Shown here: in pieces, positions 1 through 64,000 of the stretch
How the letters are laid out: the number at the start of each line of letters is the position of its first letter
Numbering within the stretch: the stretch's first letter is position 1
Source: Chaetoceros tenuissimus
Taxonomy: Eukaryota; Bacillariophyta; Thalassiosirophyceae; Chaetocerotales; Chaetocerotaceae
Length of the DNA stretch: 64,000 bases
Direction: 5' to 3'
Assembly (NCBI GenBank): GCA_021927905.1
Contig: BLLK01000045.1
Span: forward strand, 1,240,001 to 1,304,000
Notes under the pieces: generated by a model
Told to the model about the DNA's origin: nothing
Seen by the model: the letters and a program-made list of their open reading frames with translations, nothing else
Databases searched by the model: none
Made by a program: the position numbers and the translations under genes

Positions 1-118
1 ATTTCGACCAATCAACTGAGCGAAGTCTTTAAAGATCGCAGTTAGTTGTAACCATTTAATTTACGAACTGATTCAGCTTTAAGTATGCTTTATGTAGCTC
101 CTTTGAGAAGCAAATAAA

Positions 119-1597
119 TTAAAACTCACTGTCCATATTTGGAACCGGAGGGACCTCGTCTGCATTTCCTAATCCAGCTCCTGTATCTTCTACACTTCCA
201 CTGCTCTTAACCAAATAGATTAGCATACCCATTACGAACACAAACATTCCCAAAACACCAAATGCAAGAAGTTTTGCTTTTGAACTATTCTTGAATTCTT
301 GTAACCAGCCAATTGCTTTCAATACCCAACCAAGTTTTTTCTCGTCCATTCCTGCAAATGCATCAATTGTCTTTTGCAGTTGTTCATCACTCATGTTATC
401 AGCCATTGCAGGATTAGTTGATCTCAACATATCTTTCATCAATTGTGGATTTTCTTTCACCATTTTAAGCATATTTTTCAACTGTGCTGGATCTGCATTG
501 TTCAGCATATCCATTGGATTCGATGGCATCCCCCCAGCGGCTTGCTCCCCTGTTAAATTGCCATCTGCCGCCATTTTCTTCATTTTCTCAATGTCTTCTG
601 GTTTCATTCCCTTCATCTGTTCTTTCATTTGTTTCATCATATCTGGGTTATTTGCCATACTGTAGAAATTAAAGGAAAGAGTAAGTAATTATTACGCAAT
701 CAACGGTATGATACATAATCAAATCGCATTTTCCATCGCATTTTCCAAAACTTACGCTTCCATTTGATTGATAGCCATGTCAATTTGTTGATCATTCCAA
801 TTTGCCATCTGTGGATTCATAGACCTAATAGTGTCCTTATCCATACTCTTCATCATCTCAGCCTGTCTTTTCATTTGCTCAGGTGACATATCATTCACAT
901 TCATCTGCTGACCAGCAGCAGGTGCACCATTGTTCATACCACGCATTCCCTCTTTTTGAATCTTCTGCAATTCTTCAGGTGACATACCAGCAACTTGCTG
1001 CTTCATCTGATTAAACATGTCTGGATTATTCGCCATCATTTCCATCTGATTTGCAGCCATTGCAAGCTGAGCATCACTCATTCCTGCAAACTGAGGATTC
1101 ATTCTTCTTAATTGTGCAGGAGGCATGGTTCTCATCATACGAGCTTGTTGTCTCAACTGTTCTGGAGTCATGTTATCCATCATATTTCCTCCTCTTGCTC
1201 CACCAGCAGGTTTTGGAGCATTTGCTTCCTTTTCTTGTTGTGTGTACAAATATGCCGCAATGAGGACTTCATCACTATCATATTTGATTTTCAACATTTC
1301 CCGAAGTTGAGACTTGTCGTATCCAGTTACATTTGTAACTTCCTTGAGACTCAAGAGAGTTTTGATTTCAGAAATAGTAAGTGAATTCACAGTACGTGGT
1401 TCATATCTAAGATTGACAGGCTTGATACCAAGTCTTTTTCCGGATTGAATAAGTAGAACTTGCTGACGTTCATTTTCTAGTGAGGATTTTACAACGCCTA
1501 TTTTGCCATTGAATTCAGTCGCAGATAAATTTTGGAGAATCACTTTAGCTCCAACTGGGAATGTGGAAGGGGTAGTGCTTGGTTCTTCTGCGCTCAT
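119..1597 (-). CDS. Tail-anchored STI1-repeat cochaperone-like protein
   Basis: Two exons (1597-756 and 659-119) joined across a 96-nt intron with a GTAAGT donor and a CTACAG acceptor; the spliced codon is GCT and the product is 460 aa. Residues about 15-65 form a small SH3-like module (GAKVILQNL, then GKRLGIKPVNL). Next come two roughly 75-residue Met- and Gln-rich repeats of STI1/DP type, each with a PEQ(L/M)...MNPQ...MANNPDM pattern, then a third, diverged NP-containing helical segment. A single hydrophobic helix of about 20 residues close to the C-terminus, followed by a short acidic tail, indicates a tail anchor. STI1/DP modules in HOP/Sti1 and in plant OEP61-type receptors bind clients or Hsp70/90 partners, but no TPR domain is present here. 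A role as a membrane-bound chaperone adaptor is inference. The intron interrupts the second repeat. Confidence 0.75.
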
Positions 1598-2056
1598 GGT
1601 CTAAGGATATAAATGTATCTAAAATAAGTAAGACGGATGGGTGAGTTTATTGTATACGTATGCTTTTAGAAAGAAAGCTATTGTATTGAATGAAAATGCC
1701 GATTGGAATAGAAGCCAAAAGAAAAGAGCGAGATATGTGAAAGTGCTGAGCCATCAACGGCACTCTACGCACTTAGCGCGCCAGGATGTCATTCTTTATT
1801 TCACCATCCATCCACAATAAATTAATAAGAAAGAGAAGGGAAGAGAGAAAGCAGAATCATATCTCTAGGCCATTTTTAGAAAGACATTGGGCTTCTCATA
1901 TCTTCATTTTTCGCATCTTTCAATAATGTTGATTCCTCATTCCTCTTCATTACAATATACGAACACCTTTTTAGAGTACCTTCCTACTGAATTCCATCTT
2001 GCTTCATAATTAACCTCGGAGTTGATACGATTAGAGATTACTGAAACATAGTCACC
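1598..2056. other. Divergent promoter region
   Basis: Non-coding gap between two divergently transcribed genes. It is AT-rich, with a purine-rich tract around 1830-1850 and an isolated GGCGCGCC-like GC patch near 1777-1785. I see no conserved RNA or repeat. Confidence 0.5.
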
Positions 2057-3331
2057 ATGGACAATACGAATGAACACACTCCTCTCAAGGCGTCCTCTGG
2101 TATTCCTGCTGCAGAAAACAATGTTCACAGCAACTATAGAAAGATTACTGGAAACCTTCCTACTAAAATATATTTTGCAAGTGGAATCATGTTACTAGTT
2201 GCAATTACTGCAATTGCAATCAACCCACGTCTCAATGAAGACTCTCTAATGTCGATCTATCCAATGGAAGGTAAAAAATTGCACAAGAAGTGCAAAGCCA
2301 ATCCAAATTACTCAAAGGAGACTCTCAAGACAGCCTATGAGATGCCTTTTGCTGCACTATTTGAAGATACAAGAGGAGAGAAAAGGTTTGAAGCATCTAG
2401 TGTGACGAACGTCAATGGCACCTTTTATGCAATCTGTGATAACTCTTGGTCTATTTCAAAATTTGCTTCATCCCTTGCTGCATTTTCAGAGCAGAATACC
2501 ATGATAGGAGATCCAAACCGAGAGGATGAAGATTCAGGATATGAAGCAATCTTCCATCATAGTGACGTCTTTTATGTAATTAGAGAGTCTGTGAAACATA
2601 CCAACGAGACAGAAGGTGAATCTTGTTATCATGCAATCATTGAAGAACTTATCGTCAACCCAGATGGTGATGATTATAAAATTAAAGATCAATGTCGATG
2701 TGAATATGAGTTTGAAGGCGATAGGTAGGCCAATTATTTCATCCTATGCACATTATATGTTCGACCCTTGATACTAACAAAATATATAATTATCGGATTG
2801 CGTAGCAAAGGGTTTGAAGGCGGCTTCGGGATGGAAGGCGTTGATGGTAACTTTTATGTCTTTGGTCTTTGTGAAGGGAATTTCTGCTCTGAAGAATTCA
2901 AGTTTGATAAAGGTAATGGAAAAGTAATTTTGATGAAGAAGAACGAGACGAAATGTCTCTGGGAAACTGTGAAAACCATTGACATTCCTTCCACTGCAAA
3001 CTTTCGCGACTATTCTGATATTTCAATTCGTCCAAACGGTAAGGTTGCAATCACTACCCAGGAAGATTCAGCACTTTGGCTTGGCCAAATGGTGGGAGTT
3101 CAAGATGGTAAAGTTGATCCTGAGATAATTTCATTTGACGATGATGTGCACGAGATATACTACTTTCCAAAGGCAGATACTTGCGACACTGTGTACTGTA
3201 ATGTCGAAGGAATTACTTTTATCAATGATGAAATGCTAATGGCTGTGTCTGATAAAATGAAAAGCAAGGGTAGACAGCCATTTCAGTGCCTCGAAAAGGA
3301 TCAATCCATTCATGCATTTGTTCTTCCATAA
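2057..3331 (+). CDS. Type II membrane protein with phytase/SdiA-like propeller
   Basis: Two exons (2057-2724 and 2806-3331) give a 397-aa protein. The 81-nt intron has donor GTAGGC, acceptor CGTAG and a perfect TACTAAC branch site at 2772-2778. A single membrane helix near residues 37-56 (IYFASGIMLLVAITAIAI) follows a short cytosolic head, so the remainder should face the lumen or outside. The body has paired motifs (FEASSVTNVNGTFYAICDN, SGYEAIFH and near the end VEGITFINDEMLMAVSD) that resemble the repeated strands of phytase-like or SdiA-regulated beta-propellers. Cysteines are frequent, which fits a secretory location. The fold is a motif-level guess and the substrate is unknown. Confidence 0.6.
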
Positions 3332-3420
3332 ATTTCGAAAACTCATATTGAGTCTAGAAAATAGTGAAGATACCCATTCATCTGCAAAACTTCATCAATA
3401 AATTTACATCGTAAATGAGA

Positions 3421-3993
3421 TTATATTTGATCTTCTACAAGGATTGCACATGCTATTCTTCTGTCTTCTCCATTCAGCACATTAAACGTTCCCATAGCAT
3501 TCATGATATCCATCTGTTCAACTACAATATGTCTTTTCAGCATCTCATTCTTGATGCGATTTAATTCACGAGGTGGTAGAGGGGTGTCACAGCCAATAAA
3601 GAGAAATTCCACTGACGGTTTACTAAGTAGCACCATACTTAGACTTTCCAATGTAACTTCTTTGATAGTTTGTGGCTTCCATAAAAAACAAGCATGGGGA
3701 AACGCGATTATCGAGCCATTCATAAGCAATGTCCCAGTTCTGATTTCATCATCATCCTCTGGAGGAGCAGTAAAGTCAATCATCCCATGTACATCAATTC
3801 CAGTTTGTTTGTAGTAAGAGTCTAGTACAATCTTCCGTTTTGCTCCAAATGCGAGTGACTCAGCTAGTAAGTCCTGTCCTCTACTAATTGAACTGAAAGC
3901 CTGTCGCTGCAATAGTCGATTTGCAAACTTCTTGCATGAATTATCAATTGATAGCCTCATGCATCTTACTGCCGCCTTCTGGATTACACTCAT
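3421..3993 (-). CDS. NDUFAF3: Mitochondrial complex I assembly factor 3 (Mth938-domain)
   Basis: A 190-aa single-exon protein. The first 40 residues are basic and Ser/Arg-rich without acids, as in a mitochondrial transit peptide. The remainder matches the Mth938/DUF498 fold: IDVHGMIDF, then LLMNGSIIAFPHACFLW, then the signature segment VEFLFIGCDTPLPP, ending in a helix-strand unit with NVLNGEDRRIACAILVE. NDUFAF3 acts with NDUFAF4 in early assembly of the complex I Q-module in the matrix. The length is normal for the family and nothing looks truncated. The gene converges with the upstream propeller gene, leaving an 89-nt spacer. Confidence 0.85.
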   Translation of the reverse strand: MSVIQKAAVRCMRLSIDNSCKKFANRLLQRQAFSSISRGQDLLAESLAFGAKRKIVLDSYYKQTGIDVHGMIDFTAPPEDDDEIRTGTLLMNGSIIAFPHACFLWKPQTIKEVTLESLSMVLLSKPSVEFLFIGCDTPLPPRELNRIKNEMLKRHIVVEQMDIMNAMGTFNVLNGEDRRIACAILVEDQI

Positions 3994-4351
3994 ATTTTGA
4001 AGTATTTTCTATAACTTATGAGTCTGTTTTAATATGCTTTTGTTGCTTTTCGATGAGAGGAGATGAGAAAAAGAAAGAAAGATGAGTGCGCGTACGTACA
4101 AGATATACTGCAAGACCACACATGGCACAAAAACCACAAAAAAGCATCGGAAATTGTATCTTTCTTTGATTGCATTTGCATTATCCTATCTCCATCCATC
4201 AAGGTAGTCAATACTGATACGTAGTTCCTTTGATTTATCTTTCTTTTTCTCAGATACGACGAGCCTTTTAGCTAGAGAAAAAGCTAGGGAAGATAGGGTG
4301 CACAGCTAATCACGACACTGTACAAATAAGCTTTGACTATTACTAATTAGA
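3994..4351. other. Divergent promoter region
   Basis: 358 nt between NDUFAF3 and a large plus-strand gene. The segment has A/G-rich runs near 4055-4085 and no recognisable RNA gene or repeat. Short open frames in it have no family resemblance. Confidence 0.5.
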
Positions 4352-7300
4352 ATGTCGGTTTCTTCCAATAATGACTATATACCATGGCAGTATAACTGGA
4401 AACGACCGAGAATCACGCCTACAAAGTCAAGTATAAATCATAGCAAAGAGCTTCATGATAAGATACCCATCAATACTTCATCTGCTAGACTTACAAGTGA
4501 AGAAGCGAGTATACTTTTACTAAATTGCAGTACTTCGGAAGATGAAGAAAATGAAAGAATTCGCATGAAATGGGAAGATCTAGAAAGTGAATCAGAAGAT
4601 GAAAATGGCGATAGCAAGTTGGAACCAAAAAATGAAATTTGTGATGAGTACATTGTAACAGTTACTACTTTTGCTTCAAAGTCATTCATAAAGTTGTTGC
4701 AAGCTCATAGTGCACCATCAGAAAAAGTTATAGTTCCAGGTGATACAATATTGTTGGAAGTTATTCGAGATTCTCATCGTCTTTCAGATATTGATGATTT
4801 GACGCAAGAATTAGATGAGAATGAAGTTGATGTCATTATGAGTAAAATCTTGTACTGGCCGTCATCTGCTTTGGTAGACCCAACTCTTAGCAACCCAGAA
4901 GAACACGAATTCAGAGTAAATTTTGAGGATGAGAGGAAAACAAATGGACCATTGAAAATATGGGAGTCTGTACAGGATGTACTCAAGCTCCCCAAGTCAG
5001 TTGCAAACATGTCTGAGGAAGAAAAGGAATCTTTTTATCAGAGGCAAGCAGAGAAGAAATTCAAGAGTGCAAAGGCAAAAATTGGAGTTACAAACGTCCT
5101 CTTGTGTCGACAGGCATCTAGTACACAGCTGCGACATCTTGAAATTGATGAGATCATGGATGTGCTCGATAGGCTATCTCTAAACCTAGGTTTAGAAATT
5201 GATCATGACTTATTGGCTACAAAAATAGAAACTAATGCACCTCCTGAGACATTTGTAGATGTCTCTCAAGATCTTATACTAACTTGTCTGAGCAATGATG
5301 GCAAAGTTCAAATATTTTCCGTATTAGATTTGTTGATTGCGGAGAAGTCCGAAAATGATCATCGAGATGAATTGGGTGGAAGTGACAAGAAGCTTCAATC
5401 AGAAGAAGACTTCATTAACAGCTTTGAAACTCTTATTTTGGGGCATTCATTGAAAAAGTCTCTGGAAAAAACTTTTTTGCCCCTTAGTCGGCCAAAATAT
5501 ACATTGGAGCTATCTGTTGTGAAGATCAAAGGTCGGATCGTCGATGACGAAGAAAAAGAAGTAGAAGAGATGCAAATGGAGGACAACAAGACATTTGATC
5601 ATCGCATGAAGAAAATAAAAGAGTTTGGAGTAGACATGAAAGAATTTCGTCCTCATTTAGATTTTTCTCTTCTAGACTCGAACATTGAGTCAAGCACTGT
5701 CCATGATAGAACATTCAATAACATACCCTCTATTTGCACCTTTGCACATGGTTTCATTGTTGTTGGTGGTTCCGGGATTAGAAAACGCCGTACACAAGTG
5801 CAAAAACAAGTCGGTGAAGATACAAAGAAGGTTTGGAAAAATATTTCCCTAGGTGGTGGTTTCATATCGCTCATATCAACTTATCACTGTACCGAAACAA
5901 AAACGATTTTTTTACCATTTTCACCTAGAATGATTTATCCTGTAAGGTGGAACTCAATGGATTTGATAATCGTCTTGGGAAAAAATGCTAATGAGTGCAT
6001 GACCATTCGGTCTGATGCTTCATCATATGTAAATTCTTTATCACAGTCAAAACTTGATGATGAGAAGGAGTTGAGAAATCGGAACTTTGATTTTGTTCGA
6101 AAATTCGTACCTCTCAAAATTTGCTTCGATGACCTCGATGATCAAAATAGCTTCCCCGTTAGTATTGGCTCAATGTCATCAACGTCTCCATCGATATTGA
6201 TGTGTACATTGGATCATGATGAGGTCCTGTTCAGAAGATTTGAATTCAATTCCTTCTCAAGTCTCCCGAATTCTTCGTCAATAATAGGTAACAATAGAGA
6301 TTCTAATACAAATCCTCGAGTCATCGGAAAGTATTGTATCTCATCAAGATCATTGAAGTCTCAATTCATGTCATTAAATCTGTCCTCATACTACGAAAAT
6401 CCATCGCCAGATATTTTAGATGATTTCACATTAAAGTTAAATTACGACAGCCTTCGATGCTTAAGTGGAAATGGATGGATGCTTGTAACTTGCCAAATGA
6501 ATCAGCAAATGCATCTTTTTTGCTCATCTTTATATGGTGCTACGGATGATGATGGAGCTTATTACGAAGGAATTGGTGTTTTAAACAATGAGAACTACGC
6601 TATCACTGATAAAATTCAAAACTTTGATTTTGTGATTCCAATTAGGCCATCACCACAGAGGCAGACTGTTGATCAAGGGACGAGTTGCCAATCATCGGAG
6701 CAAATAGTGGTATGTTCTGGTCGTTTAGACCCTTTCAATACCTTCACAGTCTCAATGAGAAGGAAAGCAATATATTACAGTCATACAACAAGGTACAAGG
6801 ATGTAATTGCATGGCTATTTGACAAGAAAGATTTTATCACAGCTACAGTGATTGCATTAAAACTTTTAGGTGACTTTGAAACCATTTATGATCTAGAGGG
6901 TGTTTTCTCTGTGAAGAATGGACAAGGCTGGCTCGATGGCATTACTGAGCAAAGTCTTCAACAAGATGATCACGTTTACAACAGCAGAAGAAGCAGGACT
7001 TCAGAGTCACTGAGCACAGCAGTATCTTATCGTGAATCGGCGAGGCGAAGGACGCAGGTTCATCTTTCCAACCTTGCGGTAAAATCTATGATTAATGGAG
7101 GCTCAAGCTTAGCACATGCTCTCGAGAAATTTTTAGGACGAAATGAGCATTATGACTCTGTAATATCATGCTCTCTACTTGTGAATGAAATTACAAAAAC
7201 AATTGAAAACTTTCGTACAATAGATTTGTCACATTTAGCTACCTACTCCTACGATCCAATGGAATCGGAGAATCATGCACTTTGGCCGATTCAGTGTCTG

Positions 7301-8665
7301 TTGAGAATAGCTGTTAGTCGAGATTGTATGCAATCTGCATTGGGTCTACTTAATGACTCAATCCCAGAGGAACTACGCCATAGATGTGAAACAGAGGATG
7401 AGAATTCACCAAGATCTTCCTTAATGCTCTCAAAGTCAATAATAAGCATGATTCTTGCTTCTTCAGATATCGCAGGCAGCGTACTCATGGATTTACATGA
7501 GAAAGAAACAGGTTTACGGTTTTGGGAATCACTGGATGAACCAACCAAGTTATCCTTGAGTATTTTACATGTGCAAGGTCGTTATCCATTCTTGAGAGAA
7601 AAAGATGTAAGAGATTGGGCTGTCAAAATTCTGCACTCTGTTACTGATATGGGAGAGAGAGATAACAAAAATGAGGAAGATCTAAAATCTGTTCCTACAG
7701 AGTGGCTTCGAGAAATCTGTACAGGTGTGTTAAGCAATGCAGGTTGCGATTTGTCTCAAACAATTTTATTTACACCCGCGCTATTGGTTGATGGTATTTG
7801 CGTATCCGAGAAAACGAATACATTTGTATACCAACAATTGAAGGAAGAAGAAGAAGATTTATATGATTACTTAACAGCAGCTCCAGGTTGTGGAGGTATT
7901 GATTTCGACCTTATTATTCCATCCTTTCTGATTCTGGAAGATCGGAATGCACATTGGATATCAAACGAAAAAGTTCCTACACAAGCAATACTTAATATAG
8001 TCTGTGATCTTGCAGGGAGACATTCAACGGAGGAGCCGAAATTTCCTTTTGATTCTAAATCTGTTATGAAGCAATGTGTTCGAATGAACAATGCACAGTC
8101 TGGAGCAAATTTAATTGGAGGGCAAGATGGTCTTTTACTCAAGTGCGCTTACATACTTTCGACAGAGTTTTCACTTTCCATGAAAGATGCAGAGATGATT
8201 CTACGGCGTCCATTTGAAAAGAAGCCACCCGATGGAAACGAGACTTTTATGTCTTCTTTTGAGTTGACTGATACTCACAAGACTTTGATCTTTGAACTAG
8301 AAAAGTATTGTCTTCGTGCAAAGAAATTTGGAGACTTCTACAAAGATGAAACTTGTGGATTTATTAACCCAGTTTTCGCAGGGAGATTATGCCTGCGTAC
8401 TTGGCTAGAATTAGGCAAGAAATACCCTTCCAGTCTATCTTGGCTTCAATGTTGGCTTGCAGATAGGCTGAATATAGGAGGTGACGTCCCAGCTAATCGT
8501 CTTCCATCTGCAGCAATTGTAAGATCTCTTTTATGGAATAGTTCAAAGGAAGATGAAAGTGAAGCTTTAGCAGTTTCATTTGGTTTCGATTTAAACTTTT
8601 TGGTGCAGCTGACTAAGAATCCATTGGGTCTTTTGGAGAGTGTTGAGCCAAATATATACCAATAG
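4352..8665 (+). CDS. Large unidentified protein, propeller plus helical-solenoid like
   Basis: An uninterrupted 1437-codon frame. I do not recognise the family. The first 110 residues are acidic and low in complexity. Roughly residues 110-780 alternate short hydrophobic strands with loops (for example ICTFAHGFIVVGGSG and SLRCLSGNGWMLVTCQM), as in beta-propellers. From about 800 onward the predicted character becomes helical (DVIAWLFDKKDFITATVIAL, then many amphipathic helices), as in alpha-solenoid scaffolds. Propeller-then-solenoid is the layout of coat, tether and nuclear-pore scaffold proteins, so a membrane-trafficking or pore role is possible but unproven. There is no signal peptide or membrane span. 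Codon use resembles the neighbours and there is no sign of transfer. Confidence 0.6.
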   Translation: MSVSSNNDYIPWQYNWKRPRITPTKSSINHSKELHDKIPINTSSARLTSEEASILLLNCSTSEDEENERIRMKWEDLESESEDENGDSKLEPKNEICDEYIVTVTTFASKSFIKLLQAHSAPSEKVIVPGDTILLEVIRDSHRLSDIDDLTQELDENEVDVIMSKILYWPSSALVDPTLSNPEEHEFRVNFEDERKTNGPLKIWESVQDVLKLPKSVANMSEEEKESFYQRQAEKKFKSAKAKIGVTNVLLCRQASSTQLRHLEIDEIMDVLDRLSLNLGLEIDHDLLATKIETNAPPETFVDVSQDLILTCLSNDGKVQIFSVLDLLIAEKSENDHRDELGGSDKKLQSEEDFINSFETLILGHSLKKSLEKTFLPLSRPKYTLELSVVKIKGRIVDDEEKEVEEMQMEDNKTFDHRMKKIKEFGVDMKEFRPHLDFSLLDSNIESSTVHDRTFNNIPSICTFAHGFIVVGGSGIRKRRTQVQKQVGEDTKKVWKNISLGGGFISLISTYHCTETKTIFLPFSPRMIYPVRWNSMDLIIVLGKNANECMTIRSDASSYVNSLSQSKLDDEKELRNRNFDFVRKFVPLKICFDDLDDQNSFPVSIGSMSSTSPSILMCTLDHDEVLFRRFEFNSFSSLPNSSSIIGNNRDSNTNPRVIGKYCISSRSLKSQFMSLNLSSYYENPSPDILDDFTLKLNYDSLRCLSGNGWMLVTCQMNQQMHLFCSSLYGATDDDGAYYEGIGVLNNENYAITDKIQNFDFVIPIRPSPQRQTVDQGTSCQSSEQIVVCSGRLDPFNTFTVSMRRKAIYYSHTTRYKDVIAWLFDKKDFITATVIALKLLGDFETIYDLEGVFSVKNGQGWLDGITEQSLQQDDHVYNSRRSRTSESLSTAVSYRESARRRTQVHLSNLAVKSMINGGSSLAHALEKFLGRNEHYDSVISCSLLVNEITKTIENFRTIDLSHLATYSYDPMESENHALWPIQCLLRIAVSRDCMQSALGLLNDSIPEELRHRCETEDENSPRSSLMLSKSIISMILASSDIAGSVLMDLHEKETGLRFWESLDEPTKLSLSILHVQGRYPFLREKDVRDWAVKILHSVTDMGERDNKNEEDLKSVPTEWLREICTGVLSNAGCDLSQTILFTPALLVDGICVSEKTNTFVYQQLKEEEEDLYDYLTAAPGCGGIDFDLIIPSFLILEDRNAHWISNEKVPTQAILNIVCDLAGRHSTEEPKFPFDSKSVMKQCVRMNNAQSGANLIGGQDGLLLKCAYILSTEFSLSMKDAEMILRRPFEKKPPDGNETFMSSFELTDTHKTLIFELEKYCLRAKKFGDFYKDETCGFINPVFAGRLCLRTWLELGKKYPSSLSWLQCWLADRLNIGGDVPANRLPSAAIVRSLLWNSSKEDESEALAVSFGFDLNFLVQLTKNPLGLLESVEPNIYQ

Positions 8666-8894
8666 ATATCTAATTATTGAATATAATTTCTCACTAATAC
8701 TCTTAAAATATCTAAAGAAAAACACGAAATGGACTTTCACAAAAAGGCATATTTTGTCCTTTTGGTCTGTCTGTCTGTCTGACTTCCACGAAGACCACAG
8801 ATCCAATGATGTCCAATACAAAAAATGAAAACATTTTGATCACAACAACACATTACTTTTGTCCCTTATTCCCCTACACCTGTGTAACACGAGT

Positions 8895-10016
8895 ATGCGA
8901 TTCTTCATTTTCATAATATTTGCCTGTTGTGTCAGCTATGTTGATAGTTTTGCGTCATCTATATCAGAAAATAAAAGTTTGAGGGTTGGAGTGTTCCAAG
9001 CTCCATTACCACGCAGAGACAACAATCCGATAAGTGTCTTGAAACAAGTAGCTGAGTCATTACGGGTGGCATCAATTTCTCAGACAGATTTTGTTCTTTT
9101 TCCAGAATTGTTTCTTAGTGGATTGAAAGAAACAAAGAGTTTTGATAGAGAGTGCTATGAATTGAATATCATCGGAAATATATGCGAAGAGCTCAATGTG
9201 GCATGTGCTATTGGATACTCCGAGAAGAAATTAAATGAAGAGAAAACAGAGATGTTTGGAAGCCCGACTACTAAGAAAAAGAATCCTGGTGTCGAAAGCT
9301 TTAACTCTGTTGCTGTTTTCAATGCAGATGGTACTAGAGCTGCAAATTTTAGATGTACATGTGCATCCAGTGATTTTCTGGATGCACACCCATTTGTTGA
9401 GGTGTTTCCCATAACTCTACGATTGCCTTCACGAAAGAATGACGAAAGAAAGGAGCGAAATGTAAAAATTGGTATGGCAATCGGGAAAGAGATTTGGATA
9501 AATGAGCATCTTCGGCATTTGAAAAGGAGCGGTGCAGAACTTCTTCTTTCATCCTGTGCATTTTTCCAGACAGATCTAGATGAAGAAGGTCCAATCTTTC
9601 CCTTAGAGTCAGGCATACATCAAGTGCGAGCAATTGAGAATCATATCCCTGTTGTTTATTCAAATTATGTCGGATCGGATGACGAAAAGCAATTTTCTGG
9701 TTTATCTGCAATTGTCGACCAATCAGGTAATTTCCTTGTCGAAGCTCCTGAAAGTGAAGATGGTGACATGCGTGATTGTGGATATCTTCTACCTTGTGAA
9801 TATGGAACACTACTGGCTGCGGATATTACCCTGGATAGCACAGTCGACACGAATGGACTAGTTTCGTCGTCAGACCTTTGGACGGTTCAACCGAGGAGTT
9901 TGTTTGAGAATGACAATACAGACAAACAAGCTGATGAAAAGCGAAGTACAGGTTTTCATAATAGCAAGCAAAACAGAAGAAGCGTCAAAACAAAAAAGAA
10001 AAAAGGCAAGAAATAA
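8895..10016 (+). CDS. Organelle-targeted nitrilase-fold protein lacking catalytic Cys/Lys
   Basis: The start is set at the ATG opening a clear signal peptide (MRFFIFIIFACCVSYVDS); the upstream extension has no ATG. The predicted cleavage just before Phe (VDS|FAS) resembles the diatom plastid motif. Residues about 28-330 follow the carbon-nitrogen hydrolase fold: start strand LRVGVFQAPL, the Glu loop FVLFPELFLSG (Glu71), and the region GMAIGKEIWINEHLRHL, which aligns with the family's ICYDxxFPE nucleophile elbow. At that elbow the expected Cys is Gly197, and around the expected Lys the sequence is RCTCASS. Two of the three catalytic residues therefore appear lost, suggesting a non-hydrolytic role. 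The C-terminal 35 residues are Lys/Arg-rich. Confidence 0.75.
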   Translation: MRFFIFIIFACCVSYVDSFASSISENKSLRVGVFQAPLPRRDNNPISVLKQVAESLRVASISQTDFVLFPELFLSGLKETKSFDRECYELNIIGNICEELNVACAIGYSEKKLNEEKTEMFGSPTTKKKNPGVESFNSVAVFNADGTRAANFRCTCASSDFLDAHPFVEVFPITLRLPSRKNDERKERNVKIGMAIGKEIWINEHLRHLKRSGAELLLSSCAFFQTDLDEEGPIFPLESGIHQVRAIENHIPVVYSNYVGSDDEKQFSGLSAIVDQSGNFLVEAPESEDGDMRDCGYLLPCEYGTLLAADITLDSTVDTNGLVSSSDLWTVQPRSLFENDNTDKQADEKRSTGFHNSKQNRRSVKTKKKKGKK

Positions 10017-10110
10017 TAGATATAAAATTATCGAACGTAACGTAGAAAGCTAATATTCCTTCAATTTATGTTTTCTTGGTGTGATAATATGATAATGCGA
10101 TCAGGACATC

Positions 10111-13100
10111 TTACACCTCAGTAAGATCAGCTTGATCAGTTAGCTGCGTCATCATATCGCTGACACTGTACTTAATGTTGTTGAAAAGCCTACGGAAGTG
10201 AACTTCCAAAGCAGCATACTTTCCATGAGGCTGCTGAATATTATTATGGGCAATGAGACAGATTTGTCCGAGTTTTACAATTCTATCCTTGAGCTCATTA
10301 CGGCGATCCATACTTTGATCGTCACGGAAACCCTTCTGTTTTAAAGTAATCATTTCGTATACCCCCTTATCAAGAGGTTCGCCAGTTGAACCCTCTGCAC
10401 CGATTGCCACAGGCAAATACATCTTGTCTTTTTCTGACTGAGGAATGTCCATTGCGTCAATGGTTGCCCTTGTCTTACGCAGGATATTTTCGGTCTCGAC
10501 CCAAGTTGGTACATAGTCTTCGTTGAGGGTCTTTCCATCAGGACTTTGTTCAACTCTAAGGTATTGTTGTAGACTTTCTTCACCTTCCTTTGCAGGTACT
10601 CTATCGACAACATGCAATAGTGCTGCCAAAAATTCGTTTTGGGTAGCATCACTCTCTTTGAAAGCATTGGTTTTGTTGTAACAGTAGTTGAAGTAAAGCT
10701 GTTCCAAAATAGCACAAAGATGGATCGATTCTGGAATCATGTGACCCATCTCAAAAACCATCGTCAAGACATTGTGATCCATTTCAAGGCGAAGATCGGA
10801 ATCGACGTAACCAAGACCCTGAATAACCTTGGAAGAGATGTCATAGTAATCGTTAGATTCCTTCCCTTCGCAGAACTGTTCAAGAGTAGTACCAGCCATC
10901 ATCTTCATTGCCTGTTCAGAAACGGTAGGGAAACATCTCTGAGCACGTTGCATTTTTCTCAAAGAGTTTGAAAATGCAGGAACATGGTCCTCGTCGTCAT
11001 GAATGTAATGACGCAAATCACCAGGGTCGTTGGATTGTGCAAGGGCCAATTGCAAGTCAATAGTCGGATAACGAGGCTCCTTTCCAGTCACATTACTAAT
11101 CTGACCAAGCATGAGATTCTCGATGTAAGGCCATTCCATACCAAGATAGATGACACTACCTTGAACATCCATTCCACGACGACCAGCACGCCCTTGCATT
11201 TGCTGTGCGATAAGAGGTGTGAGCTTGTCGCCCATATCACCACAGAAAATACAACTACGGAATGGCATATTTACACCATATGCAAGTGCAGAGTCAGAGA
11301 ACACAACTGCAAGACGACCCTTTTGTGCAAGCATCTGCACTTGGCGACGATAACACGAGAAACCAACTTCATTTGTGTAAATTGCAATACCACGTCTCAA
11401 TCCACGAATCAAGGCATGATCAATATCAACCTTCTCTCCTGATTTCTTCATATCTGCGATGATATCCTCAACCTCACCATAACTCAAACGCTTTCCTGGT
11501 GCTGCAAGTACATACTTGTCATGAGGACGGGTTGTATCTTCTTGAATATCTAAGTCATCAGTGAATCCAGATTTTGCGTCCTCCTCAGCCTCAGCTGCAT
11601 TCACACGATCTGCCTTTCCAGCTGCTACCTTCCGCATCTGAGCCTTTTCACGAGCAAGCTTAACAAGGTCTTTTCTATAGGTTGGGAATTCTTCGTTTTG
11701 TTCCTTTTCGAGAGTTGCAAGAAGTGTTTTAAACATGTCAAATGCTCCGTAAGTATCAAGCTGGAACGCTACTGCTGGTAATAAGTCGCTTTTCTTCAAC
11801 TCATCAATTACAGAGTAAAGGTGTTCGCTCACATCTTTTTTCTTCTCGAGTGCAGGTGGAAGATTAGAAGTGCGAAGTTGTTCATAGAGATCTGGATGCG
11901 ATTTTGAGAGTATTGTCAGACGTTCCTTCAATCTCAACTCGTATTCCTTTGTCTGGTTCAAAGTAATTCTATTGTTCTCTCCGACCTTTGACTTGAAATA
12001 CTTATCAGGGTTATCCAACTTATCTAAACAGTCTGAAGGAAAAATTGCCTTCATTTTCTTCCAAATATTCATCATATCTGTTGGAGTCATGGACAATCCA
12101 GAAATAAGATCTGGAGCACTTTCAAGCCTTTCCGGAGTCATTGCTGCGACAGGATGCAATTTGACAAGTTTGCTCTTAATTTTGTCATTCTTCTCAGAAA
12201 AGGTCACAACATAACGCTGAAGATTAATAAACCTTGCAAAGTGCTCTTTTAATACAACTTCCTCTGGTTTTGCGTCTCCATCAATGCATTCAGCTTCGAC
12301 ATATTCGTTTCTTACACTGCTCAGCCAAGATTGAAGTTGAGTTGCGTTACCAATTGTAGCACTCAAAGCAAGGAATGGACAGTTAACTGATTTGATAATT
12401 CTCTGTAAAGCATCACCTTCAGGACCATTCAAAGTGTGCACCTCATCAAGTACAAGGTAATCAAATTGTTGGTATCCACCATCCAACACCATGAATTCCT
12501 TCTCTCCCTTAGCCATTTCCTGTCCTGCACATCCACGAGCTTTGGTCAATGCTTTTTCAAGAGCACGAGGTGTTCCAATATAAACCTGGGTATCTCCGGA
12601 AATTTCTTGAAACGAAATCTGATCAGTACAAATGGTTACATTCCCCTTGAAAAATTCGTAGTAAGTAGCTGCAATCTGCCAAACCAAAGCTTCACTAGGA
12701 AGCACGAAAAGAACTGTACCCTTGGCAATCTTACATGTATAGGTACTCAAAAGAGTTTTACCAGAAGATGTTGGAGCACAAACTACTGCAGACTGACGAT
12801 GATCAATAGCATTTAGAATGGCGCACTGCCATTCTTCAAGCTTGAAAGTACGGTTGTATTTACTCAATGGTGGAAGGCGATCAGACATTTCAGTTAATTG
12901 AAAAGAAATGAGATTGTCTTTCCCCTTCATCAACTTTCTAGCATGCTTCAAAGAATCTTTGTAACTTCCGCGACCATCTCCGTCCTTCAACAAATTTTTC
13001 AAGTTTTGTGCCTCGGTGGTGAGAACGACCTTTTCAACTGGCTTTTCTCCTTCATCCTTTTTATCCTTCTTTTTATCTTTCTTGGAATCCTTTTTCTTCT

Positions 13101-13949
13101 TATCTTTCTTGGAATCCTTTTTGTCGGACTCTTTGTCCTTCTTCTTGGATGCCTTTTCTTGATCCAAAAGACTCTCAGCATCTTTGAATGATTTCATCTC
13201 CTCCAAAGCCCACAAAATATCCAAAACTTCAGCCTCGCTGGAATGCATTGTTCCCTGTTTCAAATCAGATACAGCACAGTGAAGCATCTTAACCATTCTA
13301 TGAATCTTTCCAGAAGTAGTCTCACAAGTAGCTTCCTGAAGAGCTGCAAGACTTTTAATGTTTCCAAGCTTTTGAAGATCTCTATCAAGATCCTTTTTCG
13401 CCTTCTCAGCTTCGTTCTGAGCCTTAATGTTATCAGCAGTAGATTTGCCCTTTGTAGCTTTCTTCGAAGACTTCTTTTTCTTTGCTTCTTCGGCAGCCTT
13501 TTTCGCTGCTTCTTCAGCTTCGGCATGAGCTTTATCTGCAAGACGACGGCGTTCACGCTCCTCTCCCCACTTGATTGCTGGGTCGAAAATAGATCCTGCT
13601 GGAGGAGCCATATCACGAAGAATCAATGGGATAGAGGACTTCTGCTTGATCACTCTGGTTGCAGTACGAGTTTCCTTGTTGAAAATCTAGAAAAACGAGA
13701 AAAATTAGAATATTGTTATAACATCTATATATATATACAAAAATCAAGGTGACTATATAAACAAATAGATCTTACCTTTGCAAAACCATCGCGGTACATC
13801 AACGCGGACTTGTCGACCCAGAACACATCGAATGTACGCAACTTGAAGATATGATCTTCTCCATCCGAGTTCTCGGAATCATCAGTGACGGCTACTGCAT
13901 TTTTAGTAGTGGCAGTTGTCGCCTGCTTTGCTCTAGGATTAAAAGACAT
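10111..13949 (-). CDS. DDX60-like Ski2-family DExH-box RNA helicase
   Basis: Two exons (13949-13776 and 13686-10111), with an 89-nt intron joining FAK to IFNKETRT; 1249 aa. A Lys/Glu-rich coiled region (about residues 90-290, with repeated KKDSKKDKK blocks) precedes the helicase core. Core motifs: I at about 359 (APTSSGKT), II at about 472 (DEVH), III (LALSATIGN) and VI at about 889 (QQMQGRAGRRGM). The segment AVVFSDSALAYGVNMPFR matches the Ski2/DDX60 motif V region. The C-terminal helical domain also fits DDX60-type proteins, although this one is shorter than the vertebrate protein of about 1700 aa. Animal DDX60 is linked to antiviral RNA handling; the role in algae is unknown. The basic N-terminus probably binds RNA (inference). 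Confidence 0.85.
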
Positions 13950-14298
13950 ACACTTGCTTCTTGATTGGGCTAGGATTACTAACTCTTGGGAAATGTGGGT
14001 TGATTACTTTCATTTCTACGACGCCACAATACTGCAGCTTCTTGTTGCAGCATCAAACATGTTTCTCTGCTGTCTGCTGTCCACCACCACAACATTTCTC
14101 TAAAAAATGAAAATGTTCAAGAAGAGAAGGAAAGAGAATTGAAAAGGCGCGCCAATTTTAACCAAACAATGACGAGCGCATGTGAAATCTAAAGACCTGC
14201 GATGAGATGCGATGATGATGGATACAATAGTACCACCCATCTCGGACATAGTATTGTATATTGTATAGAATCATACCCATATCTAATTTACTTTTTTT
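13950..14298. other. Divergent promoter region
   Basis: 349 nt between the helicase and a divergent oxygenase gene. It contains a GGCGCGCC octamer near 14145-14152 and otherwise AT-rich sequence. No RNA or repeat is recognised. Confidence 0.5.
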
Positions 14299-15711
14299 AT
14301 GCTGCGAACAGTGTACATCATCTTTCTCTCTCTCTTGCCTTTGGCTTGTTCATTGTCTGCATCTCGAGTGAAACCAACTCCTTGTAATAGGATTTGCCGA
14401 TACAATGCAGATTTTTATGATGGAGCTGTTTGCATTGGTTGCTATAGAGAAACATTTGAAATAAGTCAATGGAGTAGCATGGAACCTGTTGAAAAATACT
14501 ATGCCTTGGAAGATGCAGCTGATAGATCTATGGCGGCAAAATTTGACGGTGCAGTGGAAGAAAATGAATTACGAAGTCAGGCTCAAGGCTGGTTGCAATT
14601 ATCAAAAGGAGAATCCACTGGTGAAATTGACCTGGACGAAGCTTCAGATATAATCCAAGATTCAATACCATATGAAGATACGAAGGTCGATATTATAAAG
14701 AAAGAAATGAGTTTAGATTTTCCTTCTACACCTTGTACTAGGATATGCAGATACAACAAAAGCTTTTTCGACGGTAATATATGTATAGGCTGCTTTAGAG
14801 ATGTTCATGAGATATCAAATTGGAGCTCAATGGCTCCAATAGAAAAGTCGTACGCTCTGGAGGATGCAATTGATAGAATACAAGATTCAGAGTACTTTGC
14901 TGGTAGTGTGACCTCAGAAGACTTACGTCGACAAGCTCAGCAATGGGCTTCGATATCAAAAGTGGGATACGAAGAAGGACTAGGTAAATGGCAATCAATA
15001 GACATCAAAAACGGTAATGAAGAAAGTGTAGTTTCCTCGACTTTTGATTATACTTCATTCATAGAAGGTGAATCAATTTTGGTGCTTGAAGATTTGATTT
15101 CGACTGAAGAACTTACTAGTATAAAAGTTGCTGCTGATGAAATTCAGGCAAGAAATTCTTCGGAGCGAATGAGTAAAGGGCTCAAGAATGAAGGCTTAGT
15201 TCGAATACCATTGATAGATGCCGCACAGCGAGCGTCAAAGTTAAATACTCCTTTCGCTGATACATTTCCAAGAGATATTGATGACAAACTAAATACAATA
15301 TTGAGCAAAGTGCTTGATAGATTAGACAGTGATCATGAAAGATTGATTGAAAGATTATTAAGTTGTCATCGTTTGCAAAATCTATTCAAGAATGATATGT
15401 TACAGTTTTCATCGAGGGAACCAGCAGTGAATGTCTACACAAAGGGAGGGAGTTTTCGACCACATGAAGATGGTCAGCAACTTACTGTCCTAATATATCT
15501 TTCTCATCCAACTGAATTCGATGGTGGTGGCACTGCATTTTGGCCACAGGATTCACGCGGTCATCGCGTTGAAGATCCTTCCTTAATTATAGCACCCAAT
15601 GCTGGAACTGTCATGATATTTCGCGGTGATGTCACTCATTCAGGTCTTCAAATCAACCATGGTAGACGTCAAGTGTTTGTAGCTAGTTTCAGCCCTTCTA
15701 AGAAAGGATAG
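14299..15711 (+). CDS. Secreted fusion: two DUF1289 modules plus prolyl-4-hydroxylase-like dioxygenase
   Basis: 470 aa. An N-terminal signal peptide (MLRTVYIIFLSLLPLACS) is followed by two copies of the DUF1289 Cys module, near residues 27-72 and 146-190. Each has PC-x-RICRYN, FDG or YDG, then CIGC, then W-S-x-M-x-P-x-EK and YALEDA-x-DR. The last 130 residues form a 2-oxoglutarate Fe(II) dioxygenase: His389-x-Asp391 (RPHEDG), distal His447 (DVTHSG) and Arg456/457 for 2-oxoglutarate. All metal ligands are present, so the enzyme should be active. DUF1289 is usually a short stand-alone bacterial protein; doubled and fused to an oxygenase it may bind metal or substrate. The signal peptide lacks the Phe motif, pointing to the ER or secretory route. 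Confidence 0.8.
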   Translation: MLRTVYIIFLSLLPLACSLSASRVKPTPCNRICRYNADFYDGAVCIGCYRETFEISQWSSMEPVEKYYALEDAADRSMAAKFDGAVEENELRSQAQGWLQLSKGESTGEIDLDEASDIIQDSIPYEDTKVDIIKKEMSLDFPSTPCTRICRYNKSFFDGNICIGCFRDVHEISNWSSMAPIEKSYALEDAIDRIQDSEYFAGSVTSEDLRRQAQQWASISKVGYEEGLGKWQSIDIKNGNEESVVSSTFDYTSFIEGESILVLEDLISTEELTSIKVAADEIQARNSSERMSKGLKNEGLVRIPLIDAAQRASKLNTPFADTFPRDIDDKLNTILSKVLDRLDSDHERLIERLLSCHRLQNLFKNDMLQFSSREPAVNVYTKGGSFRPHEDGQQLTVLIYLSHPTEFDGGGTAFWPQDSRGHRVEDPSLIIAPNAGTVMIFRGDVTHSGLQINHGRRQVFVASFSPSKKG

Positions 15712-16051
15712 GGTGCATTTAAAAGGAATTTCTATCCTATTGATAACTTACTTAGCACTTATTTCTACTACATTCAAGGTACCTTAGATAATCTTGAGAC
15801 CTACCTTGACTACATTGATATCTGATGTCTAAGTACCTGCGATCATTCTATTTTGATTTTTGCAAAAGTAGAAAATAGGTTGTCTTCACTATTTTTCTTC
15901 ATCGAGCAGCACCACAGCACCACTCTCATCACTCACACACAGAGCATAACAAAAAAGCTTTTGTGGATCCAGATCCGTCAACATCTTTGTATTGAAAATA
16001 ATCTATGTCTGTGAATAGATTGGAATTTGTATGTTTTAATTAACGATAGAA
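15712..16051. other. Intergenic spacer, 3' and promoter sequence
   Basis: 340 nt between two plus-strand genes. It contains a CA/AGC-rich patch (15900-15950) and an ACCTT/AAGGTA-rich stretch near 15775-15810. No gene or strong repeat is seen. Confidence 0.45.
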
Positions 16052-17347
16052 ATGTCTGGAGGAAACGATAAGGAAGCTGCTATCAGCAGTAGAGAGCCTG
16101 TGGTCAGTAAAGACCAACAGAAGAAGGACATGTCTTCAACCGTACAAGCTACGGTCACAACTGATAACACAGAACCAAGAACAGATTTGAAGATGGCAAG
16201 TAAGACAGGCGCAAAAACAGAGGAATTAAATACGAAAACAGATGCTGAAAATACTTTGTCCGATACAAATGAGAAACCTAGTACAGTGAAAGTAGCCCAA
16301 CCCATCGTTGATAAAGTGGATAGTTTGACTCAATTGAAGGAAGGTAAATCTGACACAAGGACAACTAGCACCATAAATCCTACAAGTGCCATAGCATCAG
16401 CAGTTGCATCTTCGACAAGCCTTCCTTCTTCAAAGGGTCCAGTCCCTCCAATTGGTATAAATGCAGCTATCTCAGGAGTGAAACAAGTTGAAACTACAGA
16501 GAAATCACAAGCATCAAAAAGTGTTTCAAGTACAGCATATAATGGTCAGACTTCAAAAGAGTCAAATGGAAAGAACCATACTCAAATATCTACAGCTTCT
16601 AGCGCAAATAAAGATACACAGCCCCTTGTTATAACATCACAAATAGATCAAATACCACAAAATGTCCTGACTCTATTGCAAACATTTGGTCCTCTCACTC
16701 TGAATGAGATATCTTACAACTTACCAACACCATCTCCATCTATACCTGCGATACTAGACGTGATGATTGTTCTAGGGGTGATACACTTTCAGGACGGGTT
16801 ATATTATTTTCATAACGGTGAAATTAGGGGAGAATCAATTTATCCAAATGAAATCATTGGCCTTATACAGGATACTCAAAATGAAATTGATGAAACAAAA
16901 GATAGAATTGAAATGTTGAAACAGGAACTCAATAAAGATGTTGATATGAATCAACGTGCGCGTAGTACTAGGGAGTTTTTGAAAAAGCTTGTTGGAAAAT
17001 ATGACGACATCAGGGGAGATCCAGTATATTCAACTGCTTTGAAAACACTTAATGTTGATCTTGGTATGAAGAGAAAGATGGTAGCTGCAGAATCAGCAAA
17101 GAAAAAGTTGATGAAGAAACAGAGAATTGAGTCTTCACAAATTAGTACAAAAACACCTAACTCAAAGCCACCAACCCCAACGCCTGGAAAAGAGACAGTG
17201 AACAAGCAACAGTCTATTGTAAGTGACGCCATTTCGAAAGCGCAAAATGTTATGACGGGCACAGGAACCCCCATGAGTACGACATTATCAACTGAAAGTA
17301 CTACGAAGCCAAGTGCTTCAAGTACTATGAGTGCTTTAAAGAAGTAA
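16052..17347 (+). CDS. Winged-helix and coiled-coil protein with Ser/Thr-rich flanks
   Basis: 431 aa, single exon, family not recognised. Residues 1-205 and the last 65 are Ser/Thr/Lys-rich and probably disordered. Residues about 207-260 look like a small winged helix (NVLTLLQTFGPLTLNEISYN, then VMIVLGVIHFQDGLYYFHN, recognition helix and beta-wing). A charged coiled coil follows (about 272-365, QNEIDETKDRIEMLKQEL), ending in a basic patch KKKLMKKQR that could be a nuclear localisation signal. This order suggests a nuclear DNA- or protein-binding factor of unknown target. It converges with the methyltransferase gene 44 nt downstream. Confidence 0.6.
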   Translation: MSGGNDKEAAISSREPVVSKDQQKKDMSSTVQATVTTDNTEPRTDLKMASKTGAKTEELNTKTDAENTLSDTNEKPSTVKVAQPIVDKVDSLTQLKEGKSDTRTTSTINPTSAIASAVASSTSLPSSKGPVPPIGINAAISGVKQVETTEKSQASKSVSSTAYNGQTSKESNGKNHTQISTASSANKDTQPLVITSQIDQIPQNVLTLLQTFGPLTLNEISYNLPTPSPSIPAILDVMIVLGVIHFQDGLYYFHNGEIRGESIYPNEIIGLIQDTQNEIDETKDRIEMLKQELNKDVDMNQRARSTREFLKKLVGKYDDIRGDPVYSTALKTLNVDLGMKRKMVAAESAKKKLMKKQRIESSQISTKTPNSKPPTPTPGKETVNKQQSIVSDAISKAQNVMTGTGTPMSTTLSTESTTKPSASSTMSALKK

Positions 17348-17391
17348 ATAAACAATAGGGATGTTTTTCATTACAGATGAATCTAGTTTTA

Positions 17392-18603
17392 TTACTCATT
17401 TTCATCCCATATAGACGAAGTTAGAGGTACACGTTCAGCAAAGATGTACGTGTTCTGAAAGCCACCATCTATTTGAATGGAAATCTCATCCTTAGCTTTG
17501 ACTCCATTTTCTGTTGAAAACAATATCCTAGAGCTATTCTCTTGTTTGGACTCTGATTCCCCCATATCAATTCCTTTGAATAAATGGTCTGCCCATAGAT
17601 CGAATTTTGGTTGCAAATGCCACCTTGGCGGACCATTCCATTCCTTTTTGTTAAAAGATCCATTTGAGCACACTTCCTTAGCATCAAATTCGTGTTTGCC
17701 TATCTTAAAAATATCGTCTCGTTGTGCGTGAATCATTGGAGGAAGACAACATGGCTTCAATGCAAACATTTTTACATTTTCATTAGTATTGAACATTTCA
17801 ACAGCTTTCAAAGAAAGTGTCCCACATAGATGTACAGCAAGAATGATAATGTTTCCATCTGTTTTATCAAAAAAGTGTTTCTTCATCTGCCGCTGGTTGC
17901 AGCTCTGTTTCAAATCCTGTTTCGAAGTATAAAGCGGCACAGGCCAAGTACCAAAATATGTTTTTTCGGATCCATCTTCACTTGGTTTTCCATAGATATG
18001 GTCCCAATTCATGTGATGTGGCTTCAATTCTTTTGTTTCCTTTGAAGCAATTGCCCATGCTTTATCCACCAAAAGAAATCTTTCCACTTTCTCTGATGGT
18101 AACATTTCAGCAAGCAGCATCGACATATAACCCTTTCCGCTGCACAAGTCCATTATAGTGAACTTTTCAGTGCTCTCACTCTCTTCGACAAGCCTCTTTA
18201 CATTTTCGATTATTGGGGCAGACTCGATTAGTTCTTTGATGACTCTATCTTTCTTAAAGATTCTCTTCCATACCGCAGGATTGCCTCTGTAACGAATCCT
18301 CCATTTTACAATTGCTTCAACAGACTCTTGATATACTGCATCATATGTTTGTCTTCCGGGGACATCTTTCACTTCTTCTAGCAACCATGAACGAAATTCA
18401 TCATCCGTCAGTCCGTAATTAAGATCAGGAAGTGCGGCTACATTCAACGTTGTAGATGATTTAGGAATGGATGGTCCAAAAAGAGTGAAAGACCAGACCG
18501 CATTGAAAGATGATAGTAGAAGAAGAATGAGCATAAACATGTTTGTATGTAGAGTACCTTTACATGCAACTGCTTTAGCTGCGCATAAATTATTGTGTAA
18601 CAT
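17392..18603 (-). CDS. Organelle-targeted SAM methyltransferase, METTL25/TRM13-like
   Basis: 403 aa from the first ATG. Met22 (codon at 18540) opens a better signal peptide (MFMLILLLLSSFNAVWS) ending before Phe, so translation may start there and lead to the plastid. The catalytic domain has the glycine loop IMDLCSGKGYMSMLLAE (motif I) and, further on, IIILAVHLCGTLSLKAVEMF followed by ALKPCCLPP. The HLCG and CC pair is typical of the TRM13/METTL25 group, whose characterised members methylate RNA, including tRNA. The substrate here is unknown. A plastid- or ER-routed member would be unusual for the group. The charged N-terminal part after the signal is helical. Confidence 0.7.
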   Translation of the reverse strand: MLHNNLCAAKAVACKGTLHTNMFMLILLLLSSFNAVWSFTLFGPSIPKSSTTLNVAALPDLNYGLTDDEFRSWLLEEVKDVPGRQTYDAVYQESVEAIVKWRIRYRGNPAVWKRIFKKDRVIKELIESAPIIENVKRLVEESESTEKFTIMDLCSGKGYMSMLLAEMLPSEKVERFLLVDKAWAIASKETKELKPHHMNWDHIYGKPSEDGSEKTYFGTWPVPLYTSKQDLKQSCNQRQMKKHFFDKTDGNIIILAVHLCGTLSLKAVEMFNTNENVKMFALKPCCLPPMIHAQRDDIFKIGKHEFDAKEVCSNGSFNKKEWNGPPRWHLQPKFDLWADHLFKGIDMGESESKQENSSRILFSTENGVKAKDEISIQIDGGFQNTYIFAERVPLTSSIWDENE

Positions 18604-18900
18604 TAGATTCTACTATGTTTTTGATATAAGTTAACTATCCACTCTCATCATCTCATCAATAGAAGAGGATAGTGCCACCCACAACAAAATAGAAATGGAA
18701 AAAATGAGACATCAATCATTTTAGCAAGAATGGATATAACATTCCAAGATTGAGAAGGATGAGACAAGGATTCTTCAGATTTTCCACCAATGATTTTTTT
18801 CACAAAATAATTGTTCACATACATTATTATGTTAGCTTTACATTGTGCAGAATTAAACTCAAAACATTTTACGAATAGGATAATGTAGAAGTTTTATTTT

Positions 18901-19557
18901 CTAAACGTTTTTCTCTGCCAAGGTCGACCGAATTCTTTTCAAGAATTTAATTTCTGCCAGTATCTTCGCTTTGTGTGTTGTGTGTTCTTGATTCGTTTCA
19001 TCATATTTCTTTTGAAGAATATCCATACCTTCTTTGTTTTGGAGTTTGATTTCTTTTTCCTTTTGTGCTACACCATCAATCATTTCTTGTATCGCCTCGA
19101 CAGACAACGCCATCCATTCTTTGATATTTTGTTTCTCCTTGTCTGTGCACGGTTGCAAATTATCTGGAGAGCACGATGGAATAAGCACTTCATCTGACCA
19201 TTCTTTCATTGCGAGGAATGTCTTTTCACCCGCATAATCGCGTAGATCATAGACATTGCTTCCCCAGAGTAAAGTTGGTGTGCCCAAGACATTGTGGGCC
19301 TCGCATAACTCAGTTTCCTTGTCGCAATTAACCTTTCCAATCAAAACTGACTCATTTTCGTGCATGTAGTCGCCAAGCCTTTCCCATGCAATGTACATTT
19401 TTTGACAATGACTACATGCTTCTGTGCAAAACTTAACCCAAACAGCTTTGCCTTTTGTTTCAGAATCCCAATTGTCCTTGGTTAGGTTCACGACTGTGCT
19501 TGCTGATGATATTGCTAGTGTAGCAAGTATTACAATTAGCTTGCTATGTAAACCCAT
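18901..19557 (-). CDS. PDI-like secretory thioredoxin with C-terminal coiled coil
   Basis: 218 aa. The signal peptide (MGLHSKLIVILATLAISSAS) precedes one thioredoxin domain (about 21-128) carrying the redox site C-S-H-C in KFCTEACSHCQKM and the cis-Pro region LGTPTLLWG. A Cys pair (about PSCSPDNLQPC) follows, then a charged helix of about 70 residues, probably a coiled coil. No KDEL-type retention signal ends the protein. The CSHC centre and arrangement fit single-domain PDI-like proteins of algae acting on disulphides in the ER or another secretory compartment. The upstream 297-nt gap to the methyltransferase gene shows nothing recognisable. Confidence 0.8.
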   Translation of the reverse strand: MGLHSKLIVILATLAISSASTVVNLTKDNWDSETKGKAVWVKFCTEACSHCQKMYIAWERLGDYMHENESVLIGKVNCDKETELCEAHNVLGTPTLLWGSNVYDLRDYAGEKTFLAMKEWSDEVLIPSCSPDNLQPCTDKEKQNIKEWMALSVEAIQEMIDGVAQKEKEIKLQNKEGMDILQKKYDETNQEHTTHKAKILAEIKFLKRIRSTLAEKNV

Positions 19558-19995
19558 TGCTTTTAAAAGTAAAAGAATTCGTGGAAATTCAAGTAGAAGT
19601 GTGATGTGTATAGATATACTTCACTCTTCTTATGTTGATTTAGATTTTGTATGAATGAAGGAAAATATTATGTAGGTAACATCGAACATCGAATGTCGAA
19701 TGAATTATAATTATAAGAGTTGACCCAGGGATCCGCTTTTGGTGGTCGGACGGATACTTCTTCTACTCAGTGAAATTGTCCAATGTGATTTCCAAATAAT
19801 ATCATTGAAAGAATGAATTTCTCATAAGAATAACGTTTGATATGGTAACTGACTGTAATTTCTGGTAAATATCATTTATTTGTGTGGAATAGCTAGCTTA
19901 CACTAGTTCCCTTTTCCCTACAGAGAAATCAACCCCAAGTTATCTGCCTTCATATAGTACTGTTCTCGAACGTTATCTAAAGTAAAGATCAATCG
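19558..19995. other. Intergenic spacer
   Basis: 438 nt between two minus-strand genes, holding the promoter of the thioredoxin gene and the 3' end of the next. A short repeated CGAA motif (ATCGAACATCGAATGTCGAA, 19680-19700) is visible. No gene is seen. Confidence 0.45.
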
Positions 19996-20925
19996 TCATA
20001 TTGCTACTGCAACGCTTTCTGATTCAGGTTTCCCCTCTTTTTCTGCATCAACCACTTCAGTTTCAGCAACCTCGTCAGTTGTGACACCAGCTACAACTTG
20101 AACTTCAACTTCTTTTTCATCAGCGGCAGCCTTTTTCTGCACTTCCTTGCTCTTGGTAAATACAGGAGTTGTCCATCGAAATCCAATCTTTTCCAAGCGA
20201 TCTATACGCGATTGTGGAAGGTTGTATCTTGTGGCCTTTCCTTGTCTGATACATGAGTAAGCCATTCTCATGTTTTCACACCATTTCCGCAATGACGGAT
20301 CAGCGGTAAAGGATCGTGGTATATCACAGTGCCCATACATCTTCTTATAGGCTTCAAGTTGCACACATCTTTTTTCAAATGTACTGTCGTGGTTTTTAAT
20401 AGTCCATTTGAAGCCGATTTCATTGAGCCGATTGATGTGTTCCTCTAAAATTGCGTGCTTTGACACTTTGCCAGACTTTTTCTCTCGATATGCAATGCGC
20501 TTGTTATTGCACCATCTACCCAGAGATGGATTCAAGGTATACTTTTGAGGAACATTGACATGCCCATGGACTTTCTTGAATTCAAGGAGCTGTTCTACTC
20601 GTTGCTCGAAGGTGACTCGAGTGTATCCTCTTTTCGGTGTAGGTGAAGTTTCTAAACCTGCCTTTGTTGCGTCATTTGCTGAGTCTTCTTTTGTAGGTTC
20701 TGCTACTTTTGTAGGTTCTGCTAGAGCCGGCATTTCTGTATGGGTCTCGCCATTTGGCTCTTCGTTAGTAGCTGGTGGAGAAATGATTATGCCGCCATTC
20801 GATACATCATTAATTATTTCAGCGCTTTCACTTTCGACTACTACGTCTTCTGCATCTAGTTTTTGCCTTTTCAAAGCTGGTTCAGGATCTTCGACAGCTT
20901 TGACTACCGCTGACTCCTCACTCAT
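19996..20925 (-). CDS. Helicase-associated (HA) domain protein, two repeats
   Basis: 309 aa. After an acidic, Pro/Glu-rich N-terminus, two tandem HA domains run from about 103 to 166 and 171 to 238. Each has F-E-x-R-x-x-x-L-x-x-(F/Y)K, then GH-(V/C)-(N/D)-(V/I)P, a W-C-x-N-x-R segment, and a closing (I/L)-x-x-IGF-(K/R)-W. HA domains occur in C-terminal arrays of bacterial helicases and in large stand-alone families in diatoms, and are thought to bind DNA or act as transcription factors. No helicase core is present. The C-terminus is low-complexity and acidic. Its ATG lies 135 nt from the left edge of the mobile block, which therefore sits in its promoter side. Confidence 0.8.
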   Translation of the reverse strand: MSEESAVVKAVEDPEPALKRQKLDAEDVVVESESAEIINDVSNGGIIISPPATNEEPNGETHTEMPALAEPTKVAEPTKEDSANDATKAGLETSPTPKRGYTRVTFEQRVEQLLEFKKVHGHVNVPQKYTLNPSLGRWCNNKRIAYREKKSGKVSKHAILEEHINRLNEIGFKWTIKNHDSTFEKRCVQLEAYKKMYGHCDIPRSFTADPSLRKWCENMRMAYSCIRQGKATRYNLPQSRIDRLEKIGFRWTTPVFTKSKEVQKKAAADEKEVEVQVVAGVTTDEVAETEVVDAEKEGKPESESVAVAI

Positions 20926-21059
20926 TTTCTTATTGTTCTAACAGAAAGAAGTTGAAAGGTAGGAACTTATTCTAGTAGTGGAAAATACAACGTAATTGCA
21001 TTAAGTAATGGCAAAATGAAACGTCAGTTGTATTCATGAATGCAAGCATGTAATGAATA

Positions 21060-21073
21060 ACCGGAGGGGGGTC
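21060..21073 (+). repeat. Left 14-bp terminal inverted repeat
   Basis: ACCGGAGGGGGGTC, the exact reverse complement of 39087-39100. A match of this length between two short flanks is unlikely by chance, and both copies sit just outside the first and last genes of the block. Confidence 0.65.
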
Positions 21074-21191
21074 CGTCATGTTGGGTTGGGACTAGTTGGA
21101 AGTTGTGAAGTTGACAGTTCCCCCAAGTGGCACAATACAGGCTGCATACGCAGTACGAGAAGTATTATACAGTGATGAAATAAAGATTAGA

Positions 21192-24100
21192 TTATGTTGT
21201 AATTTTCATAACTTTGTTGTAGTAGTCATTGATAGTGTATACCTCATCAAAGTCATAAAATAGGTCACCAGTTACTTCCCAATCTTTGGCAAAAAATTGC
21301 ATGGAAAAGCTTCCTTCACCTATAGAGAACAGATATTGAAGATCGTCTGATACGTATGTATACTTGTTGGAATTTTGCCTCTTTTTCAAAATAGGTATCA
21401 TTTGATTTCTATCTCCAAACTCAATAACAGTACTATCGGTATCTTCTTCAATGACTTCAATAGAAGTGTGTGGAACATCAAAAATATCTCCTAGAATATT
21501 TGTACATCTCGTCATTTGATGTATACGAGGTCTGATGCGAGCTCTAACTTTGTAAACTGGGAAGAAGTCTTCACTATATGGCGAAAGATAAGTTTTTCCC
21601 GTTTCTAGTTTGATGACAAGGACATGGGTGAGTTCATTATGCTGAAAGTATTGTTCTTCTTGTTTAGATTCATCGTAGAGAGTAATCCTCACGTAGTCAT
21701 CATCTTTTCTTAACACATTGGATGCAGCAATGACATCACTACTGAATAAAAGATTTTCGTACAACGACGCAGAATGTGGTACAAGGAACTTGTGAAATGT
21801 TCCGTCTGTAACGCTTTTTCCCATGGTGTCTACAGTGATACTCTCAAATTTCTCTGTTTCAAATCCAAATTCAGAAAGAAAAGGTAAAATCTTGTCACTC
21901 TCCATTGAAGTTCTGATATGAATATAGTCTTTTGTTTTGTGGGACAAGTCTTCATACGTGAGATATTCTTCATAATTTGCCTGCTGAAGATGTCTGTCCC
22001 AGTTTTCATTTCTGGAGGTTGGATTATATTGGAACATCGTAGGAAACCAAGGGTTGTTGTTTTTGAAGAGAGATACTAATTTCATTCTCTGATCAAGGAT
22101 TGTACGATATCTCTCTTGGTTACGTGTGAAAGTGACATCAATGAAATGTTTAAACTTTGAGTCATATTTTGGATGCAAATGTAATGTGTCAGAAATACAT
22201 GTATCATTGAATGAAACAAGTACTGTTTCCTTTGTTTTGTTCCTTTGAATCTTCGAAAACATTGCATCAAAGCACGGGACAAATTGCATCAACCGATGGA
22301 AAAGAGGTTTTAGGTAGAGACAGTCATATGCATAACCAATCGTGAACAGAAACGCTCTAGATGAATTCCAATTTGCTGTGCATCTATTCTCTTTTAGGAC
22401 GAAGGCATAAATTTTGTAAACTTCAAACAAAAGCTGCGATCTCATGTTGTCTACCATTTTTGCGTACGCCTTCTCAGTGTTTTGTCCTGGCCTAGGCATG
22501 ATAGGTGAGATTTTATCTTGTTCACCAAGGTAAGGCAAAATCTTTTCGTCGAGTTCAAAAAATAAGTCGTCATCAAATTTCAATTGTAATTGAAATAGAG
22601 TCATTGCCTCATCTGATGCGACACTGACGTCATTGTCTTGCGCTAAGTCTTCTATCTCTTGTTGGATAGTTGGACTCTCTTCATCAACTTCGTCACCATT
22701 CTCCTCTTCTTGATCTTCATTGTCGAAGGAATTCGTAGCAGTTTCGTCTTGTGTGTTGAGGTATTCATCATCGTCTTTGTCTTCATTAGCAATAGTTGCT
22801 TTTTCTAGAGGTGAAGTTTCTTCTTGTATAGAAGATTCATCATCATCAGGTTGGACATAAGACACATTTGTTCTACTTCTCAAAGATCGTCTTGCCGGTT
22901 GTGTGTTGTCTTCTTGAGTTTCATTCTGAGTTACATCTGTAGTCGTTTCATGGAGCTCAAGTTCATTTTGTTGTTTATTTGGTTCTGTCTTCTTTCTCCT
23001 GTAAAGATAAAAGAAAATGTGAGAATGTTGAGTTTGAGATGGGACATTTCCAAAATTTTTATTGAAAAAAAATTTTGGAAGGTTCATAACCTATCTTACT
23101 TTGTTGAAGGAGTAACAGGATTCTTATTTTCGTTTCTATTGAAGAAGATTGTGTGAGCAACTTGCAAATAGAAAGTACACAGGAGATTTAAATACAAAAC
23201 TTACTTCCTTTTTTCTGCAGCCTCTGTACGCAATGGGAACGAACATGTTAATCTGTCTTTGTGTCTGTTTATGTACGCGACAACATCGCCAAAATTAGAT
23301 GAAATTATTCCAGGATCCCCTTTTACATGTCGATGGAACCGCAGTTGCGTGGACTCTATAGTAACATTGTCCTTGTGAATTGTATTGAACCAGTCTAACA
23401 ATATTTTGATCGGATCTAGAGTTTGGTCTTTGTCAGTATTGTTAAAAATCTGCTGAATGAAATTTTTTGGGTCAAGAGACAAGGTTTTATTTCCAAGGAC
23501 TATCTCTTGTTTCAACATGCACGAATCAAGGTATGCATCATTATTTTCCAATCGACGTTGATATATCTCTTTATTCACATCTCCTTTTGACAGTTCAGCA
23601 TTCAACAATAAATTCATTATTGGAAGAATCTGTACATGGATGTTTTCAATTGTTAATACAAAAACAATATATCTCAAGTATGAGAAAAGAACCCTATCAG
23701 CTACTACGACGGACCCAATTTTTGGTGCCAGTAGAACAGGTACGTTCGTTTTTTCTTTTTCTGTTTCCTTTTTCTTTGTCTGGTTTTTCTTTTTCTGGTT
23801 TTTCTTGTCTTCGTTTGAATCTTCTTCTTGCTGAGTAAGACCTTCTCTACAGTGAAGAGAGTGGATAATTGAATCTTCGTAAGCATCATTTCCATACTTA
23901 TTAGCTGGATGTGTAAGTTTTGAATCAAGGTCTTTAGTGTCAACAAGTTTGTAGAGAAGTAGCAATTGTTTCTCAATATTGCATCGAAATATGTATCGCA
24001 AGATCCAGTTTGTTTGATGTTGGGCTGTATCAGTAAAGTATGTATTGAAATACTTGAGTAGGAAGTCAGTAGCATCATACGCAAGCGACTGAATCAGCCC

Positions 24101-25666
24101 AAGCCTAACATTGATTTGAACTGTTAAATTTCTGTAAAATAAGTTTCAACGAGAAAGAGATTGTCTAGAATACATACCGATATGGGGTGAGAGTAGAAGA
24201 TTCTTGCATGTATGTCATTGCCGGAAGTATTTCTTTTGTCATTTTCGGGGAGAATATAAAAAGTCGCCCGAGGGAAAATAACATAGCACACTGTATTGGA
24301 AGTTTTATGTTGTCTTTGCTTCCATATTTCATATTCAAGTCGTGATGTTTCAATGCATTCTTGATATGAGACACAGTCAATGCTTGGAAAAGAACTGGGT
24401 ACCAAATTAAATTGTCAAAAGCCTGTAAAGAAGAAACATTTTGGAGATGTTAGTATTTGGGAGTATGTATGCCTTTTTCAATTTCATAATTGTTCTACGT
24501 ACTCCAGGATAGCTTTTTTTTATATCTTCTCTACCAGTGAAATGAGTGGTTAGCTCTTTCTGCCCCATTTTAGTACGATGAAGAGCCGAGAGACACCAGT
24601 TTGCAAACTGGTCATTGTAAAAAAACTGAACCAAAAAGGTTTGAAGAATTGGTGTTAATGCTGCATCCTTGAAAATTTTTCCACTGTGTGTTGCATATAG
24701 TAAGCATGTTTTGTTGAAACCACTTTTTTTTTTACTCGGTTCGTCACAATTCAATACAGAAAGATGATTGTGGACAGTAGCTAGACTGTTTGTAGCAAAC
24801 AAATTGTAGCAATCATATAGGGAATGTCCTACTGTTTGTTGTTTCATCTGCATAATGTGTCCAGAATAATTCTGCGTGATCAACATCAACTCACGAAGTT
24901 GGTAATGTTGCACACGTACATCTTCTCTAAAGAAAGATACATTGATGAAAACTTCTTGATCATTGTTCATAATCTGATTTTTGAAGTTTTCTTTAGAAGC
25001 CAAAGACGACATGAGTTTCCAGAGTGACTTGGTTCTGTGAGAACCGTCAGTGAATCCTAAGAAGTAGTGTCCCTGAGAGAGATATGTAAGAAAACATCTA
25101 CAAGCTGTGATAAAAATTGCTTTGTGTTTACTTACATCTTCTTGATTTTCGGTTTTAAGTAGTTTTTGCATTGACAATTTGAGTTTTTGAAGAGTATCAA
25201 TATCTTTGAATTCATTGCTATATGCCATGAGTTTTTGAAGAGCTGATTTAGTTTGTGATTTGTTCCACTGGACCAATCCAAACATTTCCTCTGCACGATT
25301 AGTAGAGTCAACTTCAAAAAGATTGAATGCAACATTTCCTGTTCCACTCGGCTCTGTTTTGAGTTCAGTCATAAGAATTGCGTCAAACTCAGTAGACACA
25401 ATACCCTTGCCATCCACAATCCATTTGCTAAATGCATCATGAAGGTTGGAAAAGGAGACACCATCACTAGAATGGTGATGGTTTACATTAGGCTGCAAGT
25501 ATGTCTTGTTGTCTACAGAAGGAAGTAAACCAAGGAGAATAGGGATCTTTACTTTGATTCGCACAGTTTCAAAGATGTCGCCAAAAGTGTGATTAACACT
25601 GATGCTAGTTGGAGTAACAGATCTTACGCTGCTTGGAGATTGTACTTGAGTTTCAGTAGTCATCAT
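21192..25666 (-). CDS. Unknown 1359-aa protein of the mobile element, five exons
   Basis: Exons 25666-25136, 25072-24503, 24422-24178, 24131-23205 and 22998-21192 join in frame. Donors are GTAAGT, GTACGT, GTATGT and GTAAGT, and acceptors are CTCAG, TTACAG, TTACAG and TTACAG. Intron 1 (63 nt) is a multiple of three without a stop, so it could also be retained. Intron 2 has a TACTAAC branch site. Intron 3 is only 46 nt. Intron 4 (206 nt) contains one copy of the element's hairpin. No known domain is recognised. Visible features are a Lys/Glu-rich stretch near residues 553-575 and a long acidic Glu/Asp/Gln region near 770-885 that includes a basic RRSLRSR patch. It diverges from the 857-aa gene. 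It may be a structural or replication accessory protein, but no function is claimed. Confidence 0.65.
23048..23092. repeat. Element hairpin, copy A (intron)
   Basis: An arm TTCCAAAATTTTT pairs with AAAATTTTGGAA and is followed by GGTTCATAACCT, itself a small palindrome. It lies in intron 4 of the 1359-aa gene. Confidence 0.7.
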
Positions 25667-26134
25667 GTAGAGTTTATTTGTGTTATGGTTATATAATTCC
25701 CTTCGGAAAACTATGACAGTAGAATAAATTGAATGATGTGTTTGTAAAAGTTGACAGTTGTATATGAGACGGGATTAAGTGTTTTAAGAGCTATTTTATT
25801 CTTCTTTTTCTGTGTTTCCCACAATCACTTCATTTTTGTAGCAAATCAAAAACGTTCATTCTTTATAGTTTGTCGTCTAACGCATTCTCTAACATATTAT
25901 ATTCTCGAACAATAACAAGTTATTTCACAGCTATAATGTTTTTGTTTCCAACGCACGAGAAATCTTTTGTGTTGTGTGCGTTGGAGAAAGTATAAAACTT
26001 TTTTATTTGGATGAGCGAGCGTTGAGCAACTCCGAGGGAAATGAGGGAAAAAAACGACGATTCTAACTTTTTTGGTGCACTCATATTTTATCAAAAAGTA
26101 TAATTCGTTTTGTCAATCTGTCAACATATCAATC
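25667..26134. promoter_or_regulatory. Divergent promoter of the mobile element with a 9-bp-stem hairpin
   Basis: 468 nt between the two large divergent element genes. An inverted repeat CCAACGCAC (25948-25956) and GTGCGTTGG (25976-25984) encloses a 19-nt loop. It could be an operator for both genes or part of a replication origin. Otherwise the region is AT-rich without an ORF. Confidence 0.45.
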
Positions 26135-28885
26135 ATGAAAGTTTCTGGATCCCATGTTAAGTCTCTTCTTGAGCAACTTGAAACCATTGTTAAGTTTCAG
26201 TTTAAGGTAAGTTGATTTGTCTTTGTTAATCATCCATCATATGTGAAAGTTCAAAACTAAACAAAATTTAAATTCAAAGACTTTTGAAGCGGAAGGTTTT
26301 GAACTTGATCATGTCTCTGCCAAAAAAGTGAAGGACTTTGGGAAACATTCCTATGTCATGGATTGTACTTCCAACATTCGTGAAGCTGAGTTTCTCAGTT
26401 CAAGAAAGGACCTTTTGGTGAAGCTTCTTTCCCATCTCGATGATGTGCATCTTGACCAGCTTATGAGTAGTCTTGTCAAGAACTTTGCTTCAGTGAGCAT
26501 CGCCCCTGTAGCAAATTGGGTTGGATTCGATTCTCTTGAAAGTATCCAGAGTCTTGTTGCTTCTGCAAACAACCAGGAGTCTAAGGTGAAGGTTCTTCAT
26601 CAACTTCTATGTGTCGATTCACTTCCTGATTTCAAGACTTGCGAAGACTTTGCAAAGTCAAGAAAAAAAGACACTGAATACAAGCTGCTTACTGCTCCTA
26701 TTACCGAAATGATGAAGGGATTTGCAAAACAAGGAGCAGATTCTCTTGCTAGCATTACAAAGAATACTATCATGCATTGTCAGGATCGTGCCTTTGCAAA
26801 ATTAGCAACCAACTTTGCAGAGTTTGTGCGCAAGAATCTATTTCTTTGTTTTAGAGAGATTGATCTGAAGACTATCATCAAAACTCTTGAAAACGATGAA
26901 ATTTCACTTCCAAGTGTTTCAACCATGAAAAGAGGAGAAGCTCTCAAGTTTTATTGTTCGTTGTTGTCCCTCTTCAAGAAATTCTTAGTTGTTGATGAGT
27001 CCAGTTCCTTTTGGAATCTCCAAGATGCGTTTGAAGACAATGTTGTGTTTTTCGATGTACAGATTTCAGAGTAAGTACATTCATAGGTTACAAACCCTTC
27101 AAAAAAATTTTTTGAATAATAATTTTTGAAGGTTCATAACCTGTTGATCTCATTTCTAACTTATTTCATTTAAGTGGAAACGTGAACAATTTGGCAACAA
27201 TCAGAAAAGTTGGTACTGTTTCAGATTCAATGGACAAAGCAACTGAAGAGAGTGCAGAAGATAGAGGTGAGTATGGTGTAGATGGTGCATTTTCTAATGG
27301 GTTCACTTTGGGAAAGACCAAGTTTGAGGAAAGAATTGAGGAGGAGCATCGTTTCCGTGAAGAGAAAAGAGCAAAAAGTGTATTTACAGCTTCCGAGAGT
27401 CCTTCTTCGTCAGATAACACATGTATTGGTTCTCTTTCTGAGGCAGAGATTATTGCCAAGTTTCTTCGCAGCCAAGGAATGGTGTGCAATGCCAATACAA
27501 TTTACAAACAACAAGGCTTAACTTTTGTTGGTCCTGTCGGTATAGCACCCAAGACTGTGGATGGCATCCCTTGGCTTGCTTTACCATCAGATTCTACTCA
27601 ACTTCCAGCAGTGCAAGGTTCCACGCCCGCTCAAGATGAAGAGACCAGTGAGCATCAAGCAGCAAGTCAGGACGCATCAGCAACCAACAAGTCTCAATGT
27701 TCCAGTCAACATCAGGCGTCAAGTCAGTCTCAAGCATCTAGAGACCCTTCAGCTTTCGGTCAGTCTCAATCAACTAGTCAGTCCCAAGCAACCAGTCAGT
27801 CACAATCATTTGCTTCATCCCAAACATCTTCTCAGAAGTCTCCTTCGTCGAAATCTTTTTTTGGCGGACAAACTACAAGCAAGAAGACAACGGCAACACC
27901 AAAGAGCTCACCAAAGGATGTTCCATCTTTCTTTGATAGTCCCAAGAAGTCTTCTGGAGCTAAAAAAAAGGTGAACAGTAAACCATTTTCCTTTAGCAAC
28001 TTGCGTCAGTCACCACTCAAGAAAGAAAAGAACAGGAATCATAAGTATCTAGTTGTGAAGAGTTCTAGGCCAATTCCAAATTATGCAAAATCAAAGTTTC
28101 ATATTATTGTTTCTGTCAATGCAATGAACGATCTTGCCAAAGGAGATGACAAGTATCTTTTTGAGTTTCGTTCAACTATCATGAACAAATGTATGGCTAT
28201 TGGATGTGTTCTTTTTGACTGCTCTGAGATGAAGCTTGAATTTGGATCCAACAACAGAACTACTGAGAAAATTCTTACTTCTGAGATGTTATCTATGAAG
28301 ATCCGCCAAAATCCAGGGTCCATGAACAATTCATTTGTAATTTTTGATTCTTATTCCAAGTATCAATCTATCTACAACATTGAATTGGATTCTGAAAATG
28401 AAGATGAAGCTGAGAAGGAAGCAAAGGAAATTGTTGACGAATTCCATAAAATTGTGAAATCTCCGGATTGGTGGACTTCTTACAAAATTGCTTGTTACTG
28501 GCAGTATGTAGCAGGAGATGACACTGAATGTTGCCATGTCTTGGAGGAAATCTGTAATAAGTCAGCTGCCTTGGCGAAGAAAGATAAAGACGAAGAAGTC
28601 ACTTTCTCTCAGTTGAAGAACGGGTTTGATTCTGTATTCCGTGCTGCAAAGGGATCAAGTGGACTGTACAAAATTTTGATTGAAGATGATAATCAGAGTC
28701 TGTCAAGAGATATTGGCAATAACAAAGCCAGAACTAGTACTGGTCTTAAACTTGACGAGATGCTCATTGATGGGGATATTGGCTACTTCTCTAAGACCAT
28801 TTTTGGAGAGTACAAGAGAGACTATTTGTCTTATCTATTTGTGGACCCAGATAACTCTGATAGAAACTTGGGCGTTTTTTTTTAA
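26135..28885 (+). CDS. Unknown 857-aa protein of the mobile element with SQ cluster
   Basis: Exons 26135-26206, 26280-27070 and 27175-28885. Introns of 73 and 104 nt have GTAAGT donors; the second holds hairpin copy B. The N-terminal 285 residues are helical and unlike anything I recognise. Residues about 443-513 are Ser/Gln-rich with 12 SQ dipeptides in about 70 residues, as in SQ/TQ cluster domains phosphorylated by ATM/ATR kinases. A basic Ser/Lys stretch follows, then a compact mixed domain (about 585-855) with many aromatic residues, for example PDWWTSYKIACYWQYVAG. The stop at 28883-28885 is 64 nt before the RepHel ATG. A weak intron (28874-28929) could instead extend this protein by 36 residues, overlapping the RepHel start in another frame. 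Function unknown; a replication accessory protein is possible. Confidence 0.6.
27085..27142. repeat. Element hairpin, copy B (intron)
   Basis: The fullest copy. Its ends are inverted relatives AGGTTACAAACCCTTCAAAA and TTTTTGAAGGTTCATAACCT around an AT-rich centre. It lies in intron 2 of the 857-aa gene. Confidence 0.8.
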
Positions 28886-28949
28886 ATCTAGAAATCTAAT
28901 TTTCTCACATTTTCATTTTCTTTCAATAGAATTCAAAGATAATCTTAGA

Positions 28950-31900
28950 ATGCGACTTCTTCAAGAATCCAAACAATCTAAAGAATGGAGAAATCAATGT
29001 GCAACTACATCTCATCAGTTTATTGCTTTGGAAAGTGTGAATTATAATGCAAGGCCTGCTTTGAAAAGATTATGGGAGTCAAGATATAGAAGCGATGAAG
29101 TATTCTACGAAGAAGTGCTGAATATGTTTCTCGATTTTGCATCGTTTGGAGTGAGGAAATATTTTGACAACATTCACGAAGATCCATTCTTTGCAATGTC
29201 TGTTCATGACTGTAAGAAGCGTGGAAAAATCATGAAAGAAGAATTGAAACAGTTCAAGAATAAAGATCCTTTTGTTGATATTAGCAAAGAAACTAGGAAG
29301 CTCTTTTGTTCTTCCAACAAAAAACAGCAAGATGAAATCTATGAAACAATTTTGTTTGAAGCTAAAAACATGGCTTTGTCAGTTGGGATTTGTAAAGTGT
29401 GCAACAGCAAGTTTACGTTTGAAAGGCAGCATGTATGGAGCAGGTGTCCAAAGAAATGCATGGACTGTAAAGAGCAAAACTTATCTACAGAAGATATTGA
29501 TCATTGTTTTCCATTGTGGTACAAGAACAAAGTAGCGCAATATGAATTACCAGACGAATTAAAAGATTTGACTTTGACAGAGAAACTATTGATACAACTG
29601 GAATCTTTTCTTATTCCATGTGTGCACATGGGCAAAGGCAAATTTGGTAGGTAATTGTTTAAAAACTTTCTTTTTATTATTTTCCACTCTAATAACAGTC
29701 TACTTATACCATGTACAGGTTTATGTGCTCATTCTGTTTTCTTTGCAAGAGATAATTCAGATCTTTGTACGAATCTCCCTAGATTGAAATTAGACGTTAT
29801 TGATGTTAAACGACTCATCGTTGATAGAGAAAACGCAGAAGAATATACATACAAATGCTTCAAAGTTCGCCGTAAGAAAGTCTTAGAAGCTCTTCGCTGG
29901 CTCAAGAAATACAACGTTCACTACAAAGATATAAACATTGTAGAAGATAACTTGAATTGGATGCAAGATAAAGAAGAAGAGTTGTTTACAGATTTCGAGG
30001 AGAATATTGTTCTCACTGAAAAGTACAATACTGGAACCGTTGCTAAAGAGCAGACATCAAATCCAAATGCAACAGAAACTGTGGAAATGTGTGGAATTGC
30101 AGCAGATAGATCTGACCATTTGTTTTCTCAAGAAGCAAGAGAAACTATGAATGTATTGAAAACAGCAGTTGAAAATGCAAAAGAGAAGGGAAGAGAATGC
30201 AGCGAAACAATTCTCTGGCCACAAACTTCTGATGTAGCTACAGACGAATTCAATGGAAATTTCCTTTTTGCTAAAGCGTACCCATGGCTGTTTCCTGGAG
30301 GAGTTGGTGATTTATCAAAGGAAATACAAGGAGATAGGACAAAGGCTATTGCTTGGACAAAGTTGCTTTTGCAATGGAAAGATGGCCGTTTTCAAAAAGA
30401 TCCTTGTTTTACATTTCATGCCTTGAATTATATACAAAGACATTTGAATAATGGTAGTTCCATTTCATTGTATCATTCAATGTTCTCAAACAATACCACT
30501 GTAGAGAAAATCAAAGAAGAAATTGAAAATGGCAACTTCTTTACTGTTGGACGCATACAAAATTTTGCCAGCCAAAGGATTCGAGGATGTGATGGTTGGT
30601 GGAGAGCTAGGAAGCATGAACTTGACAGCTGGATAGCACATCATCTACAAAAAGGCCACGGTCCTCCAACTTTGTTCATGACTTTTTCCTGTGCTGAGTA
30701 TTGGTGGAAGGATCTAAGACATTATCTCATTTCAATTATTGAAGACACAACAGATAGTCATTACGTCGATATCTTGCTCAATGGAACTGAAGAAGAACAA
30801 ATGAAAGCACAATCATACTTAGTAGATGAATACACAGCTAGCGTCCAAGTGTTCTTTCAGCATAGACTCAACAATTGGCTTGAAACTATTGGAAGGAAAG
30901 TCTTCAACATCAAGCATTACTTCCTACGTTTCGAATTTGCTAAAGGAAGAGGTCAAATTCATGCACACATGGTAGCAATAACCTCTGATGTTTCTTTGCT
31001 CACAGAATTTCATGATAAATATGTAAGCAAGAGCAATGCGCAACTTGGAGCAGATGCTTTAGCGGAGTATGCTCGAAATGTATTATCACTGACTGAAGAG
31101 TTCACAGAATTTGAGGAAACAGAAATCAATGCAAAACCACATCCGTTAGGAAGTCTCTATTCTGAATCTTCAAATCACCAACACGATCTTTGTCTTCTTT
31201 GCAAAAAAGTGCACATGCATGACTGTACTGATTATTGTCTGTCTTGTATCTCAAAGTAAGTGTTACAATTTCACATTTTATAGTCTCCAAAATTTTTTTT
31301 TAATAATAATTTTGGAGGGTTCGTAACCTATGCTTCATGTCTTGCTAAACTTATTTTTTTTTCATAGGAAAGACAACGTTGGACGTGTTTGTAGGATGAA
31401 TGCTGGGCAAGAGACAATACCTGGTGATCCTAAGAGCACTCCTGGTTTTGAATTACGTGAACATGATGAGATTGAGAAGAATTATGAAAAGGGAATTCAT
31501 GTGTTGAAATTAAAAAGAAACCACAATAGACTCAAACAAACATCAACAACCATGTTGAATTCCTGGCGAGCTAACTGTGATGTCTCCATTATTGTATATG
31601 CTACAGATCCAGTCAATATTGTTCCATCTGATATTGCTCAAATAAGTGGTTACATCATGTCGTACTGCACAAAAGGGAATTTGTCATATCAGGAAGAAAG
31701 AAGTTCCATTGCTTCTATTATTACGAGGTTTGACTATGAATATTTTCGTTCTGAAAAATCAAATCTTGTTGCAATGACAAGGAAAGCTTTGAACTCTCTT
31801 TTAACAAGTCGAGTTGTTTCAAAACCAGAAGCATGTGTCGAACTTCTTGATTTAGATTTGTATTGGTGTACGGAAAGTGCTAAATACATCAACTTGACAG

Positions 31901-34413
31901 GCCTGAAATACTTGCTAAAAGATGATACAAAGAGCAAGCACGACCCAATTCAAATGTACAAACATCGACCTGCTGACTGCCATAGTCTTAGTTTTGTAGA
32001 ATACATGGCGATCCTAGAAAACACGAAGAAGATTCAGAACAGAGACAAAAATGTTCTTAGGCAATTGGACAATAAATGCAAAGATAGGTTCATACATCCT
32101 GTGGGCTTCAATTGTGCACCTTGCTTTCCGCCAAATCTCCATTATGCCATTACAACACTTGTTCTTCATAAGCCATGGCATGATAAAAAAAGACTCGATT
32201 TTGAGAGAGACAGAACTATATGTGCTAAACATGAGTTCAATGAGTTTTTGACGAGTGAAAACTGTCCTCAATCTGTTAAACTTCAATTTTGTATAGCTAA
32301 AGCCAACTTTGAAATGAAGATGTTCAAAAGAAAGTTGGATGGAAAGGGTCACTCCAATGTGGATTTGGATGAGTTAAATGAAGATCAAAGTGATTTCTAT
32401 AACTTAGTGTCCAATTCAAGATTGTTCCGTTTTGATTTTGACGGATTCTACAAAGGTGAAGACGGATATGATTTTCAAAAGTTACATTATGATTTTGACT
32501 CGAATTTGGAGTCTGGAAAGACATGGCTCAAAGAAACAAAGGACGAATGGGATACTGCCGAATTGCTTCAAAAAAACATTCACATTAATTCAAAAACACA
32601 AAGACCATACTCTATTGAAGATACCTTCAACAATGAAGCTCAAGAGGAAATTGTCTTTGCAGTTTTATCAAAATTAAAGGAATGGATTGAATTTCCTGAT
32701 AATGATGCATCAACATTTGAGCCTTTAGTTCTCACAATTCGAGGAGCTGGAGGCACAGGAAAAAGCTTTCTCATTAGAGTTCTGGTTAATGCAATTGAAA
32801 GAATGTTTGATGTCAAAGTTACAGCTACTTCTGCTCCCACAGGGTGCGCCGCTTATAACATAGACGGAAAAACGATTCATAGTTTGCTTGGTATTGATCC
32901 TTATGACTCCACTAAGGAACTATCGCCGAAGCAAAAAGACCGTGTACATGCACTACTCCACTCTATGATTATGTTGATCATTGATGAAAGAAGTATGATG
33001 AGTCTTGATCTTCTCAATGCAGTTGATAGAAATTGCTCGACCTTTGCACATGGAACAGGAAATAAAAATTCATACTTTGGTGGGATACCTATTGTATTAA
33101 TGTTTGGTGACGATTACCAATTACCACCAGTTGCTGCTCAAGGCGCATTTGATTTTTTCGACAAAAAGGGATACAAAAATGATCAGCTAAAAGGCACCAA
33201 TCTTCAAGGAATGCAGGTTCTAAATTTTTGTGTTCAACAAGTGAAATCTTTAACACAGATTCAAAGAATTGAAGACGGTGAAGATTTGCTTCGAGATGTC
33301 ACTACTGCCTTGAGAACTACAAATGGACTAACACAGGAGCAAGCACGACAAATCTGCCAATACAATCTAGACAATCCCAATATTTCTGAGGAAAGACAAA
33401 ACGAAATTAAAGAAAAAGCTTTATTTGTTTTCACCACAAAAGAAGAAGTTGCTAGACATAATGAAAGTGAATTGCGGAAAATAGTGAACAAAGACAATCC
33501 TTTAATGGAATTTACATTTGACTTGCTCCCAACGGAGAGATCTACCAAATCACATGGAATAAAAAAACATTTTCAACTCAAAACTCTCATTGAGGCAAGA
33601 GTGGCACTATGCAGAGGCGCTAGGGTGTCCCTAAATAGAAACGTGTGGCAGCGAAAAGGTCTCTTCAATGGAGCCATTGGGACAGTAATCGATATCAGAT
33701 TTGATATGGGACAAAACCCGCTGAATGGAGACTTACCAGTTTACATTGTCATAGATTTTGAAGATTACATTGGGCCAGCTTGGGATAAAGACAATCCAAA
33801 ATATGTCCCTATACCAGTTGCAATTCAATATGAAGATAGTAAAATTGCTACGTATGGCTGTTGCATGATACAGTATTATCCACTAGATGTTGCTTTTGCA
33901 AGAACTCTTCACAAAGTACAAGGTTTAAACGTTGGAGGAAACAATCCAATACGTCTAATGACATTTCATCCAGGGTCTACAACATTTGAAGGAAATAACC
34001 CAGGTCTAGCATATACTGGTATCAGTAGAGCAACATCATTAGGTCGAGGCAATGTAAATCTATCTGCTTTGTACTTTTGTTGTGAAACTCAACAATCGTT
34101 ATATGAACGTCTTCGGGATGTGGTTCATAAAAGAAAACGAGTTACAAAATCTAAGTCTAACAAAAGGCAAAAGATACTTTCTCAAGCTAGCGATTCTTCC
34201 GAAGTTTTTCATGAACCAGAGCTATCAGTAGAAACTTATGAAAAGGTAAAACGAAGAAACATGTGGACTCAATATCTCGATAAAAGAGAGACAAAAACTC
34301 ATTTAAAAATTTCTGAACTCGAGAAACAAGATGTGTTAGGGTGGTATCACAACTTTAAAACGATGACATATGAAGATCTTCAGACAGTAATAAATTTTCA
34401 TAAACATTCTTAG
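28950..34413 (+). CDS. Helitron RepHel transposase (HUH nuclease plus Pif1-like helicase)
   Basis: Exons 28950-29646, 29719-31255 and 31368-34413 (introns 72 and 112 nt; the second carries hairpin C) give 1759 aa. The Helitron-like N domain includes FAKAYPWLFPGG and a Trp-rich segment (ELDSWIAHH). The HUH motif is GQIHAHMVAI (His647-x-His649). A CxxC-type finger (CLLCKKVHMHDC) follows. The catalytic two-tyrosine motif is GYIMSYCTKG (Tyr840 and Tyr844). The SF1B helicase has Walker A GAGGTGKS (about 1204), Walker B MLIIDERS, FGDDYQLPP, and the C-terminal motif FARTLHKVQGLNVGG. HUH-Y2 enzymes nick and join one strand, and the helicase unwinds it during rolling-circle transposition. All key residues are present and the frame is whole, so the enzyme may be active. 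A slightly longer N-terminus via splicing from 28930 cannot be excluded. Confidence 0.9.
31285..31329. repeat. Element hairpin, copy C (intron)
   Basis: CTCCAAAATTTTT pairs with AATTTTGGAG and ends GGGTTCGTAACCT. It lies in intron 2 of the RepHel gene. Confidence 0.7.
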
Positions 34414-34444
34414 GTTACAACTTTACTAACTTTTCCAATATGTA

Positions 34445-35254
34445 TTAATTTCTACTAATATTCGGTATTTCCCCCATCATTTCAAGAACGTATCTGTTTA
34501 TGAGCTTCTGTGCACTCAAATCGGAAAACGGATTCTGTTCTAAATATTGTGATGGGGTGACACCAATTTCATTCGTTTTCGCCAGTGACTTCAAACCTTG
34601 GTTTTTAAATATTTCGTAGATGTCTTCTGTGTTTGGAGTACAAGATGCACATGCTCGATGTAAAGAAAATTCATCTGTGTCTCCATTGAGGCTTGTCACC
34701 CAACGCGAGATTGCATCATAGTCATTGTAACGCCCATTCCTATTTCGTGTAAAAGGAGATCTTTTCATCAACTCAGATCCATCAAATACATGTATACCAA
34801 TTGACGGATTTCCAATACTGCATATTAACAATTTTTCACAATAGAAGAAAGCATCACCAAAAATATGTGTGCAGCTAAGTGGAATGAATATTGACCTCAG
34901 ACGTATGCAGGCTGCAAATGCAAAACTTCCAATTACTTCAAGATTCTCTGAAAACACAACTGATCTCAATCTCTTGCAATACATAAAGGCAGATCTTCTA
35001 ATATGTTTCACGGTAGGCATAATAACTATTTTCAAATTCTCGCATTTATAAAAAGACTTGAAAGGAATATCTGATACTCCTGGCAAAACAATAATCACAC
35101 GCCAAGATTTTCTTTCAGTTTCACCATAAACAAGTGGTTTATCGTTCTTCCAATCGTAAATCACATCTCCATTATAAACAAAGGTTATCTTCCCATGGTA
35201 CATTTGCACTCCAGGTTTAAGCTGCCGCAATTCATCAAACTCTATCCACGACAT
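34445..35254 (-). CDS. BspA-type leucine-rich-repeat protein with ankyrin-like tail
   Basis: 269 aa. A conserved N-terminal lead (VQMYHGKITFVYNGDVIYDW, then W-R-V-I-I-V-L-PGV) is followed by four LRR_5/BspA repeats (about 57-150) with the AF-x-x-C-x-x-L-(R/K)-S-(I/V) pattern. The C-terminal 100 residues hold an ankyrin-like unit (FSLHRACASCTPNTEDIYE, then GVTPSQYLEQNPF). This architecture is a large family in Chaetoceros-type diatoms, of unknown function, probably protein-binding. It is convergent with RepHel, 31 nt away. It is either cargo of the element or a host gene captured in it; the tail resembles that of the nucleotidyltransferase-like gene in the same block. Confidence 0.75.
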   Translation of the reverse strand: MSWIEFDELRQLKPGVQMYHGKITFVYNGDVIYDWKNDKPLVYGETERKSWRVIIVLPGVSDIPFKSFYKCENLKIVIMPTVKHIRRSAFMYCKRLRSVVFSENLEVIGSFAFAACIRLRSIFIPLSCTHIFGDAFFYCEKLLICSIGNPSIGIHVFDGSELMKRSPFTRNRNGRYNDYDAISRWVTSLNGDTDEFSLHRACASCTPNTEDIYEIFKNQGLKSLAKTNEIGVTPSQYLEQNPFSDLSAQKLINRYVLEMMGEIPNISRN

Positions 35255-35872
35255 CTTTCATGTGTACCTTCTTGCAATTTGTGCTTGCACATTCAAAAGT
35301 ATCTTTGTAAATTTGAGTGTCAGCTCTGATCTGAACTGTTGTTCACCCGGAACTAAAGGGGTGAAAAACTTTGTCCCCACTCTGTCTACGTAGTAGTACA
35401 CACGACTTACACCACAGGTTTAGTCGAGTCAATTCTTCTTCATTCCTATGCAAATGTAATTCCTATGTGTACTTCAGTCATACTTCAATCATTGCACATA
35501 TCTTTTCAAACAATAGACTTTCATCGCTACAAGTCTAGAATCCACAAGAAAACAAACACACAGCAATCAACTAATTTCAGGTTAGGTAAGTAGATCAAAC
35601 CTTCTCAATGACACAACAAGTATAAAGTCAATTGGGGCAACGATGAAGGCCTTGCAAGCCATTCCAAATTCGTCGTTGTAATCAACCCAGGACCAATACA
35701 GTGCATAGTTGTTGAATTTCAAAAAACAAAGAGTATATAGTCAATTGGGGCAACGATGAAGGCCTTGCAAGCCATTATAAATTCGTCGTTGTAATCAACC
35801 CAGGACCAATACAGTGCATACTTGTTTCATAATAAAATTCTAACGTTTACATGTTTGCATATCTATAGTATC
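35255..35872. other. Divergent intergenic region with tandem repeats
   Basis: 618 nt between the LRR gene and the Cys-rich gene. The right half is taken up by two 87-bp direct repeats (listed separately). The left half contains no gene or strong repeat. Confidence 0.5.
35621..35820 (+). repeat. Two 87-bp direct repeats, each able to form a hairpin
   Basis: Copies at 35621-35707 and 35734-35820 differ at about three positions (113-bp period). Each contains CAACGATGAA and TTCGTCGTTG, able to pair around an inner GGC...GCC stem, plus a CCAAT box (GGACCAAT). The second copy ends 52 nt before the next ATG. This could be a duplicated promoter or Rep-binding iterons. Confidence 0.75.
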
Positions 35873-37249
35873 ATGCCAGGCTCGAAGAATAAAAAGATTA
35901 AAGCTGCAAAGAAACTTAAAGCGGCAAATAAGCAAGTAAATACAGCCTTATCGACACTCTTGAGTGGTAGAAACTGTGTCAATTGTGGCAAAAAGCTCAA
36001 TACAAAGGTCTCTGCTTACGCTGCAAACATCCAAACACTTCCTTCAAGTGAAATGGATATTGGGTACTGCATCACTTGTAAAAGCGATGCAGTGCAGACG
36101 AGAAAACTGCAGAGAGCTATCCAGAATTTTCCAGTGCTTGTGAATATAATGGAAACTTTGCCTTCAATCACTAGATTTAAGTTTGTTTTGAATTTGGAGT
36201 CTCCTCTTCTTGAATTGTTAGGCCTCAAAACAGAGTACGTTATTCAGTATGGAATAGTTGATGCTATTGCTTCTGAATTGTCTGTTGAAGGGTGTCATTT
36301 CCTCAACAATATGGACACTGTTGCTAATAGATTCCCTGGCCGGACTTTTACTCATGATGAAGGAGTTGATTTTTCTATCATCATCTTCAAACTCCCAGAC
36401 AATAAAACAAGATTCGCAGCTCTTGGTTCCATTCATCTGCCTTCTTCTGTCCTCATAGAGGAAGCGAAGAGTAGATGTCTGGAGTTCAACAACTCTGGAC
36501 ATAGATCTGGAGCTTCCACTGGCTTTGTGTTCTCTGATACCACCTCGCATTCGTTAAGTGTTGTCACAAGAAAAGACTCCACCGAGTTTGTAGCTTCTCC
36601 AAATTCAGTCAACAGCACTGTAGTCTATGACAACACTGGTGCTCTACGAGCTGGAAAAAAACCACCTGGATCAATCATTTCTCGTGGAATCTACAACGAT
36701 ATGAAATGCATGCATCGTCTCCGTTCCAAGGAGAAAGCCAAGCGAGCTAACTTGTATCCGAGCTATAGAACCACACTTTTAGCTGAAATGAAGTCTAGAA
36801 TTATGTTTTTGGGTGTTGCACAAGAACTAGGTCTTCTTTCACAAAACCCATTTGCAAAGCTTTCTGAGTTCTGCAAAGCATTTCCAAAATTCTCTGCGGA
36901 AAAAATCCTTCTTGAATATGCTTGTAGCACAGGTGAAATGTCTAATTACAATGCCCTACCTGCACATACAGATGGAAATACATCTCATGAAGTTGAGACT
37001 CTATGTTACAACGGTAGAGTTGCTGCAAATGCTGACAATGAAAATGCAGATGCTATCGTTAAGAATTGGTTGCCAGCTTTCCTTTATTGCTGTAATGCAG
37101 GAGTGCTTTTCAAAATTAAAATGGGAAAACACATCATGCATTGTAACTTAACCAGAATCATGCATGTTGCGGATAAATCGAGAAACGATGCAAATTACTC
37201 CAGAGCATCTGGACCATGCGGGCCTCATCTTGATAATATTAAATTCTAA
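35873..37249 (+). CDS. Unknown Cys-ribbon protein of the mobile element
   Basis: 458 aa from the first real ATG (MPGSKNKKIKAAKK). A basic N-terminal stretch is followed by a probable zinc ribbon (CVNCGKK, then GYCITCKSD, about 36-80). The middle is mixed alpha/beta with no family I recognise. The C-terminal third has an His-x-Asp pair (LPAHTDGNTSHEVE) and, about 65 residues on, MHCNLTRIMHVADKSRN. This spacing is reminiscent of 2-oxoglutarate oxygenases, but the match is too weak to call. The promoter carries the duplicated 87-bp repeats. It converges with the nucleotidyltransferase-like gene across hairpin D. Nothing indicates truncation. Confidence 0.55.
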   Translation: MPGSKNKKIKAAKKLKAANKQVNTALSTLLSGRNCVNCGKKLNTKVSAYAANIQTLPSSEMDIGYCITCKSDAVQTRKLQRAIQNFPVLVNIMETLPSITRFKFVLNLESPLLELLGLKTEYVIQYGIVDAIASELSVEGCHFLNNMDTVANRFPGRTFTHDEGVDFSIIIFKLPDNKTRFAALGSIHLPSSVLIEEAKSRCLEFNNSGHRSGASTGFVFSDTTSHSLSVVTRKDSTEFVASPNSVNSTVVYDNTGALRAGKKPPGSIISRGIYNDMKCMHRLRSKEKAKRANLYPSYRTTLLAEMKSRIMFLGVAQELGLLSQNPFAKLSEFCKAFPKFSAEKILLEYACSTGEMSNYNALPAHTDGNTSHEVETLCYNGRVAANADNENADAIVKNWLPAFLYCCNAGVLFKIKMGKHIMHCNLTRIMHVADKSRNDANYSRASGPCGPHLDNIKF

Positions 37250-37273
37250 ACTTCTAATAACTTATTATCTAAT

Positions 37274-37330
37274 AGGTTAAAAACCTTTTAAAATTTTTAT
37301 TCAAAAATTTTTTTTGAAAGATCATAACCT
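37274..37330. repeat. Element hairpin, copy D (between convergent genes)
   Basis: AGGTTAAAAACCTTTTAAAA pairs imperfectly with TTTTTTTTGAAAGATCATAACCT-type sequence at its other end. It sits in the 98-nt gap between two convergent genes, where it may also act in 3'-end formation. Confidence 0.7.
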
Positions 37331-37347
37331 ATTCTTCCAAGAAGACT

Positions 37348-38490
37348 CTACATAGACATGTACTCTTCCATCATCTTTACGACCAACCAATTGTTACAAT
37401 CAATTGCATTTCTATTAGAAGAACCAAGAATGTACTCTACAGGAGTCAGCATCAACTCGTCTTTTACAAAAGCGTTCAAATATCCATGCATGGATACAAG
37501 ATCTTTAAATCTGGCAAAGTCATCTACTTCTCCATTAATACAAACAAAATGGAAAATATTGTTTCCATTTCCATGGAAAGTTAACTCTACCTTTGACCCA
37601 TTCTTGGAGAAAGAGAAAGAAAAGCTTGTATCGTCTTCAATGTTAGATTCATTGTTAGTATCTCCATTAGTAGATTCATTGGTAGAAACTGCATTGTAGA
37701 TATCATCTTCTTCGTCTTCCGAAGACCTCTGTAACAATTCCACATGGAAGTTATCTCTAATGATATTTTCTTTATTATCTAACTGTAACATTGTGTAAAC
37801 ACGGGTGAAGAGTTTTGTCTGCACAACCTTCTGCACGTCTTCATCCCATTTTAACTTCAACATGTGCTCTGCTGATAGTTTCAATGGTACCTTCATCTGA
37901 GAAGACTTATTCATTACCCTCATAAGAGAAGATGCTGGAGTATGGTACATAACAACTTTCAATGTTCTTGAACTTACAAACTGATCAAAGTGGTTGGTAA
38001 ACACAAAGCTACCAACCTCACCTGTCTCTACGTTAATCGGGAACCCAATTTGACAACAATTTATATCAAAAAAATTGATTAGGTGTTGAAGACAACAACA
38101 GTTTGTAACTACCACAATATTAACTTCAACGCTAGAGTTTCCGTCAATCATCATTTCGGATCCAGACTCATCCTTCAAAGGAACCTTGTAGCTTTTTAGA
38201 ATATCGTAGTTTGTATCATGTACTCCATCTTCATCCATGTTTGTACTACGGTTTAAGATAAACACATCTATATCATTGAATGCATATTTTCGGAAAAACA
38301 TGTGTGTAGCAAAGGAACCTGCAACATAGCAATGATTTAGTTCATAACCAAAAGATTCTTCTAACTCCTCTACTTCCAAACTAACAGTGAGACATACAGC
38401 CTCACAGATATCTGTATAATTGTACATTTTGTATTTAATGGTTGTAATGAAAAAGCTAACGATTACAATATGCATCGACAACAGATTCAT
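37348..38490 (-). CDS. Nucleotidyltransferase-fold protein with ankyrin-like tail
   Basis: 380 aa from the first ATG; an internal ATG at 38427 (MYNYTDICEAV) is an alternative that removes a hydrophobic stretch. The segment YVAGSFATHMFF followed by NDIDVFI (Gly58-Ser59 and Asp73-x-Asp75) is the GS...DxD signature of the Pol-beta-like nucleotidyltransferase superfamily. The third acidic residue may be in SSVEVNIVVV (Glu or Asp on the next strand). The middle is helical with an acidic Asn/Ser/Glu linker. The last 70 residues (NIFHFVCINGEVDDF, then LMLTPVEYILG) resemble the ankyrin-like tail of the LRR gene in this block. Such enzymes add nucleotides to RNA, proteins or small molecules; the target is unknown. 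The linker resembles disordered acidic spacers elsewhere in the block. Confidence 0.6.
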   Translation of the reverse strand: MNLLSMHIVIVSFFITTIKYKMYNYTDICEAVCLTVSLEVEELEESFGYELNHCYVAGSFATHMFFRKYAFNDIDVFILNRSTNMDEDGVHDTNYDILKSYKVPLKDESGSEMMIDGNSSVEVNIVVVTNCCCLQHLINFFDINCCQIGFPINVETGEVGSFVFTNHFDQFVSSRTLKVVMYHTPASSLMRVMNKSSQMKVPLKLSAEHMLKLKWDEDVQKVVQTKLFTRVYTMLQLDNKENIIRDNFHVELLQRSSEDEEDDIYNAVSTNESTNGDTNNESNIEDDTSFSFSFSKNGSKVELTFHGNGNNIFHFVCINGEVDDFARFKDLVSMHGYLNAFVKDELMLTPVEYILGSSNRNAIDCNNWLVVKMMEEYMSM

Positions 38491-39319
38491 ACACTGGTCA
38501 TTTATATGTACAATGAAAATATTATAATGAATTATTCTAATTAAAATATACCTTCAACTAACATATTACAATTTTCCTACACAATATTCAAATAAGCGTT
38601 TAATCACAAATAACAACCTATACTTTTCATATGCCAAAACTGTGCCTATGTACTTCTACGTAGAAACTAAATCTAATCCCGCTAATTTTTTCATTCGTGA
38701 TGTCATCTACCGTTGAAGGCAACCGTTGACAATACAAGAACCACAACACCCTCAGTCTTGTCCTTCTTACGATTAATCTCAAATTTTTCTGTTACAACAT
38801 TTCTGTTCAGACAAAAAACAGTCCTCAACGGTTCATAAAAATGTCATTTGTTTCTTTTATCAAACAAAACCCCCTTTTGATGCATGTCAAAAAGTTTCGA
38901 TACCTACATAAACTTGTACTCTTCCGTGTCAACCGTCTAATTGACCTATAAATTTTTTTTTTTGAAAAAACTCAGGATTGGAAGCTTAAGTATCATAAAA
39001 TATCTTCATTACTTAAGACTTTTTATGATCCAAATTCTTTGACGACGAGCTATATATACTAGAATATGCCTCCTGGCCGGTCTATCGACCCCCCTCCGGT
39101 ATCATTAAAACGCCTAAATTGACGGTTTGAACTAGAACATCACGTCCCGGTACATACTATACGTACGCAATATCAATCAAAAGAACAATTTTTTCATGGA
39201 ACACGGAACAACGCATTCCTATTCTATTGCTAATGAAGAGACATATGTTTTGATACAATACTTTATATTAATAATTCATTGTACCTAGAATTGACAAGCT
39301 GTCGATAAATACTGCAAGG
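38491..39319. other. Right edge of the mobile block and promoter of the RING gene
   Basis: 829 nt without a convincing ORF. It includes a T-run (38952-38963), two interleaved inverted repeats (CTTAAGTA at 38985-38992 with TACTTAAG at 39010-39017; ATCATAAAA at 38992-39000 with TTTTATGAT at 39021-39029), a small GGTC-TATC-GACC hairpin next to the right terminal repeat, and about 220 nt of host promoter. Confidence 0.5.
39087..39100 (-). repeat. Right 14-bp terminal inverted repeat
   Basis: GACCCCCCTCCGGT, the exact reverse complement of 21060-21073. It marks the proposed right edge of the Helitron-type element. Confidence 0.65.
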
Positions 39320-41206
39320 ATGAGAAAAAGTCCAGTGACAAGCGGTGGTATAAGACGCATCTTGGCTCTTTTGCTTTTCTTGAGATTTCCAAACCAAGTT
39401 TCTGCTTACATCTACAATCATGTAACAGGATGGTATTATCACTCTATACCTGCTGTATTCGGAACTGAAATCAGATACGATGACATAGTCCTCATGAATC
39501 TTTTTCTTCCTCCCTTGGAATTAGACTGGAACCTTTGCAATATAACAGATTTGACCAATGAAGATTCTTTCCAAGAAGAAAAAGGTGAAGACAATGTATC
39601 AGATACAAATCAATCATATAGAGGTTTCATACGATCTCTATACTCTCAAGATTACAGCGATATGAAAAATTTACCATCGAAACCATTGGATTTCGAGGTG
39701 AAAGGAATCACACGTAGAGCACGTGGTGATGATGATAAGAGAAAGGAAACAGACTTTGAAATATTCCGCAGGTCCATTGGATTACTTGTGACACGGGGAG
39801 ATTGTTCTTTCCAAGAAAAGGCAATCAATGCTGAGAAATTGAATGAATATTTCCTGGAGAATCTGAAGGAGGCGTACAACATAACTGAAGACGGATCATT
39901 CATTGAACCGGAGTATCCTGTGATTAAGTACCTTATCGTGGTCAACAATGTTGATAATTCTCCCTTTGGGATGTCGAAAGATGATGAAAAGAAAGATGTG
40001 AATATTGGGTTACTGGGTATTGGAGAAACTTCAGGAAATGATCTCAAAAGTTCCATGGCCAAAAGAGCCGTTCTGACTGGTGATATCTATCATGCATATC
40101 TAGATGTAAATGCTTTTTTGCCTCTTGATTCATCCTTTAGAGATGGAAGTGAGTGGCTCTACCCAATGAGTGCAGATGGCAAAGTGCTACATAGAGGCAT
40201 CACTATGGCGCGTTTGATGATGGTTTTCATTCTTGTGATTATAATGTTTCCAATCTTGAGATTGTTGCTGTATTGTGTACTTTCTCAGGGGTCCTTTGAA
40301 TGGAGGCGGAATGAAAATGGTCGCATCAATGGAATTAGATGGAGACGAATTAGAAATGCTCAAGTGCCTATGAATTGGGGAGACTTCGGTGCCAGTCTTA
40401 TTGGAAACCTCCGAGGTGAAAGAAATACAGAAATACATACCCTTACTGCGGAAGAAGTTCAAAGTTTACCGCTCATCAAATTCGGCGTTGACGACCTGAA
40501 TGTCATCATCAACCAGTATTATGATAGCGCAGATAGACCCGATACAGCTACTTCCTTGATTGTCGATGAATGTGATGAAGGCAAAGCTATAAATGATGAT
40601 ACGGAACAACTTCAAGAATCGGATGATTCCAATGAGGAGGGAGTTGAAGGTACAAAGTCCAGCAATGATTTGAATTCTGAGGATAATGTCCAAAATCTTG
40701 ACAATAACTTATCCATGCAAGTTCTAGAAAATTCACAAGATGACAAGAATTCAGTAGCTGAAACTGTTGATATTGAAAAAGTCCCTCTCGATGATTCAAT
40801 TACGGATGATATAGAGTCCAAATCTTTGAAGTCGACAAGTAAAGAAGAAAATGATGTGGAAATGAATCATAAAGTCGATTTTGTCCAAGCGGCATTTAAT
40901 TCTTGTGAATCATGTTCAATCTGTATATGCGAGTATGATCATGGAGAAGAATTGCGTCTTCTGCCAGTTTGCGGTCATATATTCCACACTGAATGCATAG
41001 TCCCTTGGTTAACGGAGAAAAGAAATACTTGTCCTTTATGTCAACAAAAAGTAGAAATCATTAATAAGGCTGAAAATGATGATTGTGAGTCCACTGTAGG
41101 TGCACAGGCAGATGAAGGCTCATTTTTACCAAGGCGAAGTGATATGATGAATTTTTACCATCGAAGAATCGCTTCAGCACACCAAAATCGCAACGACAAT
41201 TCTTAA
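39320..41206 (+). CDS. PA-TM-RING E3 ubiquitin ligase
   Basis: 628 aa. A signal peptide (hydrophobic core about residues 14-29, ending VSA) leads into a luminal protease-associated-like region (about 140-290, with LLVTRGDCSFQEKAINAEK, the usual PA signature, and KYLIVVNNVD). One membrane helix follows (about 294-321). The cytosolic part contains a long acidic linker and a C3H2C3 RING-H2 finger near 532-574 (CSICICEYDHGEE, CGHIFHTEC, CPLC). The order SP-PA-TM-RING is that of the RNF13/RMR family, endosomal or vacuolar membrane ligases that ubiquitinate trafficking partners. Its promoter abuts the right terminal repeat of the mobile block. Confidence 0.88.
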   Translation: MRKSPVTSGGIRRILALLLFLRFPNQVSAYIYNHVTGWYYHSIPAVFGTEIRYDDIVLMNLFLPPLELDWNLCNITDLTNEDSFQEEKGEDNVSDTNQSYRGFIRSLYSQDYSDMKNLPSKPLDFEVKGITRRARGDDDKRKETDFEIFRRSIGLLVTRGDCSFQEKAINAEKLNEYFLENLKEAYNITEDGSFIEPEYPVIKYLIVVNNVDNSPFGMSKDDEKKDVNIGLLGIGETSGNDLKSSMAKRAVLTGDIYHAYLDVNAFLPLDSSFRDGSEWLYPMSADGKVLHRGITMARLMMVFILVIIMFPILRLLLYCVLSQGSFEWRRNENGRINGIRWRRIRNAQVPMNWGDFGASLIGNLRGERNTEIHTLTAEEVQSLPLIKFGVDDLNVIINQYYDSADRPDTATSLIVDECDEGKAINDDTEQLQESDDSNEEGVEGTKSSNDLNSEDNVQNLDNNLSMQVLENSQDDKNSVAETVDIEKVPLDDSITDDIESKSLKSTSKEENDVEMNHKVDFVQAAFNSCESCSICICEYDHGEELRLLPVCGHIFHTECIVPWLTEKRNTCPLCQQKVEIINKAENDDCESTVGAQADEGSFLPRRSDMMNFYHRRIASAHQNRNDNS

Positions 41207-41354
41207 GAGGCAGTACTAATTATGCTTCCAAATGTACACGTAGATAATAATAAATGAAAATATTTGTAATAATGATAGTATTATCTTGGGAATTTTTTCT
41301 ACCCAATGATATTAATAAGCAAAATATCAAGGGTAGATACTAGCTAGGTATGAA

Positions 41355-42125
41355 TTAATGCCCACCTCTTGCGAAAGAGAGGTATGCTGTCCAAACAAAA
41401 GATACTACGTGGCGCACAGGTAGACGTAGATACAGAGGAACAGAAAAACAAACGATATCAGCAGGAAACCATACCCTAAGTAAGTCGAATTCATCCTTTG
41501 CAAAGTTGCTTTGGTAATTCTCTAGCCCAGTGCTTGTCCATACTGAAGGATCCATACTTCCTGAAAACACTCCTGCCTTGAAAATGTAAAAGGTAGGAAG
41601 GTAGATCAAAGTCAACACTGTCAAATCCAAAACAGTCTGCCCAGCAAGTCCCTTAAGACCGTCTATATCTTTTGCTTTTTCGCTCCATGATTGAGTAGTG
41701 AACTTGTCCACATCGAATAACTTCTTGAATACATTGACTTGGTATAGGTACTGAAAGCCTCCTAGATAGATTGCTCCAAATGCACAAAATAACAAAGATC
41801 TTTGCCAGTCAATTTCAGATACAGGAGTTTGAGCAATTACAACTTGTGCCAACAAATCAGCTGCCGCTGTTTTGGTAGTCGCAATTGCAATATTATTTGC
41901 AAAGGGATATTTTTTTGCAAAATCTCCATAAGAAAACGAAACAGCCTCCTCGTTGGTACTTGAAGATTGATTTAACTTGATGGTGGTAGATGCTTGTTGG
42001 TCAAGGCTTTGTTGAAACCCAGCGAGAGGTTTGCTGATGAGAGTTCTACTTGCAGCGCTTGGTGCAAAAGAGTCTACACAAAGGCATGCTGACGCGAAAG
42101 TAATCCATAGTAATATATTTTTCAT
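41355..42125 (-). CDS. Plastid-targeted Mpv17/PMP22-family membrane protein, paralogue 1
   Basis: 256 aa. The N-terminus is a textbook diatom plastid pre-sequence: signal peptide MKNILLWITFASACLCVDS cleaved before FAPSA, followed by a Ser/Arg-rich transit segment. The mature part has four hydrophobic helices and the Mpv17/PMP22 signature near the C-terminus: VWFPADIVCFSVPLYLRLP followed by VSFVWTAYLSF. Family members are small channels or metabolite-handling proteins of inner mitochondrial, peroxisomal and plastid membranes. It is a close paralogue of the next minus-strand gene, about 680 nt away, most likely a tandem duplication. A TGACGTCA palindrome lies 129 nt upstream of the ATG. Confidence 0.85.
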   Translation of the reverse strand: MKNILLWITFASACLCVDSFAPSAASRTLISKPLAGFQQSLDQQASTTIKLNQSSSTNEEAVSFSYGDFAKKYPFANNIAIATTKTAAADLLAQVVIAQTPVSEIDWQRSLLFCAFGAIYLGGFQYLYQVNVFKKLFDVDKFTTQSWSEKAKDIDGLKGLAGQTVLDLTVLTLIYLPTFYIFKAGVFSGSMDPSVWTSTGLENYQSNFAKDEFDLLRVWFPADIVCFSVPLYLRLPVRHVVSFVWTAYLSFARGGH

Positions 42126-42253
42126 ATTGAAGGCTTGCTAGTAATTGTCTTTATTGTGATGATAGGAGGTGCAGTTAGTTAGGTTGAAGCTTGCTATTTA
42201 CTTTCACTTGCAATGTGACGCAATACAAACGCAAAAAATGGAATTGTGAGGGG

Positions 42254-42261
42254 TGACGTCA
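42254..42261. promoter_or_regulatory. CRE-type palindrome TGACGTCA upstream of Mpv17 paralogue 1
   Basis: A full bZIP-type TGACGTCA, 129 nt upstream of the ATG. In Phaeodactylum, TGACGT-type CO2/cAMP-responsive elements control plastid carbon-uptake genes; the same function here is inference. Confidence 0.45.
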
Positions 42262-42674
42262 GCATGTATTCTCCTCACACGCTACCCGTTAATAAAAAAC
42301 CGTTACTTTAGTCCAATGCGAACTTCCTGCCTTCATTATTTCCAATTTATTTGTAAAAATTCGTTTTCTTTTTTGAAATAGGAGAGCATCAATTCGCATA
42401 GGAAGTGAAAGTAAATTTTATTTTAATTTTGACAGTTTGTTTATTGAACTATAAAAAAATCCATCATGATTTTCTGCATTATCTCCATTACTGGATTACG
42501 TAGTGTTCACAACTTACTTGTACATTACCGTACCTATTACAAGTTATTGTTAAAAAACATAGAATGGTTTGTTACGCATCTTTAATTATGTACAGTTCTA
42601 CGAAATATGAATATATTCAAAGTGAGTTAAAATGATAGCTCATTAGCCAAACTGAGAAAGCACCTGTAGAGAAC

Positions 42675-42733
42675 AAATGTACCATAAAACCTCCAAGAGG
42701 TTTCATGTCATCATAAATGTACCATAAAACCTC
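42675..42733. repeat. 19-bp direct repeat and 7-bp-stem hairpin
   Basis: AAATGTACCATAAAACCTC occurs at 42675-42693 and 42715-42733. The first copy runs into a perfect hairpin AAACCTC-CAA-GAGGTTT (42687-42703). It lies just downstream of the paralogue 2 stop codon, so it may belong to its 3' UTR. Confidence 0.6.
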
Positions 42734-42804
42734 GCAAGGATTCAACCAACCGAAGAAATATGGTTACCCTCATTTCTACGTGATCTCTGTATGGAAATAA
42801 TGAT

Positions 42805-43623
42805 CTAATGGCCACCTCTTGCGAAACTTAGATATATCGTCCACAAGAAAGAAACTACGTGACGAACTGGGAGTCTTTGATACAAAGGAACACTGAAGCA
42901 CACTAAATCTGCTGGAAACCAAACTCTGAGGGCATCATATTCATCTTTTGAAAAGTTGGCTGTATAGTTTTCGATGCCTGTTGAAGCCCACACACCTGGA
43001 TCTGCACTCCCTGAGAACAGACCAGCTTTAAAAATGTAAAAGGCAGGAAGATAGCATGTTGCAAGAACGATTAAATCTAATGTCGTCTGCGCCGCAAGAT
43101 CCTTCAAACCTTGTTTATCCTTCACTTTGTCACCCCATGATTGATTAGTAAATTTCTCAACATCAAAAAGTTTCTTGAATACATTGACTTGGTATAGGTA
43201 TTGGAAGCCACCGCTATAGAGAGCTCCAAATGTGAAGAACAAAAATGTTCTCTCCAAATCTACCTCCATCAGAGGCGTTTGAGAGATTACAACTTGTGCC
43301 AGTAAATCAGCTGCAGCAGTTTTGAAGGATGCTATGAGAACACTAGTTGCGAGTGGATTTTCTTTGGCAAAGCTTCCATATGAGAAAGCACCTGCCCCAC
43401 TTGCATCTGTGACTATATTACTACCCTTGTCTGCATCAAGCTTCGACAATCTACTTGATGATGAACTTGACTTTGGGTCCAACAGATTCAAAGGACTCAT
43501 TCTATGTATTTGGTTGTGGCTAACTATACGGGATGAGACTCCGACTTGGACAGGCACGAATGCTTTTACTGGTGAAAGAAGGGACACCATCAGAATGGCA
43601 CTAAGTACAGATGGAACTCTCAT
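42805..43623 (-). CDS. Plastid-targeted Mpv17/PMP22-family membrane protein, paralogue 2
   Basis: 272 aa from the ATG at 43623; upstream codons in frame lack an ATG. The signal peptide MRVPSVLSAILMVSLLSPVKA is cleaved before FVPVQ, the classical ASAFAP-type site, and is followed by a Ser/Arg-rich transit region. From FSYGSFAKE to the end (SFARGGH) it is closely similar to paralogue 1, sharing AAADLLAQVVI-QTP and YLYQVNVFKKLFDV. The Mpv17 signature VWFPADLVCFSVPLYQRLP is intact. It is tandem with paralogue 1 and in the same orientation. The upstream region is shared with the divergent ferredoxin gene. Confidence 0.85.
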   Translation of the reverse strand: MRVPSVLSAILMVSLLSPVKAFVPVQVGVSSRIVSHNQIHRMSPLNLLDPKSSSSSSRLSKLDADKGSNIVTDASGAGAFSYGSFAKENPLATSVLIASFKTAAADLLAQVVISQTPLMEVDLERTFLFFTFGALYSGGFQYLYQVNVFKKLFDVEKFTNQSWGDKVKDKQGLKDLAAQTTLDLIVLATCYLPAFYIFKAGLFSGSADPGVWASTGIENYTANFSKDEYDALRVWFPADLVCFSVPLYQRLPVRHVVSFLWTIYLSFARGGH

Positions 43624-44113
43624 ATTTTCAGTTGAATGAGTGCAATAGATCTTGTAGGGAAATACTGATAATGCAGCTGTGCACAAAGTAATGTGTATTA
43701 TTGAACTAGCATTGATGCTGCTACCGAAACGTAGAAAGAAAGTTTCTCTGCATGGAAGATAAACACGTCAATTCGATCATAAAATAAAATCAAGGTCCAT
43801 GTGTCCTCGATGATGTCGCCTTTCTCAATTCTAATTGGCCAATAATGGAATCAAGTTTCAACGAAGTAAATGAAAGTACAAAAACTGAGAAAGGAAAGAA
43901 AGGGGAAGAATGGCGTATGTACGTACATGCTCGACTGCTATGTGAACCACACAATGACTTTCTCTTTTCTTCCACACTTTCCAAAACACAACATTTTTTC
44001 TTTTTGATTCACTCGACTGATTCTTCATCCGGTTTGTGATTATAAAAGCCTACCTTATACAGCTATCAAACGATCAAAAGTCCAGTCTTTGTTATAGGAA
44101 TAAAAAAGAAACA
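43624..44113. promoter_or_regulatory. Divergent promoter, Mpv17 paralogue 2 and ferredoxin
   Basis: 490 nt between divergent genes. It contains the palindrome ATTGGCCAAT (43833-43842), which is a CCAAT box on both strands and could serve both genes (inference). No RNA gene is seen. Confidence 0.4.
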
Positions 44114-44563
44114 ATGTTCTCAACTATTGCAAGAAATTCCAGGCAAGCTGTTTTGAAAGTGGTCAAGACATGCAAGCAGGTGCAAATAGGCAAATTTCAA
44201 AGTACGTGCCGACGTTCTATTCACCAATCCCATGCATTACAAGAAACTGTAAAAGTGACATATGTTGATCCGATGGGAGATAGTCATACTGTTGATGCTG
44301 AAGTTGGAAAGAACCTCTTGGATATCGCACATGACAATAATTTGGAGCTTGAAGGAGCATGCGGTGGTGAGCTTGCGTGTGCGACATGTCATTTAGTATT
44401 CGAACAAGATATATATGATTCACTTCCTGAAAAGGAGCCAGAAGAAGATGATATGCTTGATCTAGCAATGGAACTCACTGATACATCAAGACTTGGATGC
44501 CAAATTTGTGTAACAAAAGATATGGATGGCATGACAGTACGAATTCCAGATGATGGCTATTGA
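44114..44563 (+). CDS. Mitochondrial adrenodoxin-type [2Fe-2S] ferredoxin
   Basis: 149 aa from the ATG at 44114 (MFSTIARNSRQ); codons upstream in frame lack an ATG. The first 40 residues are Arg/Ser/Lys-rich, a mitochondrial transit peptide. The core (about 45-149) has the adrenodoxin cluster ligands GACGGELACATCH and the fourth Cys in LGCQICVT, the acidic recognition helix EEDDMLDLA, and the end VRIPDDGY. Mitochondrial ferredoxins pass electrons from ferredoxin reductase to Fe-S cluster assembly, haem A or steroid enzymes. This sequence looks complete. Assignment to FDX1 or FDX2 needs a tree. Confidence 0.9.
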   Translation: MFSTIARNSRQAVLKVVKTCKQVQIGKFQSTCRRSIHQSHALQETVKVTYVDPMGDSHTVDAEVGKNLLDIAHDNNLELEGACGGELACATCHLVFEQDIYDSLPEKEPEEDDMLDLAMELTDTSRLGCQICVTKDMDGMTVRIPDDGY

Positions 44564-44618
44564 GATAATTTTTAAATGGTTTTGTCTTGTATCCCAATGC
44601 AAAATTTTGTTATTAAAT

Positions 44619-46652
44619 TTAAAGTTTTATCAATTGCAACGAAATATGACTTATGCTCAGACCAAATCCATCTTCACGAGAGAATCTTAGTCTATTCTTA
44701 CCCGGATGCAATATGATTTCAATCTCTTTTGTTTCTTGCCAATGGCCCTTTGTATAGGGAATTTCAATAATGTAGTCATCTTTTGTGTACACGTTGAGTA
44801 TGTTCAGTTCTAACGGAGTTTCGCATATCTCTCTGTGAACTGACGCAACAGACATTTTCAATTTGTACCGCTTTTCTTCTGACGCATTGACTTCATATTC
44901 TACGCTTCCATTTTCTCGTATATGAACCTGTTGACATATGTCAGAATGAAAACTTTTCATAATCATCATTTTTCCATTTTGCTGATGAGTCTTTGTTGTG
45001 GCTGAAGGAATAAATATATCTCCATTTGGCTTTACAATGATTTCGTCCGTAGAATGGTTCTGAAGAGTGGAATGTACGAGTTTAGATGCTACTTTCTCCT
45101 TATTATGTGTCATCTTCTTCTGACCATTTATACTTTCTTTTATGACAATCATCTGAAAGCGTAACAACTCAGTCCAAAACCTACGGACAATTACTCGATT
45201 TAGGTAGTTTTGGTTTTGACTACCAATAACATCCTCTTGATTCAACTTTGCAAAGCATTTTAACCATGTGGTGTTTCTGTATAAATCTCTTCGTTCTCGA
45301 GCTTTCGTCTCCAGCTCAAATTCAACTCCGTTACATTCTTCCCACCAGCTACGTTTCCAGTTTGGACCTCCAAGAACTATCTCCCAACCGGTAGGAGTCC
45401 AGCAGCTCATCGCTGCATGACCTGGCTGTCTTACTCCCCACGTTGGTACCCCGAAAGATTTACAAATTGCTCGACCAAACCAGGCTCGAGGTCCACACAT
45501 TCCACCACAACTGATTAATTGTTGATAGGTTCTATGTACATTTGGAAGCCATTCGGGTCGTTTGTATCTAACATCACTTTTGACAATCATACAGTATTTG
45601 AATCTATCATTTCGATCGAGGATATGATCGGGTCTGTAATTCATGAGCATGTCTCTACACCATTTTATTTCTTCATTTGAAGCGTCGTTGTTCACAATCA
45701 TTCTCAACTCCCAAGTTGTAAATGATTCAAACGCAGGATCCAATTCACCATTCATGTATGCCTGTTCGTAATGTAGAAAACGTTCAAGTGGATCAATGAC
45801 TTCTCCTGTGTCAAAAATCTTTACTGGAGATGAATGCTCCAAGGCTGTCGCAAGTGCTAGCCGATGAAAAATGTCATTATTTTCTACTCCATTTCTCGCT
45901 TTATCGGATCGAGTCAAGATGTCATGGTAAATCTCAAGCATCTTAACATAGTTTGATCGCTTTGGTAAACCACTGTTGATTATTTCCTCCATCAAAAACT
46001 CACTTTCCAAAAGAGCGCGAATTTGTTTGGACTGAGAATATCCTTTCGTTGCATATGAAGCAAGGCTTTTTGGTGTCGCGTCACTAATGATTGTACATTG
46101 CAATACCAACATACGTCTTCTTCTATCAATTGTGCTTTGAAGACCATTCTTTTGCAATGTAGAAGTCACCAAATCTATCAACTGGGATGCAACTTGCCTA
46201 CTTTCCTCTTGTGCATGTTGAAGCTGAGCAATGACATTCTCCTGTTGTACATTATCCTCTGTGGACTCGATTTGCTTTAGCTGTTTCTCCCAATTTATTT
46301 CTTGTTGCAAAGAAGATAAAAACTGATTTTTCAATTCCTGAGAAAGTTTGGGTTCTAAGTTTTCTAGAACCTGACTCTTGAGCCTAGTCAAGTTTCTTTC
46401 AAAGTATAATTCGTACTCTCTAGCTGAAGAATAGATATGATACGGTTCTAATTCCTCCACTTCACTGATAGAATGAGATCCTGTATGAGTATCACTCAGC
46501 ACTTGCTGTTGAGGTCGGGATAAAGATCGCAATGCAGGATCCTGAACCTGAATAGGGTTTACTTGTCGCGGCTGATGATGTTCATTCGCACCTATGGCTT
46601 CGGCGACTGTGGTCAACATTTGTTCGACTTTTTGAAGTCCTCTGAAGAACAT
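44619..46652 (-). CDS. Transglutaminase-like fold protein
   Basis: 677 aa, single exon. The first 170 residues are Gln/Glu-rich and coiled. The centre holds a transglutaminase-like cysteine site: GGMCGPRAWFGRAICKSFGV (Cys386) and VRQPGHAAMSCW (His412), then GWEIVLGGPNWKRSWWEEC. Cys and His are at the usual spacing; the third member of the triad could be in the following Gly-Asn-Trp segment. The C-terminal 160 residues are beta-rich and may be a carbohydrate- or protein-binding domain. There is no signal peptide, so it is probably cytosolic. The family includes peptide:N-glycanase relatives and protein cross-linkers, but I cannot assign the substrate. Confidence 0.7.
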   Translation of the reverse strand: MFFRGLQKVEQMLTTVAEAIGANEHHQPRQVNPIQVQDPALRSLSRPQQQVLSDTHTGSHSISEVEELEPYHIYSSAREYELYFERNLTRLKSQVLENLEPKLSQELKNQFLSSLQQEINWEKQLKQIESTEDNVQQENVIAQLQHAQEESRQVASQLIDLVTSTLQKNGLQSTIDRRRRMLVLQCTIISDATPKSLASYATKGYSQSKQIRALLESEFLMEEIINSGLPKRSNYVKMLEIYHDILTRSDKARNGVENNDIFHRLALATALEHSSPVKIFDTGEVIDPLERFLHYEQAYMNGELDPAFESFTTWELRMIVNNDASNEEIKWCRDMLMNYRPDHILDRNDRFKYCMIVKSDVRYKRPEWLPNVHRTYQQLISCGGMCGPRAWFGRAICKSFGVPTWGVRQPGHAAMSCWTPTGWEIVLGGPNWKRSWWEECNGVEFELETKARERRDLYRNTTWLKCFAKLNQEDVIGSQNQNYLNRVIVRRFWTELLRFQMIVIKESINGQKKMTHNKEKVASKLVHSTLQNHSTDEIIVKPNGDIFIPSATTKTHQQNGKMMIMKSFHSDICQQVHIRENGSVEYEVNASEEKRYKLKMSVASVHREICETPLELNILNVYTKDDYIIEIPYTKGHWQETKEIEIILHPGKNRLRFSREDGFGLSISHISLQLIKL

Positions 46653-47049
46653 CTTTTCCGTATCCGCTGATTACTAGATTAAATTGTCAGTCTTTAGAAA
46701 TGTAAATTATTTATTCAAAAAGTAATACGATTCCGGGCTGCAATCTACCGTCAAAATAGATTACTTAATAAGAAGATGATGATGTGCGAAGTGCGAATTG
46801 AATTTTCCCCTTTTTCGTCTGATCTTTGTCCGCCGTTTTGGTCGGCTTTAGTCGGAGCCTAAATCAGAATCCTCTTTTTTGAATTCGAATTTTCTAGGAA
46901 AAATTGAAAAGGCATTCGAATCAAAGAAAACGCAGAGATATTCAGTTTCGAGTGCATCGTTGTAAGGAATAAAAGATAGACAAATTTTATTAGGAAACAT
47001 TATCAAAAGCCTATTCCTTTGCCACTTTTTCCTGCACAGTAGTCGTCCA
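46653..47049. other. Divergent promoter region
   Basis: 397 nt between the transglutaminase-like gene and the lectin gene. A repeated GTCGG (46839-46858, TTGGTCGGCTTTAGTCGGAG) is visible. No RNA gene or ORF of note is present. Confidence 0.45.
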
Positions 47050-48150
47050 ATGAAACGCGTCATTCTGTTACTCCTAGCAATACCATATTGTCTATCTGAC
47101 TTTCTTTACCCTGATTTCAACCATACTCAAGGATTAGCATTCAATGGGAATGCAACTTCATCTATTTGCGGGAAGCAGCCTCCTTTACCAAATCAATCCA
47201 CAATTCAATTTATCAATGGATATGAGACGAAGGTTGATATAACAAGAGACATGGATGGGCAATCCCAGTCTATTTCGAAAGATCTGCTATCTGCATTCGG
47301 ACATCGAGATGCTTATGGTATTAGCTCAAATTCAAAATGTGTTCGAAGGCTTCGGTTGACACCTTCATTACATTCCCAGGTCGGATCGGTCTTTTATGAA
47401 AGGCGTGTGTCAGTACTTAAAGGATTTGATACAACATTTACATTTCAAATGGGTCTAGACCAGTCCAAAGTATGCACTCAACGAATAGACCCCATTACTA
47501 TGGAGGAACAATACAAATCTTGTAGCGTTCATGGAGGAGATGGATTTGCATTCGTTATACATGCAGATGAACGTGGTTTCGACGCCATTGGCAAAGATGG
47601 ACAACAACTTGGTTATGGAGGTATTCGCAACTCTTTGGCGATCGAATTTGATTCTTGGGGGAATGTAGAATTGCAAGGTAGTGATGATTTGTATCAAGAT
47701 CACATAGCATTGCATTCAGCATCAACTGCAGCTAATAGTGCAAATGCCTCGACAATGCTTGGCTATTGGAAACCAACTGAGTTAGCAGATGGGAAGAGGC
47801 ATAGAGCAAGAGTCCAGTACCTCTCATATATTGAAGAGAAATATTTCCATCAATTCTCAGGAAACGAAAACCTTGTCCCCTATTTGAAAGACAATGGTGA
47901 AGGCAGACGAGTAGGTACCTTGGCGGTATTTATCGACGAAGGTGTGCAAAATTCAAAACCATTGATTGCAATTCCACTAAATCTGAGCGTGTTACTCGAT
48001 TTGCCTCAGAGTCTTGCATATGTTGGATTTACTGCCTCAACTGGAGAAAGATTTCAAACGCATGACATTTTAGATTGGCATTGGTGTGATAACGTTGATT
48101 GTCAAGGTGATCAAGATGAAATAGCTAGAACAGAGCGAGGCTTTGACTAA
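47050..48150 (+). CDS. Secreted L-type (legume-like) lectin
   Basis: 366 aa. The signal peptide (MKRVILLLLAIPYCLS) is followed by a region with several N-glycosylation sites (NHT, NAT) and a concanavalin-like beta-sandwich from about 95 to 355. Hallmarks are FTFQM, then HGGDGFAFVI, the metal-site strand LAIEFDSW with the downstream D-x-x-x-D-HIAL, and the closing YVGFTASTGE before an ILDWHW strand. L-type lectins bind glycans on secreted or cell-surface glycoproteins. No membrane anchor or ER signal is present, so cell-wall or extracellular binding is likely. It converges with the bestrophin-like gene 54 nt away. Confidence 0.8.
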   Translation: MKRVILLLLAIPYCLSDFLYPDFNHTQGLAFNGNATSSICGKQPPLPNQSTIQFINGYETKVDITRDMDGQSQSISKDLLSAFGHRDAYGISSNSKCVRRLRLTPSLHSQVGSVFYERRVSVLKGFDTTFTFQMGLDQSKVCTQRIDPITMEEQYKSCSVHGGDGFAFVIHADERGFDAIGKDGQQLGYGGIRNSLAIEFDSWGNVELQGSDDLYQDHIALHSASTAANSANASTMLGYWKPTELADGKRHRARVQYLSYIEEKYFHQFSGNENLVPYLKDNGEGRRVGTLAVFIDEGVQNSKPLIAIPLNLSVLLDLPQSLAYVGFTASTGERFQTHDILDWHWCDNVDCQGDQDEIARTERGFD

Positions 48151-48204
48151 AGAAATAATTTTCGTAACTGTTTATCATCTTCATTTACAATCTTATTTCT
48201 TTAC

Positions 48205-49869
48205 CTACTTTTCTTTTTGGAAGCTAACTTTTCTTTCTGAACCGTTTTCTTCCATTGGTTCCACTTCTTCCTTGACTGGTGTTTCAGTAATTGATGCTAA
48301 ATTCATATCTAGTACTTGTGCCGAGATTGAATTCTTGTTTTCACCCGTGGTCCACCAACTTTCAGGATGGAAACCCGCAAACATAACAAGCAATGCCTCA
48401 TTAAACTGAGCCTGCATATTATTCAATGGTAGGTCATTAGGCACATTTCTGAATGGGTCCTCGAGCTCAATCGAGACAAACCAAATTCCTAAGAATACTC
48501 CTACACAGAAAAAATTCATTACTGCGCTGACCCAAAGCTCTCTAATGAATGTTAGCATCAAGATTGGCAAGTAGATGGTCAAAATGGTTACGTAGAATGT
48601 AGTCAATTGTGTGTGAGGGAAAGGAAAGGGAATAAACGCAACCTTGCGTGCTTGATTATATCCAAGAGTACCATCGGATACAAACTGATACAATCTACTG
48701 ACGATTGGTGGAGCTGTCTTTCCTAGTGCCTTGTGCTCGAATTCACGAGAAATAAATTCTTGTAGCCATAAAGAGACAAGAGCGAGTTTTGCGACAGGGC
48801 CTCTTGCTCTTTGGAGCATCTCAATCTCCGAATCACTTACGCCACCGAGAACCTTGATGGGCCTGCAACTGTTATACACAGTTCGCTGAGTATCGGTTCT
48901 TACATTTCCTAGCAAATAATTCAATGCGACAAAAAAGGATGACATTTGATAATGATTCTCGCCATCTTTAGTATCCGGATCAACACTTGGCCAAGGACTA
49001 CCTGCCACATACTCAGCGAGTGGTGCAGGTGCTTTTTGCAAATCAGATCGAAGCGTAGTAAATGCAACAGCCGAAAGAAGAGATAGCAAATGGGAAGCTT
49101 CTTGTAAAAACAAAGATGGAGCCTTTTCATCATCCATTCCTCCGTCCAGCTTCGCAACGGAATGAAAACGTGAAATACCTGACCTTTCGGTAAATGGTGT
49201 CCTCTTCCTTAGACTGGTGATAGATTTGCTTTCTCCGTCGTAAACCCCAAAAGATCGAATGGATTTCTGGGCATTGATAGACTTTGTTGTGTTATCATTT
49301 TCTAAACATGATTGAGCATGAGACTTTTTCTTCCTACGCAATTTGAGTCTTTTCCACAAAGATTTTTTCATAGAGGAACTAGGGAGAATAAGATGTTCAT
49401 CATTTTCCGCAATGCCTTCCAGCATATCTTGCAATTCTTGTGGAGTTATGCTCATTGACTTTTCTCTTCGACGTTCCACTGACTCGAGTTCAGGATACGA
49501 ACCGAATGCTGGTGGCATAATTTTTGCATATTTTTCTGATTGTAGATGCCAAGCAGCAAGTTCAATGCCCACGTCCAGCCATTTGGAATGCATTTGATGA
49601 ATTGATGTACATGCTTCCCAATATCTATTGTAACTAAAAGAAAGCTTGAAAGTCAATAGAAATGTAAATGCTGCAATCATTGCAGCAATCGGATAAGGAT
49701 GAGTAAACCATCTTTCTTCAATGTTGTAGGAAATATCGTCACAAGTGTATGCAAGCAACAATAGAATACAGGTTGAGAAGGATGCTGGAATAATACCTTT
49801 GTAAAGAGCACTACCATGAATTCTAAATAGTGTTGTGAATATTCCCTTTCCCTGAAGATAGACAATCAT
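48205..49869 (-). CDS. Bestrophin-family anion channel
   Basis: 554 aa. The bestrophin/UPF0187 pattern is clear: an N-terminal amphipathic region, a first hydrophobic helix (about 25-42), the helix IAAMIAAFTFLLTFKLSFSYNRYWEA with the invariant F-(K/R)-x-x-x-SYNR-x-WE core, and two more helices near the C-terminal third (TFYVTILTIYLPILMLTFI and MNFFCVGVFLGIWF) followed by ELEDPF. A hydrophilic insert of about 130 residues (about 120-250) with a Lys/Arg-rich block lies after the second helix. Bestrophins carry Cl- or HCO3-; in diatoms and green algae some supply bicarbonate to the thylakoid. No plastid pre-sequence is seen, so the membrane is unknown. TGACGTCA lies 196 nt upstream. Confidence 0.85.
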   Translation of the reverse strand: MIVYLQGKGIFTTLFRIHGSALYKGIIPASFSTCILLLLAYTCDDISYNIEERWFTHPYPIAAMIAAFTFLLTFKLSFSYNRYWEACTSIHQMHSKWLDVGIELAAWHLQSEKYAKIMPPAFGSYPELESVERRREKSMSITPQELQDMLEGIAENDEHLILPSSSMKKSLWKRLKLRRKKKSHAQSCLENDNTTKSINAQKSIRSFGVYDGESKSITSLRKRTPFTERSGISRFHSVAKLDGGMDDEKAPSLFLQEASHLLSLLSAVAFTTLRSDLQKAPAPLAEYVAGSPWPSVDPDTKDGENHYQMSSFFVALNYLLGNVRTDTQRTVYNSCRPIKVLGGVSDSEIEMLQRARGPVAKLALVSLWLQEFISREFEHKALGKTAPPIVSRLYQFVSDGTLGYNQARKVAFIPFPFPHTQLTTFYVTILTIYLPILMLTFIRELWVSAVMNFFCVGVFLGIWFVSIELEDPFRNVPNDLPLNNMQAQFNEALLVMFAGFHPESWWTTGENKNSISAQVLDMNLASITETPVKEEVEPMEENGSERKVSFQKEK

Positions 49870-50439
49870 TTTTAGTTACAGCAAGCAAGGTTACAGAGCT
49901 GCAATTGAGAAATCTGTTTCTAAATCCACACTGACGAAGCTGGTAAGTAATGCAAACACTACAAAAACAAAAAACAAAGATAAAGGAATGCTCAGTTTTC
50001 CAATGATGGTGGAGAAGAGGGAAGAGGTCAGGAAAGTCTCTCTGAGGATGATAAATCTTCAAGATGACGTCAGATGTTCATCGACAATGAAAGAGGAGGA
50101 AAATGTCAATTTTTAAATCTGTACTAAAATAGCTTACACTTTCATTTTTCTTTTTTTTTTTAAATCAGATTTCAGTAAGTAGAATAGGAAAAATGGAGAA
50201 TTGGTAGTTTTGCTTTTGCTACTTGTCCATTTTATCGAAAAATGGTCCCTTATGTTGTAATCATCTGAAAATGTGCTTCTCACTAGCATGTTTATGAAGA
50301 AAATAATCATTATTATCAAGTTATCAAGAAGAATATCGCTAACTAGTGAATCTTTTGGTGGCAAATATGTAGAATATAAATATGCATTTTTTCATTTTGG
50401 TAAATCTCTACCTGTCTTGGATCGTGTTTTATCTCCCAT
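49870..50439. other. Intergenic region upstream of the bestrophin-like gene
   Basis: 570 nt holding the bestrophin promoter and the 3' side of the next minus-strand gene. It contains the TGACGTCA site (listed) and a T-run at 50150-50161. No gene is seen. Confidence 0.5.
50065..50072. promoter_or_regulatory. CRE-type palindrome TGACGTCA upstream of the bestrophin gene
   Basis: A full palindromic bZIP/CO2-cAMP-responsive-type site, 196 nt upstream of the bestrophin ATG. Control by CO2 is inference from known diatom carbon-concentrating genes. Confidence 0.5.
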
Positions 50440-51280
50440 CTAGTTTTCTTCGATATCAGTAGGGTAGTCTGCAGATACAGTACCATCATCTCCATCGTCA
50501 TTTTGTTTCATAGATCTCAATGCACTACCACTGTTTCTAGGTGATGTATCTTTTAAAGTATTTTCCATGTAGTCAGTGTTTGTACTCTTAAGGATAAGAG
50601 CAAGATTGAAGAGAGCAATTACAGTGGCCATGAACGCAATGATGCCATTAAGAGCAATTGTGGCCTTGATTTTCTTTCCATCTTTTCCCAAGGAGCACTT
50701 GTGGAAGAACTTGAAATAACTATATGCTGGATAGGTCTGAAAAGGAAAATTTTCATTCCATGCAGTAGGATAGTATGTATCTCTATCACAAACACCACCA
50801 TCACTGTGAAGAGAATCAAAAGCATATACTTGCAAAGAAAGAGCTGTCACGAAGGCAATCGCAATGGTAATGAAGAAAATTACCTCCTTTACTTTTTCAG
50901 ATAGTAATGGAGTTCTTGATACAAAGCAACACGCCCTGACAACAGCAAAGATAGCGCGATCATTGTGATGATCACGCCTGCTATATTCAAGAACTTGATT
51001 GAGCGTAGGTTCCCTTCTTTGAACATTTCAGTCTCTAGTTCGTCGTATTTAACGCATGTAGAATCATGATTCCAGAACTGAGTGTTTTTACCAAGGTTTG
51101 ATGAGATGAAAGTCCAAGACCTACCCAAGGATCATTATTGAAATAGATACCATTCTCATTGAGAGCTTTGAAGTGGATACGGAAGATGTCACACCCATTC
51201 AAACCACAGAACTGTAGTCCGACAGAAATCAGGGCCAAGGCTGGGATAACTAACTTCAGGACGATTGATGATACTCTCAT
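50440..51280 (-). CDS. Four-helix claudin-like membrane protein with disturbed frame
   Basis: Three consecutive open segments in different frames read as one protein: an N-terminal helix (MRVSSIVLKLVIPALALISV, from 51280), a loop with FWNHDSTC and a second helix (FLNIAGVIITMIALSLLLSG), then a third helix (VIFFITIAIAFVTALSL) and a fourth (IAFMATVIALFNLALIL) before an acidic tail. The first frame change could be a 47-nt intron (GTAGGT to CTCAG, 51121-51075). The second, near 50888 at an AAAAA run, fits a one-base indel better than a 41-nt intron (GTGTTG to AAAAAG). The four-helix layout with a Cys in the first long loop recalls the claudin/PMP22-like group. The family is not assigned. Two disturbed points in a short gene suggest either sequence errors or decay. 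Confidence 0.55.
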
Positions 51281-51488
51281 CGTTTCAATACTTTTTGAGA
51301 GGTTGGATTGAAATGGTACGTTATGGTTGACTCAAATTTGTTTGAGTTTGTAGTTATTCATAGTTTAAAGGTCCAGTATTGGATAGTGTTCTGATATTCT
51401 GATTCTTTCTCAGAACACTTATTTTATTATCGGTTTGTCAGGGAACCGATTCCTTACCCCGTTTATTTTTCCGTGCGTGCGTGCGTTC

Positions 51489-51607
51489 GTTCGCGTCACA
51501 CTACAAACAGATGACCCCAACGGGGTGAAATGATTCGCTCCGTTCTATTGTTCGCGTCGCACTACTAACTGTTGACTCTAAATGGGTGAAGATGATTCGT
51601 TCATTCT
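51489..51607. repeat. Imperfect 58-bp tandem repeat
   Basis: Copies at 51489-51546 and 51550-51607 start with GTTCGCGTC and end near TGATTCGYTC. They are roughly three-quarters identical by eye. Confidence 0.55.
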
Positions 51608-51806
51608 CACAATTAGTAACTACCTACTTGACATGATTGACGGATAGAAGGTCAGACTGTCTGCAAGTAAAGTAGACACTCTACCTAGGACCATTCTTCT
51701 ATTGTACAGACATTCTAACACAGTGACGAGTAAGTGCTGTAGTTGCTGTACCGTTTTACTTCTTACAAAATAGGGTGAACCTACTATGTACTATCATTTA
51801 CCATGA

Positions 51807-52293
51807 GGATCGTTCTGTACACATGTGTATGAACGATCCTTCCTTTTCCCTTTCTTTTCTCTATGTTTTTTAAAAATATACAAATAATGTTACTTATTCC
51901 ACTCTCGCACTTTGAAAATTGAGAGTATATAATTCATTTATAACAGCTTCGGTTCACTATAAATGCATCCTCTAATTAATAACAGCATAAAAAATAATGC
52001 ACATAAATTACGTATGCTAAGCGAATTCATATATATGCATCTAATGAACAAACGAGGCTGACTTGACTGTCCTGGTAATTAATAATATGTATATTACTCA
52101 AAAGGCTTACTTAAGAAAGTCTATATGATGGAAGATTGATATAATTTGAAGTGAATTTGAATTATAATAAAAAATAAGGACAATGACAAGAGTGGTCGAG
52201 TCAAAACAGGCTATTTAGGCTTACATGTACGTACAAGCTTGGTACAGAACCTTGTGTATAGAACGATCCATAATCTTGTGTATAAAACGATCC
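51807..52293. repeat. Recurrent AACGATCC motif and hairpin
   Basis: A perfect hairpin GGATCGTTC ... GAACGATCC (51807-51815 and 51831-51839) encloses the palindrome TACACATGTGTA. The right-hand unit TGTGTATNNAACGATCC recurs at 52253-52269 and 52277-52293 in direct orientation. Confidence 0.6.
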
Positions 52294-52417
52294 TCATTGA
52301 TCATTTACTTTTAGTTTCGATAAGAAAAAACAAACAAACCGATTTCAACCTGACTTGTTAAAAGTGGAAGAACATCATTTCAATTATGGACATGTCTTTG
52401 AAGCAGGAGATGTCATA

Positions 52418-52433
52418 ATGACGTAAGCGTCAT
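52418..52433. promoter_or_regulatory. Inverted TGACG pair upstream of the insulysin gene
   Basis: ATGACG-TAAG-CGTCAT, two bZIP-type half sites facing each other, 251 nt upstream of the ATG, with an ACGTCA half site near 52452. It could be a split CRE (inference). Confidence 0.4.
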
Positions 52434-52683
52434 ATGTATAGGAAAGATCCCAACGTCATTGTACTAAATTTGCATGGTTTCCTCAACAGGTTATGATAAC
52501 AAAAACCGTATCCTGTATCTTTCGATCTTTTGATCTTTTCTTAGTCATCAAAGATCATGCATTCATCACTGATGCTTTCATTCATCATCAACAGAGATAT
52601 TGAACCACTTGTTCAAATTTGGTACATTGCTACCAACCAATAGATTGAAAACGTGTGCATATTCAGTCATTGTCGAGAGTAAA

Positions 52684-55600
52684 ATGAGATTCAATAAAGC
52701 AGCGTTTACCTCGCTAATATGGTGTTGCCTTTACCCAACATCGGCATTTCAAACAATTTCAACTACTTCCTTTCGAATGAATTCATCAAATCTTTCGGCA
52801 GTGGGTAAACATGGGAGTGCCAGTCCAAAATATAGTGCTGGTGGACCAAAAGTAAAACGCGTTCAAAAAGATAAAGAAGCAGCAGTAGTATCAGATTCTG
52901 CAGACAGTAATTCTAGACGTCAATTGCTATTTTCGCTCTTGACTACTTCAATTGCATCAGCAACAATGAAAGCTCCAGTTTATGCCGATAGTAATACACC
53001 TATTGCAACTTCCACCTTCGAGGAAGAATCTGTTGCGAATGCTTTCAAGAATTATGTCGGAGGGAAATTGATAACACCTCCTATGGATCCTAGATTATAT
53101 GATGTATTTACTTTACCAAATGGATTGAAAGTGATTCTGTGTTCAGATCCTTCTTCAAATACAGCAGCAGCTGCTATGGATGTTCATGTAGGGGCAGCAA
53201 GTGATCCAGACTTGGTTCCTGGTCTCGCTCACTTTTGCGAACACATGCTCTTTCTTGGAACAAAGAAATACCCAGACGAAGATTCTTTCGAAACATTTCT
53301 TTCTGCAAATGGAGGATCATCAAATGCTTTTACTGCAGATGAAAATACAGTATACTATTTTGATATGACTGCAGAGGATGATAAGAAATTGTCTGAAGGA
53401 CTTGACAGATTTGGTTCTTTTTTCACTGGTCCACTATTTACAGAATCAAGTACAAATCGAGAACTGAACGCAATTGAAAGTGAGAATGCGAAGAATCTAC
53501 AATCAGATGTTTTCAGACTTTATCAAATTGAAAAGTCTAGAGCAAACAACTTACATCCATACTCTAAGTTCTATACTGGTAACAAAGCAACGCTGTTGGA
53601 TGGTACTAAAAAGAATAAAGTTGATCTTCGATCAGAGCTTATCAAATTTTATGGAAAGTATTACTCCGCAGACGTCATGTCTTTAGGAGTGGTAGGACCA
53701 CAACCTCTTCCGTTGTTGAAAGAGATGGTATTGGCAGCATTTTCAGATGTACCGACTAATGAATCTAGATTAGGGGTCAAACCGGAACAATCTTGGGCAG
53801 GAAAGATTCCACCATTTCTCCCAGGCAATAATAGTATTATCCCGGCACAAAAGAATATTGTCGAAATTGTACCTGTTGCTGATATTAGACAGGTTATTCT
53901 AACTTGGCCAATAGTATTTGAATCAGTCGAGGATAAGGAGGCACAATTTTTAGACAAACCAGCATTTTACATATCTCACCTGCTGGGCCATGAAGGGCCA
54001 AATTCTTTACTTAGTTATTTGAAGAAGCAAGGATGGGCAAATGGTCTTGGTTCTTCTACTGATGCAGAGCTTAGTGACTTCTACACATTCCAAGTTAGCG
54101 TCCAGTTGACTGAGAAGGGTCTAAAGAACATTGATGACATTGTCGAAGCGATATATTCCTACATTCAGATGCTTCGGGACGATCCTATGCCAAGATATGT
54201 TATCGAGGAGGTTGTGCAATTGAGGTATGTTCAAATAGCAGTATTTCATTTTCTTTGAATGTTTCTTCAAATATTGTCCTAATTTCTCTAATTCTATTAA
54301 AAGTGAATTGGAATGGAGATTCTTGACTACTTCAGCTCCAGGATCATATGCTCAGTCAATATCTCAAAACTTGCAAAAGTACCCTGAGGCACTGACAGTT
54401 GCAGGCCCACGCCGTCTGGCGTTGAGAGAGAAAGATAATGTGTTAATCGACTCAAACAAACCACGCAGTGGATTTACATCTGATGAACAATACGAAATCA
54501 CTGTCGAGTCGATAGGAAAATTGGTTTCCAAGTTGAATGTTGATAATTGTTTGTTGGCAGTGGTAAGTAAAACACTCAGTAGTAAGGCAAAAAAGACTGA
54601 GAAATGGTATGGCACAAAGTACAATGTTTCACCCGTGCCTATGGCAGTATTGAATAAGTGGTCAGACTGTAAAAAAGCAGCAACATTGGGGATCGGTTAC
54701 CCCCGACCAAATGTTTTTATTCCTGACGAAAAGGGTTTAGTTGTCAAGAAACCTGTGAAAGACGTTGACAAAGTGAATAAACCAGTGCCATTTGAAGAGA
54801 GGTTGAAACCTATTTCCCCTCCAACTGTCATTAGAGATGATGGTGAAGGAGGAAAGTGGACAGTGTACTTCAAACAAGATGAGAAGTTTGGACAACCAAA
54901 AGCATATGCCATTTTCCAACTGTTAACAAAAGATGTTTACGCGACTCCGGAAAAGGCAGCGTTGGCCTCTCTGTACCAAGTTTCTGCTAATGACAAATTG
55001 GTTGAGTATGCATATGATGCGTCTTTGTCTGGCCTCACATATGATATTCAGGTCTTACCAAGGGGAGTAAGATTGACATTTGGTGGTTATAATGACAAAC
55101 TCGTCGATTTTGCCACTTACATATCTAGAAAGCTTTCGAGAGATGTAAGAGACCTCCTTCCAAACAGTATAGACGAGTTCGAACGTTACAGAGATGAAAT
55201 TAGAAGAGCACTTGCAGGCTTTGATGTTCAGCAGCCTTATTCTCATGCAATTTATTATACTAATTTGTTGCTGCAACCAAAATCTTTTCAATATACTAAT
55301 TCCGAAATGAGAAGTGCTCTAGAAAGCCTAACTCTTTCTGATCTCGAAAAATATGTCGAGACAATCTGGGATTCTGGTAAAGTAGAGGCATTAATTCAAG
55401 GAAATATGAACGAAAGAGAAGCCTTGGATTTTGTAGATGCTGTTGACAAAACGATTGCATTTGATTCTATGCCGGCGACTGAAATCCCACCACGTCTAAA
55501 ACCTCTGCCAGTTCCCGAGACAGTGCCGAACGAGGCACCGATCCGTATTTCAACAGCTGAACCGAATCCATCCAATCCTAATGCAGCGATACAAGTTACT

Positions 55601-56358
55601 TACCAATGTTTGGATACTTCCGAAAAATCGCATGTGATTATTGAAGTAATAGCATCAATAATATCAGAAAAGTTCTACGAAGACCTAAGAACTAAGCAAC
55701 AGGTAAGTAAAGGAACTTGCGCTTGCTAGTAAATTGTACTTTGGAGCTAATGTTCTTTCTTTCATTTCCTCCAGCTCGGTTATATTGTTTCTTGTGGAGT
55801 TAAGGCTGCCTCAACAGCAAGACTTCTCTCATTTGTGGTACAAAGTAGGTGAGTGTAAAAGAGATCTGTTCCATATTACATCTGGACTCGCATCTAACTA
55901 TTTTCGCTTTCATCAGTGTTGCGCCAACATCTCGTCTCAACGGAGAAATCATGAAGTTTGTCGGTGAAGTTAAAGAGAAGTTCTTAGAACCTCTCACAGA
56001 TGAACAAGTATCTAAATTTGCAAGGGCTTTAGTTTTAAAGAAAACAGACCCAGACAAGAAACTTGCTACAGAAGCTACACGTAATTGGAACGAGATTTCA
56101 TCAGGACGATTGGAGTTTGATAGGCGACAGAACGAAGCGAAAACATTACTAACAGTTACAAAAGATGATGTAATCAGTTACTGGGATGAATTTGTTCTTG
56201 GAAAGTCAGGTAAACATAGAGTTCTTGTCAGTGAAGTAATACCGAAAAATGGTGCAGCCTCGTCCAAGTCTCCTGCTAAAACATATATTGAAATGTCACA
56301 GCTTGGTATTGATGATGTTCAGACATATCGCACCGATAGAGAAAAAGAAATCGAATAA
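52684..56358 (+). CDS. Insulysin-like M16 zinc metalloprotease, predicted thylakoid-lumen
   Basis: Exons 52684-54224, 54304-55702, 55775-55848 and 55917-56358 join to 1151 aa (introns 79, 72 and 68 nt). The start is the ATG opening a signal peptide (MRFNKAAFTSLIWCCLYPTSA) cleaved before Phe22, a plastid motif. After a basic transit stretch comes a twin-arginine signal (SRRQLLFSLL, Arg78-79, ending VYA near 101), indicating Tat transport into the thylakoid lumen. The protease has the inverted zinc motif H183-FCEH187 and the downstream ligand in LNAIESE (about Glu267), followed by the M16 middle and C-terminal domains with LRTKQQLGYIVSCG. Insulysins form a closed chamber that degrades short peptides; a luminal one could clear transit or signal peptides (inference). 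Confidence 0.88.
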
Positions 56359-57401
56359 AGCATTTACTATACATTGCTTTTTAAAATCTGTAAAGAATTC
56401 CCAATCATTGGTGTTGGTTTTATGCCCACTTAGTGTTGTTCATTCATATACTTACTTCTTTGAGTGACCACGTCACAGGCTCGGTTGAAGGAGCATTGGA
56501 GTCCGATCAAGCTGCGTACATAACTATCCATAAAACTTTTGCGTGTGTCTCATCGTTTTCTCTTTCTTTGTGAAGTTGGAAGATCTAGCTAGACCTTAGT
56601 GTACTACTTGGACTTTTGAAGAAGAAATAAAGCCTTGTCAGTAATAATAAAGAAGAATCGTGATGAAACGATTGAAGAACACCAATAGACAATATGTCCT
56701 AACATCAGAGCAATAAATAGTATGCTAATGAGAAAAAATCATGTAAAGGGAAGTTCTAGTGAAGTCTGTCTGTGTTCAGTATTGAAACTCTTATTAGATT
56801 TCGGAACCTCATCGTTACCTCAGTTTCCTTGCTCAAAAAGAAAGTTGACGCCTCATGGAAATAAAGAACAAACTTATACGCCATTTCAAATATCAAGTCT
56901 TCTACCTTTACTTCAGATAATTCTAAAAGATAAAGGCCAGCCGTACTCGTACATATTACATGAAGGTAGGAGTCGCAGGGCAATAGATGAGATTTGTTTG
57001 GAATATAACTCAAAGTAATATATTCTGCCATTCATTGGCTCAACAACTCATCTTATTCAAATTGTACTGTTGTATTTCTCCCGGAGAAAATGATCAAGTT
57101 TTTGATTGTCAAATCTCTATTGGGTATTGCCAACGACAATGTTGATATCTTTTTGGAATTTTGGGATGTTTGTTTTGGCATAAATGAAAATGCTCAAAAG
57201 CTATGCAATTACGATATATTGTTTGTACTATAACTACTCATACATAAAGATATAAGAAACGCACGAATCAATAGGAATAGAATACGAATCATAGGAATAG
57301 ATTTTTGTAAAGATTGCTCTAACTCCATAGACCAATTGTACTAACTATCGCTTTTACTCATCCCTTATGTACTAGATTCCTAACGCTTCACTAGCAAATA
57401 A
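56359..57401. other. Intergenic region, one doubtful small ORF
   Basis: 1.04 kb. An ATG-started 98-codon frame at 56722-57018 has a helical Leu-rich look (LLPLLQIILKD) but no recognised family, no supporting splice signals and ordinary composition. I treat it as uncertain. A duplicated AATCATAGGAATAGA-like motif occurs at 57271-57302. Confidence 0.4.
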
Positions 57402-59226
57402 ATGACGTCTGAGGTAGAGCGCAACATCAAATCTCTCATTTGCGAGAATAGTGGAGAGCTGTCTCTTTCAACCATCAAAGATCTTTATCTATTCAGATTT
57501 GGTAGCACTCTTGTTGTCCCACCATATGTAAAACTATCTAGTTGGATTGATAGTTTTCCGTCATTTTACCTTAAGAAGAAGCGTGGTACAAATGATACAA
57601 TAGTATATTTGAAGGAAGGACTAGCAACCTCTCATGGTGTGAATCATGATGAAGTGGAAAATATCAAGCAGCTTTTCAGTAGTAAAGGTGGGGAGCTATC
57701 AATGTCTTGGCTAAAGGAAGACTACATGAAAAAGTTTCATGAACCACTTCGTGTAAGTGGAAGATTATCATCATGGCTAAAAAATGTTCCTTGCTTTGGT
57801 ATGAAAGTTCGACCAAATACAAACGATTCAGTACTCTACCTAAAGCAACCTGTATCTATTTTGGCCGAGAGGCTTCAAGATATCAACACAGCAAACGAAG
57901 AAGTTGCAGGGGGGCACTCAGACGTCTTTAGCGACCATGAAGAAAGTGAACCAGAAGAAACAAAAATTGACGAAATCATCGAGTCTCTATTGGCCCACGC
58001 AGGTGGTTCCTTTCAAATTCCAAATGTTCATCAAGAAGTGCAATCCATTCTAAATATTCTTCCTTCTCGCTGGACTGAAGCGCTCAAGTCTATAGGTGTA
58101 GACAAGGTAACTGATATTTCTCTGGATGTCGATAGACGCCCTCATTGTTGGATTGATGGAAAGCGCTTGTATATTGCACAGGAAGGTGAGAAAGTCAATG
58201 TGCGTGACATTGATTTCATAGTACAGCATTTGAAAGAAATTGGTAGCGATAATCGGGCAGGTTTAGATAAGCAATTGCATAGAGTAAGTGCAATCCGTAA
58301 CAACAATGATGCTATCATAGGTTTGACGATTAGAATTGGGCGTCATGTTGAAGGCAATGCAGATTTTCTACTGGATCTACTGTACGATAAATGCGGCAGT
58401 ATTTTGCTTCTTGGAGAGGTAAGTTGAGAACTTCAATGTTTTTATCCTTGATAGGCGATCTTTTCCTCTTATCAATTCATGTTCTACTTTTGTACCTCAT
58501 GAAGCCTGGGTAAGTTGATTTCCAGACAGTATGTATCCTATCCCTAAAGATTTGAAACTAAATATATGATTCCACTGTCCTTGTACTATTTCCCACATAG
58601 GTCTGGTAAAACAACAATTGTACGAGAGATTACTAGCAAGCTAGCAGAAGAGCAAAATGTATTTGTAATTGATACCTCCAATGAAATCGCTGGTAATTGG
58701 AGATATTCCACATTGGTGTATTGGAAATGCAAGAAGAATGATGGTCAAGAGCCTCCAAAGTCAAGCCAAAACAATGATTGAATGTGTGCAGAATCATACG
58801 CCACATGCCATGGTTATCGATGAAATTGGAAGAAGAGAAGAAGTCAGAGCTGCGCAGACTAGTAAAGATCGTGGCGTTCGTATGATTGCATCGGCCCATG
58901 GAGATCTTAGAAAATTGGTGAACAATGTCGAGCTAAAAGGTTTGATCGGAGGAACTGAGTCTGTAACTTTGGGAGACGAAGAAGCAAGAAAAAGAGGTTC
59001 AAGAAGCACTACTAACGGTCTACAGAAACAAATGACAGTACGAGCAGGGAAGCCAATCTTTGACGTTATCATAGAATTGAAGCGTGGAAAACTAAATGAG
59101 TGGAATGTGATTGAAAATGTAGGCAAAGCTGTAGACGATATCCTGAATGGAGGTCAGTACACAGTTCAAAAGCGTATGCGTTGCATGAACTCTGGAAGAA
59201 TCTTTGTTGAGAAACAAAAGCATTAG
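57402..59226 (+). CDS. LOTUS-domain plus Ycf45/SpoIIIAA-type R3H-associated ATPase
   Basis: Exons 57402-58418, a micro-exon 58505-58509 (CCTGG) and 58601-59226; introns 86 and 91 nt with GTAAGT donors. Two LOTUS/OST-HTH-like repeats (about 1-70 and 78-150: KGGELSMSWLKEDYMKKF, then LSSWLKNVPCF) precede an acidic linker and the Ycf45/SpoIIIAA ATPase. The micro-exon is needed to complete the P-loop GEPGSGKTT. Downstream are FVIDTSNEIAG, GDIPHWCIGNARRM, MVIDEIGRREE (Walker B), ASAHGDLRKLV and SVTLGDEEARKRG, all family signatures. Between NEIAG and GDIPH, near 58695, the frame shifts by one extra base; no intron fits, so this is an indel in the genome or assembly. Ycf45 proteins are plastid or cyanobacterial ATPases of unknown role. 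No plastid pre-sequence is visible. Confidence 0.75.
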
Positions 59227-59703
59227 TATGATACTAGCTATAATTTGCGGCCGGCTAGGCGAGCTAAACTCATTCTTATTATTGTTGTTTCCATGCAATT
59301 ATATTCACTACTTACTTCTCTTCGTCAGAATGATAAATCCTTCCATGTCATTGGTTTTGCTTCGGTAAATATTCTTACCATAAGGTTAAGTCCCTCCATA
59401 GTTCCACTTCAAGATGAAATAATAGAGAATATGAAGGTGTTAAAAAATTGGACTTGCATTTAGTTTCAAAGTATTCAGGCCAGAATCGAATCGACGTTTT
59501 TCGCCATCTATCTAGACTCTGTTTCAGATTCAACTCTCTAGTCCACTGAGCCTGATTTAGCCTCATATTTTATAAGGTATGTAAAGAATTTCTTACACTG
59601 TTTCATTCACTACAATAACTTTATATAGCATGACGCTTTGGGGCACTTCTCTAGATTGTGAAAGTATTCAAGCAAAATATGTTTATACTTAAATAAATGT
59701 ATT
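59227..59703. other. Intergenic spacer between convergent genes
   Basis: 477 nt, mostly 3' flanks. A CCGGC-rich short palindrome GCGGCCGGCTAGGC lies at 59248-59261. No gene, RNA or long repeat is seen. Confidence 0.45.
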
Positions 59704-62700
59704 TTACTTCTTCTTGTTAAGCATAGAACTGAAGAATCCAAAACTGTTACTAACAGCACTTGCAGCTGCTGAACTTGCACTTTTCTTTTCAGACTCGCTT
59801 TTATCACTTCTTTCCTTTCCGAGATTCTTGAGAAGCTCCAATTCTTTGACAGATTGTTCCGCCTGGATCGGTAGCAGCATGAATCGTCGTGATGACGACA
59901 TTGGGTTCAGGAGAAGAGGAACAGCTTCGGAAGGAGCACTGTCCGGAAGTACAGATCCCAAACCCGAAGGTTGGGTTTGATCATCTCCAAATAATGAAGA
60001 GAAAAACATATTACAGGACGCATATACATGGTCATGGCGAGCCTCGATCATCTTGATGTATGAAGTGTAGAGACTAGAGTCACTCTTCCTAATCAAGGCT
60101 ATGACTTCAGACAAAGATTCCTCTGCAAATTGATTGTAAGTGATTTGATCAATTGATTCATCAATTTCCTTCTCATCTTCACCATTGATCATTGAGTCAC
60201 CCCCAAAATCAAAGCTGTTTCGTTTGCAGTAGGACTTTTCAATGAAAGAAATATCCATCAGAAGCTGGACTTGAGCAGAAGGAGGACACTTAAGTATGAC
60301 CAACTCGCCTTCTACTGTATCGTCATTGCTGGAAAGACTTTGAATTTTCTTTGAAATTACAAGCAAAGATTCTCGGACTAGTGATGATCTCAATATTTCT
60401 AGCATAGTCGAGGCGTCAATAGTTCGAGACAAATCTAATCCCATTGCATTGGCGTAGTCTTCTGATGGATAGGGTTGCATCGCATCTGAAGGTGAAATAC
60501 TTTGATTCAAAGTACTAGCGACAGAGATGAAGTATGAAACAACAAAACTTGACACGTTTCCAATCAAATTATTTGATCCTGCGTCAGAGTTGCTGTCGCC
60601 AATTTCCCCAAGAGCATCCCCGATTTCTTGTTGTAAGAGATCATCTTCTGACGAAGAATCAGGGAGATACAATCTTTTCCATTCTACGTCCCCCACAGAT
60701 GATGCAACCGATATAAACTGATCAAGGCTTTCGGAAAATACCTTGGCTGACTGAGAAAGTGCAACCTTGGCCCATTTTTCGAAGCATGATTCAACAATTC
60801 CGTCAAGGATACCTTGAATTGTACCCAAAGCACTTTCGTTACCACTTGATGCGTGTTTTAACCCTCTAGCTGATAGTAACGCTAGCTCTGACAATGACAA
60901 CGTTCGTGCAGTCGAGGATGACTTTTTATCTATTATATCAACTCCTGAAGAAAGAAGCATTGTTTCTCGTACCATTTCAGCTCCATGAAAATGAGTTCCT
61001 GAAAACGCTCCTTCCATGGTTTCCATTGCTTCTTCAAAAGTGATTAGACCGTCATCGTCAACATCTGCTATTTCAAATGCAGACTGCAATTCGACAATTG
61101 AGATCATTCCTACTTTCCCTCTTGATTTGGATGCAATGATTGCAGGTGAGGAATTAGGGTCCAATAAGATCGGCAAAGATGTCAACCGGAATTTCAACAA
61201 GAAGCATAGTCTTCCAAGAATCAAATCCCTTGTTGCATCCTCTTCACTATCAGTATGTGATGCTGGGCCGGATGAGGATTTCTTGAGCATTCGTCGCAGC
61301 TCATTCAAAAGTCGGCCCATAATTTCACAAGTTTGTACATACAAACTTTGCTTGAGCCTGCGTTCACTTTCTTCTCTCTCTTCAGCATGAACGAGCAATT
61401 CATGGGCATCATCGCTAACTTTTTTCAAAGCTTGATCCAATTCTGTGGCTATCTTGAGAGTATTACGATATGCTTCATGAGGTAGAATTTCGTTGAAGGG
61501 TGGAGCATTTGCCAAAGATGCTCTGAGGGATGACACAACTTGACGATGGACGGAATGAAAGGATGTCGAGAGGATTGAGTGCACAAGTGACGAGAATGTA
61601 TTGGAAAACAAAGTTCCCCATAACGAAAAACCTTTCTGTTGCGAATTGAGGGAAGCGGCTGTTGCTTGTGAAGATGATGTAGTTGTCAGGCCTTCTAAAG
61701 CTCTAGTCACTACTTTCACATCAATCATTTTGATGGCATCTTCCCATTTGCAAACACCACCAGAAAGTTTTTGAAGACAATCAGCTCCGTCAGTTCTATC
61801 ATACAAAGATTGCCGCATGTGACCCAATCTACTCGCTGTCGTCCCAGCGATTCCAACCAAGATAGTCTTAACCTTTGATCTAATTAAAGGTAGATTTGCT
61901 GCCAAAAAATTGGATATTTTTGATTTCAACTGTTCATGATCAAATGTTGGTAGAAGCGAAGTTGTGTTGATTTCATTATCTTCCATTTCGTTTGTCCTCA
62001 AAGCAAAAATTTGGTAAGGATATAGGATAATATCATATTGAAGAATCATAAGAATCTCCGAAATTGTTTTTTCTGCCTCGTTTGTTGCCTCCTCGCTGTA
62101 AAATGTAGAGTCTTTTTTACTTCGCGCTTGCGACTTGTCAATTGGGGACTTTGGAGTCAACTTATCCATGAGCCGATGGATATGCTTCGCCTTTGAATCA
62201 AAATACAAATCAAGGAGTCTGTTCGCCTTTGTGGTATCATTGAATTGCTGAACATTTAACAAATGTATCGCAGTAAGAGCTCTAGCTATATCTGAACCAC
62301 TTCTTGATAGTTGGAGTAGCTTCTTCTTCGAGATATGAACAATACGTATAGGAATACTCTGTAAATGCATGTACACCATCTTGATCTGCATCAGTAATTC
62401 CTTATTTGAAGATGGGGAAAAGTCATTATTATCCGTCACTTTTGAAAGAGCATTAGCTAGGGGATATTTCCTGGTATACTTTGTCATGATGCCAAAAATT
62501 TGAAGAATTGCTTTCGATGCTCCATACACATCACTTTCATCCAAACAGGAATGGACTTCTCTAGGTGCCTGTGAAAGTATAATTCTATCTAAATCTACTT
62601 CGTTGATTGCTGATGATGGCATTTCTACAGAGTCTTCTTCCCTATTTTCTGCAGGTTTCTTATTTGCAGCATTTAACAATTCTTCCACCAAGCCAGGTAT

Positions 62701-62922
62701 CTTATTAACTAGCTCATCGAGAAGTTTCGCATCCCTCTGCATTTCTAATACTTCATCACTACTACCAACCAACTCTTTGTAACGACTGGCTAGAACTAGC
62801 TTTAGCTCGGTCTTTTTTGCTTCAGCATCTGATAAAGCTCGTTTGTAAAGCTCTCGCATCTCATCGATAGTGAGAGACTTTGCGAGGCTATTTGTATACG
62901 ATGTTGCTTGGACCTGCTGCAT
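59704..62922 (-). CDS. COG1: Conserved oligomeric Golgi complex subunit 1 with embedded EF-hand
   Basis: 1072 aa, single exon. The N-terminal 100 residues match the Vps51/COG1 family: a helix with IDEMRELYKRALSDAEAKK, then L-x-x-RYKELVGSSDEVLEMQ. The remainder is a long helical rod as in multisubunit tethers. Inserted near residues 620-631 is a canonical EF-hand loop, DVDDDGLITFEE, flanked by helices (ELQSAFEIA and AMETMEGAF), with all calcium-coordinating positions filled. COG1 belongs to lobe A of the COG complex, which tethers retrograde vesicles at the Golgi; calcium binding is not part of the animal or yeast protein as I know it. A Ser/Ala/Lys-rich end closes the protein. Confidence 0.8.
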   Translation of the reverse strand: MQQVQATSYTNSLAKSLTIDEMRELYKRALSDAEAKKTELKLVLASRYKELVGSSDEVLEMQRDAKLLDELVNKIPGLVEELLNAANKKPAENREEDSVEMPSSAINEVDLDRIILSQAPREVHSCLDESDVYGASKAILQIFGIMTKYTRKYPLANALSKVTDNNDFSPSSNKELLMQIKMVYMHLQSIPIRIVHISKKKLLQLSRSGSDIARALTAIHLLNVQQFNDTTKANRLLDLYFDSKAKHIHRLMDKLTPKSPIDKSQARSKKDSTFYSEEATNEAEKTISEILMILQYDIILYPYQIFALRTNEMEDNEINTTSLLPTFDHEQLKSKISNFLAANLPLIRSKVKTILVGIAGTTASRLGHMRQSLYDRTDGADCLQKLSGGVCKWEDAIKMIDVKVVTRALEGLTTTSSSQATAASLNSQQKGFSLWGTLFSNTFSSLVHSILSTSFHSVHRQVVSSLRASLANAPPFNEILPHEAYRNTLKIATELDQALKKVSDDAHELLVHAEEREESERRLKQSLYVQTCEIMGRLLNELRRMLKKSSSGPASHTDSEEDATRDLILGRLCFLLKFRLTSLPILLDPNSSPAIIASKSRGKVGMISIVELQSAFEIADVDDDGLITFEEAMETMEGAFSGTHFHGAEMVRETMLLSSGVDIIDKKSSSTARTLSLSELALLSARGLKHASSGNESALGTIQGILDGIVESCFEKWAKVALSQSAKVFSESLDQFISVASSVGDVEWKRLYLPDSSSEDDLLQQEIGDALGEIGDSNSDAGSNNLIGNVSSFVVSYFISVASTLNQSISPSDAMQPYPSEDYANAMGLDLSRTIDASTMLEILRSSLVRESLLVISKKIQSLSSNDDTVEGELVILKCPPSAQVQLLMDISFIEKSYCKRNSFDFGGDSMINGEDEKEIDESIDQITYNQFAEESLSEVIALIRKSDSSLYTSYIKMIEARHDHVYASCNMFFSSLFGDDQTQPSGLGSVLPDSAPSEAVPLLLNPMSSSRRFMLLPIQAEQSVKELELLKNLGKERSDKSESEKKSASSAAASAVSNSFGFFSSMLNKKK

Positions 62923-63246
62923 CTTTACTTATCTAATGTTGGAAATACAAAGAGTGTGGGTGTGCAACATATGATGAGATACTTTCTTTTGCTGGGACCA
63001 TGGATGTATTTTTGTATGTTTGCTTCGGTTCAGATCTTCGCCGTTTTGCCGTTGATTCTGTTAACGCTCGATAACGTTCTAGTAAGTTTTGGATCCAAAA
63101 AGAAAAAAATATGAGTTCCGGAGTTCTTCGGTAAATAATAATCAGATCCTCAATAACAAATGTTTTTTATTTATATTAATTATATTTAAAATGTAACTGT
63201 CACATAATTTCGTGTAAGTCCCCATCCCTTTACCTTGAGTTTCTTC
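62923..63246. other. Promoter of COG1 and 3' flank of the last gene
   Basis: 324 nt. A 68-codon frame on the plus strand (62908-63114) overlaps the COG1 start and has no family resemblance. Nothing else is recognised. Confidence 0.45.
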
Positions 63247-63903
63247 TTAACTACAAAGACCACACGAGTTTCTACATTTTCTTCTAACACTTGGATTGTC
63301 ACATAGGTGAAGCGCCTTATTTCTGACATACTGGCAGTTTCTTCCCTTATCCTCCCCTTCAATGGCAAATTTTCCTCTCTTATCATCACATTTTGGGAGT
63401 TGATAATGATCGTCATGGCAAAGTCCTGTTTCAGCTACAATTTCGTATGTTTCATTCTTTTCCATTTCAGGGCAAACATCTCTGTAAAACAAGTGTAGAA
63501 CTGACATTGGTTGAGCACACTTTGTTCGACATGTTGTAGCACCATCAACCACGAGCGCACAGTATTTTTCCACTTCTTGAATATGCTCTAGATAAAGTGC
63601 GTCGTTCGCATCACAAGTCATTTGCAAATGCTCATTTGGAGAATGTGAATGCTGATGTTCACATGGAGTTCCACATGTTGCCGGGCATCTCCTCTTCACT
63701 TTCTTGCTTGTTTCGCATAGGGACTTATTATTATTACTAACATATTGGCAGTTTCTTATTGGTTTACTGTTGATGCCGTCGAGCTCAGGAATCCTGAATT
63801 TTCCTCTGGAGTCCTCGCATTCTCCAAGTTTTCGGCTTGGATCTGCTACAGCACCATTATTAAACAAAAGAGCAAGAGATATTACAGTTGCGAAAAGCTT
63901 CAT
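63247..63903 (-). CDS. Secreted Cys-rich protein with two ShK-like domains
   Basis: 218 aa. The signal peptide (MKLFATVISLALLFNNGAVA) is followed by two related Cys-rich modules (about 26-82 and 165-217). Each reads C-x-D-x-RGKF, then RNCQYV, a Cys, RRC or RKC, and a closing (T/S)CGxC. This is the ShKT-like six-Cys pattern common in diatom and oomycete secreted proteins. Between them lies a region with four to six further Cys and a His-rich stretch (EHQHSHSPNEH) that might bind metal. The role is unknown; ShK domains elsewhere accompany secreted enzymes or bind channels. Confidence 0.75.
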   Translation of the reverse strand: MKLFATVISLALLFNNGAVADPSRKLGECEDSRGKFRIPELDGINSKPIRNCQYVSNNNKSLCETSKKVKRRCPATCGTPCEHQHSHSPNEHLQMTCDANDALYLEHIQEVEKYCALVVDGATTCRTKCAQPMSVLHLFYRDVCPEMEKNETYEIVAETGLCHDDHYQLPKCDDKRGKFAIEGEDKGRNCQYVRNKALHLCDNPSVRRKCRNSCGLCS

Positions 63904-64000
63904 TCTGTTGAGTAGTAGTTTGTTGATATATGTGAATTGAAATGAGATAAGCTAGAGAAGGAAGAATAAAAAAAAAAAGATTTTTCCGTTGATTGAATCC

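Follow-up and report, generated by a model that had tools for sequence, protein, structure and literature searches.

Helitron2 transposons were described by Bao and Jurka (2013, PMC3627910) as bearing asymmetric repeats of 8-15 bp, hairpins at both ends and a RepHel gene, with a preference for a 5'-terminal T; Helitron-1N1_CRe of the same paper inserts after T's without target duplication. As described in PMC4067079, Helitron2 has a single Rep/Helicase ORF. The distance between the inner repeat and the 3' end is given as 20-30 bp in PMC3627910. It is given as 38-60 bp for the Helentron/HINE/DINE-1 elements (PMC4067079), which have sub-terminal repeats of 12-15 bp, a TT target and, in mite HINEs, a palindrome near the 3' end, and as 38-51 bp for FoHeli1/2 of Fusarium oxysporum (PMC5148889), which insert between TNAT and T. 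The FoHelis are described as approximately 5-11 kb long with asymmetric repeats of 12-16 bp, and RepHel is reversed in FoHeli4/5 (PMC5148889). Another stramenopile element, Proto-Helentron-Pi of Phytophthora infestans, spans about 14 kb and encodes a Rep/Helicase without endonuclease along with several other ORFs, one of which has a SET domain; its ends are Helitron1-like (5' TT, 3' CTAG, A|T insertion; PMC4067079).

The locus reported here lies within the window (i.e., the whole 64-kb stretch of Chaetoceros tenuissimus DNA that was analysed). We are highly confident that its 18,085-bp element is a rolling-circle transposon of Helitron2 type, recently active and autonomous in appearance, because of its common copy ends, asymmetric repeats, end hairpins, T|T target without duplication, open RepHel and deletion derivatives. 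Its features are collected in Table 1.

Table 1. Coordinates (in the window) of the element, its termini, genes and AT-rich hairpins.
Feature	Position	Strand	Remarks
Whole element	21016..39100	-	18,085 bp; limits of copy identity plus divergent flanks
5' terminus	39100		39101 if the preceding T is counted
3' terminus	21016		
5' asymmetric terminal inverted repeat	39087..39100	-	exact ACCGGAGGGGGGTC (14 bp); at the tip
3' asymmetric terminal inverted repeat	21060..21073	+	exact ACCGGAGGGGGGTC; begins 44 bp inside the 3' terminus
3' terminal tail	21016..21059	-	hairpin TATTCAT...ATGAATA
p1	21192..24001	-	at least two ORF pieces (~23201-24001, ~21192-23000), separated by an intron with a hairpin; uncertain exon ends and 5' limit
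p2	24407..25666	-	419 aa; kept in sister family (27% identity)
p3-p4 gene	26358..28885	+	two ORFs, hairpin-bearing intron between; kept in sister family (p3 38-44% identity, p4 37%)
RepHel	28950..34413	+	inferred exons 28950-29646, 29719-31255, 31368-34413; 1,759 aa
LRR gene	34445..35254	-	BspA-type, 269 aa; Pfam LRR_5 3.2e-18
p9	35873..37249	+	458 aa; open in six copies
nt	37348..38490	-	380 aa; motif AGSFAT...NDIDVF; kept in sister family
AT-rich hairpin	23049..23094		AGGTTNNNAACCT palindrome; in p1 intron
AT-rich hairpin	27085..27144		two GGTTNNNAACC palindromes; in p3-p4 intron
AT-rich hairpin	31286..31331		GGTTNNNAACC palindrome; in RepHel intron 31256-31367
AT-rich hairpin	37271..37332		between convergent p9 and nt

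The first-pass annotation had described a single giant element at 21060..39100, bracketed by a perfect 14-bp inverted repeat. Both perfect matches to ACCGGAGGGGGGTC in the window are indeed the two ends of the element; when up to three mismatches were allowed, the window held three matches, a number reached in 2 of 100 shuffles (shuffle mean 0.47). Throughout the 41-Mb genome, 15 matches with at most one mismatch were found, against four for a reversed control pattern, and the 14 exact ones are all ends of copies of the 18-kb element. Near-identical copies with unrelated flanks stop at the same two points, which bears out the reading as one element and its right boundary. They do not end at the left repeat as had been expected: they run 44 bp further, moving that boundary to 21016. 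This asymmetry, with one repeat at the tip and the other inset, agrees with the Helitron2/Helentron type of terminus that the first-pass annotation had suggested. The inset exceeds the range given in PMC3627910 and falls within those of PMC4067079 and PMC5148889. Remnants of internal termini were sought in 20001-40000 with the repeat core and the tail motif (at most two mismatches), which matched the known ends only, and no Rfam family was found in 19000-42000.

Both ends are predicted to fold. At the 5' end, the last four nucleotides of the repeat (GGTC) would pair with GACC just inside to form the hairpin GGTC-GATA-GACC. At the 3' end, the same stem, TATTCAT...ATGAATA, directly follows the inner repeat in all four ends folded (the window, a sister-family copy, L030, and the loci L035 and L036), these predicted hairpins being weak (-2.1 to -3.1 kcal/mol). 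The element reads ACCGG...TTTCAT. As drawn, its tip starts with A; the 5' flank ends in a T directly before ACCGG in 7 of 7 copies, so this T may belong to either target or element. The 3' flank starts with T in 5 of 7 copies and with A in two. Five copies retain both ends (C13, C32, C48 and two on C54); all five occupy T|T targets, and no target-site duplication was seen in any of them. Deletion derivatives of the element are also present.

Copies this similar resemble recent duplications, and one could imagine that a block of chromosomal genes was duplicated segmentally and that the 14-mers are incidental. We consider this to have practically no likelihood given that every exact 14-mer of the genome sits at a copy end, that each flank of the five two-ended copies matches its own place only, and that there is a diverged family built on the same end plan. 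The empty allele joining the flanks, put forward earlier as a check of the boundaries, was not found: for the five two-ended copies, the ten flank halves retrieved only themselves.

The gene for RepHel, which had been called intact, is present. Read as one spliced gene, with exon ends inferred from reading frame and splice motifs, it has no internal stops and encodes an HUH motif (HAH, 647-649), a YxxxY motif (YIMSY, 840-844) and GAGGTGKS at 1204. Pfam detected Helitron_like_N (7.1e-15), PIF1 (2.1e-21) and also DUF6570. Among solved structures, the helicase half retrieved PIF1 helicases and Helraiser, the latter at 3.1e-5, and the Rep half nothing up to E 0.01. Compared with a relic on C58, the helicase has a pN/pS of 0.26 (120 codons, p 1.5e-4). 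Six peptide patterns from the helicase ORF had no match in viral contigs. The perfect inverted repeats, the 18-kb size and the presence of several genes would also suit a cut-and-paste TIR DNA transposon or a Polinton/virus-like element that had captured RepHel. We rejected these readings, which we hold to be very improbable: the repeats are asymmetric, the target is not duplicated, and a Pfam scan of ten proteins found no DDE transposase, integrase, DNA polymerase (PolB), capsid or packaging ATPase domain; moreover, RepHel and the end hairpins are common to both families.

A HUH Rep with tyrosines joined to a PIF1-type helicase, together with insertion without target duplication, places the element in the Helitron superfamily. 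The asymmetric 14-bp repeats, the 5' hairpin involving the repeat, the 3' hairpin after the inner repeat and the T-rich, T|T target are those of Helitron2. None of the Helitron1 features (5'-TC, CTRR-3', A|T insertion) is present. The C-terminal endonuclease domain of Helentrons in the strict sense was not found: scanned against Pfam to E 1, the helicase ORF gave no match to it. Unlike Helentron/HINE/DINE-1 elements as described in PMC4067079, the element yielded no endonuclease, OTU or RPA domain in the Pfam scan; it resembles them in its sub-terminal repeat and target, and the mite HINEs in the palindrome near its 3' end. Insertion after T without duplication recalls Helitron-1N1_CRe, whereas 18 kb and about seven genes set the element apart from the single-ORF Helitron2. 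It is longer than the FoHelis, with which it shares asymmetric repeats and copies at contig borders; its inner repeat is placed as in FoHeli1/2, and its target recalls theirs. Its size, additional ORFs and Rep/Helicase without endonuclease recall Proto-Helentron-Pi, whose ends are unlike those found here and whose SET domain had no counterpart in the Pfam scan.

A second family was found in the same genome, up to about 15 kb long, with a helicase 55% identical to that of the element, the same end plan and a predicted 5' hairpin (GGTGA-CTTGC-TCACC) in the same place. The two families have in common nt, p2, p3/p4 and, weakly, p1, the last through homology with a 609-aa ORF. Since these genes are common to a family so diverged in its helicase, several accessory genes are, on sequence comparison, old and conserved. 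The first-pass annotation had proposed six genes and a conserved accessory set: by our count the genes number seven, and conservation extends to those just listed; neither the LRR gene nor p9 turned up in the sister loci that were inspected. As the 5' terminus of the element is its right end, RepHel runs against element polarity, which is the arrangement of FoHeli4/5. The whole p1-p2-p3/p4-RepHel block is in the opposite orientation to that of the sister family relative to the termini; unlike in the FoHelis as described in PMC5148889, both orientations here come with a common multi-gene set. Of the selection estimates, a ratio of 2.46 for the L030 helicase against that of L035 was discarded because the L030 frame had not been set; in the other comparisons between families, dS was saturated or above 2.

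The accessory genes may instead be mostly passive cargo of a Helitron2, made of captured host genes and debris. This reading, which we find doubtful yet worth weighing, draws on the LRR gene, which resembles a large family of the host and was probably captured from it (of 144 matches in the genome, 5 fall within element copies), on p2, broken in all four other copies aligned, and on a 2.5-kb relative (C13) bearing an RCC1-like gene. It fits poorly with the retention of nt, p2 and p3/p4 in the sister family, with the AGSFAT...NDIDVF residues of nt, intact in the four members aligned, and with the pN/pS of 0.32 of p9 relative to the C58 relic (160 codons, nonsynonymous below synonymous, Fisher p 1.6e-5). 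From their motifs, nt may be nucleotidyltransferase-like and p2 (DG-HR) conceivably ParB/DGQHR-like. Pfam gave no match for nt at the curated cut-off, NCBIfam only sub-cutoff matches for eight proteins, and no solved structure matched nt, p2, p9 or p1 below E 0.04; the reading of p2 is not backed by any search result. Structure predictions for nt (four sequences) and p2 (two sequences) had a mean pLDDT of 36, and no fold search was built on them.

The AT-rich hairpins had been regarded as a family that, within the window, is confined to the element. Two of them, used as queries, yielded at least 20 matches in at least 11 places, and all 11 places listed lie inside element copies; with a looser pattern, 22 of 28 matches fell inside copies and six outside (reversed control, nine). 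A role as 3' transcription-end signals was dropped for three of the four hairpins because they are located inside introns, which in RepHel, p3-p4 and p1 were read from frames and splice-site motifs; the one between convergent genes may have such a role.

As a rolling-circle Helitron2, the element would be nicked by RepHel at its 5' tip (39100), and one strand would be unwound across 18 kb up to the 3' hairpin near 21016, the freed strand then being pasted into T-rich DNA. The block reversal between families may have arisen, for instance, by self-insertion as proposed for Fusarium Helitrons, and the genes common to both families presumably aid transposition or persistence; the LRR gene was probably taken from the host. 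That nt, p2, p3/p4 and p1, together with the intronic GGTTNNNAACC palindromes, form a dedicated DNA-binding or replication/maintenance module serving persistence and movement is a speculative proposal to which we give little weight.

Detection programs were reported to rely solely on Helitron1 end features (PMC3627910), and elements such as this one could consequently be missed. Full-length capture of host genes by Helitrons is described as exceptionally rare (PMC6431247). One small genome here contains a well-bounded, recently moved multi-gene Helitron2 and a diverged second family, which makes testable the roles of the extra genes, the flipping of the RepHel block relative to the ends and the capture of whole host genes. 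Should the module proposal be true, such rolling-circle transposons would have a gene complement like that of a plasmid or virus instead of consisting of RepHel plus cargo.

The 14-bp inverted repeat that the first-pass annotation had described as perfect, ACCGGAGGGGGGTC, is exact at 21060-21073 on the forward strand and at 39087-39100 on the reverse strand of the window. In the genome searched (41.03 Mb, 68 contigs), it has 15 matches with at most one mismatch, against four for a reversed control pattern. Fourteen are exact; they mark the termini of nine element copies, some of them partial (table). The single one-mismatch match, at C48:1942993, falls in sequence that shows no blastn similarity to the window. 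Outside the C13 copy, aligned blocks longer than 1 kb match the window at 99.3-99.96% identity, and gaps account for most of the lower values; one C56 copy is the exception, with 16 mismatches alongside 7 gap positions over 6.5 kb. For the C13 copy, identity amounts to 86% at the 5' end and to 97% across 77 bp at the 3' end. Copy identity ends right at 39100, the right limit proposed earlier, but on the left it passes the repeat and extends as far as 21016 rather than stopping at 21060. The element therefore spans 21016-39100; one repeat sits at its tip, the second is inset by 44 bp, and copies within this genome end exactly at the repeat on the right side only.

Passages of three papers on Helitron2 and Helentron elements place the 5' repeat at or a few bp from the tip and the 3' repeat internally, followed by a hairpin (PMC3627910, PMC4067079, PMC5148889); the right end is therefore the 5' end and the left end the 3' end. 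The 5' tip is predicted to fold into a GGTC-GATA-GACC hairpin and the 3' tail into a weak one, TATTCAT...ATGAATA. All five two-ended copies are inserted between two T residues without target duplication. The last base of the 5' flank is T in all seven copies, and the first base of the 3' flank is T in five and A in two. Since a T precedes ACCGG in all seven copies (AT in six) and follows TTTCAT in five of the seven, a terminal T could be the element's own at either end. An empty allele, also proposed as support, was not found in this genome, where five joined flank pairs matched just their own ten halves. One C56 part-copy with an intact 3' end stops mid-contig (L020:3469 in the extracted locus) at the equivalent of window position 27533, with no similarity to the window beyond, and is possibly a 5'-truncated insertion.

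Copies of the Chaetoceros tenuissimus element and associated features
Feature	Position	Strand	Description
Two-ended copy	C13		2.5 kb
Two-ended copy	C32		window
Two-ended copy	C48		17.5 kb
Two-ended copy	C54		12 kb
Two-ended copy	C54		18.1 kb
Part-copy	C19		begins within element at base 1 of contig
Part-copy	C27		begins within element at base 1 of contig
Part-copy	C56		3' part, cut by contig end
Part-copy	C56		3' part, stops at C56:6868
RepHel	28950-29646, 29719-31255, 31368-34413		three predicted exons; reads as a single gene of 1,759 aa, 0 internal stops
RCC1-like ORF of C13 relative	L009:2599-3741	minus	381 aa, WD40_RLD 1.1e-43
GGTTNNNAACC palindrome	23081, 27086, 27131, 31318, 37275 (window)

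RepHel, the Rep and helicase gene that had been called intact, is open in the window; its start is missing from the C48 copy, which lacks 28760-29370. Its product contains the Pfam domains DUF6570, Helitron_like_N and PIF1, and no endonuclease domain was found in the Pfam domain scan. The protein shows HAH within its HUH motif (residues 647-649), YIMSY (840-844), a Walker A motif and further helicase motifs downstream of it. Compared with the window, the 18.1-kb C54 copy has no base difference in exon 1 and one in exon 3, and the C48 copy has one each in exons 2 and 3 (four exon comparisons, three further rows that repeat these copies or the window left out). In the 12-kb C54 copy, about 28992-35072 is missing.

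Searched against the genome, the helicase ORF has 18 hits. Five are 100% identical and belong to the window family, contig ends truncating two of them; another five are full-length with 55% identity; the other eight are partial or distant and include a relic on C58 that is 88% identical. The 55% hits define a sister family whose copies terminate in CTGGAGGGGGGTGAC ... GTCACCCCCCTCCAG and a 46-nt tail that has the hairpin stem of the window element. A 3'-end pattern fitted to this family occurs at 10 places (reversed control, 0), and the window 5' end as query gave 27 matches, comprising 10 diverged 5' ends, seven of its own family and 10 that fall on an internal palindrome, in its reverse arm. 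Two of the 3' ends and two of the diverged 5' ends belong to further diverged members, L035 and L036. Paired by position, the ends delimit sister copies of about 15.1-15.2 kb on C3, C33 and C34 and about 7.6 kb on C27 and C32. The stretch C33:1011319-1018080 contains two sister nt genes and two 5' ends, near 1012852 and 1016547, at a short distance from each other and oppositely oriented.

From 5' to 3', the window element carries nt (forward), p9 and LRR, next RepHel and p4-p3 in reverse, and finally p2 and p1 in forward orientation. In the sister order, composited from C33 (L047, L034) and C34 (L046), nt is followed by three ORFs at the position of p1 (one of 609 aa and two shorter; reverse), then by p2 (reverse), p3/p4 and RepHel, so that the p1-to-RepHel block has opposite orientations relative to the termini in the two families. 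Reversed RepHel genes occur in other Helitron2 elements and, in Fusarium, are ascribed to self-insertion with loss of the inner ends, according to parts of PMC3627910 and PMC5148889. No inner termini were found in the window element (20001-40000, repeat core and tail motif, up to two mismatches).

The accessory gene set suggested to be conserved is partly so: nt (36% protein identity), p2 (27%), p3 (38-44%) and p4 (37%) are common to both families, as are Rep (62%) and helicase (55%). The sister p2 homologue is present on C33 and C3, and C34 lacks that stretch. For p1, homology looks weak: in a five-sequence comparison, 118 positions aligned at 26% identity (E 2e-5). A genome-wide search with p1 matched only the six copies of the window family.

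Both nt and p9 are open in all five other copies that hold each, as is the main ORF of p1 in five of five; LRR (BspA-type) is open in four out of five, the exception being the 12-kb C54 copy, whose deletion cuts into it. An open p2 occurs in the window copy alone: it looks split in five other copies, and the four others aligned are one base short at 24724. The sister p2 alignment crosses this position in the window's frame, and the difference may be an assembly error. The nt motif AGSFAT...NDIDVF, invariant in four of four members, is presumably nucleotidyltransferase-like; a Pfam scan of nt yielded sub-cutoff matches only. Besides the six copies of p9, there are two diverged relics of the gene, on C58 and C44; pN/pS against the former is 0.32. 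LRR has at least 144 genome matches (143 of 519 candidates scored), five in element copies and at least 139 outside, many on C14, C16, C27, C43 and C59; the closest outside match among those listed is 50% identical. LRR was thus likely captured from a host family. The C13 relative (L009:2001-4482) is two-ended without RepHel, and its RCC1-like ORF is apparently another captured gene. A 112-bp tandem duplication (35613-35837, copies about 90% alike) lies between LRR and p9, and a tandem repeat of roughly 90 bp follows RepHel in the sister family.

No description of this element was found among the titles and abstract beginnings listed in open-access literature searches on Helitrons, Helentrons, diatoms and Chaetoceros, and the main text of the C. 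tenuissimus NIES-3715 genome paper does not contain the word 'Helitron' (PMC8613185). Size alone is not new, since a passage of PMC6431247 cites Helitrons of up to 39 kb in maize (14 kb in fungi). Nor are accessory proteins as such, Helentrons carrying OTU and viral-tegument-like deubiquitinases (PMC9741609, in part) and other elements RPA, OTU and SET proteins (PMC4067079, in part). Unlike these, the window element showed no OTU, viral-tegument-like deubiquitinase, RPA or SET in a Pfam scan of its proteins.

Three of the four AT-rich hairpins of the element lie in inferred introns (p1, p3-p4, RepHel) and the fourth between convergent genes. They contain a palindrome, GGTTNNNAACC, whose five occurrences in the window all fall inside the element; 200 mononucleotide shuffles of the window averaged 0.75 occurrences and reached four at most. 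Among 13 other loci scanned, nine lack it, including L035 and L036, and four have it: the sister loci L046, L047 and L030 and the C13 relative L009. In the sister family it sits, among other places, in the p3-p4 intron, with an AT-rich core that differs from that of the window element. The palindrome, which recurs in inferred introns of the two families, could be a protein-binding site.
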